The notes under the pieces: generated by a model
What the model saw: only the letters and a program-made list of their open reading frames with translations
What the model was told of the DNA's origin: nothing
Databases searched by the model: none
Position numbers and translations under genes: made by a program
Source: Adineta ricciae
Lineage: Eukaryota > Rotifera > Eurotatoria > Adinetida > Adinetidae
Assembly: GCA_905250025.1 (NCBI GenBank)
Contig: CAJNOJ010000182.1
Span: 1-64,000, forward strand
Direction: 5' to 3'
DNA: 64,000 bases
In this document: piece after piece, positions 1 to 64,000 of the stretch
How positions within the stretch are numbered: the first letter of the stretch is position 1
How the letters are laid out: every line of letters begins with the position of its first letter

Positions 1-19
1 TGCTCACAATTGAAATGCT

Positions 20-916
20 TCATATCCACCATGCTGGCTCACTTCCATGTTGCCATTGAATATCATTGATGTTTCTCTCTCCTATATGTTCTGACTTTTT
101 TTCTAAAACAACAAGTCCACCGCCCCCAACTTGATTGCTTTCGATTTGTTGATCGACTATATTATAAAATTCCTGTTCCACAATGTGATATTCTTTGCGT
201 TGATTCCAATCGTGAATGAATAATTTTGCATGAGAGCCGTTCAGTTGTTTCAAAACAGCATAGGCAACTTGAGGTCGAGCACGTCCATCAATGAATACAA
301 AATCGAATTTTCTCTCGCGAAAATATACTGAGAGAAAATCTACATAATCGCGATACATTCGATATGTGCTTCGTCCGCCAGTAGCCCATAAACGATAAGC
401 TGTGAACGAGTAGGCATTTCGTGGTACACAATATATTTCAATTTGTGATGAAGATTGAGATTGTGACGAAGCATTTTGTTCATAAGTGCTTTTAATATAG
501 AATCCGACAGAGTTACGACCCATGTAAAAGATCTTTACAGATCGCTGTGGTTGACTAGCAGCCATACGTTCAAGTTCACGACAATAATCAAGACTATGTT
601 CAATACTTATATAATGATCAACATAGGTACTGAAGAAAAATGTACTACTCCCAGCACCATATTCAACCATACTAATCGGTCGTTTACTAAATAGAAATTC
701 GTTCATAGCTTCACACTGAGTTCTACATTGAATCGGAATATGCGAATGTTCAAAGTTTGTTTCGTACCTGTTTTCGTTTTTATACTCTTGGATGTATTTT
801 ACCATCAACGCTTGTTCCCTTGGATCCATCCATGCTTGGTTTGGTGGAAGTCGTGTGAATAGGAGATACACTTCCCAACAGATTCTTTTGATGATATTGA
901 ATATGAACATAAACAT
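20..916 (-). CDS. SAM-dependent methyltransferase-like membrane-anchored protein
   Basis: 298-aa protein in one exon. An in-frame TTG lies further upstream, but the first ATG (916) opens a hydrophobic N-terminal stretch (residues 1-20) that could be a signal anchor. Residues 83-92 (VEYGAGSSTF) resemble the glycine-rich SAM-binding motif I of class I methyltransferases. FDFVFIDGRARP (about 204-215) and LFIHDW resemble motifs IV and VI. Substrate is unknown. A splice-acceptor-like CTTAG after a long pyrimidine run sits 20 nt upstream of the ATG, so the mRNA may be trans-spliced or have a 5' UTR intron. The fold is inferred from motifs only; the gene could be one of the many uncharacterised rotifer methyltransferase-like proteins. 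Confidence 0.6.
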   Translation of the reverse strand: MFMFIFNIIKRICWEVYLLFTRLPPNQAWMDPREQALMVKYIQEYKNENRYETNFEHSHIPIQCRTQCEAMNEFLFSKRPISMVEYGAGSSTFFFSTYVDHYISIEHSLDYCRELERMAASQPQRSVKIFYMGRNSVGFYIKSTYEQNASSQSQSSSQIEIYCVPRNAYSFTAYRLWATGGRSTYRMYRDYVDFLSVYFRERKFDFVFIDGRARPQVAYAVLKQLNGSHAKLFIHDWNQRKEYHIVEQEFYNIVDQQIESNQVGGGGLVVLEKKSEHIGERNINDIQWQHGSEPAWWI

Positions 917-2074
917 TCGTGCGGGAACTTTTACGACTAAGAGAGAAAGAAACAAAGAATGTGATCGCAAGTGAGACTTGTAAAACTTTTCTTCCTTTCT
1001 AAATACATCGAAAAGAAAGAAAAAAACCCATCACAACTATAGACAGTAAAAACAAATGCAAATATCTCAATCAGATTGAAAAATGAAGTGAGAGAGAGAG
1101 AAATAGTTGAATACAATATCTGTGAGAAGAAATGTGTTTCGGTTTCTTTTCTCTTTTTCATAAACACGAATGAATCAAAAAGAATGAATCAATAAAATAG
1201 GACACGAAGCGATATTTTGTAAATGCCCTTCACGTAACTTGTTAATGTATGAGTAATGATCAATACATTTCGTATTGCAATAATATACGAATAATATCGA
1301 TGTATATCGATGCGAATAGAAGAGGAGGAAGACGCGTTTGCTCTCTATTCAATTCAAGTTTTACCGCCTTTCAATAAAGATACGTATAAAGTCGTGATAA
1401 TGGAGAAAAATATGAGTCTTTCGTACATTTCACTTGTTTTTTTCCGATGAAAACAGAATGGATGTTTGCTTTGGCGATTTTCAATTGTTTCTTTCCATTA
1501 GCAAACAACAGCTGTGTGACGAACATGGCTTTGCATTTCTTTTCTATTTCCGAGTAAAACGAGTACTTAAAAACTAAAACTTACGAGAAAAATCTTCGCT
1601 TGCCGATAAATTTCACTCGAAAAGATCCTCTCTACAAACTTGACTTCCTATGAACTCTATTATTTTTTTTCTGTAGTAATGGATGCCACAAATATAAATA
1701 ACATGGCAAGAAGAAATGTCGATTATTTTCTTCTAATAAAACGAAAGAATAAACTTTAAAATGATAGCATACTTTCTAATGAATAATAGATTTTTTCACA
1801 TCTTTCCTTCTCTTTGTCAAAACTTTCATAATCCGTCCATCGTGTATCATCAAATAATAGCATAAAATAGTATTAGCTGTTGTTTTCCAGGTAGCGGAAA
1901 CGATGATTGGTTCGCTCTCGCAAAGCGGATACTTTTGACAAAAACACTGAGTTTATATTAGGCACGTTGATAGAAAGAAAGAAAAGAAAGGAAAAAATGG
2001 AGAAATCTTCGGTATAATTATAGTAGACACATCGGTAGTTACTTTTTGCTTTTCAGTTCTTTTTTTCTCTTGAC
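917..2074. other. Intergenic region between divergent genes
   Basis: About 1.16 kb of AT-rich sequence between the methyltransferase-like gene (-) and the acetyltransferase gene (+). It probably contains both promoters. No coding signature was seen. A TTTTCAG acceptor-like site ends at 2056, just before the acetyltransferase start. Confidence 0.6.
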
Positions 2075-2752
2075 ATGGCTGACAGTGAATATGCGTATGA
2101 GATTGTTACGAATGAAAACGATGCACGTGAATGTGCGCGTCTCATTGCCGAAGAATTCTCTGCACACAATCCTATCACATGCTTCGATCAGATCTCTCCC
2201 GGATGTTTCTACGATCACTGTTCATGGCCATTGATGAAAGATATGCTAGCCGAACACTTGTCGCTTCTTGCACGACATCGTTCAACTGGTGAAATCGTCG
2301 GAGCAACGATTGCTGGTGATTTCTTTCTAGAACATCAACGAAAACATTTACGTGATATTTCAAATATATCGTCTACGATTGCAATCGATGATTTACTTCA
2401 TGAAATGGATGATCTATTTGTGGCACGAGATTTTGGACAAGAGTTGCAAAGCAATACGGTTTTACACATTCCATTTTGCGCAGTTCGATCTCAACATGGT
2501 GGAAAAGGTATCGTTACACGAATGATCCGAAATGTATGTGACAACGCACGGCAGAAACAAGGTTTTCAGTATCTTCTCGGTCAAACCACTCATCAAGCCA
2601 CACGGCATGTATGGATAAAAAACCTCGGCGGAAAAGAAGTAACAATTGTCGATCCGACAACATGGATATGGAAGAAAAATGGCAAAGATTCATCATGTCC
2701 ATATAAAGATTATGAAGGGGGTCCAATACCAAACATTCTTGTTAAATTGTAG
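2075..2752 (+). CDS. GNAT N-acetyltransferase, arylalkylamine/dopamine NAT-like
   Basis: 225-aa single-exon protein. Residues 138-151 (RSQHGGKGIVTRMI) match the acetyl-CoA pyrophosphate-binding R/Q-x-x-G-x-G/A motif of the GNAT superfamily. A beta-strand ending in FCAVRS precedes it, as in insect-type arylalkylamine N-acetyltransferases. Length agrees with that family (about 210-240 aa). It probably transfers acetyl from acetyl-CoA to an amine substrate in the cytosol; the substrate cannot be told. An acceptor-like TTTTCAG lies 18 nt before the ATG. A second ORF start at 2046 in another frame is a shadow. Confidence 0.8.
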   Translation: MADSEYAYEIVTNENDARECARLIAEEFSAHNPITCFDQISPGCFYDHCSWPLMKDMLAEHLSLLARHRSTGEIVGATIAGDFFLEHQRKHLRDISNISSTIAIDDLLHEMDDLFVARDFGQELQSNTVLHIPFCAVRSQHGGKGIVTRMIRNVCDNARQKQGFQYLLGQTTHQATRHVWIKNLGGKEVTIVDPTTWIWKKNGKDSSCPYKDYEGGPIPNILVKL

Positions 2753-3224
2753 ACCTATGATACACATTTATACTACTCTTGCTCTTTCATACTACCGCAC
2801 TTTCAATAAGTCTACTTGAGTTTTTGAAATCATGAAATTTTCTTGTAATGATTCGCTAAATTAGGAAACGTCTGTTATACCGTTTTACCTTTCGATAATT
2901 TATCTAAAATAAATACATATTTCATTTTGGTGAAGTTCCACGCACATCGAGCAAAATGAATATAAGTATTCTCTTTCTTGAGCATGTAGCGTAATTCAGC
3001 ACTACATAGAACAAATGAATTTAAGAATGCTCCAGCTGAAGTGATCAGTCACGTTCGAGTCTACCTGGAAAATGCACCGAATGAAATGTCTCATGAAGAG
3101 CAAATACCTAGTAATCTAGGGTGAAGCACATTTATTCATTTATTTATTGATAGAGAAAGAAAAACAAGGTAAAGCATGAATAGAGAAAGCGTTTATAGAA
3201 AGTAAAATTTCATCCAGTCCATTT
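2753..3224. other. Intergenic region
   Basis: AT-rich sequence holding the 3' flanks of two convergent genes (acetyltransferase on +, Ly6-like on -). No coding pattern or structured RNA was seen. Confidence 0.55.
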
Positions 3225-3662
3225 CTAAAAGAAGACCTTGAGCACTGAGATCGCGAGTAGAAAACCCAAGGTATTCTTTTGAGCACTATTACACAGATTA
3301 GTTTGACAACACCACTGTAAAGCACCAGCTGTGGTTGATGGTGTACAAGAAGCTGTTATATCCCGTACGACGCTGTTTGCCACCACCGTTTTCTAAGTTA
3401 CGAAGACATCGATAAACTCCATCGATGAATAATAACATCCTTACCCGGCAATAATAACTCGTATCATTTTGATATAATACACCAACATACGTCGGATTGA
3501 ATGGGTCGTTACAATTGCTACATGTGTAGCATACGATACCATTGGTGACTTGATTCCATGCTAGAATTAGTGTTGAACTGAGTTATTTCTATAGTTGAAG
3601 TCTTGCGAATACTTACTGAATAGAATACAGCAAATGAGAGATATTGATGAAAATGAAAACAT
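3225..3662 (-). CDS. Ly6/uPAR three-finger GPI-anchored protein (3 exons)
   Basis: Small spliced gene with exons 3617-3662, 3445-3560 and 3225-3392 and introns of 56 and 52 nt. Phases close exactly to give 109 aa. Residues 1-15 are a signal peptide. Eight cysteines (26, 29, 32, 53, 70, 82, 83, 88) end in CCQTNLCN, the C-terminal signature of the Ly6/three-finger fold. A hydrophobic tail (about 96-109) without a cytoplasmic segment suggests GPI anchoring. Family members are cell-surface adhesion or receptor-modulating proteins; the ligand here is unknown. No single reading frame shows the gene, so an ORF scan misses it. The ATG at 3662 is preferred over a longer ORF start at 3757 because only it gives a frame through both introns. 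Confidence 0.8.
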
Positions 3663-4179
3663 GTGTATTTGTTGAGAGAGCGGAATGAAGAAATGAGAGT
3701 GGATAAAGCTATGCCGAGATATAAAAATAAAACGATGAGAAGATATTTCTCATCCATACGATCGTTTTCGATTGATGATGTGAAAAATATGTGTCATGAA
3801 AATGTTAGATAGGTTTTTATGCCGTGCACGTATTTTTTATTTTTATTTAGAGAATATCACTGGAATCGACTGACACCGAACACCATGATTAGAATCAAGT
3901 CGACGCATGTCCCTTATTCGATGGATAACAATCATTCTATCGATTAACTGGTAAATCAAAAGTTTTTCTTACAAAAAAGTTCGTTTGATTTCGTTTTTGG
4001 ACTCAATCAATCGTAAATGTCCTTTTAACAATATGCAAATCGCGAGATTTATAAAAGATCAAACAAGAAATTTGACGATATGTGAATATGCTAATACATT
4101 TCGATTCGCGATGTTTGTCGTAACCTTGAATTCTATCACTTCATTTATTGAATTAAGCGTTGTTACAATTTTACATATA
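3663..4179. other. Intergenic region
   Basis: Between the Ly6-like gene start and the PARP-like gene end (both minus). AT-rich; short ORFs show no recognisable protein pattern. Confidence 0.55.
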
Positions 4180-5100
4180 CTAAACATAGTCATATTGGAC
4201 AATATATTCTGGATATGACTGATACGGATTAAATATGCAAAACATATCATTCATCGCATCATCCCTATGAAACACCGAATGAAAATCTTGCGGAATTGAT
4301 TTCAGTCCAAAGCCGCCTTTTACTGAATTGCCGAGAAGAACTCGACAAACAAATAATTCTCGTCGATGAGCAGTTCGCTTCAACACATATGGATCATTGT
4401 TCGAATAAGATGCGTTGACGGCGAAATAGACACCGTCACCAATAGAACCGTTTGGACAGAAACTATGATAGAATCCATGATGGATGATAAGTTTCTGTTG
4501 CGTTGGTGACGATGTTCCGTGAATAAGATGCTGAATATTATTTGGAATAGTTTTATGTAGTTCTTGAAAGATGTGCCAAAGTCGAAGATTTTGAATACGT
4601 GTTATCGAATGAATAACCACGACCGTCTTCTGGAGAGATTTCGAAAAGTATTTCGACAGATCATGAAATTCCTGCGACGCTCGTGGAAGAGATATCAACT
4701 GAACTGGTGCTTCATTCAACGACATCGCAATCCAATTCGACGGGCATGATGCAGAAGAATTGGAATTCGCTAAAATCCGTATGTTCCATTCTTGATTTAA
4801 AGTGTCCCAAACTGAATTATCGACCAAAGGCGTTCCTTTCGCATGCATTTGTGCTAAAAAGTCAACCAAGTTTTTCAATTCCTTTTCCGTTTTCTTCATC
4901 GCAAAACTATACGGATCAGCTTTTAACTGCGTGGCTTCGTAATTAACACTATCCAGCACTTTATCGTAGATCTCATTCGAAACGATAGACTGTCCGTTCT
5001 TCCATGCGGTACTCAGCTCTTCTTCTAATTGATAGAGGTCATTCAATTGTAAACCATTTAAGTATTCGAAACCCGCAGCTTTTAGCTTCGCTCCATGCAT
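4180..5100 (-). CDS. PARP-family mono-ADP-ribosyltransferase
   Basis: 306 aa from the first ATG (5100); the frame is open upstream to a TTG at 5241 but has no earlier ATG. The C-terminal 150 residues form a PARP catalytic domain. LIHGTSS (His194) and GDGVYFA (Tyr225) are the NAD-binding His and Tyr. The segment ending SYPEYIVQY aligns with tankyrase/PARP10-type C-termini. Counting back from the PEY motif, the position of the catalytic Glu is Met286, so the triad reads H-Y-M. In the family a non-Glu residue here goes with mono- rather than poly-ADP-ribosylation. The first 150 residues are not recognised: no WWE, macro or zinc finger was seen. Likely an intracellular NAD-dependent transferase of PARP7/10/11/12/14 type. 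Confidence 0.85.
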   Translation of the reverse strand: MHGAKLKAAGFEYLNGLQLNDLYQLEEELSTAWKNGQSIVSNEIYDKVLDSVNYEATQLKADPYSFAMKKTEKELKNLVDFLAQMHAKGTPLVDNSVWDTLNQEWNIRILANSNSSASCPSNWIAMSLNEAPVQLISLPRASQEFHDLSKYFSKSLQKTVVVIHSITRIQNLRLWHIFQELHKTIPNNIQHLIHGTSSPTQQKLIIHHGFYHSFCPNGSIGDGVYFAVNASYSNNDPYVLKRTAHRRELFVCRVLLGNSVKGGFGLKSIPQDFHSVFHRDDAMNDMFCIFNPYQSYPEYIVQYDYV

Positions 5101-5425
5101 TCTTGTTTTGTTGTAAAAATAACCCAGTTTACACAGATTTATATTTGCCAACGGACGAAGAAAAACAAAGTCAAAACGTATTACACGCTGCTTGTGAAAG
5201 AGAGGTAAATATAGACTGTGCTTCGACCAAAAGCAACACACAATTGTGTTAAGGAAAGATTTGCTATTTCGTTTTCATATTTATTTATTTCAGTGAAGAT
5301 AAAAATATAAAGAGAAAAAAAATGCAGTACATATAAAGCGAACTCCTAATCATCTGTTCACAAATTTGTTTTGTATTTGAGCTGAGTATTATGAATGAAG
5401 TAAAAGCAGAGGGTTTGTTATTCTT
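5101..5425. other. Intergenic region
   Basis: Upstream flank of the PARP-like gene and downstream flank of the VWA gene. AT-rich; no feature recognised. Confidence 0.5.
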
Positions 5426-7416
5426 TTAAAATCGCCGATAGTTATTGTTATTGTTATTTCCCCATTCATCAAGTTGATCCATTTGTGTGTCAACGGAGCC
5501 AAGTAAAGCTTTGGCAACGTAATCTCCAAATGAAAATGGAAAATTCGGTCCACGTGTGCGACGAATTTCTTCTCGTTCACTCTTATAATCATCAACAACA
5601 TCTACATTCATCATATTACGATCCCATTGTGATAAATAGGATACGCTGGATTCGTCATCGGTACACGCAAGAAATGTTACATAGGTTGTGTTTGCTTGAC
5701 GTTCATTGCGCATCAAATTTTCTAAACTTTGTATGTCAACATTACCATTGGCATCGGTTGGTGCGCCATCAGTTGCAACGAAGACAAGTAGACGCTTGTC
5801 ACTACCAGGTTTGCTTGCTGCTGATTGAAATATACGGCGTAGAGCTGATGTCAGCGGTGTTAGACCACTGGGGCGTTCACTGAAAGATTCAATAACTTGT
5901 CGAGTATCGGTTACGTTCAGCATAGGTCGACGGTTGAGAAAGTGAACATCGACACCATTCGAATCGAATACAGTACCGATTTCAATAACGATTTGTACAA
6001 TAGATCGTAGTTCATCCCATCGTGTGCCGTTCGTTCCGTCAACTGGCGTATTCATAGAACCGGAATCGTCACAAAGAACGACAATTTCGAATTGTTGAAG
6101 AATATTCAGTCGCTGAGCCAGTTGATCACCGATTTCATATCGACCTGCTATCGCACGAAGACGTTCATTCACTAAATAATTTCAATTGGTATTTTACGTC
6201 TTATTTTTCAATGACTTCTATAGAATAAAGCTTACTTTGTCCTGGTCCTCCATATGAATTAGCATTATATCCCGGACCTACACATAAAAATCGTATTCGT
6301 ATAAGATACACTACAGCTAATCAGAAATAACCACTAGCCTTGTGGTGGATAAGCATTATAGGGACTTTGATATGGTTGTTGTTGTTGTTGTTGCTGTTGG
6401 TTATAAGGTGAATAGCCTCCATAACCGCCTATTACACAATCAAGCGTGAGTTAGATAGAGCATTAGTTTACAATCCATGTCTTTCGAGTGCAAGCAGAAT
6501 CGAATCTACTAGCAGGAGAAAGATGGTTTACCTTGATTTTGTTGTGGGTTAGCATTATATGGACTTTGATATGGTGGTGGTGGTGGTGGTTGTTGTTGTT
6601 GTTGTGGAGGATAGCCACCTACAAATGATCATTATTTATAGGAGAAACGTTAATAAATTGTGGTTTACCTTGTTGAGGACCGTATGGATTTTGATAATTA
6701 GAATTACCTAAAGAAGTACTTAGGTTTTCTTTCACTTGATATTTTATTTTTGTTACCTTGCTGAGGAAGATAGGGATTCGATGGTCGATAGGGATTCTGA
6801 TTGTTCGGAAAACCTACAAAATATTTAAAAGCATTATTTTCAATTATATAAATCAATTATTACCTTGCTGTGGTGGATAGGAGTTTGATGGGCCATATGG
6901 ATTTTGATAGCCGCTATTACCTAGAATAAATTGCATTTAGATAGAAGTTCTTTTTCAAACATTGAACGAACTTGGTGGTGGCTGATTATTACCAGGGAAT
7001 CCAGATGGTTGATTAGAATTCGAATATGGATTCGATTGAGGCGGATACGGTCCTTGTTGATAACCACCACCTCCTGAAAGAAATAAAACAGATATTGAAC
7101 ATTTATCTAATGATAACTAATTTGGCTAGCCTTGCTGAGGCGGTGGTTGTTGTCCAACTTGTGGAAGAGAGTAAGACGAAAAATTGCCTTGTTTCGGTGG
7201 TTGATTATTTGATCCATAAGGATTGTTATAAGGTGGCAATGATGCCTGAGGACCTGATGGGTACGGTGGTTGTTGATTTGATGGTTGTGCCATCATACTG
7301 GAGAATCCAATAGGTTGTGATCCACCTGTATTTCCTAACGCCGAAGGATTTGATGACGATGGTGGTTGTGGTGGTGCTGATGGTTGTGGATTGCCTTGAC
7401 CAATATTTGGATACAT
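5426..7416 (-). CDS. VWA-domain protein with Pro/Gln/Tyr-rich N-terminus (9 exons)
   Basis: Exons 7131-7416, 6972-7073, 6864-6920, 6757-6813, 6669-6707, 6532-6618, 6339-6428, 6236-6277 and 5426-6171 join to a 501-aa protein. All eight introns are phase 1. Residues 1-253 are low-complexity P/Q/Y/N/G-rich, built from mini-exons encoding variants of GYQNPYGPSNSYPPQQ. The last exon encodes a VWA domain with a MIDAS-type metal site (DDSGSM, about 288-293) and a later TDGAPTD segment. Two introns (7074-7130 and 6278-6338) begin with GC, both in the context AAG|GCTAG. No signal peptide, so probably cytosolic. Function is unknown; a prion-like or phase-separating N-terminus with a protein-binding VWA is an inference. 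Confidence 0.8.
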
Positions 7417-7915
7417 AGTCAACTTTCACGTATCAATTGTTTAAGAATAATTTTATGAATAAGACGCACTCAATACTTTTATATTTTTGATACAGCTTGC
7501 GTTGTTGTTTTTCTTCTTTTCTGCCTTCATTATGACTCATCTCTCTCTCTTCAGTTTATTTAGCAAGGCCGTCAGTATTAAAGAAAGGAAAAACGAACGA
7601 GAAAAGAAGAGGAAGGAGAGGCAAATAATGACGACGAGGTAGAACATTATTGTCATAGTAACCAATAAGAAATTTTAGATGTAACAAGAATAATCATGAC
7701 GCATGTGCTTCATACGTCAGTGGTTTGCATAACATGATAAAGCCTTCTGTCCCTCGTAACGAGCATCCCCACTGACGTCAGTTTCATAGGACGTATTGCT
7801 CATATTGGAAGGATGTGAGTGGCAATAAGCATTCGAATTGAAAGTTAAAACATATAGTATCGTTTCATATTCATATTTTATTATGAATATAACAAAAACA
7901 AAACAAAACAATGAA
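7417..7915. other. Intergenic region
   Basis: Between RRP15 (3' end) and the VWA gene (5' end), both minus. It holds the candidate TATA box and a GA-rich stretch around 7560-7625. No coding pattern was seen. Confidence 0.5.
7476..7484 (-). promoter_or_regulatory. Candidate TATA box for the VWA gene
   Basis: ATATAAAAG on the minus strand, about 60 nt upstream of the ATG at 7416. No splice-acceptor-like site lies near this ATG, unlike many neighbours, which fits an ordinary promoter. Confidence 0.35.
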
Positions 7916-8597
7916 TTAATCATCATCATCACTATTATCTTGAACACTTGCCATCAGATCATCTTGTAAGACATTCCATCTGACTGGTGTTGTGGCTGTT
8001 GTTGTTGTTGATTCAATCTACAAACAGATACACTCTTAATATGTTCTGCTCACAAAAGCACATTCTCTTTTACCTTCGATGGATTCTTCTTCATTATTTT
8101 GCATGAAACCTCATCCGAATCAATTGTCTTAAGCATATCAAGAAACTCTCCTTTGTTGATCGTCGTGTCTTTTTTCTCTTTCTTTGACGATGAACGATGC
8201 TGTTGTTGCTGTTGTTTTCGAACAGTGTTGAACAACTGAACAATACCACGTGTCGCAACTCGTTGTAAAGCCTTTTCGAAATCTCGACCACGTGTTATAT
8301 CAAATGATTCGTAATTCATTGCGTCCCATTCGCGTCGCTAGAAAAAAAGAAAGTTAAGTATCGACTTGTTCGCAACATTTTCACATAGTTTACTCGACGT
8401 TTTTTCGTTCGTTCGCTAAATGTTGGTTTGGGTTCCCTGTCCTGTATTTGATCAGCTTTCTTTTCCTTCTTTTTTGGATCTACTCGTTCGACAATTTGAC
8501 CACTTTCGCCAACGATTTCGAAGACATTTTTCGGTAAAGTCTTCTTGGGCTGTTTCTTCTTTTTCTTTATTTTCAACGACTCTCCTTCGAGTTTCAT
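7916..8597 (-). CDS. RRP15: RRP15-like ribosomal RNA processing protein (3 exons)
   Basis: Exons 8394-8597, 8074-8337 and 7916-8017, introns of 56 nt each, 189 aa. The N-terminus is lysine-rich, as expected for a nucleolar protein. The signature lies at residues 89-108: EKALQRVATRGIVQLFNTVR, close to the conserved block of RRP15 that precedes the 'FLDML' segment. The C-terminus (WNVLQDDLM, then an acidic DDDD tail) also matches the family. RRP15 acts in 60S pre-rRNA processing. The protein is shorter than the human form (about 280 aa). TTTTCAG directly abuts the ATG, and only 113 nt separate it from the MsrB stop upstream, leaving little room for a promoter. Confidence 0.88.
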
Positions 8598-8710
8598 CTG
8601 AAAAGAAAAATTGATCGAAACTGAGCATTTTATATATAGGACATTTTCCGCAAAGAAAGAGAATGAGAAGAAGAAAAAAAAGAACATTCGTTGAACGGAT
8701 TTAAAAAGCA

Positions 8711-9203
8711 CTAGTTTTTCTTTTGAAATTTCAATGAAGCCGAGTTAACGCAATGACGCTGTTGAACTAATTTGCCATTACTATCGCGCAGACCTTCACC
8801 TTCGAATACATGACCTAAATGTCCATCGCAATTGCCACAGAGAATTTCTTCTCGATGACCATCGGCATCTTTTTGTCGTCGAACTGCTGTGCCTAATGAC
8901 GAACTAAATGCTGGCCATCCACAATGTGAATTGAATTTGGACGATGAACTAATCATTGGTATATCAGAATGAGAATAGACATAAATCTCTATCGACTTAC
9001 TCGTAAAGATCTTGACCACAGCCAGAACATTTGTAAACGCCTTCTTCGAAATGTTTGTCATATGCACCGGTTCCCGGATACTCGGTGTCTTTTTTTCGTA
9101 GTATACGATATTGTTCAGGCGTTAGTTTAGCTTTCCATTCTGCATCGGTCAGATTCATCGGAGGTAATTGTTGCTGTTGTCTATCGTTTGAGGATGCAGA
9201 CAT
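8711..9203 (-). CDS. MSRB: Peptide-methionine (R)-S-oxide reductase MsrB (2 exons)
   Basis: Exons 9001-9203 and 8711-8948 with a 52-nt intron give 146 aa. LTPEQYRILRKKDTEYPGTG (28-47) and GWPAF are hallmark MsrB segments. Zinc cysteines are C59/C62 and C105/C108, and the catalytic cysteine is C134 in RHCVNSASL. The enzyme reduces methionine-R-sulfoxide in proteins, usually with thioredoxin. No convincing targeting peptide, so probably cytosolic. An acceptor-like TTTTTCAG lies 7 nt before the ATG. The gene lies 90 nt downstream of the TMEM254-like gene and 113 nt upstream of RRP15, all on the minus strand. Catalytically complete as far as can be seen. Confidence 0.93.
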
Positions 9204-9293
9204 GCTTTATCTGAAAAAGATTATTTGATTAGATGAAAATATGGAATTACAAAAATCACGAGTCAATTAGGCGTACGAAATGCAGAATTACAA

Positions 9294-9635
9294 TCAACGT
9301 TGTCGAACATATCCTTTGAGTATCATCAATGAAGGAAAACCTAGAATGAATGTTTGTATCATCCATAAGAAAGTCGATTGTTGGTCAAGACGAAGTTGTT
9401 GACAAATTCGACGAGCAACAACTGCTTCATAGATATGAGCAATCACCGTTGACCAAAATACAACGACAAAAAGAGTACGATAGGTTACAATCAACGAAGA
9501 GAGGAAACTACCGAGACCTCCTAAACTGTGCAAAGGTAACAGCGATGGAAGATGCGCTAAAAGAAACACAATGGTAATTCCACTACCAATAATGATCCAC
9601 CAAAGGAGATGAGGCGATTGAAAACGATTAGCCAT
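9294..9635 (-). CDS. TMEM254-like membrane protein, copy a
   Basis: 113-aa intronless gene. Three hydrophobic segments (about 11-32, 45-66, 87-105) and the motif pattern TLFVVVFWSTVIAHIYEA followed by FILGFPSLMIL match TMEM254/DUF4499, a small eukaryotic family of unknown function. The ATG at 9635 directly follows ATTTCAG. It is a tandem paralogue of the gene at 9780-10136, 144 nt away in the same orientation. The two copies have diverged strongly and share mainly the topology and the bulky aromatic/His positions. Probably an endomembrane protein. Confidence 0.8.
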   Translation of the reverse strand: MANRFQSPHLLWWIIIGSGITIVFLLAHLPSLLPLHSLGGLGSFLSSLIVTYRTLFVVVFWSTVIAHIYEAVVARRICQQLRLDQQSTFLWMIQTFILGFPSLMILKGYVRQR

Positions 9636-9779
9636 CTGAAATGATCAAGTGAGAGACATTAAACAATAGCTTTATAATTTGTTCGAATATAGACGTTAGT
9701 TTGAATATGAATAGAGTTAATTGGGTAGAGAAATAAATTAATTAATAAGGAAATCTTTCGGAAAAGTTTTATTTACCAT

Positions 9780-10136
9780 TTACGCTGATTTGCGTTTTTC
9801 AGCTTCGTATCGTCTCAGTTTACCTAACGAAGGATAACCTAATAGTAGAGTTTGTCGACACCATCGCCAGGTATTCTCCGAGTCAATATTTAAACGTTTA
9901 CATATGCGCCAGGCTATTGTCGCTTCGAACACATGTAGAAACACTGAGACCCAAAATATCCATACAAGTAGAGTGTGATGATTGTATGCTAGATACTTGA
10001 GGAATGTACCTAGGAAACCCAGTGCATCGTAGGATACAATATGTCGCCAAAATGTTAAGATAGTTAAGACCAGAAGACCACCGTCACAAGGTATGTACCA
10101 TAATGGATTCGCCGACTGATAGAAATGATCGGTCAT
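9780..10136 (-). CDS. TMEM254-like membrane protein, copy b
   Basis: 118 aa, intronless. NHHTLLVWIFWVSVFLHVFE is close to the HHHTLL...W...H.GE block of TMEM254. The later QTLLLGYPSL corresponds to the family's QTF..G..SL. This copy is nearer to the vertebrate protein than copy a. The ATG at 10136 directly follows TTCTTTCAG. It lies 161 nt downstream of the eIF4E2 stop. Molecular role is unknown in the family. The basic C-terminus (RRYEAEKRKSA) resembles the lysine-rich tails that retain proteins in the ER, but this is only suggestive. Confidence 0.85.
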   Translation of the reverse strand: MTDHFYQSANPLWYIPCDGGLLVLTILTFWRHIVSYDALGFLGTFLKYLAYNHHTLLVWIFWVSVFLHVFEATIAWRICKRLNIDSENTWRWCRQTLLLGYPSLGKLRRYEAEKRKSA

Positions 10137-10297
10137 CTGAAAGAATAGTTTTTACAATGTTAATAACAAGACCAAAGATAACAGCTATAACTAGGAACAA
10201 GAGAAAACGAAAATAGCTGATAACAAAAACAATAACAACAAGAAGAAATATCAGCTGATATCTGTGTGTGTAGACATGCTCCTGCATAAGAGACTTT

Positions 10298-11141
10298 CTA
10301 TCGAACACGATCTGTATTTCGATAACTGCAATTATCACGTAATGAATCATTATGAGTTTTGTATTCCATCGGACCTGAAGAATACGAAATTAATCGTCGT
10401 TGAATTATTTATTGTCGAAACTTACAATCTTGTGGTAGATTAAGTACTTTCTTCATTGTTTCTTTAATTCTTTGTGTAACTGTTTGATTGTTTGCCGTTT
10501 TTGTCCAGATACTAATCAGATCTTCTTGTGGTCGAATCGAACAAACAATACCACAGATTTCCTTTCCGACACTAAATTGTTCACCGATAACAGCCAAAAC
10601 AAGTAATTCCCAGAGACGCGTTGATAGACCTTTCTTCAATCGTAAAATCCATTTTCCACCAAGACGATTGCCTTCTTCTTCCCACATTGGCTTGAGATTT
10701 TCTTTAAACAAGTGGACATCACTGAAATACGAGAAGACGACAAGTTCAATCGCAAATGATAATGATGATCCTACCTGTAGAGTGGAAGATCGGCTGGAAA
10801 CTTCATATGATCATAGTAGCACCAGAATTCTTCTATTGAACCAAATGTGCCTGTGTGAACAAGACGAAGTCATTCAAAAAAACAGCGTCAAAATCACGTT
10901 GCGAAAACAAACCGAGTTTTTTCAGACAAGAATCATAATTAACTGCACTATTGCGAAACGTCGTTGGTCGATGTGTGTACCAGAATGTCCAACGGCCTTC
11001 CAGTAAATGGAAAGGACTATCACTATTACTAATATTATTGACATCTTTTGTTGGTGAAGAGGTATTTTCCGTTTTATCTGTTGTCTCCAAGGCAATTTCT
11101 TCATCACTGGCAGCATTGTTTATGGAAGTAGTTGTTGTCAT
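10298..11141 (-). CDS. EIF4E2: eIF4E2/4EHP-like mRNA cap-binding protein (4 exons)
   Basis: Exons 10913-11141, 10775-10850, 10426-10721 and 10298-10374 with introns of 62, 53 and 51 nt encode 225 aa. A Ser/Thr-rich leader (1-42) precedes the eIF4E fold. Family blocks include RWTFWYTHRP, LFKENLKPMWE, GGKWILRLKKG, IGEQFSVGKEICG and ISIWTKTANNQ. Tyr69 and Trp115 occupy the positions of 4EHP Tyr78/Trp124; a Tyr rather than Trp at the first site marks class II eIF4E (4EHP). Such proteins bind the m7G cap but repress translation because they bind eIF4G poorly. It is the most upstream member of the five-gene minus-strand cluster. An acceptor-like CTACAG lies 29 nt before the ATG. Confidence 0.93.
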
Positions 11142-11485
11142 TGTTTTTGTTACAAAAAATTAGAGTTCAACTGTAGAGTAGAAGCAAATTAAAATGAAAC
11201 GGTGGAAGATGAAGCAATAGGGATAAAATTCAAACGTTTACAATTGGTGAACTGCTTTCAACCATTTACAAAGAAGGAGGTTTTATCGTATTATTTCTCA
11301 CACGACATCTGTTGAGTAAACGAATGTTTTTTCTCTGTATAATTTATTGAAGATTCTGAAAATGAACAAAAACAAGTGTTAAAGAAAAAGCTTTGTTGTG
11401 ATTAAAATAAGTATTAAATGAGCAAAACGATAACTCAAATAAAATTAAAGCATAAAATGTACGTATATGAATAAAGTAAAGAGGA
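11142..11485. other. Intergenic region
   Basis: Between the start of eIF4E2 and the end of Ser/Thr-rich gene A (both minus). It should contain the promoter of the eIF4E2 cluster. No clear TATA was seen. Confidence 0.5.
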
Positions 11486-14250
11486 TTAATAACCGTAGAG
11501 TTCAACTTCACTATATGAAACGTAAGGACTGCTTGCTCTCTTGGTAACAACGGTAAAGCGATAACCAGGAAGTGCCTTCGGTGACGAGATATATACAAAA
11601 TTACCAAACGAAGAACGATTTGAAATGCTTGCTACACCTGCCGTACCAGAATAGAGAGGTGTCCAACTACTGCAATTCAATGCACTGACACAATCAGTTC
11701 CTTCTACTATAACGTACGACGGATCGGCGCTAGCTATCACACCGGGAGCAAATCGAAATTTGCTCAGCGTCGTCTGACAGCGAGTAATAGTAAAAAAGAA
11801 ACCTGTGTTCAAACCAGCATCGCTGTCTGATCCTGTATCATTGTAACCACCCCGGCTTGAATAGCTGGTATTGAAGTTTTTATCGAATAATTTATCAGCT
11901 CCCTGACCCGTTACGTATGTTCCAATACCCGATGCAGCTTCTGTAGCAAGCGAGCTCGTTCCACCTATTTCTGTTCCCCACAGAGGTTCTAATGATCCTG
12001 GTTTGAGCGTTAGCAGCACCGATGAATCTACACGAAACGGACAATCAAACTCTTCTGTTTCCTCTCTCTCCGCAATATATCACTTACTTGCTGATCCATT
12101 TGCTGCAGTTCCTGTGTAATTTGTATATCCAAATAGTTGAACTTCACTGTAACTAACAAGATTACTTGCACCTCGCTTACTTGTTATCAAAAAGCGGTAG
12201 CTACTGTAAATAGCCGTGTTGGAGACCGGTTGATATTCCCCGTACGTTGCACTTGCAGCTCGCAAATCGAGACCCGATGATCCATTATATAGTGATGTCC
12301 AGTTAGCACAAGACGAAAGAGTATCACAACTAGTTCCTTCAATGGTGATAGTCAGCGGATCGCTCTGTGTAGTGTCGTTAGCACAGGCAAACCGAAATCC
12401 GATGAGTACAGGTTGACATTGTGATACAGTGACATAGAAGCCGGTATGGACACCAGCGACAGTATCATTGCTGGTAGAATTGCCATAACTACTGAATTCC
12501 GATGTGAGATTGCCGTCAAACAGATTACTAACTGGGTTGGTCGAAGGATAAGTACCAGCAGATGAACCTTGCGTTGCCAACGTACTGACTCCTCCCATGA
12601 ATGTATTCCACAAGGGCTGGGCCGTGTCCGGTAAAACATCCAATTGCGTTGGCAAAACTAAACACGACTACAGATAGGGAAAGTATATACATTTTTCAAA
12701 AACTCACCAATGGTTGTGGTTGTCGTAGTACTTGTGCTCGATGTTGACGATGAGGTTGATGACGTCGACGTTGACGAAGTGGACGATGATGATGTGGATG
12801 TGGACGTTGTCGAAGTGGAACTAGTTGACGTGGAGCTGGTGCTACTGCTCGTGCTCGACGTAGAAGTCGAGCTGGTCGATGTTGATGTGGTACTTGTGCT
12901 GGACGTTGATGTTGACGAAGTTGATGTCGAACTTGTAGTTGATGTGGAAGTGGACGAGCTGGATGTGGAAGTGGATGTGGTTGAGGTAGAGCTTGATGTG
13001 CTTGATGACGAGCTGGTACTTGTACTGGACGTCGATGTTGACGAAGTTGAAGTTGATGAAGTCGATGTCGAACTAGTGCTACTGCTGGTGCTTGACGTAG
13101 AAGTCGAACTGGTGGATGTTGACGTCGACGAAGTTGAAGTTGATGAAGTCGATGTCGAACTAGTGCTACTGCTAGTGCTCGACGTAGAAGTCGAACTGGT
13201 GGATGTTGATGTCGACGAAGTTGAAGTTGATGAAGTCGATGTCGAGCTGGTACTTGACGTAGAACTGGAGGAGCTGGATGATGAAGTGGACGTGGTTGAG
13301 GTAGAGCTTGAACTGGTGGACGTCGAGCTAGTACTTGTACTGGATGTTGACGTGGTTGCAGTTGATGTAGTGCTCGTAGTTGTGGTTGAAGTTGTCGAAC
13401 TGGTCGAAGAGGTGGACGTGGTTGAAGTAGAACTTGTGCTAGTTGATGTCGAACTGGTGCTGGTGCTGGAGGTCGACGTGGTCGCAGTTGATGTAGTGCT
13501 CGTAGTTGTGGTTGAAGTTGTTGAACTGGTCGAAGAGGTGGACGTGGTTGAAGTAGAACTTGTGCTAGTTGATGTCGAACTAGTGCTGGTGCTGGAGGTC
13601 GACGTCGTTGCCGTTGTTGAGGTGGTACTAGTGCTGGTGGTCGACGTAGAAGTTGAAGTAGTCGAAGTTGTCGAAGTTGTCGAGGTAGTACTAGTGCTGG
13701 TGGTCGACGTAGAAGTTGAAGTAGTTGACGTTGTCGAAGTTGTCGAGGTAGTACTAGTGCTTGTGCTGGATGTGGACGTCGACGATGTTGAGCTGGTGGA
13801 GCTCGTTGAAGTGCTGGTGGTGCTGGTGCTGGATGTGGATGTTGATGAAGTTGATGATGTCGACGTGGTGGAAGTACTAGTAGTGCTTGTGCTGGACGTC
13901 GATGTTGTTGACGTACTGCTGGTACTTGAGGTGGATGTGGATGTAGTTGCAGTTGTGGTCGTCGCAGTAGTTGTGGTAGACGTGGTGCTGGTAGTTGTTG
14001 TTGAAGTAGTATAGTGATCGTGACTTACGAGGATTGGCACTAAGAGTGTAATCGTAAATACAACCATACCAAATACACCGACGAGACCCAGGAGTACTTT
14101 TGCTCGTCGACTCCTAATATAAAGAAAAACAAGAATAGATCCAGGCATGATTACTAGTACTCACCATCCTGCATGAGTTACTGGGACCAAATGATTTGGA
14201 CTGACCGATGGATTCATTGGAGCAAGATTGATTTCTTCAGCACCTGGCAT
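11486..14250 (-). CDS. Ser/Thr-rich type II membrane protein with two F5/8C-like domains (gene A)
   Basis: Exons 14165-14250, 12708-14113, 12088-12657 and 11486-12027 (introns 51, 50, 60 nt) encode 867 aa. Residues 1-34 are cytosolic and end in WSRRAKV. Residues 35-58 are one membrane span with no signal peptide. Residues 63-497 are an almost pure S/T stalk, likely heavily O-glycosylated. Two exons then encode two copies of a ~180-190-aa domain with discoidin (F5/8 type C)-like features: an LFDG segment near the start and SYRF...VSYSEVQLFGY at the end. The family usually binds glycans or lipids at the cell surface. An acceptor-like TTTGCAG lies 20 nt before the ATG. The domain assignment is by pattern and is less certain than the topology. 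Paralogues follow at 16-19 kb and 20.5-23.5 kb. Confidence 0.8.
12720..14030 (-). repeat. Degenerate Ser/Thr codon repeat array of gene A
   Basis: About 1.3 kb of imperfect trinucleotide-type repeats (ACN, AGY, TCN codons) encoding the stalk. A longer duplicated block is visible at about 13335-13470 and 13470-13605. The periodicity is looser than in the related arrays at 17.5-18.9 kb and 20.6-22.0 kb. Confidence 0.85.
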
Positions 14251-16036
14251 AAATATATACGCAGTATTGTCTGCAAAGAAATACAGACATAATATTGTGT
14301 TTTCCTCTTCTTCTCAAAAACAAAAGAGCGGTATCTCAGAAACGACAAGAAGCAATTCTCTTTACCATCATTCACTTAAAATCTTTTTTTTTCTCTCTCT
14401 CTCTCTCAGAAGAATAAATAATTATGTTCAGATGATAAACGAGTTTCTTTTGTCGCTAGGAGAAAAAGTTTCACAAGTATGTTTTCGTTGCTAACTGAAT
14501 TAACCGACGTAACTTCTGATATGAGAGGACGTACCTTTCAGTGAATTGTTTTTCTCTTTTCCAACTCACACGTCAGCATATTACATCTATAGAAGAAGAA
14601 AGAACATTTGAAAATATCATAATTTACTAAGTGTGTTATTTGCTTGTCCTAGTCGTTCATCTAAATAAATGGAAAAGTGTTTGAAGGAAAGTATTCTACG
14701 TTAGAAGGTGTTGATAAGCACTTTATTCAAAATAAAGCTTTCGCTTATATTTACTAAAACATTATCAAAGCAAATCTCATCTACTTTAATTATATCCGTT
14801 AGAAATTATGAAAAAATGATGTTTTGTCGTTGTTCTTAATAAGAAACAATCGAAGTCCACAGACAACTAACCATCTCGTTTAACAAGAGGACTACTGCTA
14901 ATTGGAAGGTAGAGCACCTAATATACTGAAATAGAATATTTCCACATCGATGTGTCTCTTCTTTCTCTGTCTCTTTTCAAACATTTTTCCTGTTTACAAA
15001 AAAAACAAAAGTCGTTGCTAAAAAACATTCTCTCAAATGAATTCATACGAATAAAAATAATTTGTTGTCAACGTAAAACCTTTGCGACGTCGTACTGCTA
15101 AATTTGTCTGAAAGAGACGCATGAAATCCTCACGGCTTTACATCAAACAAGATAGGAATGACAGGAGTTTCTGTAGAACGCGTTTTCTTAATTAAAACAA
15201 TAATAACAGCAGACGGAGTTTTCCAAGAATGGTAAAACTACACTATCTTTTCCAATTATTTCACAGTTATCAATTTAAGAACACCGATATGAAGAATATC
15301 ATCTAATTGCTATACAACTAACGAATTCATCGTAACTCGTTCTAGTTTCTTCTATCTACTCCAAGATGATTAGTGCCATTGCAGAAAATTGATAATGAAA
15401 AGTGTTTCCTTCAAACACATTTGTTTAATTGAAATAGAAGCTCGTTTCTAACGATATTTTCTTGAAAAAAAAAACATTGTAAAAATGAAACTTCGCAATA
15501 TCTATAATTATAGATGTGTTTTTTCTTTTTTCTTCTAAAAGAAAAATAATCATCGCAGAAAGACAAACGGAACTCTTCCTCTCTTTTTGTGTCAGTCCAT
15601 ATCAAAGGAAGTAGCTATTGCACGTCAAAGTCGCATATTAGTTTTTATGTTACACTCCCGTCTCGTTCGGTTTGTCTGACAACTCACATTGTCTTTTATG
15701 AATCCATTCACTAAGAATAAAAAGAGAAAAAACTATCCTTTAAAAACATAATGATATCTTATAATATTAGTTAATTGTAATTATTTCTTTGTAACATGTA
15801 AAGTTGATTTATCACATTCATCTTGATGATATATGATGATGTATGACTGCTTTTCTTCAAGTTTATTAAGAATTAAGAAAACAAGTGTTCGAGTAGGCAA
15901 TGCAGTGAGAATAAATGGTCAGGAAGCGAAACAAAAAAGCTTGAAATGTTTATGTATAAGATTAGGATTTAAAAAACATTTTTTTATAACTATTCATCAT
16001 AGTTATCGAATTGCTAATTCAAAAGGATAAAAACCA
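14251..16036. other. Intergenic region
   Basis: 1.8 kb AT-rich stretch between gene A and gene B of the Ser/Thr-rich family. It contains a (CT)n tract at about 14391-14408. Short ORFs here are lysine/phenylalanine-rich and look random. No RNA gene or transposon was recognised. Confidence 0.5.
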
Positions 16037-18930
16037 TTAATAACCGTAAAGATCAACTTCACTATATGATACATAAGGACTGCTGCCCTTTTTACCCATA
16101 ATAGTGAAACGATAACTTGGGTACGCATGGGGCGAAGATATGATTTGCCAATCACCGTATGTACTACGGTTGGCAATAGATAATAATCCAGTCGGACCAT
16201 CATATATGAGTGCCCAGTCGGTACAGTTCAATGCAGTAGTACAACTCGTTCCTTCTACAGTGACGTTAGTCGGATCGGCAGAGGCACCCGCTATACCCGT
16301 AGCAAATCGAAATTTGCTCAGTGTTGTTTGACAACGTGCAATGGTGAAAAAGAAACCCGTGTTCAGACCAGCATACTTATTCGATGCGTTTGAATAACCA
16401 CGACTTGTATATCTCGAGGTAGTATCGCCGTCAAATAACTTGTCCGGCCCTTGATTATTGCTATATACTCCCACACCCGATGAACCTTGGGTTGCGAGTA
16501 AACTTGGTTGGTTTAGTGTCGAATTCCATAAAGCTTCTATTGATCCTGACTTGATTGTTAGCGGTACCGACGAATCTACACACAACAGATACTCCAATTC
16601 TTCACTTTTTTTTCTCTCCAAAATCTATCACTTACTTGCTGATCCACTCGATGAACTTCCTGTGTAATTCGTGTATCCAAACAGTTGCACTTCACTGTAA
16701 CTCACAAGACTGCTTTTGCCACGCTTATTTGTTACCAAAAAGCGATAGCTATCAAAAGTCGCCATATTGGAAATGGCTTGATATTCACCGTACATTGGAC
16801 TTGCGGTTCGCGAACTGAGACCCGACGGTCCCCTGTATAGCTGTGTCCAATTGGTACACGTTGATAGATCATCACAATTAGTTCCTTCAATAGTGATGTC
16901 AATTGGATCACGTTGTATACTGTTATTAGCACAGCCAAACCGAAATCCGATGAGCACCGCATTACACTGTGCAACAGTAGCATGAAATCCTGTATTGAGG
17001 CCAGCAATAGAATCAGAGACACTGGAATTACCACGGCTGCTGAATCGACTTGACAGACTATCGTCGAAGAGGTTAGCAACTGGTTCAGAACTAACATAAG
17101 TGCCGACGCCAGTGCCAGCCGCCGCCACAGTACTAATTCCATTAGCAGATGTATTCCATAAAGACTCTGCGGTATCCACCACAACATCCAATTCCGTTGG
17201 TAAGGCTAGAACACAAAGCAAAACTTATATACATCAAACACTAACACTGCATCCAAACTCCATTTCGCGCCAGTTTCTATTCTATTTTTCTACGACGCGC
17301 CTCAGCATTATCAACATTTTGCAGATGCTATTTTCTCCCCGCAGATTTCTTATAAACCATACCTATATTCTCTACAAGCCTTTTGCATTTACAAAAGGTT
17401 TCCCCACACGCTCTCCCGGAAAACATACAGCGACTGGCACTCAGCATATTAGCCTACTTTTCCTTATTACACATTTATCCTTCCCAATTCGAACAATCTA
17501 CATAGGTGCACCAAACACTGATCACTTATCATGCATTACCAGTAGTGGTACTACTTGTTGACGATGTGCTACTCGAACTGCTCGTTGTGTCTGTGGTGCT
17601 GGTTGAGGTACTCGTACTCGAAGTACTGGTAGTGTCCGTAGTGCTAGTCGAAGTGCTGGTAGTTGATGAGCTAGTTGTGTCAGTGGTACTAGTTGAGGTG
17701 CTGGTACTCGAAGTACTCGTAGTATCGCTAGTGCTAGTGGATGTACTGGTACTTGATGTGCTAGTGGTATCGGTAGTGCTAGTCGAAGTACTGCTACTTG
17801 ATGTGCTAGTTGTGTCAGTGGTGCTAGTTGAGGTACTTGTGCTTGAAGTACTGGTGGTATCGGTAGTGCTAGTGGATGTACTGCTACTGGATGTGCTAGT
17901 TGTGTCAGTGGTGCTAGTTGAGGTACTTGTACTTGAAGTACTGGTGGTATCGGTAGTGCTAGTGGATGTACTGGTACTCGAAGTACTAGTTGTGTCAGTG
18001 GTGCTAGTTGAGGTACTTGTACTTGATGTGCTAGTCGTGTCTGTAGTGCTAGTTGAGGTACTAGTACTCGAAGTACTGGTGGTATCGGTAGTGCTAGTGG
18101 ATGTACTGCTACTGGATGTGCTAGTTGTGTCAGTGGTGCTAGTTGAGGTACTTGTACTTGAAGTACTGGTGGTATCGGTAGTGCTAGTGGATGTACTTGT
18201 ACTCGAAGTACTAGTTGTGTCAGTGGTACTAGTTGAGGTACTTGTGCTTGAAGTGCTGGTAGTATCAGTAGTGCTAGTTGAGGTACTTGTGCTTGAAGTA
18301 CTAGTGGTATCGGTAGTACTAGTGGATGTACTTGTACTCGAAGTACTGGTAGTATCAGTAGTACTAGTTGAGGTACTTGTACTTGATGTGCTAGTCGTGT
18401 CAGTGGTGCTAGTTGAGGTACTTGTGCTTGAAGTACTAGTGGTATCGGTAGTGCTAGTGGATGTACTGGTACTTGATGTGCTAGTGGTATCTGTAGTACT
18501 AGTCGAAGTACTGGTACTTGATGTGCTAGTTGTGTCTGTGGTGCTAGTTGAGGTACTTGTACTCGAAGTACTGGTGGTATCGGTAGTGCTAGTGGATGTA
18601 CTGGTACTCGAAGTACTAGTTGTGTCAGTGGTACTAGTTGAGGTGCTGGTACTCGAAGTACTGGTTGTGGCAGTGGTGCTGGTTGAGGTACTGGTACTCG
18701 AAGTGCTAGTGGTGTCTGTAGTACTAGTCGAAGTACTGCTACTGGATGAGCTAGTTGTGTCTGTCGTACTAGTCGTAGTGCTACTGCTAGAGGTGCTCGT
18801 AGTATCGGTAGTGCTAGTGGTTGTACTCGTACTCGAAGTAGTAGTAGTGTCGGTGGTACTAGTAGAAGTGGTGCTACTGGATGTACTAGTGGTACCTGTA
18901 GTGGATGTTGATGTACTGGTGGTGGATGTA
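16037..18930 (-). CDS. Ser/Thr-rich F5/8C-like paralogue, N-terminal exons not found (gene B)
   Basis: Three exons can be supported: 17540-18930 (S/T stalk, about 463 codons), 16636-17205 (domain 1) and 16037-16575 (domain 2). Domain 1 has the same 570-nt length as in gene A, and the intron between the domains is 60 nt in both genes, showing recent common descent. The intron before domain 1 is 334 nt instead of 50. The stalk is made of a 15-residue unit (TDTTSTSSTSTSTST). Upstream of 18930 there is a possible acceptor (CCTCAG), but no exon with the SRRAKV membrane anchor was found before gene C. The gene is therefore 5'-truncated, has a distant first exon, or is the 3' part of a larger gene including C. 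Confidence 0.65.
17550..18900 (-). repeat. 45-bp tandem repeat array (15-aa unit) in gene B
   Basis: About 29 copies of a 45-bp unit coding TDTTSTSSTSTSTST with synonymous drift. Blocks of two to four units are almost identical (for example around 17,860-18,200), pointing to recent unequal exchange or gene conversion. Confidence 0.9.
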
Positions 18931-20480
18931 CTGAGGACAGGCCGTGTATTACGTAGTCATATAGAGCAAGAATAGATACGGATCAATATATTCTTCAGAG
19001 GACATAGAAGTGATGATTGCTTAATATGTTGGCAATATGTTAACTTTTCTCTTGATAGCGTTAGTCAGTAAACCGCTTCGTAGAATAGAAGAGTTTCGAG
19101 TCGCTAGTGTTGAAGAAGCTATAATCCTGTGACTATGGTTGGATTGAGGTTTCTTGTTGCTCTAGTTGACAGAGACGCGTTTACTCTTGTATTTTGAACT
19201 AGTTTGCGTCCGCTCAAGGCAAATTGAACCATTGTGCTTTACTAAAACCTTCCACCTGGAACGGGGTCTTCTATTCTGCAAAGGGTTTTAGCAGATTTTC
19301 GAATGCAGAATAATTTGAGTGGATATGATTTCTGAGATTTTTGTGTGCATGCATACTGCTGTGTTGGAAGCCACAAAACAGAAGAGATCATATTCTTCTA
19401 CCGAATAAAGCAATACCGTAACAGCGCAGTGATGTGAACGGCAACACCATCGAGGGAAATCATTGACAGTAATGCACACATCACTCATGCTGGGTATTAT
19501 GCAATAGTCAAAAGATTTTTTACGGTGGTGAAGTGTACTGTGCTGTTTTCAACAGGTAAATGATGACTCATTTAACCTTGAATTGTGTCATTTGTCATCA
19601 TGAAAACGAAATAGGGCCCATATTATTTTTCAATAACCATGGTGGACTGAGTTACTGTTTATTACAACTAGTATCCAAAAATATTGATTTGTAAATTTTT
19701 TTCGATTTGCGAATAATTTATACACGGTATCAGGGGAGCTCGGAAGCCGTCGCTAAGCTTTCGAAATGATGAGTCAAAGTCTTAACGTCCGCCATAAAGT
19801 TCCTTTTTCCTCGAAAGTCAGATTATAGCGTTACAATGCGTTCAGCAATGTGAGAAGCAAAGAAGACGACATATAAAACACACAACCATACAACATGGTT
19901 GGTTCATTGAAATGTTCCCTGTCTATTAGCGCTTAATTGGTGATGCACTCTATTGGTTTGCAGTTCATTCCTAATGCAATCAGTGAATAATTGTGACAAT
20001 CAGAGATGCCGAGAAAACATGTTTCTCTTTCAACTGTTTCTCTCTTGATCAGAACGCCGAAACGAACCAATAGGATAAGAGGAAATATTTCTGTATAGAT
20101 AGCGCTACAGACATACGTCCACATACTAGAAGCTTGTGCACTGATAGAGTTCTATTACATGTGTCTCTAACAGCATTTGGTTAATATAAGATTTTTTCGC
20201 TCTATGAAATCATACGCGATTTTGAATCGTACTTACATGTTCGAGACAATCTCTGGCGATTGAACTGTTTTTCTTTTCCTAAGCAAGTGACATTTTTCAA
20301 TTTGATTTCATCGACACGTTCTCCGACAATTCCATCTGCCTATTGCTTTTTCTCATGTCACTTGCCGATATTATTACTAGCAGGCACGAAAAACTAAGCC
20401 CATGGAACACCGTGAAATATTTTGCCTAATTCTATAGAAGGTAAGCTGTCGAAAAAGATCTAAAGGCGCGCATCTATCGC
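18931..20480. other. Gene-free spacer between Ser/Thr-rich genes B and C
   Basis: About 1.55 kb. No match to the conserved first two exons of the family was found on either strand, and there is no convincing ORF, inverted repeat or RNA gene. Composition is more balanced than the other spacers. It could be an intron, an insertion, or the remnant of lost exons of gene B. Confidence 0.5.
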
Positions 20481-23458
20481 CTAGTGCACTGAGGTCTCAC
20501 AATAATGCTTATTCCTACCTAGAGAAACACTGACAGCCCCATGGAGATGAAACATGATTATGCAATATTTGGATAGAACGTTGCTAGTTTCTGTCGTCGA
20601 CGTTGAAGTGCTGCTACTCGACGTACTGGTTGTATCCGTAGTGCTCGTCGATGTGCTGCTGCTAGACGTGCTCGTCGTGTCAGTAGTCGACGTTGACGAA
20701 CTCGTACTAGATGTGCTAGTGGTGTCTGTTGTACTAGTTGATGTGCTTGTACTGGATGTGCTGGTCGTCGCTGTGGTGCTTGTTGACGTACTGGTGCTGC
20801 TTGTGCTAGTGGTGTCTGTTGTACTAGTTGATGTGCTTGTACTGGATGTGGTGGTCGTCGCCGTGGTACTTGTTGACGTGCTCGTGCTGCTTGTACTAGT
20901 GGTGTCTGTCGTACTAGTTGAAGTGCTAGTACTCGATGTGCTGGTCGTCGCCGTCGTGCTTGTCGAGGTGCTGGTACTGCTTGTGCTAGTGGTGTCTGTC
21001 GTACTAGTTGAAGTACTAGTACTGGATGTGCTGGTCGTCGCCGTGGTACTCGTTGACGTGCTGCTGCTGCTTGTGCTAGTGGTGTCTGTCGTACTAGTTG
21101 ATGTGCTTGTAGTGGATGTGCTCGTCGTCGCCGTGGAGCTTGTTGACGTGCTGGTGCTGCTTGTACTAGTGCTGTCTGTCGTACTAGTTGAAGTGCTTGT
21201 AGTGGATGTGCTCGTCGTCGCCGTGGTGCTTGTTGAGGTGCTGGTACTGCTCGTGCTAGTGGTGTCCGTCGTAGTAGTTGATGTGCTAGTACTGGATGTG
21301 CTGGTCGTCGCCGTGGTACTCGTCGAGGTGCTGGTACTGCTCGTGCTAGTGGTTACCGTCGTAGTAGTTGATGTGCTAGTACTGGATGTGCTGGTCGTCG
21401 CCGTGGTACTCGTCGAGGTGCTGGTACTGCTCGTGCTAGTGGTGTCCGTCGTAGTAGTTGAAGTGCTAGTACTGGATGTGGTCGTCGTCGCCGTGGTACT
21501 CGTCGAGGTGCTGGTACTGCTCGTGCTAGTGGTGTCCGTCGTACTAGTCGAAGTGCTAGTACTGGATGTGGTGGTCGTCGCCGTGGTACTCGTCGAGGTG
21601 CTGGTACTGCTTGTGCTAGTCGTCACCGTTGTAGTAGTTGATGTGCTGGTACTGGATGTGGTGGTCGTTGCCGTGGTGCTTGTTGACGTGCTGGTACTGC
21701 TCGTGCTAGTGGTTACCGTCGTAGTAGTTGAAGTGCTAGTACTGGATGTGGTGGTCGTCGCCGTGGTGCTTGATGACGTGCTGGTACTGCTCGTGCTAGT
21801 GGTTACCGTCGTACTAGTCGAAGTGCTAGTACTGGATGTGGTGGTCGTCGCCGTGGTACTTGTTGACGTGCTGGTGCTGCTTGTACTAGTGGTGTCTGTC
21901 GTACTAGTTGAAGTGCTAGTACTGGATGTGCTAATGGTGACCGTCGTAGCAGTTGATGTACTCGTCGTTGCCGTGGTGCTCGTCGACGTGCTGGTACTGG
22001 ATGTGCTGGCGGTGTCTGTCGTAGTAGTCGACGTGCTGGTACTGCTGGTCGTCGTTGTTCCAGCCGGAGTCGAAGTGGATGTTGATGTTGTACTGGTGGT
22101 AGTAGTTGCGCTGACAGTGGAAACCGATGTGGACGTAGTGGTGGTGGTAGTTGTTGTAGTCGTGGTCGATGCGGATGTTGACGTTGTACTGGTGGTTGTA
22201 GTGGCACTGACAGTGGAAACCGATGTTGATGTGGTGGTGGTAGTAGTTGTTGTAGTCGTAGTCGAGGCGGATGTTGATGTTGTACTCGTGGTTGTGGTGG
22301 CAGTGGCAGTGGAAACCGATGTTGATGTGGTGGTGGTGGTAGTTGTTGTAGTCGTGGTCGATGCGGATGTTGATGTTGTACTGGTGGTTGTCGTGGCACT
22401 GATGGTGGAAACCGATGTTGATGTGGTGGTGGTGGTAGTTGTTGTAGTCGTGGTCGATGCGGATGTTGATGTTGTACTCGTGGTTGTGGTGGCACTGATG
22501 GTGGAAACCGATGTGGAGGTAGTAGTGGTAGTAGTTGTTGCACTGACAGTGGAAACCGATGTGGAGGTAGTGGTGGTAGTAGTTGTTGCACTGACAGTGG
22601 AAACCGATGTGGAGGTAGTGGTGGTAGTAGTTGTTGCACTGACAGTGGAAACCGATGTGGAGGTAGTGGTGGTAGTAGTTGTTGCACTGACAGTGGAAAC
22701 CGATGTTGATGTGGTGGTGGTAGTAGTAGTCGCGCTGAGAGTGGAGACCGATGTGGATGTAGTGGTGGTGGTTGTTGTTGCAGTCGTAGTGGATGCGGAT
22801 GTTGATGTGGTCGAGGTCGAGGAGGTAGTGGTTTGTGTTGTTGCTGAAGTTGAACTTGTACTGGTGCTTGTTGTCGAAGTCGAGGAGGTAGAAGTGGATG
22901 TGGTGGCCGATGTTGATGTAGTAGTAACACTGGTTGTTGTAGTTTGTGTTGTTGCTGAAGTTGAACTTGTACTGGTGCTTGTTGTCGAAGTCGAGGAGGT
23001 AGAAGTGGATGTTGTGGCCGATGTTGTGGTAGCTGTAGTAGCAGTTGTAGTAGTTGCAGTTGTGACGGTGGTATATGTTGTGGTGGTTGTAGTTATGGTA
23101 GTAGATGCGGTAGCATTTACGAGAACAGATGCGGCTGTAAATATAAATTTGTTGATACAGTTATAGTTGAGAGGATTACTAGTAGTGTTTACTTGTGGTG
23201 GCTGTGTATTTATTACTTGTAACAAGAATTGGTACGAGGAGTGTCACTGTGAAGACACACATACCAATTACTGCACCAACGCCGGTTAAAACTTTAGCTC
23301 GTCTGCTCCTATGGGGAAAAAATTATGGGAAATAGATTAGAAAATGTCGCAGTAGGTATGCCGTTTTACCATCCATTGTGCATGACCGCGACCAATTGAT
23401 TCGAGCCTGCTTGAGGTTGATTCAAGGGTGCTAAGTTGATTTGTTCAGCGCCTGCCAT
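20481..23458 (-). CDS. Ser/Thr-rich type II membrane protein without F5/8C-like domains (gene C)
   Basis: Exons 23370-23458, 23193-23308 and 20481-23134 (introns 61 and 58 nt) encode 952 aa if exon 3 is read to its stop. The N-terminus (MAGAEQINLAPLN...GWSRRAKV, then a span at about 36-60) is clearly paralogous to gene A, with the first intron at the same position. About 850 residues of S/T-rich repeats follow. The C-terminus is a short non-repetitive tail (NVLSKYCIIMFHLHGA...) instead of the lectin-like domains. A good donor (CTAG|GTAGGA, about 20521) lies in that tail, so the mRNA may splice onward, possibly to gene B. Probably a mucin-like surface protein. An acceptor-like TTTCCCAG sits 14 nt before the ATG. 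Confidence 0.75.
20580..21960 (-). repeat. 90-bp higher-order repeat (two 15-aa units) in gene C
   Basis: A 90-bp period made of two 45-bp halves coding TATTSTSSTSTSTST and TDTTSTSSTSTSTST, with V or S sometimes replacing the D/A residue. Same 15-aa unit as in gene B, but organised as an alternating pair. Confidence 0.9.
22070..22800 (-). repeat. 48-bp and longer repeats in gene C, second array
   Basis: A different unit, TTTTTTTSTSVSTVSA (16 aa, 48 bp), repeated about five times at 22,530-22,740. A composite ~32-residue version with an STTSTSAST insert fills 22,090-22,530. The four central copies are identical or nearly so at DNA level. Confidence 0.88.
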
Positions 23459-25981
23459 AATAGTTCAATGATCTGGGAAAAATATTATGTTGCACGAAAC
23501 AGTGAATATGATAGAACCAGTTGTCTGTTGTACACCTTTTACAGAAAAATATTGTTCATGACATATTGACGATTTTCGTCATATCTATGAAGGAAAAGGA
23601 TGCTTGGAACATTTAAAAGCGATTTGTTAGCGTGGTAAGAATTTCTTGTAGCTACGTGTCATTTATCAAACAACTCGCAATACGCTTGATATACAATGCA
23701 TCAACGTAGAGGAGAGAAATACTCTTTAATTGTGATGGCTCTGTAGAATTGAGTGCTGCTTTTATGATCGTTTTCTTTTCTGCAAAAATATGAAAATAAC
23801 TCTTATTCTCGCGTATCTTTTCTATCAAAAAGATAAAATACAAAGAGAAAATGTTTTGAAAAGAACATTTCCATGGACTCACTAAAACAAAGAAAAGAGC
23901 AACAAATAACTAAGTTTGCATTCGCACTGAGAAAAACAGCTAATCTTTTAACGGGATGAAAGATATCTTCTCAATTCAACAAAGATTTGTCAGGTAAAGA
24001 ACGGTAATCAGCAATGCTTACTTCAAATCTCTTTTTCATGCTCGATTATTTATATGCTGTCTGTTCCTATTAAAACGTTTTGTTTTTGCGAAGAAAATAA
24101 AATATTTTCATGGAACAATATATCGCTCTTACTTTCTTGATAACTAGATACAGAGAAAACGACGAAGTGTCGCTTATGAAAAATGATGATGACTGAAGAG
24201 AAACATTTTTCAAAAGAGGAACTCTTTCTTTCTTCTCGCTTCTCCTTTCTTTCCTAACAAATTTCCTTCTGATGCGCTTGTTGTTAGGTAGAAAACATTT
24301 TCTCCCTGTTCTTTCTGACAATAGAATGGGAAAACATACCTACCGAAAGTCTCAATCTTGTAATTGACATTCAAATTACCATACATCAATTATGTAGAAA
24401 TATCTAACAAAACGACGTAAGCAAAAGCAATTGTCAATAAGGACATCTTACTTTCATATTCTAACAATAATTCAAATTCGAAACAACAAATATGAATTTT
24501 CATAGGAAAATCAAATCGATCACGTTTGCCCGTGATTACGAGAGTTAAATGGTAAATAGACAAGAAACGGCATCTTTCTTGAATTCTTCATTCTTTGTGC
24601 TTATGACGTCGTTTTGTCATCTTTCTTTCCGTTGAAAACAATTAGCGGTGTTTACCGAATATGATATCATAAAGTATAACCGCTTTTGAGATTTAATCGT
24701 CTTACAGATGTTTTTTTCCATAAGAAAGACTCCATGTTGGATATCCGAGATTCAAAAATATCTTCGAAGAAAATATTTTTTCATTCTCTTTCACCTCGTT
24801 ATTATTTCTTTAGAAACAAAAAATAAAGTTCTACTCGATTTGAGCATTACCATAGTTGCGTATTCGCCATTTTTCCACAGATGAATAAATGACAAATGAC
24901 GCTCCGTGATTACCAATGCTCAACGAACGGTTCTATAGAATTTTTATCGAAACAAAGAGTAACTGATTTCTAACAACTATTTACACAAGGACAAGAAAAT
25001 ATATTTCATTTGACTCAAAACGACAACACCTAGACGTTTTCTCAACTCGAAGACGTCAGTTATCTTTTCAAGTAATTACGTCAAATGGTTTTGTTCAAGA
25101 AGAAATTCAATTTGTTAATACATGAAAGAGAGATAGGGAAGTCAAACAGTTCAACAATTGAATGAGAAGTACCGCGGCGTGATGTTCAAATAAAAAATAA
25201 AGGAAATAATTTTCTTTTATCATTGCATTGACTTCAAGAGATGATCTTCTCTTCCGACTCATCTATCAGTAAAAACGTTTTTTTTCTTAGTTTGCCCTGA
25301 TCTACTTGTATTTGCACTCTGGTACAGCATAGCAACAGGAAAATCGATCGTTTCATGCAAACAATTTTAGTAACTATAGAATTTAAAATCATGATTATAC
25401 AGGGGAATATATTAATAACATCAAATGGATGTTTTTGACAGCGTGAATATTGTGTCAAAAGAGAAAGTAGACACATTCGAAGAGGTATGTTCAGATTTCC
25501 AAAAAAAGAAATTTCCACAATTTACGAAAATTCTATAACATATAATTCATCATGAATTAAAGACAAGAGCGAAGGGCACGGTGAAGAGACGAAGGAAAAT
25601 TCAAGAAATTTCGAGATATTTTCCGTAATTCTAATAATCTGAGAGATGAGGGTCAGAGTTTGGATTGAGGCACTTGTCGCTTATCCTCGCCCTCACCCCT
25701 CAAATGACTGAAATTATCGAAAATACCTCGAAATTTCCTAATTTTCCTTTTCTTCTCGACCTACCTTTCTCTCGTATCTATCGTTCATAGTGAATTATAT
25801 GATATAGGATTTTCGGAAATTTCTTTTTTTGGAAATCTGCACACTGCTAATGGTTTCTCATTTGAGACATTTCAGTGAAGTGATTTTTGATAAGTCGAAG
25901 ACGATATAAACTAGGTTCCACAACATTACCGTGCATTACATTTCGGACATGCGCCGTAGTGTCGCGCGCGGAAATGTCGTG
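23459..25981. other. 2.5-kb gene-poor region
   Basis: Upstream of gene C and downstream of the damaged LRR gene. It contains the large palindrome at 25492-25839 and otherwise AT-rich sequence. ORFs of 76-94 codons here have no family features. Confidence 0.5.
25492..25839. repeat. Imperfect ~348-bp palindrome (MITE-like or long hairpin)
   Basis: The left arm starts CAGATTTCCAAAAAAAGAAA and the reverse complement of the right end reads the same for over 25 nt. Similarity continues inward with mismatches for about 160 nt per arm: AACATATAATTCATCATGAA pairs with ATCATATAATTCACTATGAA, and AGAAATTTCGAGATATTTTC pairs with a near match. The central unpaired part lies near 25660-25690. No ORF is inside. 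Fits a foldback/MITE-type element or an RNA hairpin source; no clear target-site duplication was seen. Confidence 0.75.
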
Positions 25982-26471
25982 TCATGATAAACTATTGAAA
26001 CCAATGATTTCATGAAGTCCATTGTTGTATAAATCAAGAGATGCCAGTCGAGTTAGTCCACTCAAGTCCGGTAAGCGAGTTAACGAACAGCTCATTAACC
26101 GTAAATGTTGCAGATTTGTCAGTGATCCTAATTGTTCAGTCATTGCTACAATAGGAGAAGCTATTATCTGCAATTTATGCATTTTTTGAAGATTTTTTAA
26201 ACAATACAGGTCCATTGGTACACTGGTTTCATTTCGAGTATAGAGACGATCAACACGTGTTCCAGCTTCGTTCATCCAAGCAGTGCTTTTCTATATTGAA
26301 ATACATATAAACTAAATAGAAGAAGTTTAATTTAGTTTTACCTTTGAAGCCGCCAGTAATATGATTTCGCAATGGCCTCTGCGGCATTCATACACCGGAC
26401 ACCACCAACAAACATGACCAAGAACTAATGAAAACTACTGATATAAAACTTTGAAGATGCATTTTTTTCAT
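25982..26471 (-). pseudogene. Damaged secreted leucine-rich-repeat gene
   Basis: An LRR-type exon (25982-26290) contains SLTNLQHLRLMSCSLTRLPD and GLTRLASLDLYNNGLHEI, typical LRR units. It joins cleanly (phase 0, 51-nt intron 26291-26341) to an upstream segment coding CPVYECRRGHCEIILLAASK. Further upstream an ATG at 26471 opens a good signal peptide (MKKMHLQSFISVVFISSW...), but it is in a different frame from the Cys-rich segment, and no normal-sized intron can join them. The 3' end stops soon after the second repeat. Together this suggests a frameshifted and truncated LRR gene; an unusual splice or a sequencing error is possible. Confidence 0.45.
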
Positions 26472-26881
26472 AAGTTCGTCGCGCTTTTTCTACAGTCAAG
26501 ATATAATGTTTGAAACGATATCATACTACAATGAAAACATGTCTATGTACTAACTATACATGAATTGAGACACGAAAATATTTGCATTTTTCTTGAGTAT
26601 TTCATCCAGACAAATTTTGAAATAAATGTTTCGATGAAGAGATAGGATTTTTTTCAAATCTGTTCAGATCATCACAAATAATCCAATCATGAGTTCCTTT
26701 TTTTTCTTTCTAATCAACAGATTTTTATTCTCCCATAGGCACATCTACGTTATCAGAAAGAGAAAAAAGAAAAATCCTGTTACTATAGCGTGTTTACTTG
26801 CTGAAATGTGTACTTGAAAAAGTAAAAGAATGAGTAACTCTTCAAAAGAATAAAACGTCTACTTTTTCTTCTTCAAAAATA
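26472..26881. other. Intergenic region
   Basis: Divergent spacer between the damaged LRR gene (-) and the F-box gene (+). AT-rich; nothing recognised. Confidence 0.5.
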
Positions 26882-28600
26882 ATGAATATCGAAATCTTGC
26901 CAAATGAATTATTTTTTAAACTGTTCGAATACCTGCACATAGCCGATCAATTCCAGGCATTTTATAATCTTAATTCTCGTTTCAATCAACTGCTTTCCCG
27001 TCATTTGAAAACGCACAATCACTTGAATTTATTCTCTGTATCAAAGAAGAATTTTGATGTTATTTGTCGAAATTATCTTCCACAATTTCTCGATCGATCT
27101 ATCTCCATTCATCTCTTTGACAATGCTCAACAAATCAGCCAATTTCTTTCCTATGGATATCATTTTCATCAATTTATCTTCTTAAGATTTCTTTCGTTGA
27201 ATTATGTTGAATCAGCAAGTAGCCTGCAATTAGTCATCGATGAATTACAACATTTGAATTCTCTCACACATTTACTAATTAAACAGTGTGACATCGAGGA
27301 TGTGTTGATCAATAACGGACGGATATTTGATCAAATTTGGACTTTATCGACTTTGACATATTTTGTATTCGAACGAAAAAAATATTTATGGAACCCATTC
27401 TTTATTTCACCAAAACGAATCTCCACATCGATCAAATATGTATATCTAGACGGATTTTCCTACAATTCTGATGAACTGCATCGTCTGCTCGAGCACACAA
27501 TCAATCTCGAAAGTTTAAGCATCGAAATCGAACACAATTATGATTATCAATTGATTTCCTCACCGATTTTATCATTGAAAAAGTTAAAACTCTCAGTACA
27601 ATATTCATCGCATATTACTCATCATCTCTTACACTACACGCCAAATTTAACTCATTTAACAATCAAATTATTCTATGTAATCCTCGATGGATATCAATGG
27701 GAGAAATTAATCACCACTTATCTATCAAATTTGAAAGTCTTTCATTTCAAAATGGAATACGTACGACGATGTAATAACACGACCATCGAACCAATCGATG
27801 AATTAATTGATTCATTTCGTAGTCCATTTTGGCTTGTTGAACATCAATGGTTTATTCAATGCCATATTCATCGATCTCATAAACGTCTTCTCGCTCATCT
27901 ATGTACTCTACCGTATCATTTCAATGAGTTTAAGATGAATTCTACTTTACAATTTCGAACAACCTGTCCTGCGGATGAAGTTCGTTGGTCGTATGACAAC
28001 GTGAAACAGTTGACCTATCAAGGTTCGAATTGTTCGTCGATTCGATTTCCAAATGTGGAGAACCTGATCGTTGTATTTCCCATTGATACGTATTTCAAAT
28101 TGAATCTTCCCAATTTATATCGTTTGACTTCAATGACTGTGAAATCAATCGAAACGGTACATGACGAAAGACAATTCGAAAATCTTCTCCGACATACGAT
28201 TAATTTGCGTTCATTAACAATCAAAGAGTCGTCATTCTCGTATGAAGTTTTGTATCGCTTGGCGAATTCCTCGATTCGTCAACTTGATCTTCGTGGTGTT
28301 CGATACTTTAACGAAGAGCAGTGCAAGAAATTGGCGAGTTCAATTTTGGGAACTCAATGCGAAAGATTATCCATCTCGGTCTGTACTCGAACTGATATTC
28401 CTCTTCTTGTTAATCAAATGAGAAAACTTCAAATGTTGAATGTGCACTGTAAGGATGATGATTGGAATCAGAAGATATATGAATCAAATCCAATCGACAC
28501 ATTTGTTCGTTTTTTAAAAGAACAATTGCCGACTACCTGTGCTATTCAGAGGTGTACCGGCGAAAAGACGATTTCTGTACAGTTATTGATCGACGTGTGA
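26882..28600 (+). CDS. F-box protein with LRR-like repeats (intronless)
   Basis: 572 aa in one exon. Residues 3-45 (IEILPNELFFKLFEYLHIAD...) are an F-box, the SKP1-binding motif of SCF ubiquitin ligases. The rest is a string of irregular leucine-rich segments (for example LNSLTHLLIKQCDIEDV, INLESLSIEIEH, INLRSLTIKESSF) that probably form a solenoid for substrate binding. No transmembrane segment. Large families of such F-box proteins are typical of bdelloid genomes. Absence of introns in a 1.7-kb gene, where neighbours have an intron every few hundred bases, suggests retroposition or a rapidly expanding family. Substrate is unknown. Confidence 0.85.
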   Translation: MNIEILPNELFFKLFEYLHIADQFQAFYNLNSRFNQLLSRHLKTHNHLNLFSVSKKNFDVICRNYLPQFLDRSISIHLFDNAQQISQFLSYGYHFHQFIFLRFLSLNYVESASSLQLVIDELQHLNSLTHLLIKQCDIEDVLINNGRIFDQIWTLSTLTYFVFERKKYLWNPFFISPKRISTSIKYVYLDGFSYNSDELHRLLEHTINLESLSIEIEHNYDYQLISSPILSLKKLKLSVQYSSHITHHLLHYTPNLTHLTIKLFYVILDGYQWEKLITTYLSNLKVFHFKMEYVRRCNNTTIEPIDELIDSFRSPFWLVEHQWFIQCHIHRSHKRLLAHLCTLPYHFNEFKMNSTLQFRTTCPADEVRWSYDNVKQLTYQGSNCSSIRFPNVENLIVVFPIDTYFKLNLPNLYRLTSMTVKSIETVHDERQFENLLRHTINLRSLTIKESSFSYEVLYRLANSSIRQLDLRGVRYFNEEQCKKLASSILGTQCERLSISVCTRTDIPLLVNQMRKLQMLNVHCKDDDWNQKIYESNPIDTFVRFLKEQLPTTCAIQRCTGEKTISVQLLIDV

Positions 28601-29277
28601 ACGATCAAACTGCATATTTTGAAGAATTTGCTGCTACTTGAAAGATTTGTAAGATATGCAATAAAAGAATAAGTACTTGAATCGAACATTTCAAGTATTT
28701 CTTTTTGTCGCACATAATTCAAATGGAGACAACATACGATGCAAATTGTAATAAATCTGAATATCTAAATTCTCGAATATTACTCGTTTTTTCCAGGTAA
28801 AAATTGGTTATAAACCGATTTTCCGTGGAAAGTCTTCCCTTTGTGTGCTGCATACATTCATTAAATTATTCATACAGGTAAGTAAAGCAAAGGAAAGAAT
28901 GTGAAATTCGTTCTGTACAGGGTGTTTTACTGAATAATGCAGATAATTACGAAATTTAATTATTTTTTGTATCAATTATATAATACTGTTTGTCTCTGTT
29001 TATACATTTTGTTTTAGATATGCTATTTCTATTGCAATTTTTTACAAATTGATAGGTCTTCATCTTTGCTAGTATTCCGCTTGATTAGCAATAGAGAGAA
29101 GACAGAAAAAGATCTTTTTCAATCGTATGTTCGGTATTGAATTGTCAAAGTTCGAAAAAATATTGTTTCAAAGAAGACATATTGTCTTGCGCTTTGAATA
29201 ACTAAAAGGAAAATCTTCATCGATATGAAAAGTAATAAGAAGAAAATGTATATTGTTTCGTCTTAACACTGTTTTTA
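28601..29277. other. Intergenic region
   Basis: 3' flank of two convergent genes. AT-rich, no coding pattern. Confidence 0.5.
28660..28665 (+). terminator. Poly(A) signal of the F-box gene
   Basis: AATAAA 60 nt after the stop codon of the F-box gene. Confidence 0.5.
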
Positions 29278-30445
29278 TTACACGGCATAGTTGGGAGCCT
29301 TGTTATTACCAGCCTGGCTTGCTACAGTAGTACTGCTATCTCCACTACCTCCACTACTGCTACTTTCGTCATTTTGAGATGTGCTGATCGTAGACGATGG
29401 GACATCGGTCGAGCTGGACGACGGGATATCAGTCGAGCTGGATGATTGCATGTTGGTTGTTGTTGGGTTTGTACCTCTAACTGATAATGTAGTATTTGAT
29501 GTATCAATGCCATTAATTATTGGTGTCGCTTCTAAAATAATTTTGATATTACTGATACTGAAATCTATGAAACAACTTTTGTTCTTGTTCATAGAACTCT
29601 AGTTAATACTAAGTTAAAGCACTCCATGCTAACTCACGAATAGAGATTTGATGATGTTCGATGCTTACCTTTACCTGCTAAATAAACACCTAATAAGGAA
29701 AACAAGACGATGCTTGCTAGAATACCACCCACTGCCACTCCAATCGCTAATGGTTTGGAGCAAATATTCAAGCTGTAACAAAAAACAGTATTCGTTTATA
29801 GCCATTTTAGACTGTACAGACAGGAAATACTTACCCGGGACCTGGCCCTTTGTCACGACGGTAACTACTCTCTATTTGTTTGATAATTTCAGTATTGGAG
29901 ACGTTAGATTCGAAGGCCTGTGTTTGAGACGCTGGTGCAACCTTGCCCGCCGATCCGGATATGCGAATTGTTGTTATAACAGATTTGGATTCATTTACCG
30001 TTTTTGCTGTTGATGATGCCGATGTCGATGAAGCATTGGTTTCCGTCGCCGATGCTGTTGCTAAGCTGGATGCTGCATTAGCCGCCGAGTTTGATGCTGA
30101 AGTCGTAGGTGTCATCGATCCTGGCACCAGCGGCTGCGCAGATTTAACGCTCGGTATTGGCGTCGATTCGGAAAGTGATATTGCTGTTGCCGCTGATGCC
30201 AGTCCTGGTATCAATGTTGATGCCGATTTAATTCCGGATGTTGCCGCCGGAGCTGTAGACAATATTGTTGTGAATGCCTGTGATGATTGAAGTGTTGGTG
30301 TCGGTGATGATCCAAAGCCAGGTGTCAGAGTTGATGCTGATTTTATTGTTGTAGGCGTTGTTGAAAGTCCTTGTGCTGGCGCTACTTCGAGTGTAGGCGC
30401 CGTCAACGGTTGAGCCGATGTAGTTTGCTGCTGAGCCGAAAGCAT
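29278..30445 (-). CDS. Ser/Thr/Ala-rich single-pass membrane protein (3 exons)
   Basis: Exons 29835-30445, 29669-29772 and 29278-29531 (introns 62 and 137 nt) encode 322 aa. Residues 1-200 are Ser/Thr/Ala/Pro-rich and carry three imperfect repeats: IKSASTLTPG, IKSASTLIPG and VKSAQPLVPG. One membrane span follows (about 211-237, LAIGVAVGGILASIVLFSLL). The C-terminal part is again Ser/Thr-rich with a duplicated SSSSTDIPS/SSSSTDVPS. There is no signal peptide. The basic stretch YRRDKGPGPG before the span favours a cytosolic N-terminus. No family is recognised. It may be functionally similar to the Ser/Thr-rich surface proteins at 11-23 kb, but shows no sequence relation. Confidence 0.7.
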
Positions 30446-31325
30446 TTTCGATGAATTCAGTTTCTCTAGTCAACAAACTTCGTGAGTCGCTTTTTTGTGT
30501 TTGAATAAAAACTACGCAACTAGATTCGTTTTTATTCTTACTCATTTACATTTTAATACGCTTCCACATCAGAGCCATATGTACGGCTTCTTTTCTGATA
30601 CAGACAAATCCGCACTTTCAATCAACTATCAAAAATATTTATTCAATATGGGATAAAACATATATAGACTACGCCTTATCAGGAATGCGAGTCAGACAAA
30701 TTGAAAATTGAAATTGTTCTGGAAATACATTCTTTTTTCGTAACAAAATTCCCACGTATAATATATTCTATAAGTTCGAAGTAACCTTTGTAGATTAAAA
30801 TCGCACGTAAAATGGTTCTTTTGGCGTACTATACATATGGTAAATGTGATGTTATTTTATTTGAGAATAGCTAATGATTTCTCTCTCTCTCTATTCTTAA
30901 TAATGAAAGTCCGTGTGCATTTGTAATTGTGTTGTTTCTAGTAAGAGAACTTTCCTTGTGTTCAATTCAGGAAGATGGTGTTTCATTCCATTGTTTTACG
31001 ACATCACCATGAACTATGGGATTTTTATGTAAATGTTCACCTCAGGGAAGCTTATTAGCTACAAATCATTATTATATACAGACAAAACAAATTTTTGATG
31101 AAGTTTCACACTCTGTCATCACTAGCGCTTCCACTATATAGTGTCAAGCTAATGATAAATTTTGTAGAGGCTCAAGTTCTTCTTTCATGGTTATACGATC
31201 AGCAATGTATCGTATTTATAAATATATTAGACTCTGTTTTACTGCCTCCTCAGTAAAACTAATTCTAAAACTATAAGTTCGCATGCTTTACACATCATTG
31301 TATCGTTCATATACAAATATTCCGC
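30446..31325. other. Intergenic region between divergent genes
   Basis: 880 bp with the promoters of the Ser/Thr-rich gene (-) and the FBXO21-like gene (+). A TTTATAAATA element at about 31215-31224 is a possible TATA box, about 100 nt upstream of the FBXO21-like ATG. Confidence 0.5.
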
Positions 31326-33223
31326 ATGTCTTGGTCGTTGGATACCCTTCCACCAGAATTATTTCGATATATTCTGGCATATCTTTCTCCCGAAGCAGCA
31401 TCTGCTCTCGCACAAACATGTCGTAAAATGAATGCCATTACTCACGATGATAAAATTTGGCAACAGTATTTTTTTCAAAGGTATAACATCATATTCAGTA
31501 CGACTTTATGCAACACAATTACATGTGATTCTTCTAGGTTTACATATGTAGTGCGCAAAATCGACTATTCCAATGAAGAATATTTATCTTCTATTGCTCA
31601 AAAGCCTTTCAAACTACCCGATGGTTACACTTGGCAAGACTGTTTCATTGAAAGATCATTTCAAGACAAACATATTCGATCACTTCTAAACGAAATCATT
31701 TCTACACGAAAACATCGTAAGTCGATCACAATCTTTCACGAGATATACTCATTTTTACATCAATCAGGAATTCACAATGCAAATCTGATTTCATCAACGT
31801 ACGGCCTTCTCGCATTGGATGCCTTCAAACATTATTTTCCGCCTTCTCCTCATGCATCAAAATCGATCTCTTTGGATTCACGTAATCTGACTCGTGAATA
31901 CTATTCATTAGAAATCGCTCGATTGATATCACGACAAGCTGGTTTGGCGCTTCTGAACGATATGAAAACTCGACAGAATATTCCAACTGAAGGCAAAGCG
32001 TTACTGAACGCTCTATTCATTATTCAGTGCTTCCACCCAGATGGAATTCTTCTTCAGTTGACGCGTCTACATGCAATAGGTAAACGACTTGTTGACGATC
32101 CGATGTTTTCAACATTGAATTTAACTGAAAAATGTCAGTTGATTTTAACTACGATGAAAAACGAAAGTTTTCTTCCAGCAAATGGTAGTACCGAGTATTA
32201 CGATATCAGTAACTCATTTCTTTTCTCGACATTTCATGGTAAACCAACGATTCCACTAACTCTCGTCTCAATTTTTTGTGCACTGGCTGAAGAATGTGAT
32301 TTAATCGCTCGTCCGCTCGGCTTGCCTGGTGAAGTTATGGCACAAGTTTATCAAACGTCTGCATCGAATGATACTCCATCCGTATTGATAATCAGTGTTT
32401 TTGATGGTAATTTCCATTCGAATGAGAAATGTTAACATTTTCACTTTTTCTTCTAGGTAAAATCATGACTCTCGATGAAATTAATGATCGTTTGGCAGAT
32501 TTTCTTGACGAACCTCTAACACATCCATTACCTGTCACATCAATACTAGAGCTAATCAGTCGATCAGCACGAAATATGATCAACAGTATAACACAATATC
32601 CTACGTCATCGTTGAATTCCTATGGTTTGTACGCTGCTGTATGTGTGCTAAAAAGATTAGGTGCCGGTGCATTACCATTCACATTTGATTCGATGATGCA
32701 CGTGCTCAAAGAACACTTTCCGATGGACATTCATCTGTTTGATATACTCGCTTCGCCGTTGGGCACCAATGCTGATGATCTCCAACGAATACAAGAACAA
32801 GATGCAAATCCTCCAATCGTCGAACTAAAGCGACGCGAAGATCCATCGCCAAAATATTTCATCGGTCAAATTTTTCAACATTTGCAGTACAACTATTGGG
32901 GTGTGATCTGTGGATGGGATTCCTCTTGTATGGCATCGCCCGTATGGCAAATTCGTATGGGGATATCAAATTTGACACGAGGTGCAACACAACCATTCTA
33001 TCACATTCTAGCAGATGATTCATCTCGACGATATGTTGCCGAAGATAATATCGATACTCTTGCATTTACTTGCATTGAAAATGAAGAAAATAAATTAGCT
33101 ATTTTTCGACGATTATGTGCAGCTGATAGCATTGGCAAACAATTTGAACGACTGGACATGGCTAATGCAAAGTTTATTCCAAATCTTGAACTACGTGAGG
33201 AGTATCCCGATGATTTCGCTTAA
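31326..33223 (+). CDS. FBXO21: FBXO21-like F-box protein with YccV/HspQ domain (3 exons)
   Basis: Exons 31326-31480, 31538-32406 and 32457-33223 encode 596 aa. Residues 7-50 (LPPELFRYILAYLSPEAAS...) are the F-box. The middle (about 120-420) corresponds to the transglutaminase-like 'Transglut_core2' region of FBXO21, and the C-terminal ~100 residues (KYFIGQIFQHLQYNYWGVIC...) to the YccV/hemimethylated-DNA-binding-like domain. This order is diagnostic of FBXO21, a substrate receptor of SCF ubiquitin ligase. The first intron is 57 nt, a multiple of three, and has no in-frame stop, so a naive ORF reads through it and adds 19 residues. An AATAAA at 33285 lies about 60 nt downstream. Confidence 0.9.
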
Positions 33224-33532
33224 TTTATTATGTGATTTTGTACATATGGTGGATTGATTTTAATCGAGCAATGTATTTTTCTACAATAAATTTTGTGTAT
33301 GACGAAAGAGCGTCAAAATCACGTTCATATCTGCAAAGAAAATAGACCTGCTGATTTTTCTCAGTTGTATTGATTCAGACACCTCCGATTCCGTTGTTCC
33401 AATTATTTGCGTCATCGCTGGCATACCTGCAGAAATAAAAACGAAGATCGGATTTCAGACATGACAAACTTAACATAATATTAAAAAAACGATCAGATCC
33501 GAAGAAGAAGAAGAACGTTTTTCTAAATAAAG
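33224..33532. other. Intergenic region
   Basis: Between the FBXO21-like stop and the proposed first exon of the sugar transporter. Only the poly(A) signal was recognised. Confidence 0.45.
33285..33290 (+). terminator. Poly(A) signal of the FBXO21-like gene
   Basis: AATAAA about 60 nt after the stop codon. Confidence 0.5.
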
Positions 33533-35904
33533 ATGCGCACACCTTCGACAATACCGGTAATATACATTAAGCTTGTTTAATCAGCCTGTACATGTATATA
33601 GGTTTTCTGAATAATATTCTTGTCTTTGTAGTTTTCTGAATTCATACGAAAAATCTCCCATGTACCCACCGATGAGATACCTCGCAATAAAATACGAACT
33701 TTGATGATACACAACGGTCTGCGTTGTGAAAATATTCACTCTGCCACGCTTCCACAAGTTTGTGATAGAGTTGAACACTAATCGAACAGGACTTTGAAAT
33801 CATATTGATTTTCTACTTTGAAGAGATGGACATTATCATTAATAAAAGCTGTTTTAATCGTAACACTTTCGACGAGTTTTGTCATGGGTGTCAATATTGG
33901 TGGGCCGAATGTTTATAACTCCGTTAGTTTCAAATCTATCATTGTCAGTTCAGCCTTTTTCGAATCAAAGTCAATTTTTAGTTCATTGTACCATGGACAA
34001 GAGGATACCCGTTCCCCTGCCAGAAAGATGACGAAACAGCACAATGGATTGCACAGGTTTGGTGGAAATGTGATTATAAGAAAACGTTGCTGTTCAACAA
34101 AACCGGATATTATTATTTACCGACGACACCAATGGATAAACAGGTTTGGGAACGATTTACCGATGCTATTCATACGATTTGTTTCGTTTCTGGCGGAACT
34201 GTTGGAGGCTTTACTGCAAAGTACTGGTATAAGTATTTAACACGGTAAATAGTTCCATCCAGGCCTCTTCCTTTTTTTCTTGGATTTATTTGTTTAGACG
34301 GAATGCTATTGTTCCATGTATGATCTATCAGTTGATAGCATCAATTCTAATGATTATTCCATTGTACATTTACCATGGATATACAAGAGGGGACCCAGAT
34401 CGAAAAACGATACGTGAAACATTCGAATACAAAGAAATCGCCATTGCTTTGTTCTATATATCCCGTTTTCTTTCTGGACTCTCAGCTGGTGAGTAAATGC
34501 TAGTCCTATTTCTTGGCATGATCACTGATGCCAGCATAGGTATGTCCTGTGTCGTAACCACAATTTATTTGATGGATATCAGTCCAAGAACTATGCGAGG
34601 TAACATTATGACATTTCATCAACTATTCATTGTTGTCGGCGTTCTTGTGGGGCAAATCATTGGTGTACCATGGCTTTTCGGTCAACATGAGTACATAACT
34701 GTATTTATTATTATGTTGACATAACTAGAATTTTCTGCAATAGCAAATGGAATTGGGGTATGGCTTGGGTTGGACTATTTTCTTTAGCAGGATGTTTTCT
34801 TATTTGGACTTTACCTGAAAGTCCACGATGGCTTGTTCAAGAACGTGAACGAAATGAAGCAGCTGTATCACTTCGTCATCTTCGACGGAGTAATTTAATC
34901 GAAGCTGAACTCGAAGAAATCGAACGGCAAGAAGCTAGTGTTACTACGCAAGATCTCTCATTTTACACAATGTGTAGCTCAACTCGTTTTCGTTGGCCAT
35001 TAATAACTAGCATAGCTTTGAATGCCATTCAACAACTGTCCGGTATTAATACGGTGAGATTGATTTATCATGTATTGTAAAGCATTCGAGAGCTTATGCG
35101 GCCACACACGTTGTAGATTTTGAAAGGAGAAAGATAGAAATGAATGGTACGGAACCGGCACAGATTACTAATATGATTTACTTTCTACACGTAGATATTC
35201 TTCTACTCACACGAGATATTATCAGCACTTGGTTTTGTCAAAGATAGATTTTATTGGAGTGTCATCTCAACTGGCTTAATTAATTTAGTAGCTACCGTTG
35301 TCACATTAAAATTAGTAGAATCAATCGGTCGTCGTCCGTTGATTCTTTGTTCACTTGGTATCATTACTTTCATTATGGTCTTGCTTTGTATTTTTATACA
35401 AACTTATCTATGTATGTGTTGTTTTTTTTCTCACGAAAGGTTTCTATGAACAAAATAATTATTTTAGCAATCGCCGCACTGATATTAATGCTAATCTTTA
35501 TTGCTGTATTTGCATTGGGACTTGGACCTATTGCCTTTGTGTATCCCAACGAAGTTTTTACGATTGATATGCGTCCAGCGGCGTTGTCAATTTCCATTTC
35601 TGCGAATTGGTTGTGCAACACTTGTGAGTTTTTTTCCATTTTACGCTTCAAACAAGAAGAGTCATGAAGTATTAAATGTCCTTGTTTTAGTAGTCACCAT
35701 TTTCTTTCCTGTACTAAGTTCCATTTTTCAAGGCTATGTTTTTCTTATTTTTTGTTTTTGGTGTTTACTGGCATTTGTTCTATTGTGGTATAAGGTATAT
35801 CTCAGTTGTGTTGTGTTTGTCTTCAGTAGAATCAATGAGGAGTTCTATTTTAGATGCCTGAAACCAAGCGCAAGAAACTTTCGCAAATTCAAGCATTTTG
35901 GTGA
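33533..35904 (+). CDS. SLC2A/GLUT-type sugar transporter (10 exons)
   Basis: Exons 33533-33556, 33824-33922, 33982-34244, 34298-34488, 34540-34690, 34744-35053, 35195-35411, 35468-35623, 35691-35794 and 35854-35904 join in phase to 521 aa, the usual GLUT length. Family motifs: YLMDISPRTMRG (after TM4), LPESPRWLVQERERNEA (end of TM6 loop), NAIQQLSGINTIFFYS (TM7), ESIGRRPL (TM8-9 loop), and PETKRKKLSQI at the C-terminus. The TM2-3 loop reads KYLTRRNA instead of the usual GRR. The long TM1-2 loop has a GYPFPC segment and two NKT/ETA-type sites. It would move hexoses across the plasma membrane. The 24-nt first exon (MRTPSTIP) is the least certain part; it is followed by a 267-nt intron. Confidence 0.88.
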
Positions 35905-36223
35905 TTGCATATAATCGATCAACGCAAAAGATTCGTACTATGAACAGAAATATCGTTGTATATTCCGTCAGTAAAGATTTTTGAATAAATTCTCATCGAG
36001 CAACGACATCTAGTTGCTTCTCATGAGTCAATAGCAACTTGACGATAAAGTTGATGCTGGAAAAAACGATTGTTGTACTGGAAGATACCTCTTACACGCA
36101 CATAGATGAGTCAGGAGTAATTTCATAAAATTGCGAATGTGTTTATGATGCACGATGGTATATAAATCGAAAAGTAGATTTTATCTTCCATGACAGCAAA
36201 TTCACATAACAAAGTTCGACAGA
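35905..36223. other. Intergenic region with candidate TATA box
   Basis: Short spacer before the aspartic protease gene. TATATAAAT at 36159-36167 is 57 nt before the ATG at 36224 and is a good TATA box candidate. Confidence 0.5.
36159..36167 (+). promoter_or_regulatory. Candidate TATA box of the aspartic protease gene
   Basis: TATATAAAT 57 nt before the start codon, with no splice-acceptor-like site between it and the ATG. Confidence 0.4.
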
Positions 36224-36928
36224 ATGATCACATTTTCAGTTCAGTTTTTGGAAGGTCACATTATTGCCAAGATCAATAAATTCAAATATATCATCGATAC
36301 TGGTTCACCAATGTCATTCGGATATGGGACGACTATCACTATTGATCAAAAGCAATTTCCCATAAGTCGTACTGGTATGGGAGGAACTACGATTGAAGCA
36401 CTTTCTTCACTCAGTGGCTTAGAATTCGATGGATTGATTGGAATGGATATTCTCAAAAATTTCGATATTCGATTCACTCAAAATGAAATTGTATTTTCCG
36501 ATACATTGACATTCCGTACTAATTCAGCAATTAAACTGCCGATAATTGACACAGTGATGGATATTCCAATAATTAACTTGACTATCGGACAGAAAGATCG
36601 AAGAATCGTGTTCGATACAGGTGCAAAACTGTCATATTTAAGTGATGAATTACTCACCGGAACATCGGTTGGTGACGCAGAAGATTTCTATCCTTCTATA
36701 GGTAGATACAAAACGAAAGTGTATGAAGTTGACGTTATGATCAATGAGAAAGTAGAAACGTTAACATTCGGTTCATTACCAGCGCCTCTCCGAATGCTTC
36801 TAACAATGACCGGAACGAAGGGAATTGTCGGAAGTGAACTACTGAAAAAGTATTCGATCATCTACTCGAATTCAAGCAAAATGTTGTTCCTGGAATCAAC
36901 GAATAACTATGAAGATGAATTAGACTGA
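36224..36928 (+). CDS. Compact bilobed retropepsin/pepsin-like aspartic protease
   Basis: 234 aa, intronless, no signal peptide. Two catalytic motifs are visible: YIIDTGSPMSF (Asp25) and IVFDTGAKLSYL (Asp131), 106 residues apart. Each is followed by a hydrophobic-hydrophobic-Gly element (LIGMD at 71-75, IVGSE at 201-205), as in each lobe of an aspartic protease. The protein is therefore an internally duplicated enzyme of about 115 residues per lobe, far smaller than pepsins (about 330 aa) and about twice a retropepsin monomer. It could work as a single-chain dimer. Not part of a retroelement: no gag, RT or integrase is nearby. Bacterial-type retropepsin-like proteases have a similar size, so transfer is possible but unproven. 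Confidence 0.7.
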   Translation: MITFSVQFLEGHIIAKINKFKYIIDTGSPMSFGYGTTITIDQKQFPISRTGMGGTTIEALSSLSGLEFDGLIGMDILKNFDIRFTQNEIVFSDTLTFRTNSAIKLPIIDTVMDIPIINLTIGQKDRRIVFDTGAKLSYLSDELLTGTSVGDAEDFYPSIGRYKTKVYEVDVMINEKVETLTFGSLPAPLRMLLTMTGTKGIVGSELLKKYSIIYSNSSKMLFLESTNNYEDELD

Positions 36929-37744
36929 AAAGTATGCTTTCGCAATATTCGTTTTTTCGTAAATGAGAAGTATCATTTATTGTTATTGTTGATTTACATA
37001 TAATCGTATTTCGGTGATAAACATTATTTGACAAGCTTTCAAAAAAACCACGACAATCACTGCCTATTTTCAATATTTTTTGCTCCTCTTATCGATGTAT
37101 ATCTTTCTCAGTGTTAACCTGTTTTGTAATAACTATTAACTATGTAACATAATGAGAAACGTTAATCATCTTGCATACCTCAAATATTAATAACAAAACA
37201 TGTTTTATTCAAAAAATAGTCTATATCTTGCATGCTAGCTGCTGTTGAAAGAAAAAAAATTATGTAATCAAGCGAATAAGCATTAAGTCGATATATCTAT
37301 TTAAAGCTAGATGGAAATAAGTCTGGTGAAAATAAGTCGTACGTCACATCCATTGACCTTGCAATGATATATTCCGATTCATTGCTTGGTTCTTTTTTTA
37401 AAACTTTTTCTATGAAGTTATAATCACTTTTCTACTCATGTTATTCAATCACGTAATGTAACTTTGATATAGCATATTCGAACTAAACGAATTCCATATA
37501 TTCGAGGACAAAAAACAGATTAGCGTGAGCTAAGCTAGTTTTTCAACGATGGATAGAAAATGGATTTACTTTTGAAGAGAAAAAAAACAGCTTAACCGTT
37601 CTTTTCCCTTTTTATGTTTCCTTCTTCGTGGAAGCGAGAGAAAAAAAGAGAAATAATTGTGTTCCGGCGAAGGAAAAGCCGACAGTTGGATGATAATTAC
37701 ATAGATATTCGGCTCAACGTTGAAACAAATCTTATTCGACATAC
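36929..37744. other. Intergenic region
   Basis: 816 bp AT-rich spacer between two plus-strand genes. No coding pattern; the 64-codon ORF at 37614 is lysine/arginine-rich and overlaps the next start. Confidence 0.5.
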
Positions 37745-40489
37745 ATGGCTAAAAATATCAACCGGCATTCGAATGATATTATCATCAATCGGGAAAACAT
37801 TCGTTTAATTTATTTGGATAAAACTGCACCCACATCGGATTTTCAAAGCAAACTATCCGAAATCAATCCTGCAATACAATTCTACACAGATAAACAGTTA
37901 TGTCAGACTACTTTGAAGTCAATCGTACTTGAAGATATATTTTTGATCTTAGCAAATATTTCGTTCGTCGATATTCTCGATGCTGTTCATTCGTTACAGT
38001 CGATAGTCGCTGTTTTTGTTTATGATAATAACCGACAGATAGATGATTTGAAAAGTCAATATTCAAAAATCATTGATTTGTATACGAATGAAGATGAGCT
38101 GTGCTGCTCGATAAAAGAAAAACTTCAATATATGGAAAGACAAATGTTTATTTATCATATCTTAGATCCTCAACGGCCGGATTTCACACGACAATCAGCA
38201 TTTTTCCTTTGGCATCAGATGTTAATTGATGTTCTGAAGCAAATCCCTCAAAATGAATTTCGACGAGATGAGTTTCTAAATCGATGTGCACTTTACTATC
38301 AACAAAATCGTCTGGAATCAGATCAAATTGAAGCATTTCGTTCGAATTATACGTCACAACAGCCAATAGAATGGCTAATCAAAGACTGTTGTCTATATAA
38401 ATTACTCAATCGTGCGTTAAATACTGAAGATATTGAATTTCTTTCGTCGTTCCGATTGTTTATTCTTGATTTACATACATCAATTGAAAAAGATTACGCG
38501 AAGATAGATCATCAAGGTTCGATTATTCTCTATCGAAGACAAATGATGCAGCGCGATGAAATTGATCAATTGAAACAAAATATTGGCTGTTTGATTTCCA
38601 TCAGTGGATTTTTAGTCACACTCCGTGACAAGACAAAGGCGCTGGCCAGTGTTCAACCGCAGATAACAAGCAAAGAAGATGTTTTTCTAGAAATTCATAT
38701 CGATACCTCGAAAACTTCGGCTACTTGTGCCGACGTGCCATCGAATGGAGACGAGTTTATTTTAAATATCAATACGTCACTCAAGATCGAATCGATCAAC
38801 CATGATCCCGTTGAAAACCGATGGGATATGAAGTTAATCTCATCGAACGACGGAAGTCAGTATGTTGCCGATTATCTGAAATTGATTCAAAATGAAATGA
38901 ATTACTCGAACTCGATGATCTTTTTCGGTCATCTGCTATGGAACGATCTTCATCGGTTGACTCAAGCGAAAACATATTTTCAGACACTATTAAAAACCTT
39001 ACGCAAAGATCATGCGGACATTCCGGATATTTATATCGAATTGGCAAACATTTATGGTCAGATGGGAGAACATAATTTAGCGTTGAATAAATCTCAGTTT
39101 GCATTGAATTTTCGTCAGAAGCATCAACCGAACGATCAGATGCAGATCGCTGTATTACTCGATTCGATCGGTACCATTTATCGACATATGAATAATCTCG
39201 ATCGGGCTATTGATTTTCATGGACAAGCTTTGTATACCTACGAAACGAAGTGTTCCAAAACGAAAAACTTACTTCAGCGAGCGAATACCATCGCGAACTT
39301 GGGCTTCACATACAAAGAGAAGAATGATCTTGATTCGGCGCTGAACTATTTCAATTTAGCTTACGAGATGCGTCATGGGGATCTTCCAGCAGGTCATCCA
39401 TTACTTGCAGAGTCATTGTATAACTTGGCAAATATTTTTTATGCGAAGAATGATTTCAATAAAGCTTTGAATTATTTTCAGCAAGCATTAGCTGTTTATC
39501 CGTACGAACATTTACATCAGGCGACTATTGATCGATCGATCGGTTGGATTTATCGAGATAAGCAAGATTGGCAAACAGCTCTGAATTATTTCAATCGTGC
39601 TTTGGAGATTCGACAGCATCTCTTACCGAATAAAAACCATGTGGACATGGCTGTATGTTATGGAGATATCGGCGAGATTTATGAGAAAATGAATGAATTC
39701 GATTTAGCGCTAGAAAACTATCAACGACAGTTTGATATGGAAGAACAATGCTTACCATTGAATCATCCGAACTTAATGGTACACTTTGATTTAATTGTTA
39801 ATCTTCTGAAGAAGAAAGATCAATCGCGGAAAGCACTTGAATTATGTGAAGAGAAACTCTCGACTCTGAAACTCATTCTTGAAAATGATTATGAAGATCA
39901 TCCACGTGTTGCTCGAATATTAGTTTCAATTGCGGCAATTTACGAAGACGAGAATCCCAAACAAGCCGATCAACATTATCAGCACGCCTTATCGATTCTT
40001 GAAAACAGAAAACATGAGGAGATTCTCCAAACATGTCTTTCGCCGATGACAAATTTCTATTGGAAATGCCGCATGTTCGATCGAGCTTTGATTTGTCAAA
40101 TGAAACTACTTCAACTTCGACGTTCAACATTGTCTTCGAATCACAATGAAATCGCTTACACTTTACGCGGTTTAGCACGCCTCTACCGTGCAATGGATAA
40201 GCCTGACGATGCTTTGCATTATTTTCATCAAAGTCTAAATATTCTTCTCGCTAATAATGGACGAGAACATTTGGATGTGAAAACGATTCAACAGGAGATC
40301 TTCGATTTGAAAGATATGGTTCATACAACATCGGCCGGTGCAAGTGAAGAGATTGCTGAAAAGCAACCATCAGACACACAAAAGCGGATTCCACCATCAC
40401 CGAAACAACCGTTATTAACTGTGCCGAGTATCGAACGAAGAACCTCTACAAAATCTGTTACAAATAGTGCATTTTGTGTTATTTTGTAA
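37745..40489 (+). CDS. ADP-ribosyltransferase-like/TPR fusion protein
   Basis: 914 aa in one exon. Residues 1-130 resemble the N-terminal module common in bdelloid ART-TPR proteins. Residues 260-370 match the arginine-type ADP-ribosyltransferase fold: ILYRRQMM for the NAD-binding Arg, ISISGFLVTLRD in place of the usual S-T-S motif, and a later GDEFILNINTS at the ExE position. The STS motif is degenerate (FLVTL where FLSTS/T is usual) and only one acidic pair remains, so activity is doubtful. Residues 420-810 are TPR/kinesin-light-chain-like repeats (for example NDLDSALNYFNLAYEM, NDFNKALNYFQQALAV). Ends in a basic Ser/Pro-rich tail. Probably a scaffold with an inactive or altered ART domain. 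Confidence 0.8.
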   Translation: MAKNINRHSNDIIINRENIRLIYLDKTAPTSDFQSKLSEINPAIQFYTDKQLCQTTLKSIVLEDIFLILANISFVDILDAVHSLQSIVAVFVYDNNRQIDDLKSQYSKIIDLYTNEDELCCSIKEKLQYMERQMFIYHILDPQRPDFTRQSAFFLWHQMLIDVLKQIPQNEFRRDEFLNRCALYYQQNRLESDQIEAFRSNYTSQQPIEWLIKDCCLYKLLNRALNTEDIEFLSSFRLFILDLHTSIEKDYAKIDHQGSIILYRRQMMQRDEIDQLKQNIGCLISISGFLVTLRDKTKALASVQPQITSKEDVFLEIHIDTSKTSATCADVPSNGDEFILNINTSLKIESINHDPVENRWDMKLISSNDGSQYVADYLKLIQNEMNYSNSMIFFGHLLWNDLHRLTQAKTYFQTLLKTLRKDHADIPDIYIELANIYGQMGEHNLALNKSQFALNFRQKHQPNDQMQIAVLLDSIGTIYRHMNNLDRAIDFHGQALYTYETKCSKTKNLLQRANTIANLGFTYKEKNDLDSALNYFNLAYEMRHGDLPAGHPLLAESLYNLANIFYAKNDFNKALNYFQQALAVYPYEHLHQATIDRSIGWIYRDKQDWQTALNYFNRALEIRQHLLPNKNHVDMAVCYGDIGEIYEKMNEFDLALENYQRQFDMEEQCLPLNHPNLMVHFDLIVNLLKKKDQSRKALELCEEKLSTLKLILENDYEDHPRVARILVSIAAIYEDENPKQADQHYQHALSILENRKHEEILQTCLSPMTNFYWKCRMFDRALICQMKLLQLRRSTLSSNHNEIAYTLRGLARLYRAMDKPDDALHYFHQSLNILLANNGREHLDVKTIQQEIFDLKDMVHTTSAGASEEIAEKQPSDTQKRIPPSPKQPLLTVPSIERRTSTKSVTNSAFCVIL

Positions 40490-40758
40490 ATAAAGTCGAT
40501 GCATATTGAATAATTATCGATAATGAGCGTTAATCGTTGAGCTTCGCGTGCTGTGATCTTCAGATAATTGTTACCATTGACGTCAGCAGAATAATTGACT
40601 GGATAAGAATGTAAACTGACATCGTTCTTTTAACATACAGATAACTTTGCACTGAAATGAAGGAGTATTTGAAAAAAAATTTCCGTTACCTAGAACAACG
40701 AAATGCAGATTTGAATTGATTTTCGTTTTCATAATTTTTTTGCTGTATCACTGAACAG

Positions 40759-41274
40759 ATGTCCTTTTCATTTAATACTCTTAACATAGCGATGGCTTTC
40801 ATCAACGAGAGGAATCAAACAAAAAACCTCATAGATCCAACTTCGACAATCGCACAGAAAACGATGGCGATGAATGCTCCGAACTCCCCATCTCAAATGA
40901 AACAAACCACAGAGAATATGACCACGTATATTCAACAAATGGCTAGTAACTATACAATAGTAATGAATTCCACAGTAAAACAAGCAACTACGAATCGAAA
41001 TCGAGTTCTCCTGTTCTTTATTACATCACTGCTCGTCATTTCGACATGTGTAGGTCTTAGTTACTGTATTCTGCTAGGTTGTACACATTATCTCAACGAA
41101 AACTTACCAATCGATGAAAATGTAATTGACTTCAAACGAACCTCTTTGGTTAGTTATGACTCAAATGCAAATACGTGCTCAATAGCGAATAGTAGACCAT
41201 CGATGTTAGCTAATTCGCAACGAAAACAATCGAAACGTTCATCGCCTGATTCACTTCGATTGTTTCTGTATTGA
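40759..41274 (+). CDS. Small single-pass membrane protein, unknown family
   Basis: 171 aa, intronless. One strong membrane span (about 83-107, VLLFFITSLLVISTCVGLSY) with no signal peptide. The N-terminal half has several N-x-S/T sites (NMT, NYT, NST). The C-terminal half is polar, with a basic Ser-rich end (QRKQSKRSSPDSLRL). CTGAACAG lies directly before the ATG and could be a splice acceptor. The stop codon is only 9 nt from the stop of the convergent Cys-rich gene, so their 3' UTRs must overlap. Length and composition support a real gene, but no homologue is recognised. Confidence 0.55.
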   Translation: MSFSFNTLNIAMAFINERNQTKNLIDPTSTIAQKTMAMNAPNSPSQMKQTTENMTTYIQQMASNYTIVMNSTVKQATTNRNRVLLFFITSLLVISTCVGLSYCILLGCTHYLNENLPIDENVIDFKRTSLVSYDSNANTCSIANSRPSMLANSQRKQSKRSSPDSLRLFLY

Positions 41275-41283
41275 TTCCATGTA

Positions 41284-42177
41284 TTAAAATTTAAATGGCT
41301 CAAAAATAGTATAGAAAAGAAAACTGATAGTAAAAATAAAGCTAAATTGCGAATGAAGTCTTTGTGCATGATTTAAGTAACAGTTATAAGTAACTTGGTA
41401 AGAATTGAGACAAGGTGATTGTGTTTGGCATAGTGAATAACATGTTGTACAAACTTCATTTGTACGTATGGTATAATCTTGACAACCAGTCGTCCCACAA
41501 CAGCGGCATCCACAGCGATTAATTCCACTCGTCGAACTACTCGTGCACGTTCCACTCGTTTGACCAAGAGCATAATTCGATGGGCACGTAGATGGATAAC
41601 GAGCTTGACATGCTTGCGTACACGATGTTGTTAAACACTGAGACGCAGACGTGATACCCACATTTACAGGCGTACAATAAGAACCTGTTTGACAACACGA
41701 GCAAGAACACGTATTACCTAACCACGGACCAATTGTTGTAGTTGTTGTCGTCGTTGTTATTGGACCTATACATGTTCCTAACGTTTGTCCATTTGCATTC
41801 GATATGCACTGCGTTTGATACTGACTAGCACATGAAATACTACATGAACCTACTTGACATGTGTAAGAAACACTATTACCAATATATGTAGGCAAACATG
41901 CGGTAGAACCAGTATTACAGCATTCACAACGGCAACTATACAATTGAACATTGCTTGCACTACATTGTGCTACGACAGTATTTGGATAAGAGCTTTGACA
42001 TTGAGTGTATAATGCTCGACATTGTATAGCACACATGTCGATTGTACAAGTTGATAGATAGATAGTTTGTTGAGGAATGGGTGTACATGCAGGCGTATTA
42101 CAACATGAACATGAACATGGATATGTTTGTGATTCAATAATTGGTAATAAGTAGAACAAGAGGATGATGAGATACAT
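41284..42177 (-). CDS. Secreted Cys-rich protein with four tandem modules
   Basis: 297 aa, intronless. Residues 1-16 are a signal peptide. Four modules start with a C-x-C-x-CC cluster: CSCSCCNTPACTP, CRCECCNTGSTACLP, CSCSCCQTGSYCTP and CGCRCCGTTGCQD. Each is followed by further cysteines in a C...C...C pattern over about 60 residues. A Thr tract (TTTTTTTT) separates modules 2 and 3. The C-terminus is hydrophobic (FSFIFTISFLFYTIF), which would fit GPI anchoring or membrane attachment. No known family was recognised; the regular modules suggest a disulfide-rich adhesion, cuticle or lorica-type protein. Confidence 0.75.
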   Translation of the reverse strand: MYLIILLFYLLPIIESQTYPCSCSCCNTPACTPIPQQTIYLSTCTIDMCAIQCRALYTQCQSSYPNTVVAQCSASNVQLYSCRCECCNTGSTACLPTYIGNSVSYTCQVGSCSISCASQYQTQCISNANGQTLGTCIGPITTTTTTTTIGPWLGNTCSCSCCQTGSYCTPVNVGITSASQCLTTSCTQACQARYPSTCPSNYALGQTSGTCTSSSTSGINRCGCRCCGTTGCQDYTIRTNEVCTTCYSLCQTQSPCLNSYQVTYNCYLNHAQRLHSQFSFIFTISFLFYTIFEPFKF

Positions 42178-42788
42178 TGGGTTGAGTTATGTCGATGGTA
42201 TTGGAGAGCTTGCGTTTGATGTAAGTGAAAATATATGGTCGATGGAAAAAGTTGATATTTAGATAACAAGAGAAAAAAGAACAACAAATAGAGGAACCCA
42301 AGGTTGAGTGTATTCATCAATATGTCACTTGACTGTTTGGTAAAAACATCTCTCACCATTATCGAATGTACACAAACAGATCACGAAATTATCAGCTCTT
42401 TTTCTAACTATCCATTAAGAGAGAAGTATCTCTACACCAGCTTGTGTATTTGTAGAAAAATATATCACACATTTTTATTGATTAGATGAGTCATACATAC
42501 GACTGTAGTAAAAATGAGAATCAGGTGAACTATTACTCATTCATTGTGCTGTATTCGAGCGATGTATCACTGTTTTTTTTCATTGGAACTTCTTATCTAC
42601 AAGTTATATCTAGCTAGCAGTGGCAATCAGTTCAGTGGAATTTATAAAAGGTATTCGTAATATAGATCAGATATCTACTGAAAAAGTATTCAACTCTAAA
42701 AAGTACAAAAATAGTTCAGATTTGATCAATAGCGATTTTTGAATTTAAAATGAGACTCTTTGGTGGTTCGTATTCACAATGGATAATA
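42178..42788. other. Intergenic region
   Basis: Upstream of the Cys-rich gene (-) and downstream of the AGTRAP-like gene (-). A TTTATAAAAG element near 42641 is on the plus strand and has no plus-strand gene to serve. Confidence 0.45.
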
Positions 42789-43545
42789 TCAATTTTCCAT
42801 CACTGGTATGTATCCGGATCTTGTTGCTAAAAAAGCTCATCGTTACAAACGCAAACCGTCAGTTTCAACTTACCATATGTATCGAACACTTCATCATTAA
42901 TACGTGCCTGTCGAATTTTTTGCAAACACATGAGTATGATGGGTTTTAAGATGAGAAGAATGATTGCAAAGCTACGTTCACATATAATGAAGAGTTTCAG
43001 TGATCAATCTATGAAACTAATCCTACCATGCACTAATGCTAAAGTATCCGCTTTTCGCGAGATTATTATATCCTGAAAAATGAGTATAGCATAGAAAGTA
43101 AATCGATGATAGATTGACGCACTTGATTTTCCGATTTCAAAATACATTCCAATAGCAACTGAATCAATAATAATTGAGATGCATGTGGTTAACATAAGCT
43201 AAAAGTATGTAAGAATGAAAATCGATTCAACTCGAAAGATACACTCAACAGACAAGTTCGATTTCGATCATACGTTGCGGCTGTCTAATAGCCAAGAGAC
43301 CAAGCACTAATATAGTTCCTTGATTGAGTAGATACGACTGAGGTAGCCAATCTGCCAGCAATATTCTATGGGAAATAAAGCAAACGGAGTTCGTTTTCTT
43401 TTCAATAAAATTCACAGTTAATTACATGCTGACGAATATGAAATATATGCCGACAAGAATCTGAAATATACACGACGAGCTTCACTTTGACTATAAACAA
43501 ATGTGTGATCCTCACTCGAAGAAATAATTCACGGTTGACTTGCAT
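42789..43545 (-). CDS. AGTRAP: AGTRAP (ATRAP)-like membrane protein (7 small exons)
   Basis: Exons 43516-43545, 43426-43460, 43254-43365, 43123-43198, 43027-43072, 42874-42971 and 42789-42826, with introns of 55, 60, 55, 50, 55 and 47 nt, join in perfect phase to 144 aa. Three or four membrane spans (for example GTILVLGLLAI and ISIIIDSVAIGMYF). The order of hydrophobic segments and landmarks (ILLADWLPQSY near the N-terminus, the D in the third span, LLILKPI before a basic loop) follow the type-1 angiotensin II receptor-associated protein family. In vertebrates this is an endomembrane protein promoting receptor internalisation; its invertebrate role is unclear. Exons of 30-112 nt make the gene invisible to ORF scans. 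An acceptor-like TTATAG lies 14 nt before the ATG. Confidence 0.78.
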
Positions 43546-43780
43546 GTTTTCTTTCACAACTATAAGAACAAAGTGAAATTATATTTTACTTCAATAGCGT
43601 TTTTTGTGACAAATCAACTCAAGTACGTTAAACAAAAAAGTTGAAACAGGCAGCCAATCAGTTCGTACGATGTCGCTTTTCTCACTCTCAATGAATCATT
43701 CATTGCTTCACCGATCGTCGCCCATCAAAGTATCCTTGTCTAGATTCTGATGTAATCATCATTACAATTGCAGTTGAGAA

Positions 43781-45671
43781 ATGTTCATCGGTCGATTGTT
43801 AACGTGTCCAAAGTCATCTACTATTCATCTTCAACGAATACTTTCTGTCAGATCTGTTCTTCAACCTCGTCGTTTAGTTAAATTTGCTGTTGGTACTACA
43901 CTTCTCACCGGTGCTGGTTTCCTATCCTATACAGTCTACGAATCTGGATCGGAATGGGAGAAGATTCGTCGAACAAGTTATTTCTGGTCTCACATGATAC
44001 CGGTATATATTCATTATCGCTATCAACAGTTTTATTTCAAATTATTTCCTGCGAAAACTCCTGAAGAAGAAGATCAAGTCTGGTTGAATTTACATAATAA
44101 ATACTGTGATTATGTATTGAATGTCGTTCTTCATCAACGGGGTGTTTATATTAAACTAGGACAAATTGCTTCTACTCGACCTGACATTATCCCGAAACCC
44201 TATCTAAAGAAATTTGCACAATTACAAGTAGATATGAACTTTTTTAAAGCGACTTTTCTGAATGTTTACTGTTGAAAACTAGGATGGTGTTCCACCTCAG
44301 TCCGGTGAGTACGCTAAACAAATGATCGAACAAGCTTTTGGTAAACCTTTGGAAGACATCTTCTCCGAATTCAATCCAAACGCTGTAGGCGCTGCTACGA
44401 TCGGACAAGCGCATGAAGCTCGTCTGAAACGGTCCAATAAGGAAGTTATTGTGAAAATTCAGTATCCTGAAGTGCGAAGATTGTTTGAATTAGACTTTTC
44501 AACGTTGAAGAAGTTCGTTCGATTAGCTCAACCGGAACATTTACCATTATTTGATGAGTTCGAAAAGGCGTTTCAAATTGAATTCGATTTCCGACGAGAA
44601 GCTAAAGCTTTGGATGTGATCGGTAAGTGAACACCTTTGCTTGAATTTTGACTAGCAATCGTTGATTAAAGGTCGAAATATAATGCCGCGCTTTCCAAAT
44701 GTTGTCATTCCTCGTCCAATTCCTGACATGGCAACTGAGTTTGTTCTAGTCATGGAAAAACTAGATGGAACCAAACTCATCGATGCACTCAAAGCTGAAC
44801 AAGCAAAGATGGCTGCTGCACAAGGAAAAACTCTGGAAGAATTTGAACAAGAAATGATGGCGAAATATCTTTCCGGTGAATTGTATCGTCAAGCTAAAAC
44901 AAAATACACACCTTCGGCCTTCGTCGTTAACGTATATGCATCATTAATACATACGATTAATCGTTTGAAGAACGTGTACATTTACATTTATAATCATTTG
45001 ATGATTCCTTTGTTCAAACAAAAACCGATGGAGTACATTGAACAACGAGTTGTCATTAATCCACATGAAATACTTGATTTACTCAATGAGGTTCATGCTC
45101 AAGAGATCCTTCTCGATGGAATTTTCAACGGTGATCCACACCCGGGAAATATTTTTCTCTTGAAAAATGGGAAAATCGGTATGAAATGACGGTTATACGA
45201 ACTGATCGATGTTAATTTGTTCTTTCGTTTCCTGCAGGTTTAATTGACTTTGGCCAAGTACAAGAACTTTCTCTATCACATCGTCTTAAATTAGCGAAAT
45301 TGATTGTTTTACTTGCTGAAGGAACGAAGGAGGAAATCATCGAGCATTATATATCCATGGGTGTCCGTACACGACACATGAATCGATATGTCATTGAAAA
45401 ATTAGCTCGACTCGGATTTGATCGCGATGATCCAGAAATTTGTGAGGGTAAAAATGCACAAATCTTCTTTGAACAACTAGGAAAATTAGATGAAGTGATA
45501 CAGTTACCTGAAGGCTATCTGATGGCAGCAAGAGTTGGAATGTTGTTGCGAGGTTTGGGTACTTGGTTACAATTACCTCATTCAACTGCTCAAAAATGGG
45601 CACCCGTTGCAAAACAATTGTTAAACACGTATAAAGATACTAATGAACAGTCATTCACAAGTGCTCTATGA
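43781..45671 (+). CDS. ABC1/AarF (ADCK/COQ8-type) atypical kinase (4 exons)
   Basis: Exons 43781-44227, 44283-44622, 44672-45178 and 45238-45671 encode 575 aa. A basic, possibly mitochondrial leader (first ~35 residues) precedes a hydrophobic segment. ABC1 motifs are in order: VYIKLGQIASTRPDIIP (KxGQ), VGAATIGQAHEA (Ala-rich loop), VKIQYPEV (catalytic Lys), FNGDPHPGNIF (catalytic loop) and GLIDFGQVQ (DFG). All residues for nucleotide binding are present. The family supports coenzyme Q biosynthesis or lipid homeostasis in mitochondria and plastids. The assignment to a specific ADCK paralogue is open; the sequence also resembles plant and protist ABC1 proteins. An acceptor-like TTGCAG lies 7 nt before the ATG. 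Confidence 0.9.
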
Positions 45672-45767
45672 AAGTCTCCTAAACGCATAACGAAATCCAA
45701 TTAGGAAGAATTCGGTTTTAGTACGAATGAAACTATTCGAATAGAAATGTATTTCTATTTTTCTAAA

Positions 45768-45773
45768 AATAAA
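45768..45773 (+). terminator. Poly(A) signal of the ABC1 kinase gene
   Basis: AATAAA about 100 nt after the stop codon and about 60 nt before the stop of the convergent GH43-like gene. Confidence 0.4.
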
Positions 45774-45832
45774 CAAGCCAATAAATCACTTGTAAACTGA
45801 ATTATTTAATGATGTGCTATGAAGAAAGATGT

Positions 45833-47299
45833 TCATACATCGAGAACAAATTCATCTATCCATTTCATCTTCTCGATTCTTCCATCTTTATCAAAATTCA
45901 ATGGTGTCCAAAATTGTGGTTCATGACCCTTTATTCCATCGGGTGCCTGTTGCCATCTACAAAAACAAATCGTTGATTAAAACTAGACTTTTCTACTTGT
46001 AGATGAAACCTACCTGTCACCTGTCCATACGTATGTTGTATAACCACTCGAATTCGTCACTTTAATAATGTAATTCTGTTGAGATCGAGCGATAGATGTT
46101 GTGTTCGCATTATGAAATTCACAGCCTTGACTAGGAGTAGGCAAACCGTTGCTTGACGTCGACTTCGCATCGCTTGTTGATACACAGGCAAGATCGCCAT
46201 CAATCTACATAAAAAAATACGAGTATTACCTTTACTAAAGAAGAAAACAGCGAATACTTGAAGCGTATATGGCCCCATGGGACTGTTCGATGTATGAACT
46301 AAAACTCCACTGCCTTGCATACAATAACAACAACACCAACCAAACAGAACATAGTAAATGTTGTTTTTCTTGAGAAAGACTGGTGCCTCAACGAAATACT
46401 CTTGAAACATGTATGATTTACCCGTGGAATAGTAAAAATCCGGCGTCAACTGTTCAACACTCATATAGTAATTTTGAGAGTAGACAATATAACCAGTTCC
46501 ATCATCGTCAACAAATATATCAAAATCACCTACAAGCCTTCTTTTAATCAAACAGATAAAAAGAGAACGTTTAGATTTGAGTACTAACCTCCGCCACCTC
46601 GAGAAACATTTAAAGCTGGATTAACCAGTTGAAATGGTCCTCTGTGTAGGATCAAAATATGTTAGGAACATCGCATATTCACACAACACATCACTCACTC
46701 AGGTTTTTCCGCAATCGCTACAGCGTACAAACTTGACAGATTCCATCGCATGTAATTCCAAATCAAAACATATAATTTTGTGTTCGGATTATACACAAGA
46801 TGTGGTCGAAAAACTACGCCTGCATTATTTGAGAAAGAAAAACAAAACACGATAAAAAGTATAGTCGTGAAGAAAAAATGAATACCTGCAGGTCGATCGG
46901 AGACATCAATAGCATTGCCAGCGTATGACCATGATCCTGTTGTTAAATTTGGTGATGTCCAGATACTAATATTATGATTCATTTGAAAACCACATTTACT
47001 TTCCATGCCTGCCTGAAACATCGCATTGAATATCTTACACATTCTTCAACAATGCTCGAATCCTTCTCTCTTACTCCATCGCAACCGTATTTCGGCGGCT
47101 CTTGACAAAGTCCATATTGCATAGCATGCATATAATACAGTCCGTTTCTTTCGAATTGCTGTATACTTCCGTCATGTGCATCGATAATGTTACCGTGAAT
47201 ATCCAAGCGTGGTTTAAGATTATTAATCGTTATTGGAATCGTATGTAGAAATAATGGACAAAGAAGAAATGTTGCAAAACTAAGAAGGAATGCTTTCAT
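45833..47299 (-). CDS. Secreted GH43-like glycoside hydrolase (7 exons)
   Basis: Exons 47075-47299, 46886-47012, 46699-46819, 46589-46641, 46258-46529, 46014-46204 and 45833-45956 encode 370 aa. Residues 1-22 are a signal peptide. The five-bladed-propeller enzymes of GH43 place acidic residues at Asp43 (NIIDAHDGS, typical of the galactanase-like subgroup), Asp179 (GGGDFDIFVDDDG) and Glu223 (YFVEAPVF). A run of cysteines (GWCCCYCMQGSG) is unusual. Related enzymes hydrolyse beta-1,3-galactan, arabinan or xylan, so a role in digesting algal or plant polysaccharide is likely. GH43 genes are rare in animals, which points to horizontal acquisition followed by intron gain. An acceptor-like AACTTAG lies 4 nt before the ATG. 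Confidence 0.8.
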
Positions 47300-47901
47300 A
47301 GTTCTAAGTTAGAGCAGTGAAGTTAATTTGAAAACAAAACAGATAAATCGAAGTAATGATTTCTATTCCTGCGAGTCTCACCATCTGTGGTTAAAGATAA
47401 AGAACCTTATGTCACCGTGGATCCTTATCTAATTGTCCAGGCATCGAAAATACTTCTATACACTAAATAATAGCTCGCAGTCTCAACATGAATTTTATTG
47501 TTTGATTAGCAAACATAAGAAAAGAGAAAGAGAGATCGAAAGAACGAAGACAACATTATTGTCCTCAGTAATGAAGAAAAGGTTACTTGAACTACACTGA
47601 AAAGGAGAAAAAAGTGACTTTTTCATGTTTCTCATTTCAACAACAATCATAATAATCAAATGAATGTGATTCGATGCATTTAAAAGGCTTGGCAATAAAA
47701 CAGTTTCACTGCACAGGAATTCATAATCAACTTATAGTGTACCTGTGAAAGTTCTGCACTCAGTATTCATTACGAAACCAAGATCAGACTGACTACGACA
47801 AAACTCAATCGGGTACATTAGATGATGTTTCAATAATATATATGTGCAAATTTATGACAGAAATCGTTTAAAAACGTTATTTTTTCCTCTTTACACACAC
47901 T
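47300..47901. other. Intergenic region between divergent genes
   Basis: Promoters of the GH43-like gene (-) and the first multi-TM gene (+). A TATATAT run lies near 47837. No coding pattern. Confidence 0.5.
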
Positions 47902-49028
47902 ATGCCTGTTAACTATCCAGTAAAAACAGACGAAGATCAAAATGATTTAACCGCACCTTACTATGAACAAGAAGCGTTCTATTCAATATGGGATGCATTA
48001 CAATGGAAACATGTGCGAAAACGCGTACCTGTCTGTTTGAAGAAGACGTTATACAATCGATATATGTTGGCGAATTTGATCTATATTGGATATACCATTT
48101 CCTTGCTAATTCTTGATTTTCATCCTGACTTCAGTATACAAAGTGTTGACGAATCAAGCAATGGTACAATTTCTGACATAAGTATTCTGGATCAGCCGGT
48201 GCAAATGAACGAATACGCCAATCGAATTTATATTGGTAAATCGTTTTTCACAACAAAAGAAAACGATTGTTCTTTAGAACTTTCTTTTCAGGTTTAGCGG
48301 CAGTGAATATTCTTGTCGCTTTTCTTTATATCCTAGCATGGCGTGGACGATCATGGTTTGATGTTGTTCTCATTCCAGAATACCTTAATCATGTTCAAGC
48401 TGGACTCTATCTATGGTCAGCAATATGGTATTCTAAGCAGGACACACTTGGCGGTTATTATACAATGGCTGTACATCGAATTGAACTAAGCGCATCATGT
48501 ATTGAACTTTGTGCTGCAGTTGGCTGGTAGATAGAAGATTTTTCTCTTTCGATTGTCATGTAAATCTTGACTATTTCTTTTCTTTTCCAAAGGATGGTTT
48601 CGTGGTATATGACTTATACGAGAACGATAGGACGTGGCTTTACTCTGGATGATCCAGACACAATGGCATATCTAACAACAACATCGAACACACTTATTTA
48701 TCTTGTATATAATATTCAAATGAATGTTTATCCTGAACAATATGGAAGTAATCAATTATTTGCTTACGCAGATATTCTTGGCTTTATTGGATCGGTTTAT
48801 TATATTTGTGGGACACTGAGAGATGAGAACTGGTTTTGGTTTTTGCCTTTAGCTGGGCAGTACGGACTTGCTGCTGGTAGAATTCATATTGATACGCGAA
48901 CTTTACCGAAATTTGGATGCGACAATATTATCATCACTGATTTATGTCGACGTCGAAAAATAAAAGAAAACGAGAAAGAATATCAAGAACCAAATACGAA
49001 CATGAATGTTTTAACAACATATTTTTGA
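47902..49028 (+). CDS. Multi-TM membrane protein, tandem paralogue 1 (3 exons)
   Basis: Exons 47902-48235, 48292-48526 and 48593-49028 (introns 56 and 66 nt) encode 334 aa. About 6-7 hydrophobic segments. Conserved stretches shared with paralogue 2 include WYSKQDTLGGYYTMAVH, GRGFTLDDPDTMAYLTTT and FWFLPLAGQYGLAAGRI, with an invariant acidic/His/Lys set near the membrane. No signal peptide; the N-terminus (first ~45 residues) is polar and ends in a basic VRKRVPVC motif. No known family is recognised. Strong conservation of polar residues within membrane segments suggests an enzyme or transporter rather than a structural protein. Confidence 0.75.
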
Positions 49029-49367
49029 TGAGTTTTTTTTTACATTATCAAGAAATAAATGGCTTCTCTCACGGTAAAAATTTGCTGTTCTATTAATAAT
49101 CTCCTTTATTTATATTTTCGAAGTAAACAATGTCAAAAATAGTACATACTTTCGATTACTCATTAATAGTTTATCTTTGATAATCATATCCAACACAGCA
49201 GACTTTTACGTCTTTTCCTTTCGTCACACATTTGACTACAATTAGGAATAAGCTGATATCCATGACCTCTATGTATCTGTTGGATGATTCGCTAGTTATT
49301 GTCTATCGATATGTTCTATTCTGTTCAGTTCAGAAAAACATACACAACACAACCATCTTCGTTGATA
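49029..49367. other. Intergenic region
   Basis: Spacer between the tandem multi-TM paralogues; holds the poly(A) signal of the first and the promoter of the second. Confidence 0.5.
49054..49059 (+). terminator. Poly(A) signal of multi-TM paralogue 1
   Basis: AATAAA about 26 nt after the stop codon. Confidence 0.45.
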
Positions 49368-50426
49368 ATGAATGGTAATCAACCATCATCGGTTGTAATC
49401 TTAGATAATAAAGACTTAACTAGTCCTGTGCATGAATTACAGTCATTCACTTCTATTTGTAAAGCACTACAATGGAAATATGTACGAGTTCGCGTACCGA
49501 TTTGTTGGAAGAAACTATCACAAAGTCGATACATGATGGCAAATATTGTTTATTTGTTTTATTCTATTGGAATATTGATTATCAATTTTCATCCTAGTTT
49601 CAATGAAACTTCTTCGACAAACTCGCTTTCAGCTTTCCCTGATCTCAATGACTCAATTGAGCATAATGTAAATGTGAATCGATATTATGTTCTACTCGGC
49701 GTTTTACATCTAATCTCAGCATTTCTCTATTGGTGGGCGTGGCAAGGTCGATCATGTCTGGATATTATCATGATTCCTGAATATTTGAACCATATCGAAG
49801 CTGGACTTTATCTCTGGTCAGCGTTTTGGTATTCCAAACAGGATACACTCGGTGGATATTACACATTAGCTGTACATAAAATTGAATTAACGGCAGCTAT
49901 CATTGAATTAATTGCTTCATTTGGATGGTAGGAAAGCTTTGTTTAATCTTTCTTTCATTACTTAGACTTTTCTATACTTCGTTTCTGTGACAGGGTCATG
50001 TCATGGTATATGACATACACGAGAACCTTAGGACGAGGTTTCACTTTCGATGATCCAGATACAATGGCATATCTCACAACAACAATTAGCGCGTTCATCT
50101 ACATTACATACAATATTCAAATTAACCTTTACCCGGAACGATACGGAATGAATATGCTGTATAAATATGGTGATATACTGTATTTCATTGGTGCTTTGTA
50201 TTACATAGCTGCAGGCTTACGAGACGAGAATTGCTTTTGGTTTCTACCATTAGCTGGACAATATGGTGTAGCAGCAGGAAGGATTCGTGTGGAAACAAAA
50301 GAGTTACCACAGTTTGGTAAACCAACAATTTTTGTGACAGATGTGTGTAAACGAGTGTCTCATCAGGAATTTAATAATCAAAACGAATTAGATATGGACC
50401 ATCCTCAGATACTCTCATCAAGTTAA
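49368..50426 (+). CDS. Multi-TM membrane protein, tandem paralogue 2 (2 exons)
   Basis: Exons 49368-49927 and 49994-50426 encode 330 aa; the single intron is 66 nt, the same length and phase as the last intron of paralogue 1. The ATG at 49368 (MNGNQPSS) is chosen because the protein then aligns with the start of paralogue 1; an in-frame ATG at 49311 would add 19 residues. Blocks LGGYYTLAVHKIELTAA, GRGFTFDDPDTMAYLTTT and CFWFLPLAGQYGVAAGRIR are shared. The first intron of paralogue 1 is absent. Function unknown. The copy is a plain tandem duplicate about 340 nt downstream, in the same orientation. Confidence 0.75.
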
Positions 50427-50695
50427 TCATTGTTTTGCATAATTATTCAAACTGTGCGTCGAATAATCACTTTTTATAGAAGAATTTACTACAATTTATA
50501 ATAAAATATCTTAGTACTGATACACAATAGACGATCGACGAATTTCTTGCTGATATACACATTCATGACAAAATTCTCCATCATGCTTTTGCTAGCCTTA
50601 TCAACGTGGGTAGTTCTTTTTTTTCTCGAAAGATAGATAAAAAAAGATGTCACGTCTGCAAAATCAAATCATAGCTTGAAATTTCTCCAAACAGC

Positions 50696-52487
50696 ATGTC
50701 CTTGCAGTCAATTCGTTTATGGTTTCGACTTTTTCTTGTCAATGATCTTGCCAGTATTCTTTTTCTATTTATTTGGTTAATAATAAATATCAGTCTATTT
50801 CTTGCACAATTTCTAAGTTATCATCGATCGCGCTCATATTTTTATCTTCGCGCATTGATATACGATGGTGTAAGTATAGCGCGTGCATCGGCGTTATGTT
50901 TAAATTTCAACTGTTTATTGATACTTCTACCTGTTTGCCGAAATTTATTGTCTTTAATTCGATATCTGTTGCCACGTTTCGTCACACAATCTCGTTTTCG
51001 TCGTTTTACAATAAGATTATTTGATCAGCATGTCGAGTTTCATCGTTGCGTCGGCTACGCTATTTGCTTTTGGTCTCTGATTCATGTCGGTGCACATGTT
51101 TACAACTACGAACGATTCATTGATGTAAACAATGAACATGACACACTTGCTGCAGTGCTCAATTTATTATACTTGAAATCACCTGAATCGCAAGTGAATC
51201 CAGTCGGAAAGGTCAATCCTAAAACGCTAGGTGTAGGTATTATGTTCGGCACTACAGCTGGAATTACTGGTGTTATCTTATGTCTTTGTTTGATTCTAAT
51301 GGTCAGTTCATCGACAGTGATGATCCGTCGATCGTTTTACGAAATCTTTTGGTTTACACATCACATTTTCATTGCTTTTTTCATCTGTCTAATATTGCAC
51401 GGTATTCAAGGATTAGTTAAATCACAAACAAATCTACAAGAGCACAATCCCGATATCTGCGCACCTTTATATCGCGAATGGAGTACATCACCCCAATGTC
51501 AAATTTATCCACGTTTTACCGGCTCGAAGCCGGCTAGTTGGATGTGGCTGTGCGGTCCTCTTGGTCTTTACCTCCTTGAACGTATTCTTCGTTTCATACG
51601 TAGTTTACAACATGTTGACATTGTTGATGTAGTTCGACATGAATCCAATGTTATTGAAGTTCGTTTTCAAAAAAAAGCAATGACCACACCTCAACCAGGC
51701 CAATATGTTTATATAAAATGTTTTGTTCTTGCTAAATTCGAATGGCATCCATTTACTGTTACATCAGCTGCAGAAGAAGACTATGTCAGTGTTCATATTC
51801 GAACAGTAGGGAACTGGACAAAAAACTTAGCGAAAAAACTCGAAAAATATCCAGAAGATTTGCCTCGATTAAGTATTGATGGACCGTATGGAAGTCCAGC
51901 AGACGATGTATTCAACTACGATGGTGTTGTTCTAGTGGGCGCTGGCATTGGAGGTAAGCATTGACTTTATGAGTTTACTTATTTCATCGAAACAATTTAT
52001 TTTAGTAACACCGTATGCATCAATTTTGAGGCACATTCGTTCTTCGAAAGCAGCGGATAATATTCGACTCCGTCGTATTTATTTCTATTGGATATGTAAC
52101 ACGACAGCGTGCTATGAATGGTTCGCTCAATTACTTCAGGAACTTGAACAAGAATTACGAGATCGAATCGGTTTTCTTACGTATAAAATCTATTTAACTC
52201 AATGGTCAATGAGAGAAGCACGCGCAGTGATTGAAAATAATCCTGATGAACGCGACTTATGGACCGGTTTGCAAGCTAAAACAAAGTACGGACGACCTAA
52301 TTTCGATGTTGATTTCCAATCCATCGCCGATGAAGATTGGAAAACAAAACAGAGACGAGAGATCGGTGTTTTCGTATGCGGTCCGAAACCGTTAGCAAAA
52401 CAACTTCAAAAATTGTGTATTCAAATGAATGATAAAAGTGCATCGAACAATGAAGTTCGTTTTTATTTAAATAAAGAAAACTTTTAA
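50696..52487 (+). CDS. NOX: NADPH oxidase, NOX2-type core (2 exons)
   Basis: Exons 50696-51953 and 52006-52487 (52-nt intron) encode 579 aa, the length of NOX1-4. Six membrane spans carry four haem-ligand histidines at 116, 130, 222 and 235. The spacings (14 and 13) equal those of human NOX2 (101/115, 209/222). FAD motif HPFTVTSA at 351-358, NADPH motifs GAGIGVTP (about 415) and CGPKPLAKQL; the C-terminus ends in Phe as in the family. No EF-hands, so not NOX5 or DUOX. It would transfer electrons from cytosolic NADPH to O2, making superoxide for signalling or defence. No p22/p47 partner gene is in the window. AAACAG lies one nt before the ATG. Confidence 0.93.
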
Positions 52488-52554
52488 CTTGACAGCAGTA
52501 CGGTGATGATGGCATTGGAAATTCTTCACGCACATTGGAATTTATTCTCACGAA

Positions 52555-52749
52555 CTAAAAGTTCTTGCTGTTGAGAATATGCCTAGCGCTTCTTTTGTTA
52601 TTATCAGTAAGACAAATATCGCGTAGGCTTGAGAATTCTAATTGAAATTTGTGAAGTCTATCGATGCAGAAACAACGAGCAAGTGTGAGATAGGAAGAGA
52701 CCACCAACGCTAGCATAAACGCTATTTTCCCTATATATACTGTATACAT
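52555..52749 (-). CDS. Possible small secreted peptide precursor
   Basis: 64-codon ORF starting MYTVYIGKIAFMLALVVSSY, a good signal-peptide pattern with cleavage expected near residues 20-26. The remainder has three cysteines (two near the cleavage site and one in LRDICL) and a dibasic KR (NNKRSARH). This is the layout of a neuropeptide or other processed peptide. It lies tail-to-tail with NOX (68 nt apart). With so short an ORF, chance is possible. Confidence 0.35.
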   Translation of the reverse strand: MYTVYIGKIAFMLALVVSSYLTLARCFCIDRLHKFQLEFSSLRDICLTDNNKRSARHILNSKNF

Positions 52750-53197
52750 GGCTCAAGAATCTCAAGTCATACGCAAATGATTCATGGCGGAATGCCGTGA
52801 CAAAATTAGTTTTGAAAAGATCATATTCGGTTAATGGGAGAGCATCTGTTCACTCATGTTCCCACAGTCGACATAGTCGGTATTCAAATCGCGTCTGAAA
52901 GTCGTTTTAAATCTAATCCCGACGGCATGCTAGACATTATGTTTCTACTCTTTCTATTGAAACAGTGTAAATCACTCAGTTTTGCTCCGGTTGTGGCTTC
53001 ACACAATAAGTGTCAATCTTGAAATTCATCGTATTTTATTAAAAATATTAATCTTGCAGAAGTTCATTATTTTTTCTTCTAGAAGAATCGCTCTGAGGAC
53101 TCTTCTGACATAAATCATGTATGGAAACGTCTCAACGCAACGAAACTCATCAGTTGAAATAATACTTGTGTGCCAATAAGACTACGTCATTTCTCGT
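52750..53197. other. Intergenic region
   Basis: Upstream flank of the possible peptide gene (-) and the GPCR (+). The 62-codon ORF at 52834 has no distinctive pattern. Confidence 0.45.
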
Positions 53198-54298
53198 ATG
53201 GAGTCGAAGGAGACAACCAGTCAGCTATCATCATCTTCCATAGAATATACAATTAAATTCTACATTTTAATAATATTGCAAACACCATCGATTCTATGTT
53301 CAATCTTCTCGTAATTTCAATAGAGAGATAGCATCATTCTTACGAAATAACGTGTGAAAATTTCTTTTTTTAGCCTATATCACTTCAATTGGTGTCGTTT
53401 ACAGAGTCAAGTCTATGGAATTTTAATTGTGTTCAATAGTTTCATTGTCGCAGTTGAACTATCATTTACACTTTATTTTCTTCACGAAGGCACTATTTAT
53501 TCTGAACATTTATGTACACCATGGATCACTCTGAATTACTCGTTGTATTTACTAAATATTCTATTAATGGCATGGACATCTATCGAACGTTATCTATTCA
53601 TTTATCATGAACAATTGATAACACAATATCGAATTTATTTACACTATATTCCTATTCTTGTAATTATCCTATACTGTCCTTTATTTTACATAGGTATTGT
53701 CGTGCTATATCCATGTCAGCCAGTTTACCATGTAGATGTCTATCTTTGTGGAGGAGCTTGTTATCAATTTGAACAAGTATTGGGATTATTAGATTGGGTC
53801 GGAAATGGTATGACTATGGTATGGGTCACTTTTATGTTGAATGTTATTTTGATTATACGACATGTATATCAACGTTTTCGAATGCGAAGGATGATTATCA
53901 CTGCAGATCGACGTTCGACATGGGTAAGAATAAGTTTTGATTTTAGAGGATGAGAATTTCCATATAATTTTCATCTATTCTAGCATCGTTCAGCAAAACT
54001 GAGTGTGCAATTGCTTGCTATTGCTCTACCTTACATGATCGCATGGATACCTTATTGTACAGTTGTAACAATACAAATATTTCAAAATACAGAACAACTT
54101 GCTTATCTTCTTTCGACATTCTTTGTTTATTTCCCATATATTCAAGTACTGTTTCTGCCGTATATTTGTATTTTATTTATTCCGGAAATTAAGCAGAAAT
54201 TCTGTATATTATACAACAAAATATGGCATGGAAAGTTTGTTCGAAGACATAATCAAATCCATGCCGTAGTTTTACGACAGAATACAACTCTACTCTGA
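53198..54298 (+). CDS. Rhodopsin-like (class A) GPCR (3 exons)
   Basis: Exons 53198-53310, 53374-53923 and 53984-54298 (introns 63 and 60 nt) encode 325 aa. The first exon supplies the N-terminus and TM1 (FYILIILQTPSILCSIF). TM3 ends in TSIERYLFIYH, an ERY version of the DRY motif. TM6 is IALPYMIAWIPYC, and TM7 ends IQVLFLPYICILF in place of NPxxY. Two cysteines (CTPW before TM3, CGGAC in loop 2) can form the usual disulfide. The short cytoplasmic tail is basic. This type is greatly expanded in bdelloids; ligands are unknown. Only with the first exon does the protein have seven spans. Confidence 0.83.
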
Positions 54299-57027
54299 TC
54301 ATTTGTTTTCGATATGTGTTATTTTACACGAATATCGAGACTAAAGATTTCGAATGTTTTTACATGTAGAATGTTGTAATGGAAACGCAAAAGTTGTGAT
54401 GTTTCACTCTACTTTTCTCTGCCTTAAAGGCTTTACGAGTTATTTTCAGAATGCTTGCAGTCGTTTCACGTCTACTCTATGTATACGTTATAACAATTTC
54501 AATTGCATTCTGTTTTTGGACATCAGCCGGTCGATGGAAAATCCGGCAATACTTTTTAATACTTCAACTCACTCTATTTCGTTCTTGCAATATGACCACG
54601 TTGGGTAAAGTTCTCGAATTCTTCTTTTTCATCTCAGTGGATTCTATTTATGTCTGAAAGGATAATTGTGTTTTGATTAAATCTGCATATTGCCATCTAG
54701 TTCATGAATGTGCACTGCTAATAATACAATGAGAATATAATTCTAATCTCATTACTCGCATAGTTATTAATTTTAAAAAATCTCGAATTCACTTGCGAAA
54801 GTATTTTTGAAACTAACCATCTATTTATCGTTTTGTCAGATGGGCGACTGATCCATTAGGGTCTCTGATGTTTATTCTTTTCAGATGAAATCTATTTATA
54901 ATTCTGCCTGACAGTTTCATGATTCTATTGACGGTGAGTTAACCATAGTTTTAAATTCTCGAGGGTGTGTATTATTAACGAGTTTCATACGTTCTCTGGT
55001 GTTGTTTTTGTTGATAACATTCAGTTGAGCTACATGCCGGTACACTCTAGTTTGAAACTATTTAGCGCTGTAACAATGCTTAAAAACGTTTAACCGCAAC
55101 TCTTTGAAGAAAAACTATTCCATTCGTGTACATCGCGAATGTTTCTTATCTTTATTTTTTGAATAATTATCAATCACGAATAAATCCGGTGATTAAAGAA
55201 ACTATATTATTTAAAAAGAACTATTTCGTCATACATTGCTTATCTATCATCATAATCATGAGCGATATTCAGTCCAACTTCGTTCCTATTCAAGATGCAT
55301 CGGCACGCTGCGGGATAACAACCTAAACCTCCCTTCAGGTTAAAATACCCGAGGTCTTCTAAAATGTCATCGCGTGTAATATAGATAAAAAATGTCTTCT
55401 AATGATAGGAGTCTTATATAGTGTCATTTGGTAGAAAATAAACATTAGATAATTGAAAATATCATCAATTTATAAAATTCCATCAAATAACTACAAAACT
55501 GTAAAAGTATATAAACATAAGGCACACTAATCTTTTCCCATATGAGCTATAGTTAGGTAAGATCGAAACAAATATTTTCCTATCTATTCCTACCAGTTCT
55601 TATTTTTATGGGAGAAGGTATAAACGGACGATAAATTTATCAAATCAAAATTACGTCTAGTCTCACTATGTACTAAACTTTTAGTTTTCTTTTTCGTCGT
55701 ATTTTCTGAAGTTATAACAGACACTCGAACCTTCAAGATGGTCTTCTGATTTGAGAAGATCTTTTGACATGTCGAGGTGGTTTATTTCATTTTTGACAAT
55801 ATTGTTTTACTTTCTAATCGGTTTATCTTCACGCAACCAACTCATCGCCAAAAATCGAGTTCGCCATTTCTTTGTTCATTTCACAATTCAAATCTTTTAA
55901 CAAGTTCTTTAAGTGTATGTAAAATGCAATTCTATCTTCGACATCCATGTAACTAAATCATACCAACACTTCTGATATTTCAATTGATATGAAACGCCAA
56001 TTCGATGTATTGCATTCGTTATTTTGATCTATCACCTGTTGATTTATACCAATACTAATGTCAATTGACAATGGTACATGCAAAATGAACGATAACTTTC
56101 ACGCGTTACTCTATTCAATCTATCTGCTAGTGCCTACCAACGTTGTTCCGTCTGCAACGACGCTTATCTGTGATCTTTTGATTTTAAATAACTAGAAAAA
56201 GATTCGCACACATGTTTATCAATTGCTCATAATGCGGTAAAATATAAATCTAACGAGAAAGCGCGATTGCGATTACATTCGAATATTACCGATTCAAGTC
56301 TTCATTTATGTTTTATTAACCTTTTCATTTACATGATTTATTCTCTACAAAACTATTATTCAACTTGATTCCGTTGAGAATCGTTCATTTCGCACTGAAC
56401 TTCAAGTTCTTGCACAAAAATGTTCAAGAGTAATTCTAAAAGAAGTCTACCGCATTGTGTGTAGAACGACTCTATGGTCTCGTTCTTTCGAGAGAGAGAG
56501 AGAGAGAATCAAGTCTATCAAACAACAGGTGTGAGTATTTGAAAAAAAATTAATGAACCGAAACGAAATGAGAAATTATTTTTTCACGATTATAATTATT
56601 TTCTTCTCGAAAACTTCAACAGCAAATTGACTCGAACATGTGTTCTCCAAGTTTTGTCTCTCGTTTACGTCTTCGTATGCAAGTACACACTTCTTATCCG
56701 ATTATATTTAGTATCTATTGTACACATCGTGTTCTCATTATTGATGAATAATTAATTCGACAAAAAAAGAAAAGAAAGAAAGACGAGAAGAAGAGAAAGC
56801 GTGATTTGGTCAATCAATCTTTTCATCGTACATATTTTTTGTTTTTATATCATTTGCACCTATTTAATGGTATGAAACATATTCGTCAAGGTTTGCGCGT
56901 TTTGCGTTCTTTCTAGACATTTTCTCACTGACTCGGCTCAATAAAAATACACAAAACACAATCGAAATATTACACGTTATGATTTGTTCGACCAAAACGC
57001 GTGTAGTTTTCTAAAAAGAGAATCACA
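54299..57027. other. 2.7-kb gene-free region
   Basis: No supported gene. An ORF at 54451 with a hydrophobic start and a 22-codon ORF at 55258 were considered and left out. A (GA)n run lies at 56490-56507. The rest is AT-rich; no inverted repeat or RNA gene was recognised. The right end should hold the TRPA-like promoter. Confidence 0.45.
56490..56507. repeat. (GA)n microsatellite
   Basis: Nine GA units in a row. Confidence 0.9.
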
Positions 57028-60000
57028 ATGAGTTTAATCGTACCTCAGACGTTTATGTTTGATTCGCAAAATACGAGCGATAATGGAGATAAATCACCAT
57101 CGTTAAAATCTACTTATTCATCCGTAACATCCAATCCGCATCAGAAATATTCACGTTCATCATCGTTGAACCCTTCGCTATACAATCGAGCATCACGTTT
57201 ACAAGCAGGACCATCATTAGTCGATCTGCCAATCGATACCAGCGATGATGATAACGATTTCGATGATAACGCATCCGCGAGAGATAATTACCGTTTTGCT
57301 CCCCAGATTATACGTAAACGACATTCGAGACAGAATTCCTTCCAAGCAACTGCAAGTTATTTTCGTCTATCCACACGTAAATCCGAACCTTTGGTTATTC
57401 AAGCACCGCCACCGGGAGCTATTTCCATTGCCGCACGGCGATCTTCATTTCAAAACAATGGTTATCTCTCAATTATTGATAATCACGCAATTTCAGCAGC
57501 AGCCAATGACCACAAAGATATTCGCGGACAAACACTGCTGCATCTTGCTGCTCGTCTTGGTCATGATGAAATCATGCGTCTCCTTATAAGTGAAACATCG
57601 CAAGCAAGCATGCTAATGAATACCAAAGGACAAACACCCTTGTTATCAGCAATCGAAGCCGGCTCAATATCCACAGCAACTCTACTCATGGAATCTGATC
57701 CCAGATCAATTGTTGCCAGTGATAATAACGGTTCGAGCGTATTTCATTATGCTTGTGAGCATTGTAACGATGTTGTCTTGAATCGTGCTATTGCTCTATC
57801 GAAACGATTGAACTCAACGAGTGATCGAATAACGGTAGGAATCGTTCTCGATTGAATTCCTTGTAAGATGAAGTTTATTTTAGGCCTTGCGTCGAATCAC
57901 TGAAAGAAATCGTGACGGTAAAACTCCGTTCGACATAGCCATAGAGAAAGGTCAATTGAAATGTGTTAAACATATCGTTTTATCTTCTTGGCTAGAAGCA
58001 AATATTGACATGCGAGAATTGATTGATGCTGTTTCAATGAAAAATGCGATCGATCAAGAACAGTTAGATATTTTAACATTTTTTGTTTCGCAACCCAAAC
58101 GTTTTGCTTACATTATTCATCTATTAGTCAATGTTAATGGTCGATATTTTAATTTGGTAAGGTGAATTTTCTAGACGATCAAAAAAGAGTAGAAAGAGGA
58201 AAAGAGTACTATCAATTATCATTCCATTAAAAAGTATATCGAATTGTGGAAGATAATTGAAACCAGTCAGATAGGTTTGTTCGCGTTCTCTCGTTTGCTT
58301 ATTAAGATGACGCGTCACCATCATTATCTTTCGTTTTGCTCTACTTTTTCTAGTTAGAATATGCAATTCTATTGAAGAAAAAAGATATCGTTCGGTTATT
58401 TATCAGCGTTCGTATTCCAATTGAACAATATAACTTCCGTTATCAATACAAACAGTTCTTAAAACATTATAATGAACCATTTGCGCAGAATAATGCGTCA
58501 CCTTTTTATCAAACACCTATACAACGTATGTTAACAACACCTGAATGTGTTCCATTAGTCCCATTGATATTAGAACAGTTTGTTAGCAATCACGGAATTG
58601 ATTTATCGATTGTTGATGATTGTTTGTATGCACGGCCGACGAAAATGCGATGTATTTTCGGACGAACGAAACATTTTTCAACAGATAATTGGCTTCAACA
58701 GCATCCACTAAGTATGAACGAAGAAACCTTTCTTGTTTTCTATTTCAATTTCTTTCGCTTCTTTTCGTTTAGCTCTCATTGCAAAGGCAGATTGCAAAGA
58801 TGTATACGATCACCGTTTAGTTCGCTTATGCGTCGATTTAAAATTTAACTTATTCGGCAATTTTCTCTATCTACTTATTCTTTGCTGTCAATCAACGTAT
58901 GTCGCGCTGTACACAGGCATCGCATTAGGTTCGCCAACGCCATCGGATCAAGGTACAAATTATTATCAAATGGTCAATTATTCATGTTACGATCTATGCA
59001 TCACATTGGCCAACGATCCGAACAATCCAGCAACGGATAATTCCGCACTTCGTGCACTAAGATTAATATTATTGGTTCTATCCGGCTTTGCGCTATTGAA
59101 AGAACTTTTTCAAATCTTAACACAGCGCGAAAAGTATTTCCGACGGTTTTATATCAATTTAATCGAATTACATATGTATGTAAGTATCCTTTTGACTAGA
59201 ACGAAGCTCTTTCATCGTGAGAAAGGAGATTTTCTAGGTCAGCGCAATAATCTACTCCGTTGATGTCAATGAATGTACACGTCAAACGGGTATTCGTTGT
59301 TCTGCTCAATGGATGGCTGGTGGCATTGGTTTGTTATCCGTGTGGACATCGTTATTATTAGTTGTGATGAATGGGATTAAATTCGGTAAACATGGTTTGT
59401 TATTTATAACTGTCTTTGTTACATTTCTGAAATTCATTGCCGTGTACTTCATGATATGGATTGGCTATATCTTGGCATTCTATATGCTTTGCAAAGATAT
59501 TCTCGAGCAGTTTCGATTCTTTAATTTCATACCGAAACTGTTAGTCATGTTCATTGGAGAATACGATTTGGGAGGAACGTTTTTTCCCAATAATAAACTC
59601 ATGCCCGGCGCTGAAGGTGCTTTGATACTTTACAGCGCATACATATTCACCATGTTTATTGTTATGATGAATATTATGGTAAGACGAATGAACATCGGAT
59701 TTGTCTCTTGTTGACAGAGTTCTTTATTATAGGGTGGCTTGGCTGTTGCTGATGTCAAAGAGTATCGTTTGAATGCAAAACGGGAACATTTACGGGCGCG
59801 TATTGGTGTTGTACTAGGATTTCAAGCTCGATTAGGTGGATTTTGCGAAACCGTTGGTACAATCATTCGGCAGCTATCACGAAATCTTCGTTTTATGAGT
59901 GTTTGGGAAAAGCTGAATCTTATTCCATTGAAATATCATCTACGTCGATTGGAAATTCGTTCAAATCCTATCAATATTCCACATAATCTTAACCCAACGT

Positions 60001-60314
60001 ACTTCTCTTCGTTGACACCTTTGACACGCCGTGACGGTGTGACTTTGCCTCAGTCGGTTTCCTCAACATCAACAGCAACTATGGGAGTATTTGAACAAGT
60101 GTATACGGAAACAGGATATTATTATCATCATGACACTACACGTGACGAAAGTCTTTTCAACGAAGAAGAAAATACACGTCTGATACGCAAGACTGAAGAA
60201 ATCCGTGATGTTATCGAAGAGTCAGGTACGCGTACGTATAACGAAATGAGAAAAATGGCATTGAGCTTACAAAATGAACTGGAAGATATCAAACGAAGAC
60301 TAACTCAACAATAA
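57028..60314 (+). CDS. TRPA-like cation channel with a short ankyrin domain (6 exons)
   Basis: Exons 57028-57834, 57884-58156, 58354-58711, 58773-59179, 59238-59678 and 59733-60314 encode 955 aa. A disordered Ser-rich leader (1-155) precedes about four ankyrin repeats (GQTLLHLAARLGHDEIMRLL, GQTPLLSAIEAGSI, GSSVFHYACEHC, GKTPFDIAIEKGQLKCVKHI). The linker QQHPLTLIAKADCKDVYDHR matches the pre-TM1 region of TRPA1. Six membrane spans follow, with the pore-region segment LVMFIGEYDLGG where TRPA1 has LxxGExxY. A coiled-coil tail (IRDVIEESG...LQNELEDIKRRL) ends the protein. TRPA1 normally has 14-17 ankyrin repeats, so the sensor domain is strongly reduced. Likely a calcium-permeable sensory channel. 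Confidence 0.88.
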
Positions 60315-60738
60315 TCTTGTCTGCAGATGTTATTAAATTTCGTTGTTTTTCATTTTAATCAGAACTTTGTATAATTGTTGATAGTAGACTCATTTCTATT
60401 GCGCTTTAAGAGGATTTTCTGTGTACTGCGTCACCGCATTTTTTGTTTTCTAAATATTTCATATACACTTACATATAATTACGACATATCAATGAAGTCA
60501 TCTGAATTAGATAATGAGGAAAAATACTGAATGCCCTTGAACAAAATGTATTTTCGATGTTTTGTTTTTGCATACGTGTGCATTACTAAAGAAATACTTT
60601 CTCTACATTCTGTGCAACCATGCAGAACAAATGGATACTGTGTGACTATTTAAAGGCCAAAAAAAACTGAAAAAAATAATTAACGTTTATCTACATATTT
60701 ATATTCAATTTGCAAAAATCCATTGAATAATCATTAAA
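60315..60738. other. Intergenic region
   Basis: AT-rich spacer between the TRPA-like gene and a small two-exon gene; nothing else recognised. Confidence 0.5.
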
Positions 60739-61003
60739 ATGGCCGAAAATCCTGGATATCCTGCTGGCTTTACTCCAAGTGAGAGACAGTTTTGCATCTC
60801 CTAATGAATCTTACCAGAGGATATGTCTAGTTTCTACAGGTTCAGGCGCTGTACATACCATCGGTACCAATCTACCGCCAGTAGATCCGAATAACTTCGC
60901 TGGTACCGTTCATTTTGGTCCAGCGACAACGACCCATTTTCCTGCAGGTAGCATTATCTTACCTGGCGGTGCTGTGTTACCACCAGGTGGACCACTACAA
61001 TAA
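60739..61003 (+). CDS. Small Gly/Pro/Thr-rich protein (2 exons)
   Basis: Exons 60739-60778 and 60840-61003 with a 61-nt intron give 67 aa beginning MAENPGYPAGFTPSSGAVHT. No signal peptide, no cysteine and no charged clusters. The C-terminal half has a quasi-repeat of short hydrophobic strands separated by Pro-Gly turns (FPAGSIILPGGAVLPPGG). Supported by perfect splice signals (CCAA|GTGAGA...CTACAG), phase closure and a poly(A) signal about 55 nt after the stop. No family recognised. It could be an abundant small structural or stress protein. Confidence 0.6.
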
Positions 61004-61359
61004 AGGATTCGTTGATGAAAGAAAATTGTCATGTTTTATTTTGTGATACAAATGATAAAATAAACTTTATTTCGATTGACAAAAATAAGTTTTGCACTGA
61101 TTGATAATTACGAGGTTTAATAAATAACGTATATGATTATTAATTACGTGAATTATCTTGGAAACCATTTTAATGTGAAGGTAAGTTATTAATGAAACTA
61201 AATGCCCTAGTCATATTTTCATGTTATTCGTTTCCGATGATAGTCAGACGAGTCATTATCGACAATTTTATTCATATAGAGGTACCTATTATCAGTTCAG
61301 TATATAGAAACGACCTTTTTCATGCGTCAAAAAAGTGTCAATTCAAATTATACCGTATC
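61004..61359. other. Intergenic region between convergent genes
   Basis: 3' flanks of the small gene (+) and the ARM-TIR gene (-). No other feature. Confidence 0.5.
61059..61064 (+). terminator. Poly(A) signal of the small Gly/Pro-rich gene
   Basis: AATAAA about 55 nt after the stop codon. Confidence 0.5.
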
Positions 61360-64000
61360 TTAAGTTGAGAGTTCGCGAATGTTTGTTGATGGAACAGGCA
61401 GAGGTTGTGTTCGATATGTTGTTTGAGTTGTTGTTAAATTCGGTGACGTTGATTCGATGGAAGATGTGATAGGACTAAGTTGAGTGGATGATTTTTTCGG
61501 AGGTTGCGATTTCGATGTTTTCGCACTAGACTGAGTTGGTGTTGATGAAGATGAAGATGATGTTGAGAGGAGTGCGTCCTGTTCAATGGCACGGACAGTA
61601 GATGAATTAATTAACTGATCGATTTCACTGAGAAATTGTGTGAAAACTCCGATTGGTAAATGTAAACCATCGAACTGGAGCATTAGTTCTTCATTTAATT
61701 GACTGTACAATCGACTGGGTTTTGTCTGACATATTCGAAACAGTTTTATCAATCCATTTCCATTCATTAATTCACATATTGGCATCATATAATGAAGATT
61801 TGTGTCAAATAAAAAGTCTAAAACATCTTTTTGCGTCCATTGGTTCACCACTGTTATACGATAAGTCAGTTTTGTCATTTTACGTTTTGTATAAAAATCC
61901 GGTAGTTGTGGTTGTTCGATCGACTTAGTAACTACTACCGATGTTTCTTGTGATGCTTGATGAGGAACAGCTTTGCTTTGTTCATTGATTTGATTTCCAC
62001 GTTGCAAAGTGATTTCCTTCAAAATCAATTCGCATGCCTTTTTAAAATCCATTCGACCGAAATCTACATAGATTCGACTACCAATGATTAAACCCAGCCA
62101 TCCATCAGCACGATAACCTTGTCGAGCAATAATTGGTATCAGATTTCGTTTACATCGAAACGCGTATTCAGCTTCTGCTTGACAATAAACGCTACGTTTG
62201 TATGAATCGGACATACACAAAATAACAAATTCAGAGTTTTCAACTGCATCTGCCATGGCTTGCATCGCTAGAATGAGTAGGAACAAAAGTAATGAGAAGA
62301 AATCGTTCGAATGTAACTCACCTGGCCCGTAAATATTATCTCGGTCGACCCAAATTTTAAAACCTTGATCTGCTAAGAACTGATGAACTCGATAAACAAG
62401 TTCCTTATCAGCATGACAATATGAAATCATAATATCATATTGATAATCAACTTTTTTTGGTTGATCTTCTTTTTTGTCATCAGATTCAGTTATCTTCTTT
62501 TTAGTATTCGTTTTCTTTTCTCTTTCGGACTCTAAAATACAAGAAATGAATCTTATTTCGATTCTCATCGATTACCTTTGAAAAGATTCCAAAGAATCTT
62601 CTCTGCTGCTTTTCTAATTCCATCGCTTTCATCCTTCTGCATATCTTCAATCGATTTGATTACTTCTTCATCACCACGTAACATTCTTGCTGCCTCTTCA
62701 TCGAATGTGATTGAACCGAGCGACTCGAGTACTAATCTTTTCGAACGATCGTTCAACTGTTGACAATGGTTAACCAGTAAATGTAGAGCATTTTGTTTTA
62801 AAATCTCACTTTTTATTTGATCGTGTTGAACGAGTGCTGAAGAGAAACAAATATAAACTAACAATCCTACCTTTAAACTTCACTTTACCTTGAATTGCTT
62901 CCATAAGCAAGGCAATATTTCTATTAGTAGATTCCTCGTCATTATCCATTACGGAAATCGATTGAATTTTCTTTCGTAACGTATCAAGTATTTTCGTAAG
63001 TAAACGACCGGAAGCTTTCTCCGATGCCTTTATATCATCTTCTTCCAGTGTATAAGATAACATGACATAAGCATGTAAAACAATCGATTCATTGCTCACG
63101 AATGCTAATGAACGAAAGATGGAAGTTATTTTAAGTTGTTTTAGGTAAATTAGAAGGTCGGGTTCGTGAGCGAAGATTGTTAATGTCTGCAGAGCAGAAT
63201 GAATTAGTACTGTTTCGGGATTTGTGGACTTTTTGGAAATTTTTTCAATAAAAGTTAGTTCGGTAAGAATACGAATGATATGATCAATTAGCCATTTAAT
63301 TGGTTGACCGTTGGCATAAGGTGTATAGTATCCTCGGACATGTGTTACTGTTAATAGCAGATGATGAATTGCGTGGATCATCGATGACTTCCATTCTTTA
63401 ATCGATTGTATATGTTTATCTAATAATGATGCGTACCGTGGAATCATTGTCCCTAATAACTGATCGATGATATTCTTAGATTGTAAACCTGACAGAAATA
63501 CCGAAAGTTTAGAAACAAAGATAAAAATGTCAAGTTTTACCTCGATACGAAGTTAAAAATGATGGACACTGAATAAGGAAGAACTTCTGCTCTCTTGTCA
63601 TAGATTTGGCGTATGGTTTCAATTTTTTAAACACTCTTTCATAATTCGATGAAACTAAACAATTCATTGTTGCAATAAACAATCGGTAAAATTCATCTTT
63701 ATCTTCTGCGTTCGAAGGCAGTCGTTCATAATAAACACCAAACATATTCAACAGTCGTGCTAGTTGTTTAAACATTTGTTGATTCTGATGCTTTGAAAGT
63801 AGCTGATCAATGTTGCTCATACATGTCGCTACGGACTCCACAAAAGATGAATCGATTAGCCATGATGTTAACTTACTGACGTCAGGAATAATATTTACAA
63901 GATCTTTGAAAAGCAAGACACCATTTCGAACAAAATCGATCTCTTCTTCGCTTAATTGCATCAACGAATGCCAATCGTCGAGAATATCTCGAAGAAGGTC
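61360..64000 (-). CDS. ARM-repeat/TIR/SAM-like protein, 5' end outside the window
   Basis: Exons 63541-64000 (cut by the window edge), 62889-63488, 62576-62836, 62322-62531 and 61360-62267 give at least 812 residues. Introns are 52, 52, 44 and 54 nt. The first ~440 residues are helical, armadillo/HEAT-like (for example SKRLVLESLGSITFDEEAARML). After a Lys/Glu-rich linker comes a TIR domain: YDIMISYCHADKELVYRVHQ, GFKIWVDRDNIYGP, AVENSEFVILCMSDSYKRSV, YCQAEAEYAF (candidate catalytic Glu) and LIPIIARQGY. A SAM-like module (WTQKDVLDFLFDTNLHYMMP...) and a Ser/Thr-rich tail follow. SARM1 has ARM-SAM-SAM-TIR, so the order differs here. Probably an NAD-consuming or innate immune signalling protein. 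The 54-nt intron is in frame and stop-free, so ORF callers read through it. Confidence 0.85.

Follow-up and report, generated by a model that had tools for sequence, protein, structure and literature searches.

Introduction

Operons whose transcripts are resolved by spliced-leader (SL) trans-splicing are known, according to the cited parts of the literature, from nematodes, tunicates, flatworms and chaetognaths (PMC2481426, PMC12582326, PMC12460157). For rotifers, the table in PMC2481426 (2008) gives 'ND' under operons and PMC7986045 describes them as 'not reported' as of 2021, whereas SL addition itself has been known in bdelloid rotifers since 2005 (Pouchkina-Stantcheva and Tunnacliffe 2005, as referred to in PMC3795323 and PMC1925144), and the SL is stated in PMC1925144 to be carried by more than half of bdelloid transcripts. 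In the monogonont Brachionus, by comparison, ESTs yielded no SL (PMC1925144). Set against this literature, we describe a cluster of five genes in the bdelloid Adineta ricciae, located in a stretch of DNA of 64,000 nucleotides, the whole of which is referred to as the window. We estimate a probability of roughly 0.75 that these five genes form one bdelloid transcription unit, the pre-mRNA of which is resolved by SL trans-splicing.

Like the chaetognath operons described in Paraspadella gotoi (PMC12460157) and Spadella (PMC2481426), the cluster has a housekeeping-type gene content, its tandem members lie within 250 bp of each other and are, in the rotifer by prediction, SL-bearing, and an operon-specific SL is not reported in either case. 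The chaetognath operons are accompanied by SL-bearing RNA reads, whereas the rotifer cluster is known from genomic sequence alone, and chaetognaths have several SL forms, whereas a single form was looked for in the rotifer genome. With the SL1/SL2 operons of nematodes and the operons of Ciona, as outlined in PMC12582326, the cluster shares a downstream acceptor that lies close behind the upstream gene, and compared to the two nematode leaders, a single SL type was searched for and detected in this genome. The bdelloid SL RNA is ~100 nt long, and the SL exon in this genome is identical to the published exon except for its first base.

Results

Five tandem genes with short gaps

Gene models rebuilt from the sequence lie in tandem on the minus strand in the order eIF4E2, TMEM254-1, TMEM254-2, MsrB and RRP15, separated by inter-CDS gaps of 161, 144, 90 and 113 nt, respectively, and all five proteins match named Pfam families above cut-off. 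The first gene (10298..11141) is eIF4E2/4EHP-like (Pfam IF4E, 5.2e-51), with exons at 11141-10913, 10850-10775, 10721-10426 and 10374-10298. Its first-intron donor was placed at 10912 based on the copies in allele C112 and in the diverged homeologue C4, and its stop is at 10298, the gene finder having cut the last exon short and joined eIF4E2 onward. Then follow two intronless TMEM254-like genes, encoding 118 aa (9780..10136; Pfam TMEM254, 2e-23) and 113 aa (9294..9635; Pfam TMEM254, 3.7e-18), MsrB with 146 aa and a single intron of 52 nt (8711..9203; Pfam SelR, 3.1e-41), and the ribosome-biogenesis gene RRP15 with 189 aa and two introns of 56 nt each (7916..8597; Pfam Rrp15p, 6.2e-14). No Rfam matches were found in the window at gathering cut-offs. 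The preliminary description of this DNA had listed five genes in the same direction, 90-161 nt apart, and this is borne out by the rebuilt models, the Pfam matches and the measured gaps. All four gaps are shorter than the 250 bp that PMC12460157 uses, in the section cited here, as the intercistronic distance of SL-resolved operons.

Predicted genes in the window are separated by 11 further tandem gaps, none of them shorter than 325 nt. This single-gene background is biased, since the gene finder fuses tight tandem genes and could therefore conceal additional short gaps of this type. Even with a raised penalty the gene finder still fused the cluster genes, and their models were set by hand. Among the 60 predicted introns outside the cluster, seven in-frame ATG placements at most 7 nt from the acceptor were found, two of which stand behind an acceptor scoring at least 4.29, one in a 54-nt intron and the other in an intron of 196 nt whose gene scores 0.3. 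Because only 2 of the 60 introns qualify, few hidden fusions of the cluster type are likely; fusions of other kinds are possible.

Predicted acceptor sites in front of the downstream start codons

It had also been noted that a CAG precedes each of the four downstream ATGs by 0-7 nt, and this proved correct, with distances of 0 nt for TMEM254-1, TMEM254-2 and RRP15 and 7 nt for MsrB, and with good acceptor scores. The predicted SL acceptors, all on the minus strand, are located at 10137..10150, abutting the TMEM254-1 ATG, at 9636..9649, abutting the TMEM254-2 ATG, at 9211..9224, 7 nt 5' of the MsrB ATG, and at 8598..8611, abutting the RRP15 ATG and scoring highest of the four. Using a 16-column acceptor score, the four sites reached 4.6-7.9, compared to 1.3-7.7 for the six cis introns of the cluster, and with the 14-column score that was used for the background they scored 5.6, 4.3, 5.9 and 7.6. 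For eIF4E2, a possible acceptor, CTTCTACTCTACAG, is present 29 nt 5' of the ATG (11171..11184, minus strand; score 3.45); it is kept in allele C112, and none was seen in homeologue C4.

An acceptor scoring at least 4.29 at a distance of 0-7 nt precedes 69 of the 2670 ATGs in the window, the four of the cluster among them, and 0 of the 20 other predicted gene starts. The corresponding Fisher test (p ~1e-4) serves as a guide only, because the 20 starts used for comparison were themselves predicted ab initio and cluster sites were among the predicted introns on which the matrix was trained. As would be expected in an SL-resolved operon, where such acceptors have no matching donor in the gap, an acceptor is found just 5' of every downstream open reading frame, although the 144-nt gap also contains one fair donor.

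Allelic and homeologous copies

Allele C112 retains all five genes and all four downstream acceptors, and the last 20 nt at the predicted TMEM254-1 acceptor are identical in this copy. Between the alleles, the acceptors were not clearly better conserved than the rest of the gaps, neither over all four gaps (75/80 versus 387/428) nor over three gaps only (57/60 versus 323/358). Homeologue C4 holds only eIF4E2, one TMEM254 and MsrB of the five genes, with gaps of 189 and 110 nt; TMEM254-1 and RRP15 were not found there. The TMEM254 gene of C4 is the homeologue of TMEM254-2, with 55% identity over 114 aa, and its CAG is still 0 nt from the ATG, at the same place as in the window. A GNAT-like neighbour gene was also matched between C4 and the window, so that the homeologous order may have been kept by plain collinearity, and we rejected the gene order of C4 as evidence for operon selection, for which it is weak.

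Candidate spliced-leader RNA genes

The published bdelloid SL exon is GGCTTATTACAACTTACCAAGAG, and its form in this genome is TGCTTATTACAACTTACCAAGAG, directly followed by GTAA. Allowing at most 3 mismatches, the SL was matched at 46 places in the genome and at 0 in a reversed control. The exact published 23-mer was found at none of the genomic places, and 41 of the 46 are one mismatch away from it, carrying the first-base variant. In all 20 loci that were checked, a GT donor comes right after the SL exon. A consensus fold of 10 sequences showed two-sided changes at 6 of 30 pairs, amounting to partial covariation. Second-stem variation in 4 of the 10 sequences shows compensation at just a single pair, and L003, the copy that has diverged most, disrupts 5 of the 6 pairs of this stem as aligned. 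The genome thus contains dozens of candidate SL-RNA genes.

Strong CAG-ATG sites across the genome

Strong acceptors directly followed by ATG are enriched genome-wide, with 168 ATG to 562 ATH compared to 40 to 254 in reversed controls (p 0.0006). Together with the candidate SL-RNA genes, this enrichment bears out the earlier suggestion that bdelloid SL trans-splicing is relevant here. We read 44 of the 168 sites, calling start codons by eye from script output, and judged the ATG to be a start codon at 11 of them, representing nine independent loci. The remaining 33 were left out of the start-codon count, since sites L055, L064 and L067 resemble cis introns and the others are ambiguous or without coding evidence. 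A same-strand gene was predicted upstream at all 11 start-type sites, two of these predictions being weak, and an opposite-strand gene was predicted within ~1.3-1.5 kb upstream at none of the 11.

In five of the nine start-type loci the upstream same-strand gene ends within 165 nt of the site. These are, with X for a gene of unknown identity, Rgp1 followed by X (gap 83/88 nt), IBR followed by IMP4 (120 nt), X followed by an EH-domain gene (161 nt), Isochorismatase followed by X (89 nt), and a short-chain dehydrogenase followed by fumarylacetoacetase (FAH; 66 nt). Among the matches listed, there was no second close copy of IMP4, and a second fumarylacetoacetase copy is located on C194. At the other four loci the upstream gene ends 233-792 nt away, thus an SL need not imply co-transcription.

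Discussion

On sequence grounds, trans-splicing is well supported for the four downstream genes, and co-transcription of all five is the best reading of the cluster. Transcription by RNA polymerase II would begin 5' of eIF4E2 and continue to the end of the fifth gene, and the pre-mRNA would be cleaved between one gene and the next, 3' end formation and SL trans-splicing being coupled. The SL exon (~22-23 nt) would be added at the pyrimidine tract and CAG of each downstream gene, its end, ...TTACCAAGAG, being joined to the starts of TMEM254-1, TMEM254-2, MsrB and RRP15 at the predicted junctions. The SL would then constitute the whole 5' UTR of TMEM254-1, TMEM254-2 and RRP15, and all except 7 nt of that of MsrB. 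Of the four gaps, only that between TMEM254-1 and TMEM254-2 contains a canonical AATAAA. Polycistronic transcription had been put forward in the preliminary description, and the gap sizes, the tight tandem pairs elsewhere in the genome and the 0 of 11 opposite-strand upstream genes fit this proposal; co-transcription itself is what we infer from them.

The genes may also be trans-spliced without forming an operon, each having its own promoter, either in the gap or in the upstream gene, a short outron and separate SL addition. We consider this unlikely, even though the upstream neighbour is 233-792 nt away at 4 of the 9 start-type loci and the genome is compact anyway, with convergent neighbours in the window as near as 9 nt. 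A possible promoter for RRP15, and as such counter-evidence to a single transcription unit, is TATATAAA in the MsrB-RRP15 gap (8629..8636, minus strand), 39 nt before the RRP15 ATG, the counterpart of which in the allele is TATATAAG, so that both alleles have a TATA at about this distance. A further motif, TATAAAGC, stands 41 nt 5' of TMEM254-2 in the window copy and is absent from the allele, and we estimate that ~1 TATAWA is expected by chance across the four AT-rich gaps. However, a TATA at 39 nt fits SL addition poorly, because hardly any outron remains for the acceptor, and an outron would have to fit within 90-161 nt four times running, where none of the 11 other tandem gaps between predicted genes of the window is shorter than 325 nt. 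The same TATA at -39 of a ribosome-biogenesis gene would suit genes with short 5' UTRs and their own promoters that are not trans-spliced at all, in which the pyrimidine tracts would be TCT/TOP-like initiators and the CAGs there by chance. This seems highly improbable in view of a CAG at exactly 0 nt in 3 of the 4 genes, a good acceptor score in all 4, the candidate SL-RNA genes in the genome, and the one acceptor whose distance of 0 nt is retained in the diverged homeologue C4.

There is likewise very little likelihood that the sites are ordinary cis-acceptors, used by 5' UTR exons located within the gaps or ahead of them, or by read-through splicing from the upstream gene, despite the fact that the gene finder joined the cluster genes through such splices and that three of the CAG-ATG sites read elsewhere resemble cis introns. 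In the 161- and 113-nt gaps no donor scores above 2.5, and in the 90-nt gap the best donor, 73 nt upstream, scores 2.9 and none exceeds 3, compared to 3.6 for the weakest cis donor in the cluster; moreover, the reading frames are parted by stop codons. In both alleles, the 144-nt gap does contain a GTAAAT donor, which is located 141 nt upstream and scores 5.1. The earlier statement that a separate 5' exon would not fit into the gaps thus stands for the three gaps in which no donor scores above 3, and fails for the 144-nt gap. A promoter or donor could also lie inside the upstream gene.

Next to the single transcription unit proposed for the cluster, it appears fairly probable that bdelloids have SL-resolved polycistronic operons throughout the genome, with acceptors that often abut the ATG and a leader that forms the entire 5' UTR. 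In such operons the final GAG of the SL would put a G at -3 of the ATG, and the first named members would be the five-gene cluster, IBR-IMP4, Rgp1-X, dehydrogenase-FAH, Isochorismatase-X and X-EH. Since gene finders may fuse such genes, published bdelloid annotations could contain chimeric models. Because homeologous gene sets share one genome, bdelloids allow a test of operon decay, an example being C4, which lacks two of the five genes and in which a CAG still abuts a start codon. A set of rotifer operons would bear on the question of whether operons follow SL trans-splicing wherever an SL arises.

A tandem cluster of five genes with predicted acceptors at four start codons

Five genes lie in tandem on the minus strand of the window (11141..7916), in the order eIF4E2, TMEM254-1, TMEM254-2, MsrB and RRP15, and all of their predicted proteins match above the Pfam cut-offs (IF4E, 5.2e-51; TMEM254, 2e-23 and 3.7e-18; SelR/MsrB, 3.1e-41; Rrp15p, 6.2e-14). 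The stop-to-next-ATG distances are, in gene order, 161, 144, 90 and 113 nt, confirming the tight 90-161 nt spacing of the preliminary description, and the introns within the genes measure 51-62 nt. The nearest same-strand predicted genes are 344 nt off upstream and 499 nt off downstream; the downstream neighbour (start 7416) has a TATA at -67, and a good acceptor near its ATG was not found.

As had been described, a CAG precedes the four downstream start codons by 0-7 nt: it abuts the ATG in TMEM254-1, TMEM254-2 and RRP15, and lies 7 nt ahead of it in MsrB. The 14-column acceptor scores are 5.6, 4.3, 5.9 and 7.6 for TMEM254-1, TMEM254-2, MsrB and RRP15, respectively. Counted on both strands and with these four included, the window has 2670 ATGs, of which 69 have an equally good acceptor at 0-7 nt. 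The 20 other predicted gene starts in the window include none with such an acceptor at that distance and seven with one within 40 nt. Comparison of the four with these 20 starts gave p = 1e-4, which is only a guide, because cluster sites were among the predicted introns used to train the matrix and the 20 starts are ab initio predictions. The gene finder merged the cluster into two chimeric genes, and such fusions may conceal further closely spaced tandem genes in the window, so that the background would look emptier than it is. Among 60 introns predicted beyond the cluster, 2 have an in-frame ATG at most 7 nt behind a cluster-grade acceptor, thus fusions of exactly the cluster type look few. 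eIF4E2 has a weaker acceptor 29 nt ahead of its ATG.

Elsewhere in the window, region 12662-23243 is GC-rich and strongly skewed. Both of its strands carry long overlapping open frames, and the proteins predicted there are repetitive and rich in Pro, Arg and Leu. Two predictions, 11486-14250 and 16037-19391, each end in a non-repeat domain, and these domains are similar. Two predicted genes lie tail to tail at 41274 and 41284, with stop codons 9 nt apart, and the translation of a minus-strand prediction at 61360-64000 reads as armadillo-like helices with a TIR-like stretch.

Allelic and homeologous copies

The entire cluster is present on the allelic contig C112 at ~93% identity, with the four acceptors at unchanged distance from the ATG and the eIF4E2 acceptor kept. 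The diverged duplicate on contig C4 has eIF4E2, one TMEM254 (55% identical to TMEM254-2, 38% to TMEM254-1) and MsrB in the same order, separated by 189 and 110 nt; the C4 matches listed included neither RRP15 nor a second TMEM254, and the -29 acceptor of eIF4E2 was not seen in this homeologue. Its TMEM254 ATG stands directly behind CTCTTTCAG, and its MsrB ATG 14 nt behind TTTTAG. A GNAT-like gene beside the C4 cluster matches window 2075-2761, so the kept gene order is partly plain collinearity. The C4 MsrB (660320-659664, minus strand, read by eye) has an additional N-terminal first exon (MLRRSLTILSQRLSFQLTKH...), absent from the window MsrB, which looks like a mitochondrial presequence; cytosolic and mitochondrial forms might thus be split between the homeologues.

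Spliced leader and candidate SL-RNA genes

The published bdelloid spliced leader (SL) is GGCTTATTACAACTTACCAAGAG in the consensus table of PMC3795323; for Brachionus, a passage in PMC1925144 has the leader as not found. In the 130-Mb assembly (1033 contigs) there is no exact match, but with up to three mismatches the leader occurs at 46 places, versus none in the reversed control. Of these, 41 deviate solely at the first base, T for G (genomic start TGCTTATT, published start GGCTTATT); the published G may be cap-derived or untemplated, or may reflect a species difference. GTAAA directly follows the leader exon at all 20 loci checked. Ten of these, aligned over 110 nt, gave a consensus fold in which the donor pairs with the leader, a stem that is invariant and so uninformative, followed by a second stem and by a long one on the 3' side. 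Two-sided changes occur at 6 of the 30 predicted pairs, and the most diverged copy, as aligned, breaks five of the six second-stem pairs. Together with the pattern of allelic and homeologous copies, the leader points to a bdelloid or a close relative as the species.

The candidate SL-RNA genes are arranged in head-to-head pairs (contigs C6, C8, C43, C77 and C99; loci L004-L022), 14 of them with starts 151-154 bp apart and three further pairs (two on C79, one on C146) 371-467 bp apart. U2 snRNA genes adjoin some of them (five Rfam matches in 4 of 11 sources).

CAG-ATG starts elsewhere in the genome

Genome-wide, YYYYTTTTCAGATG occurs 168 times versus 40 in the reversed control, and YYYYTTTTCAGATH 562 times versus 254 (168/562 vs 40/254, Fisher p 0.0006). 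We read 44 of the 168 sites, in batches of 24 and 20, and by eye judged 11 to be start codons (L056, L062, L070, L084, L071, L073, L074, L079, L087, L092, L094), representing nine independent loci when L056 and L062, and likewise L070 and L084, are taken as copies. All 11 have a predicted gene upstream on the same strand, with weak prediction scores at L087 (3.7) and L092 (5.9). The upstream gene ends 66 nt from the ATG at L094 (Pfam matches, here and below: adh_short and FAA_hydrolase_N; a dehydrogenase and, as we read the match, a fumarylacetoacetase), 83/88 nt at L070/L084 (Rgp1, one partner), 89 nt at L087 (Isochorismatase, one partner), 120 nt at L073 (IBR_1, below cut-off, and Brix, read as IMP4) and 161 nt at L079 (EH in the downstream partner). 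Larger distances separate the genes at L056/L062 (233/243 nt; DRMBL and AAA_33 at L056), L071 (313 nt; Xrn1 SH3-like and F-actin cap beta), L074 (652 nt; COPIIcoated_ERV, one partner) and L092 (792 nt). An upstream gene within 165 nt was thus found at 5 of 9 loci versus none of the 20 genes predicted in the rest of the window (Fisher p 0.001, for sets that were chosen differently, the window set being open to the fusing bias).

Origin of the 5' ends

Use of the CAG sites as acceptors would require another source for the 5' UTR. The earlier claim that there is no room for a separate 5' exon held for three of the four gaps, which contain no donor scoring >3; the 144-nt gap holds one. SL addition is the least strained reading for the four downstream genes and, judged from the sequence, very likely. 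At the 0-nt acceptors, the AAGAG end of the leader would give the ATG a usable context with G at -3.

The trans-splicing half of the proposed trans-spliced operon stood as far as sequence can tell, and the operon half is probably right, at a probability of about 0.75. The alternative, four tiny promoters, seems a less likely source of the 5' ends than co-transcription, since four tight gaps follow in a row and the same layout recurs at other loci. Against the operon count the donor in the 144-nt gap, TATATAAA 39 nt ahead of the RRP15 ATG, with a TATA also in the allele, AATAAA in only one of the four gaps, and the finding of no special conservation of the acceptors.

Rotifer operons are entered as ND in PMC2481426, and nuclear ones are described in none of the titles and abstract beginnings among the matches listed; the 2005 primary SL paper lies outside that set and could contain an example. 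This kind of system is known, and its occurrence in a rotifer appears to be new.
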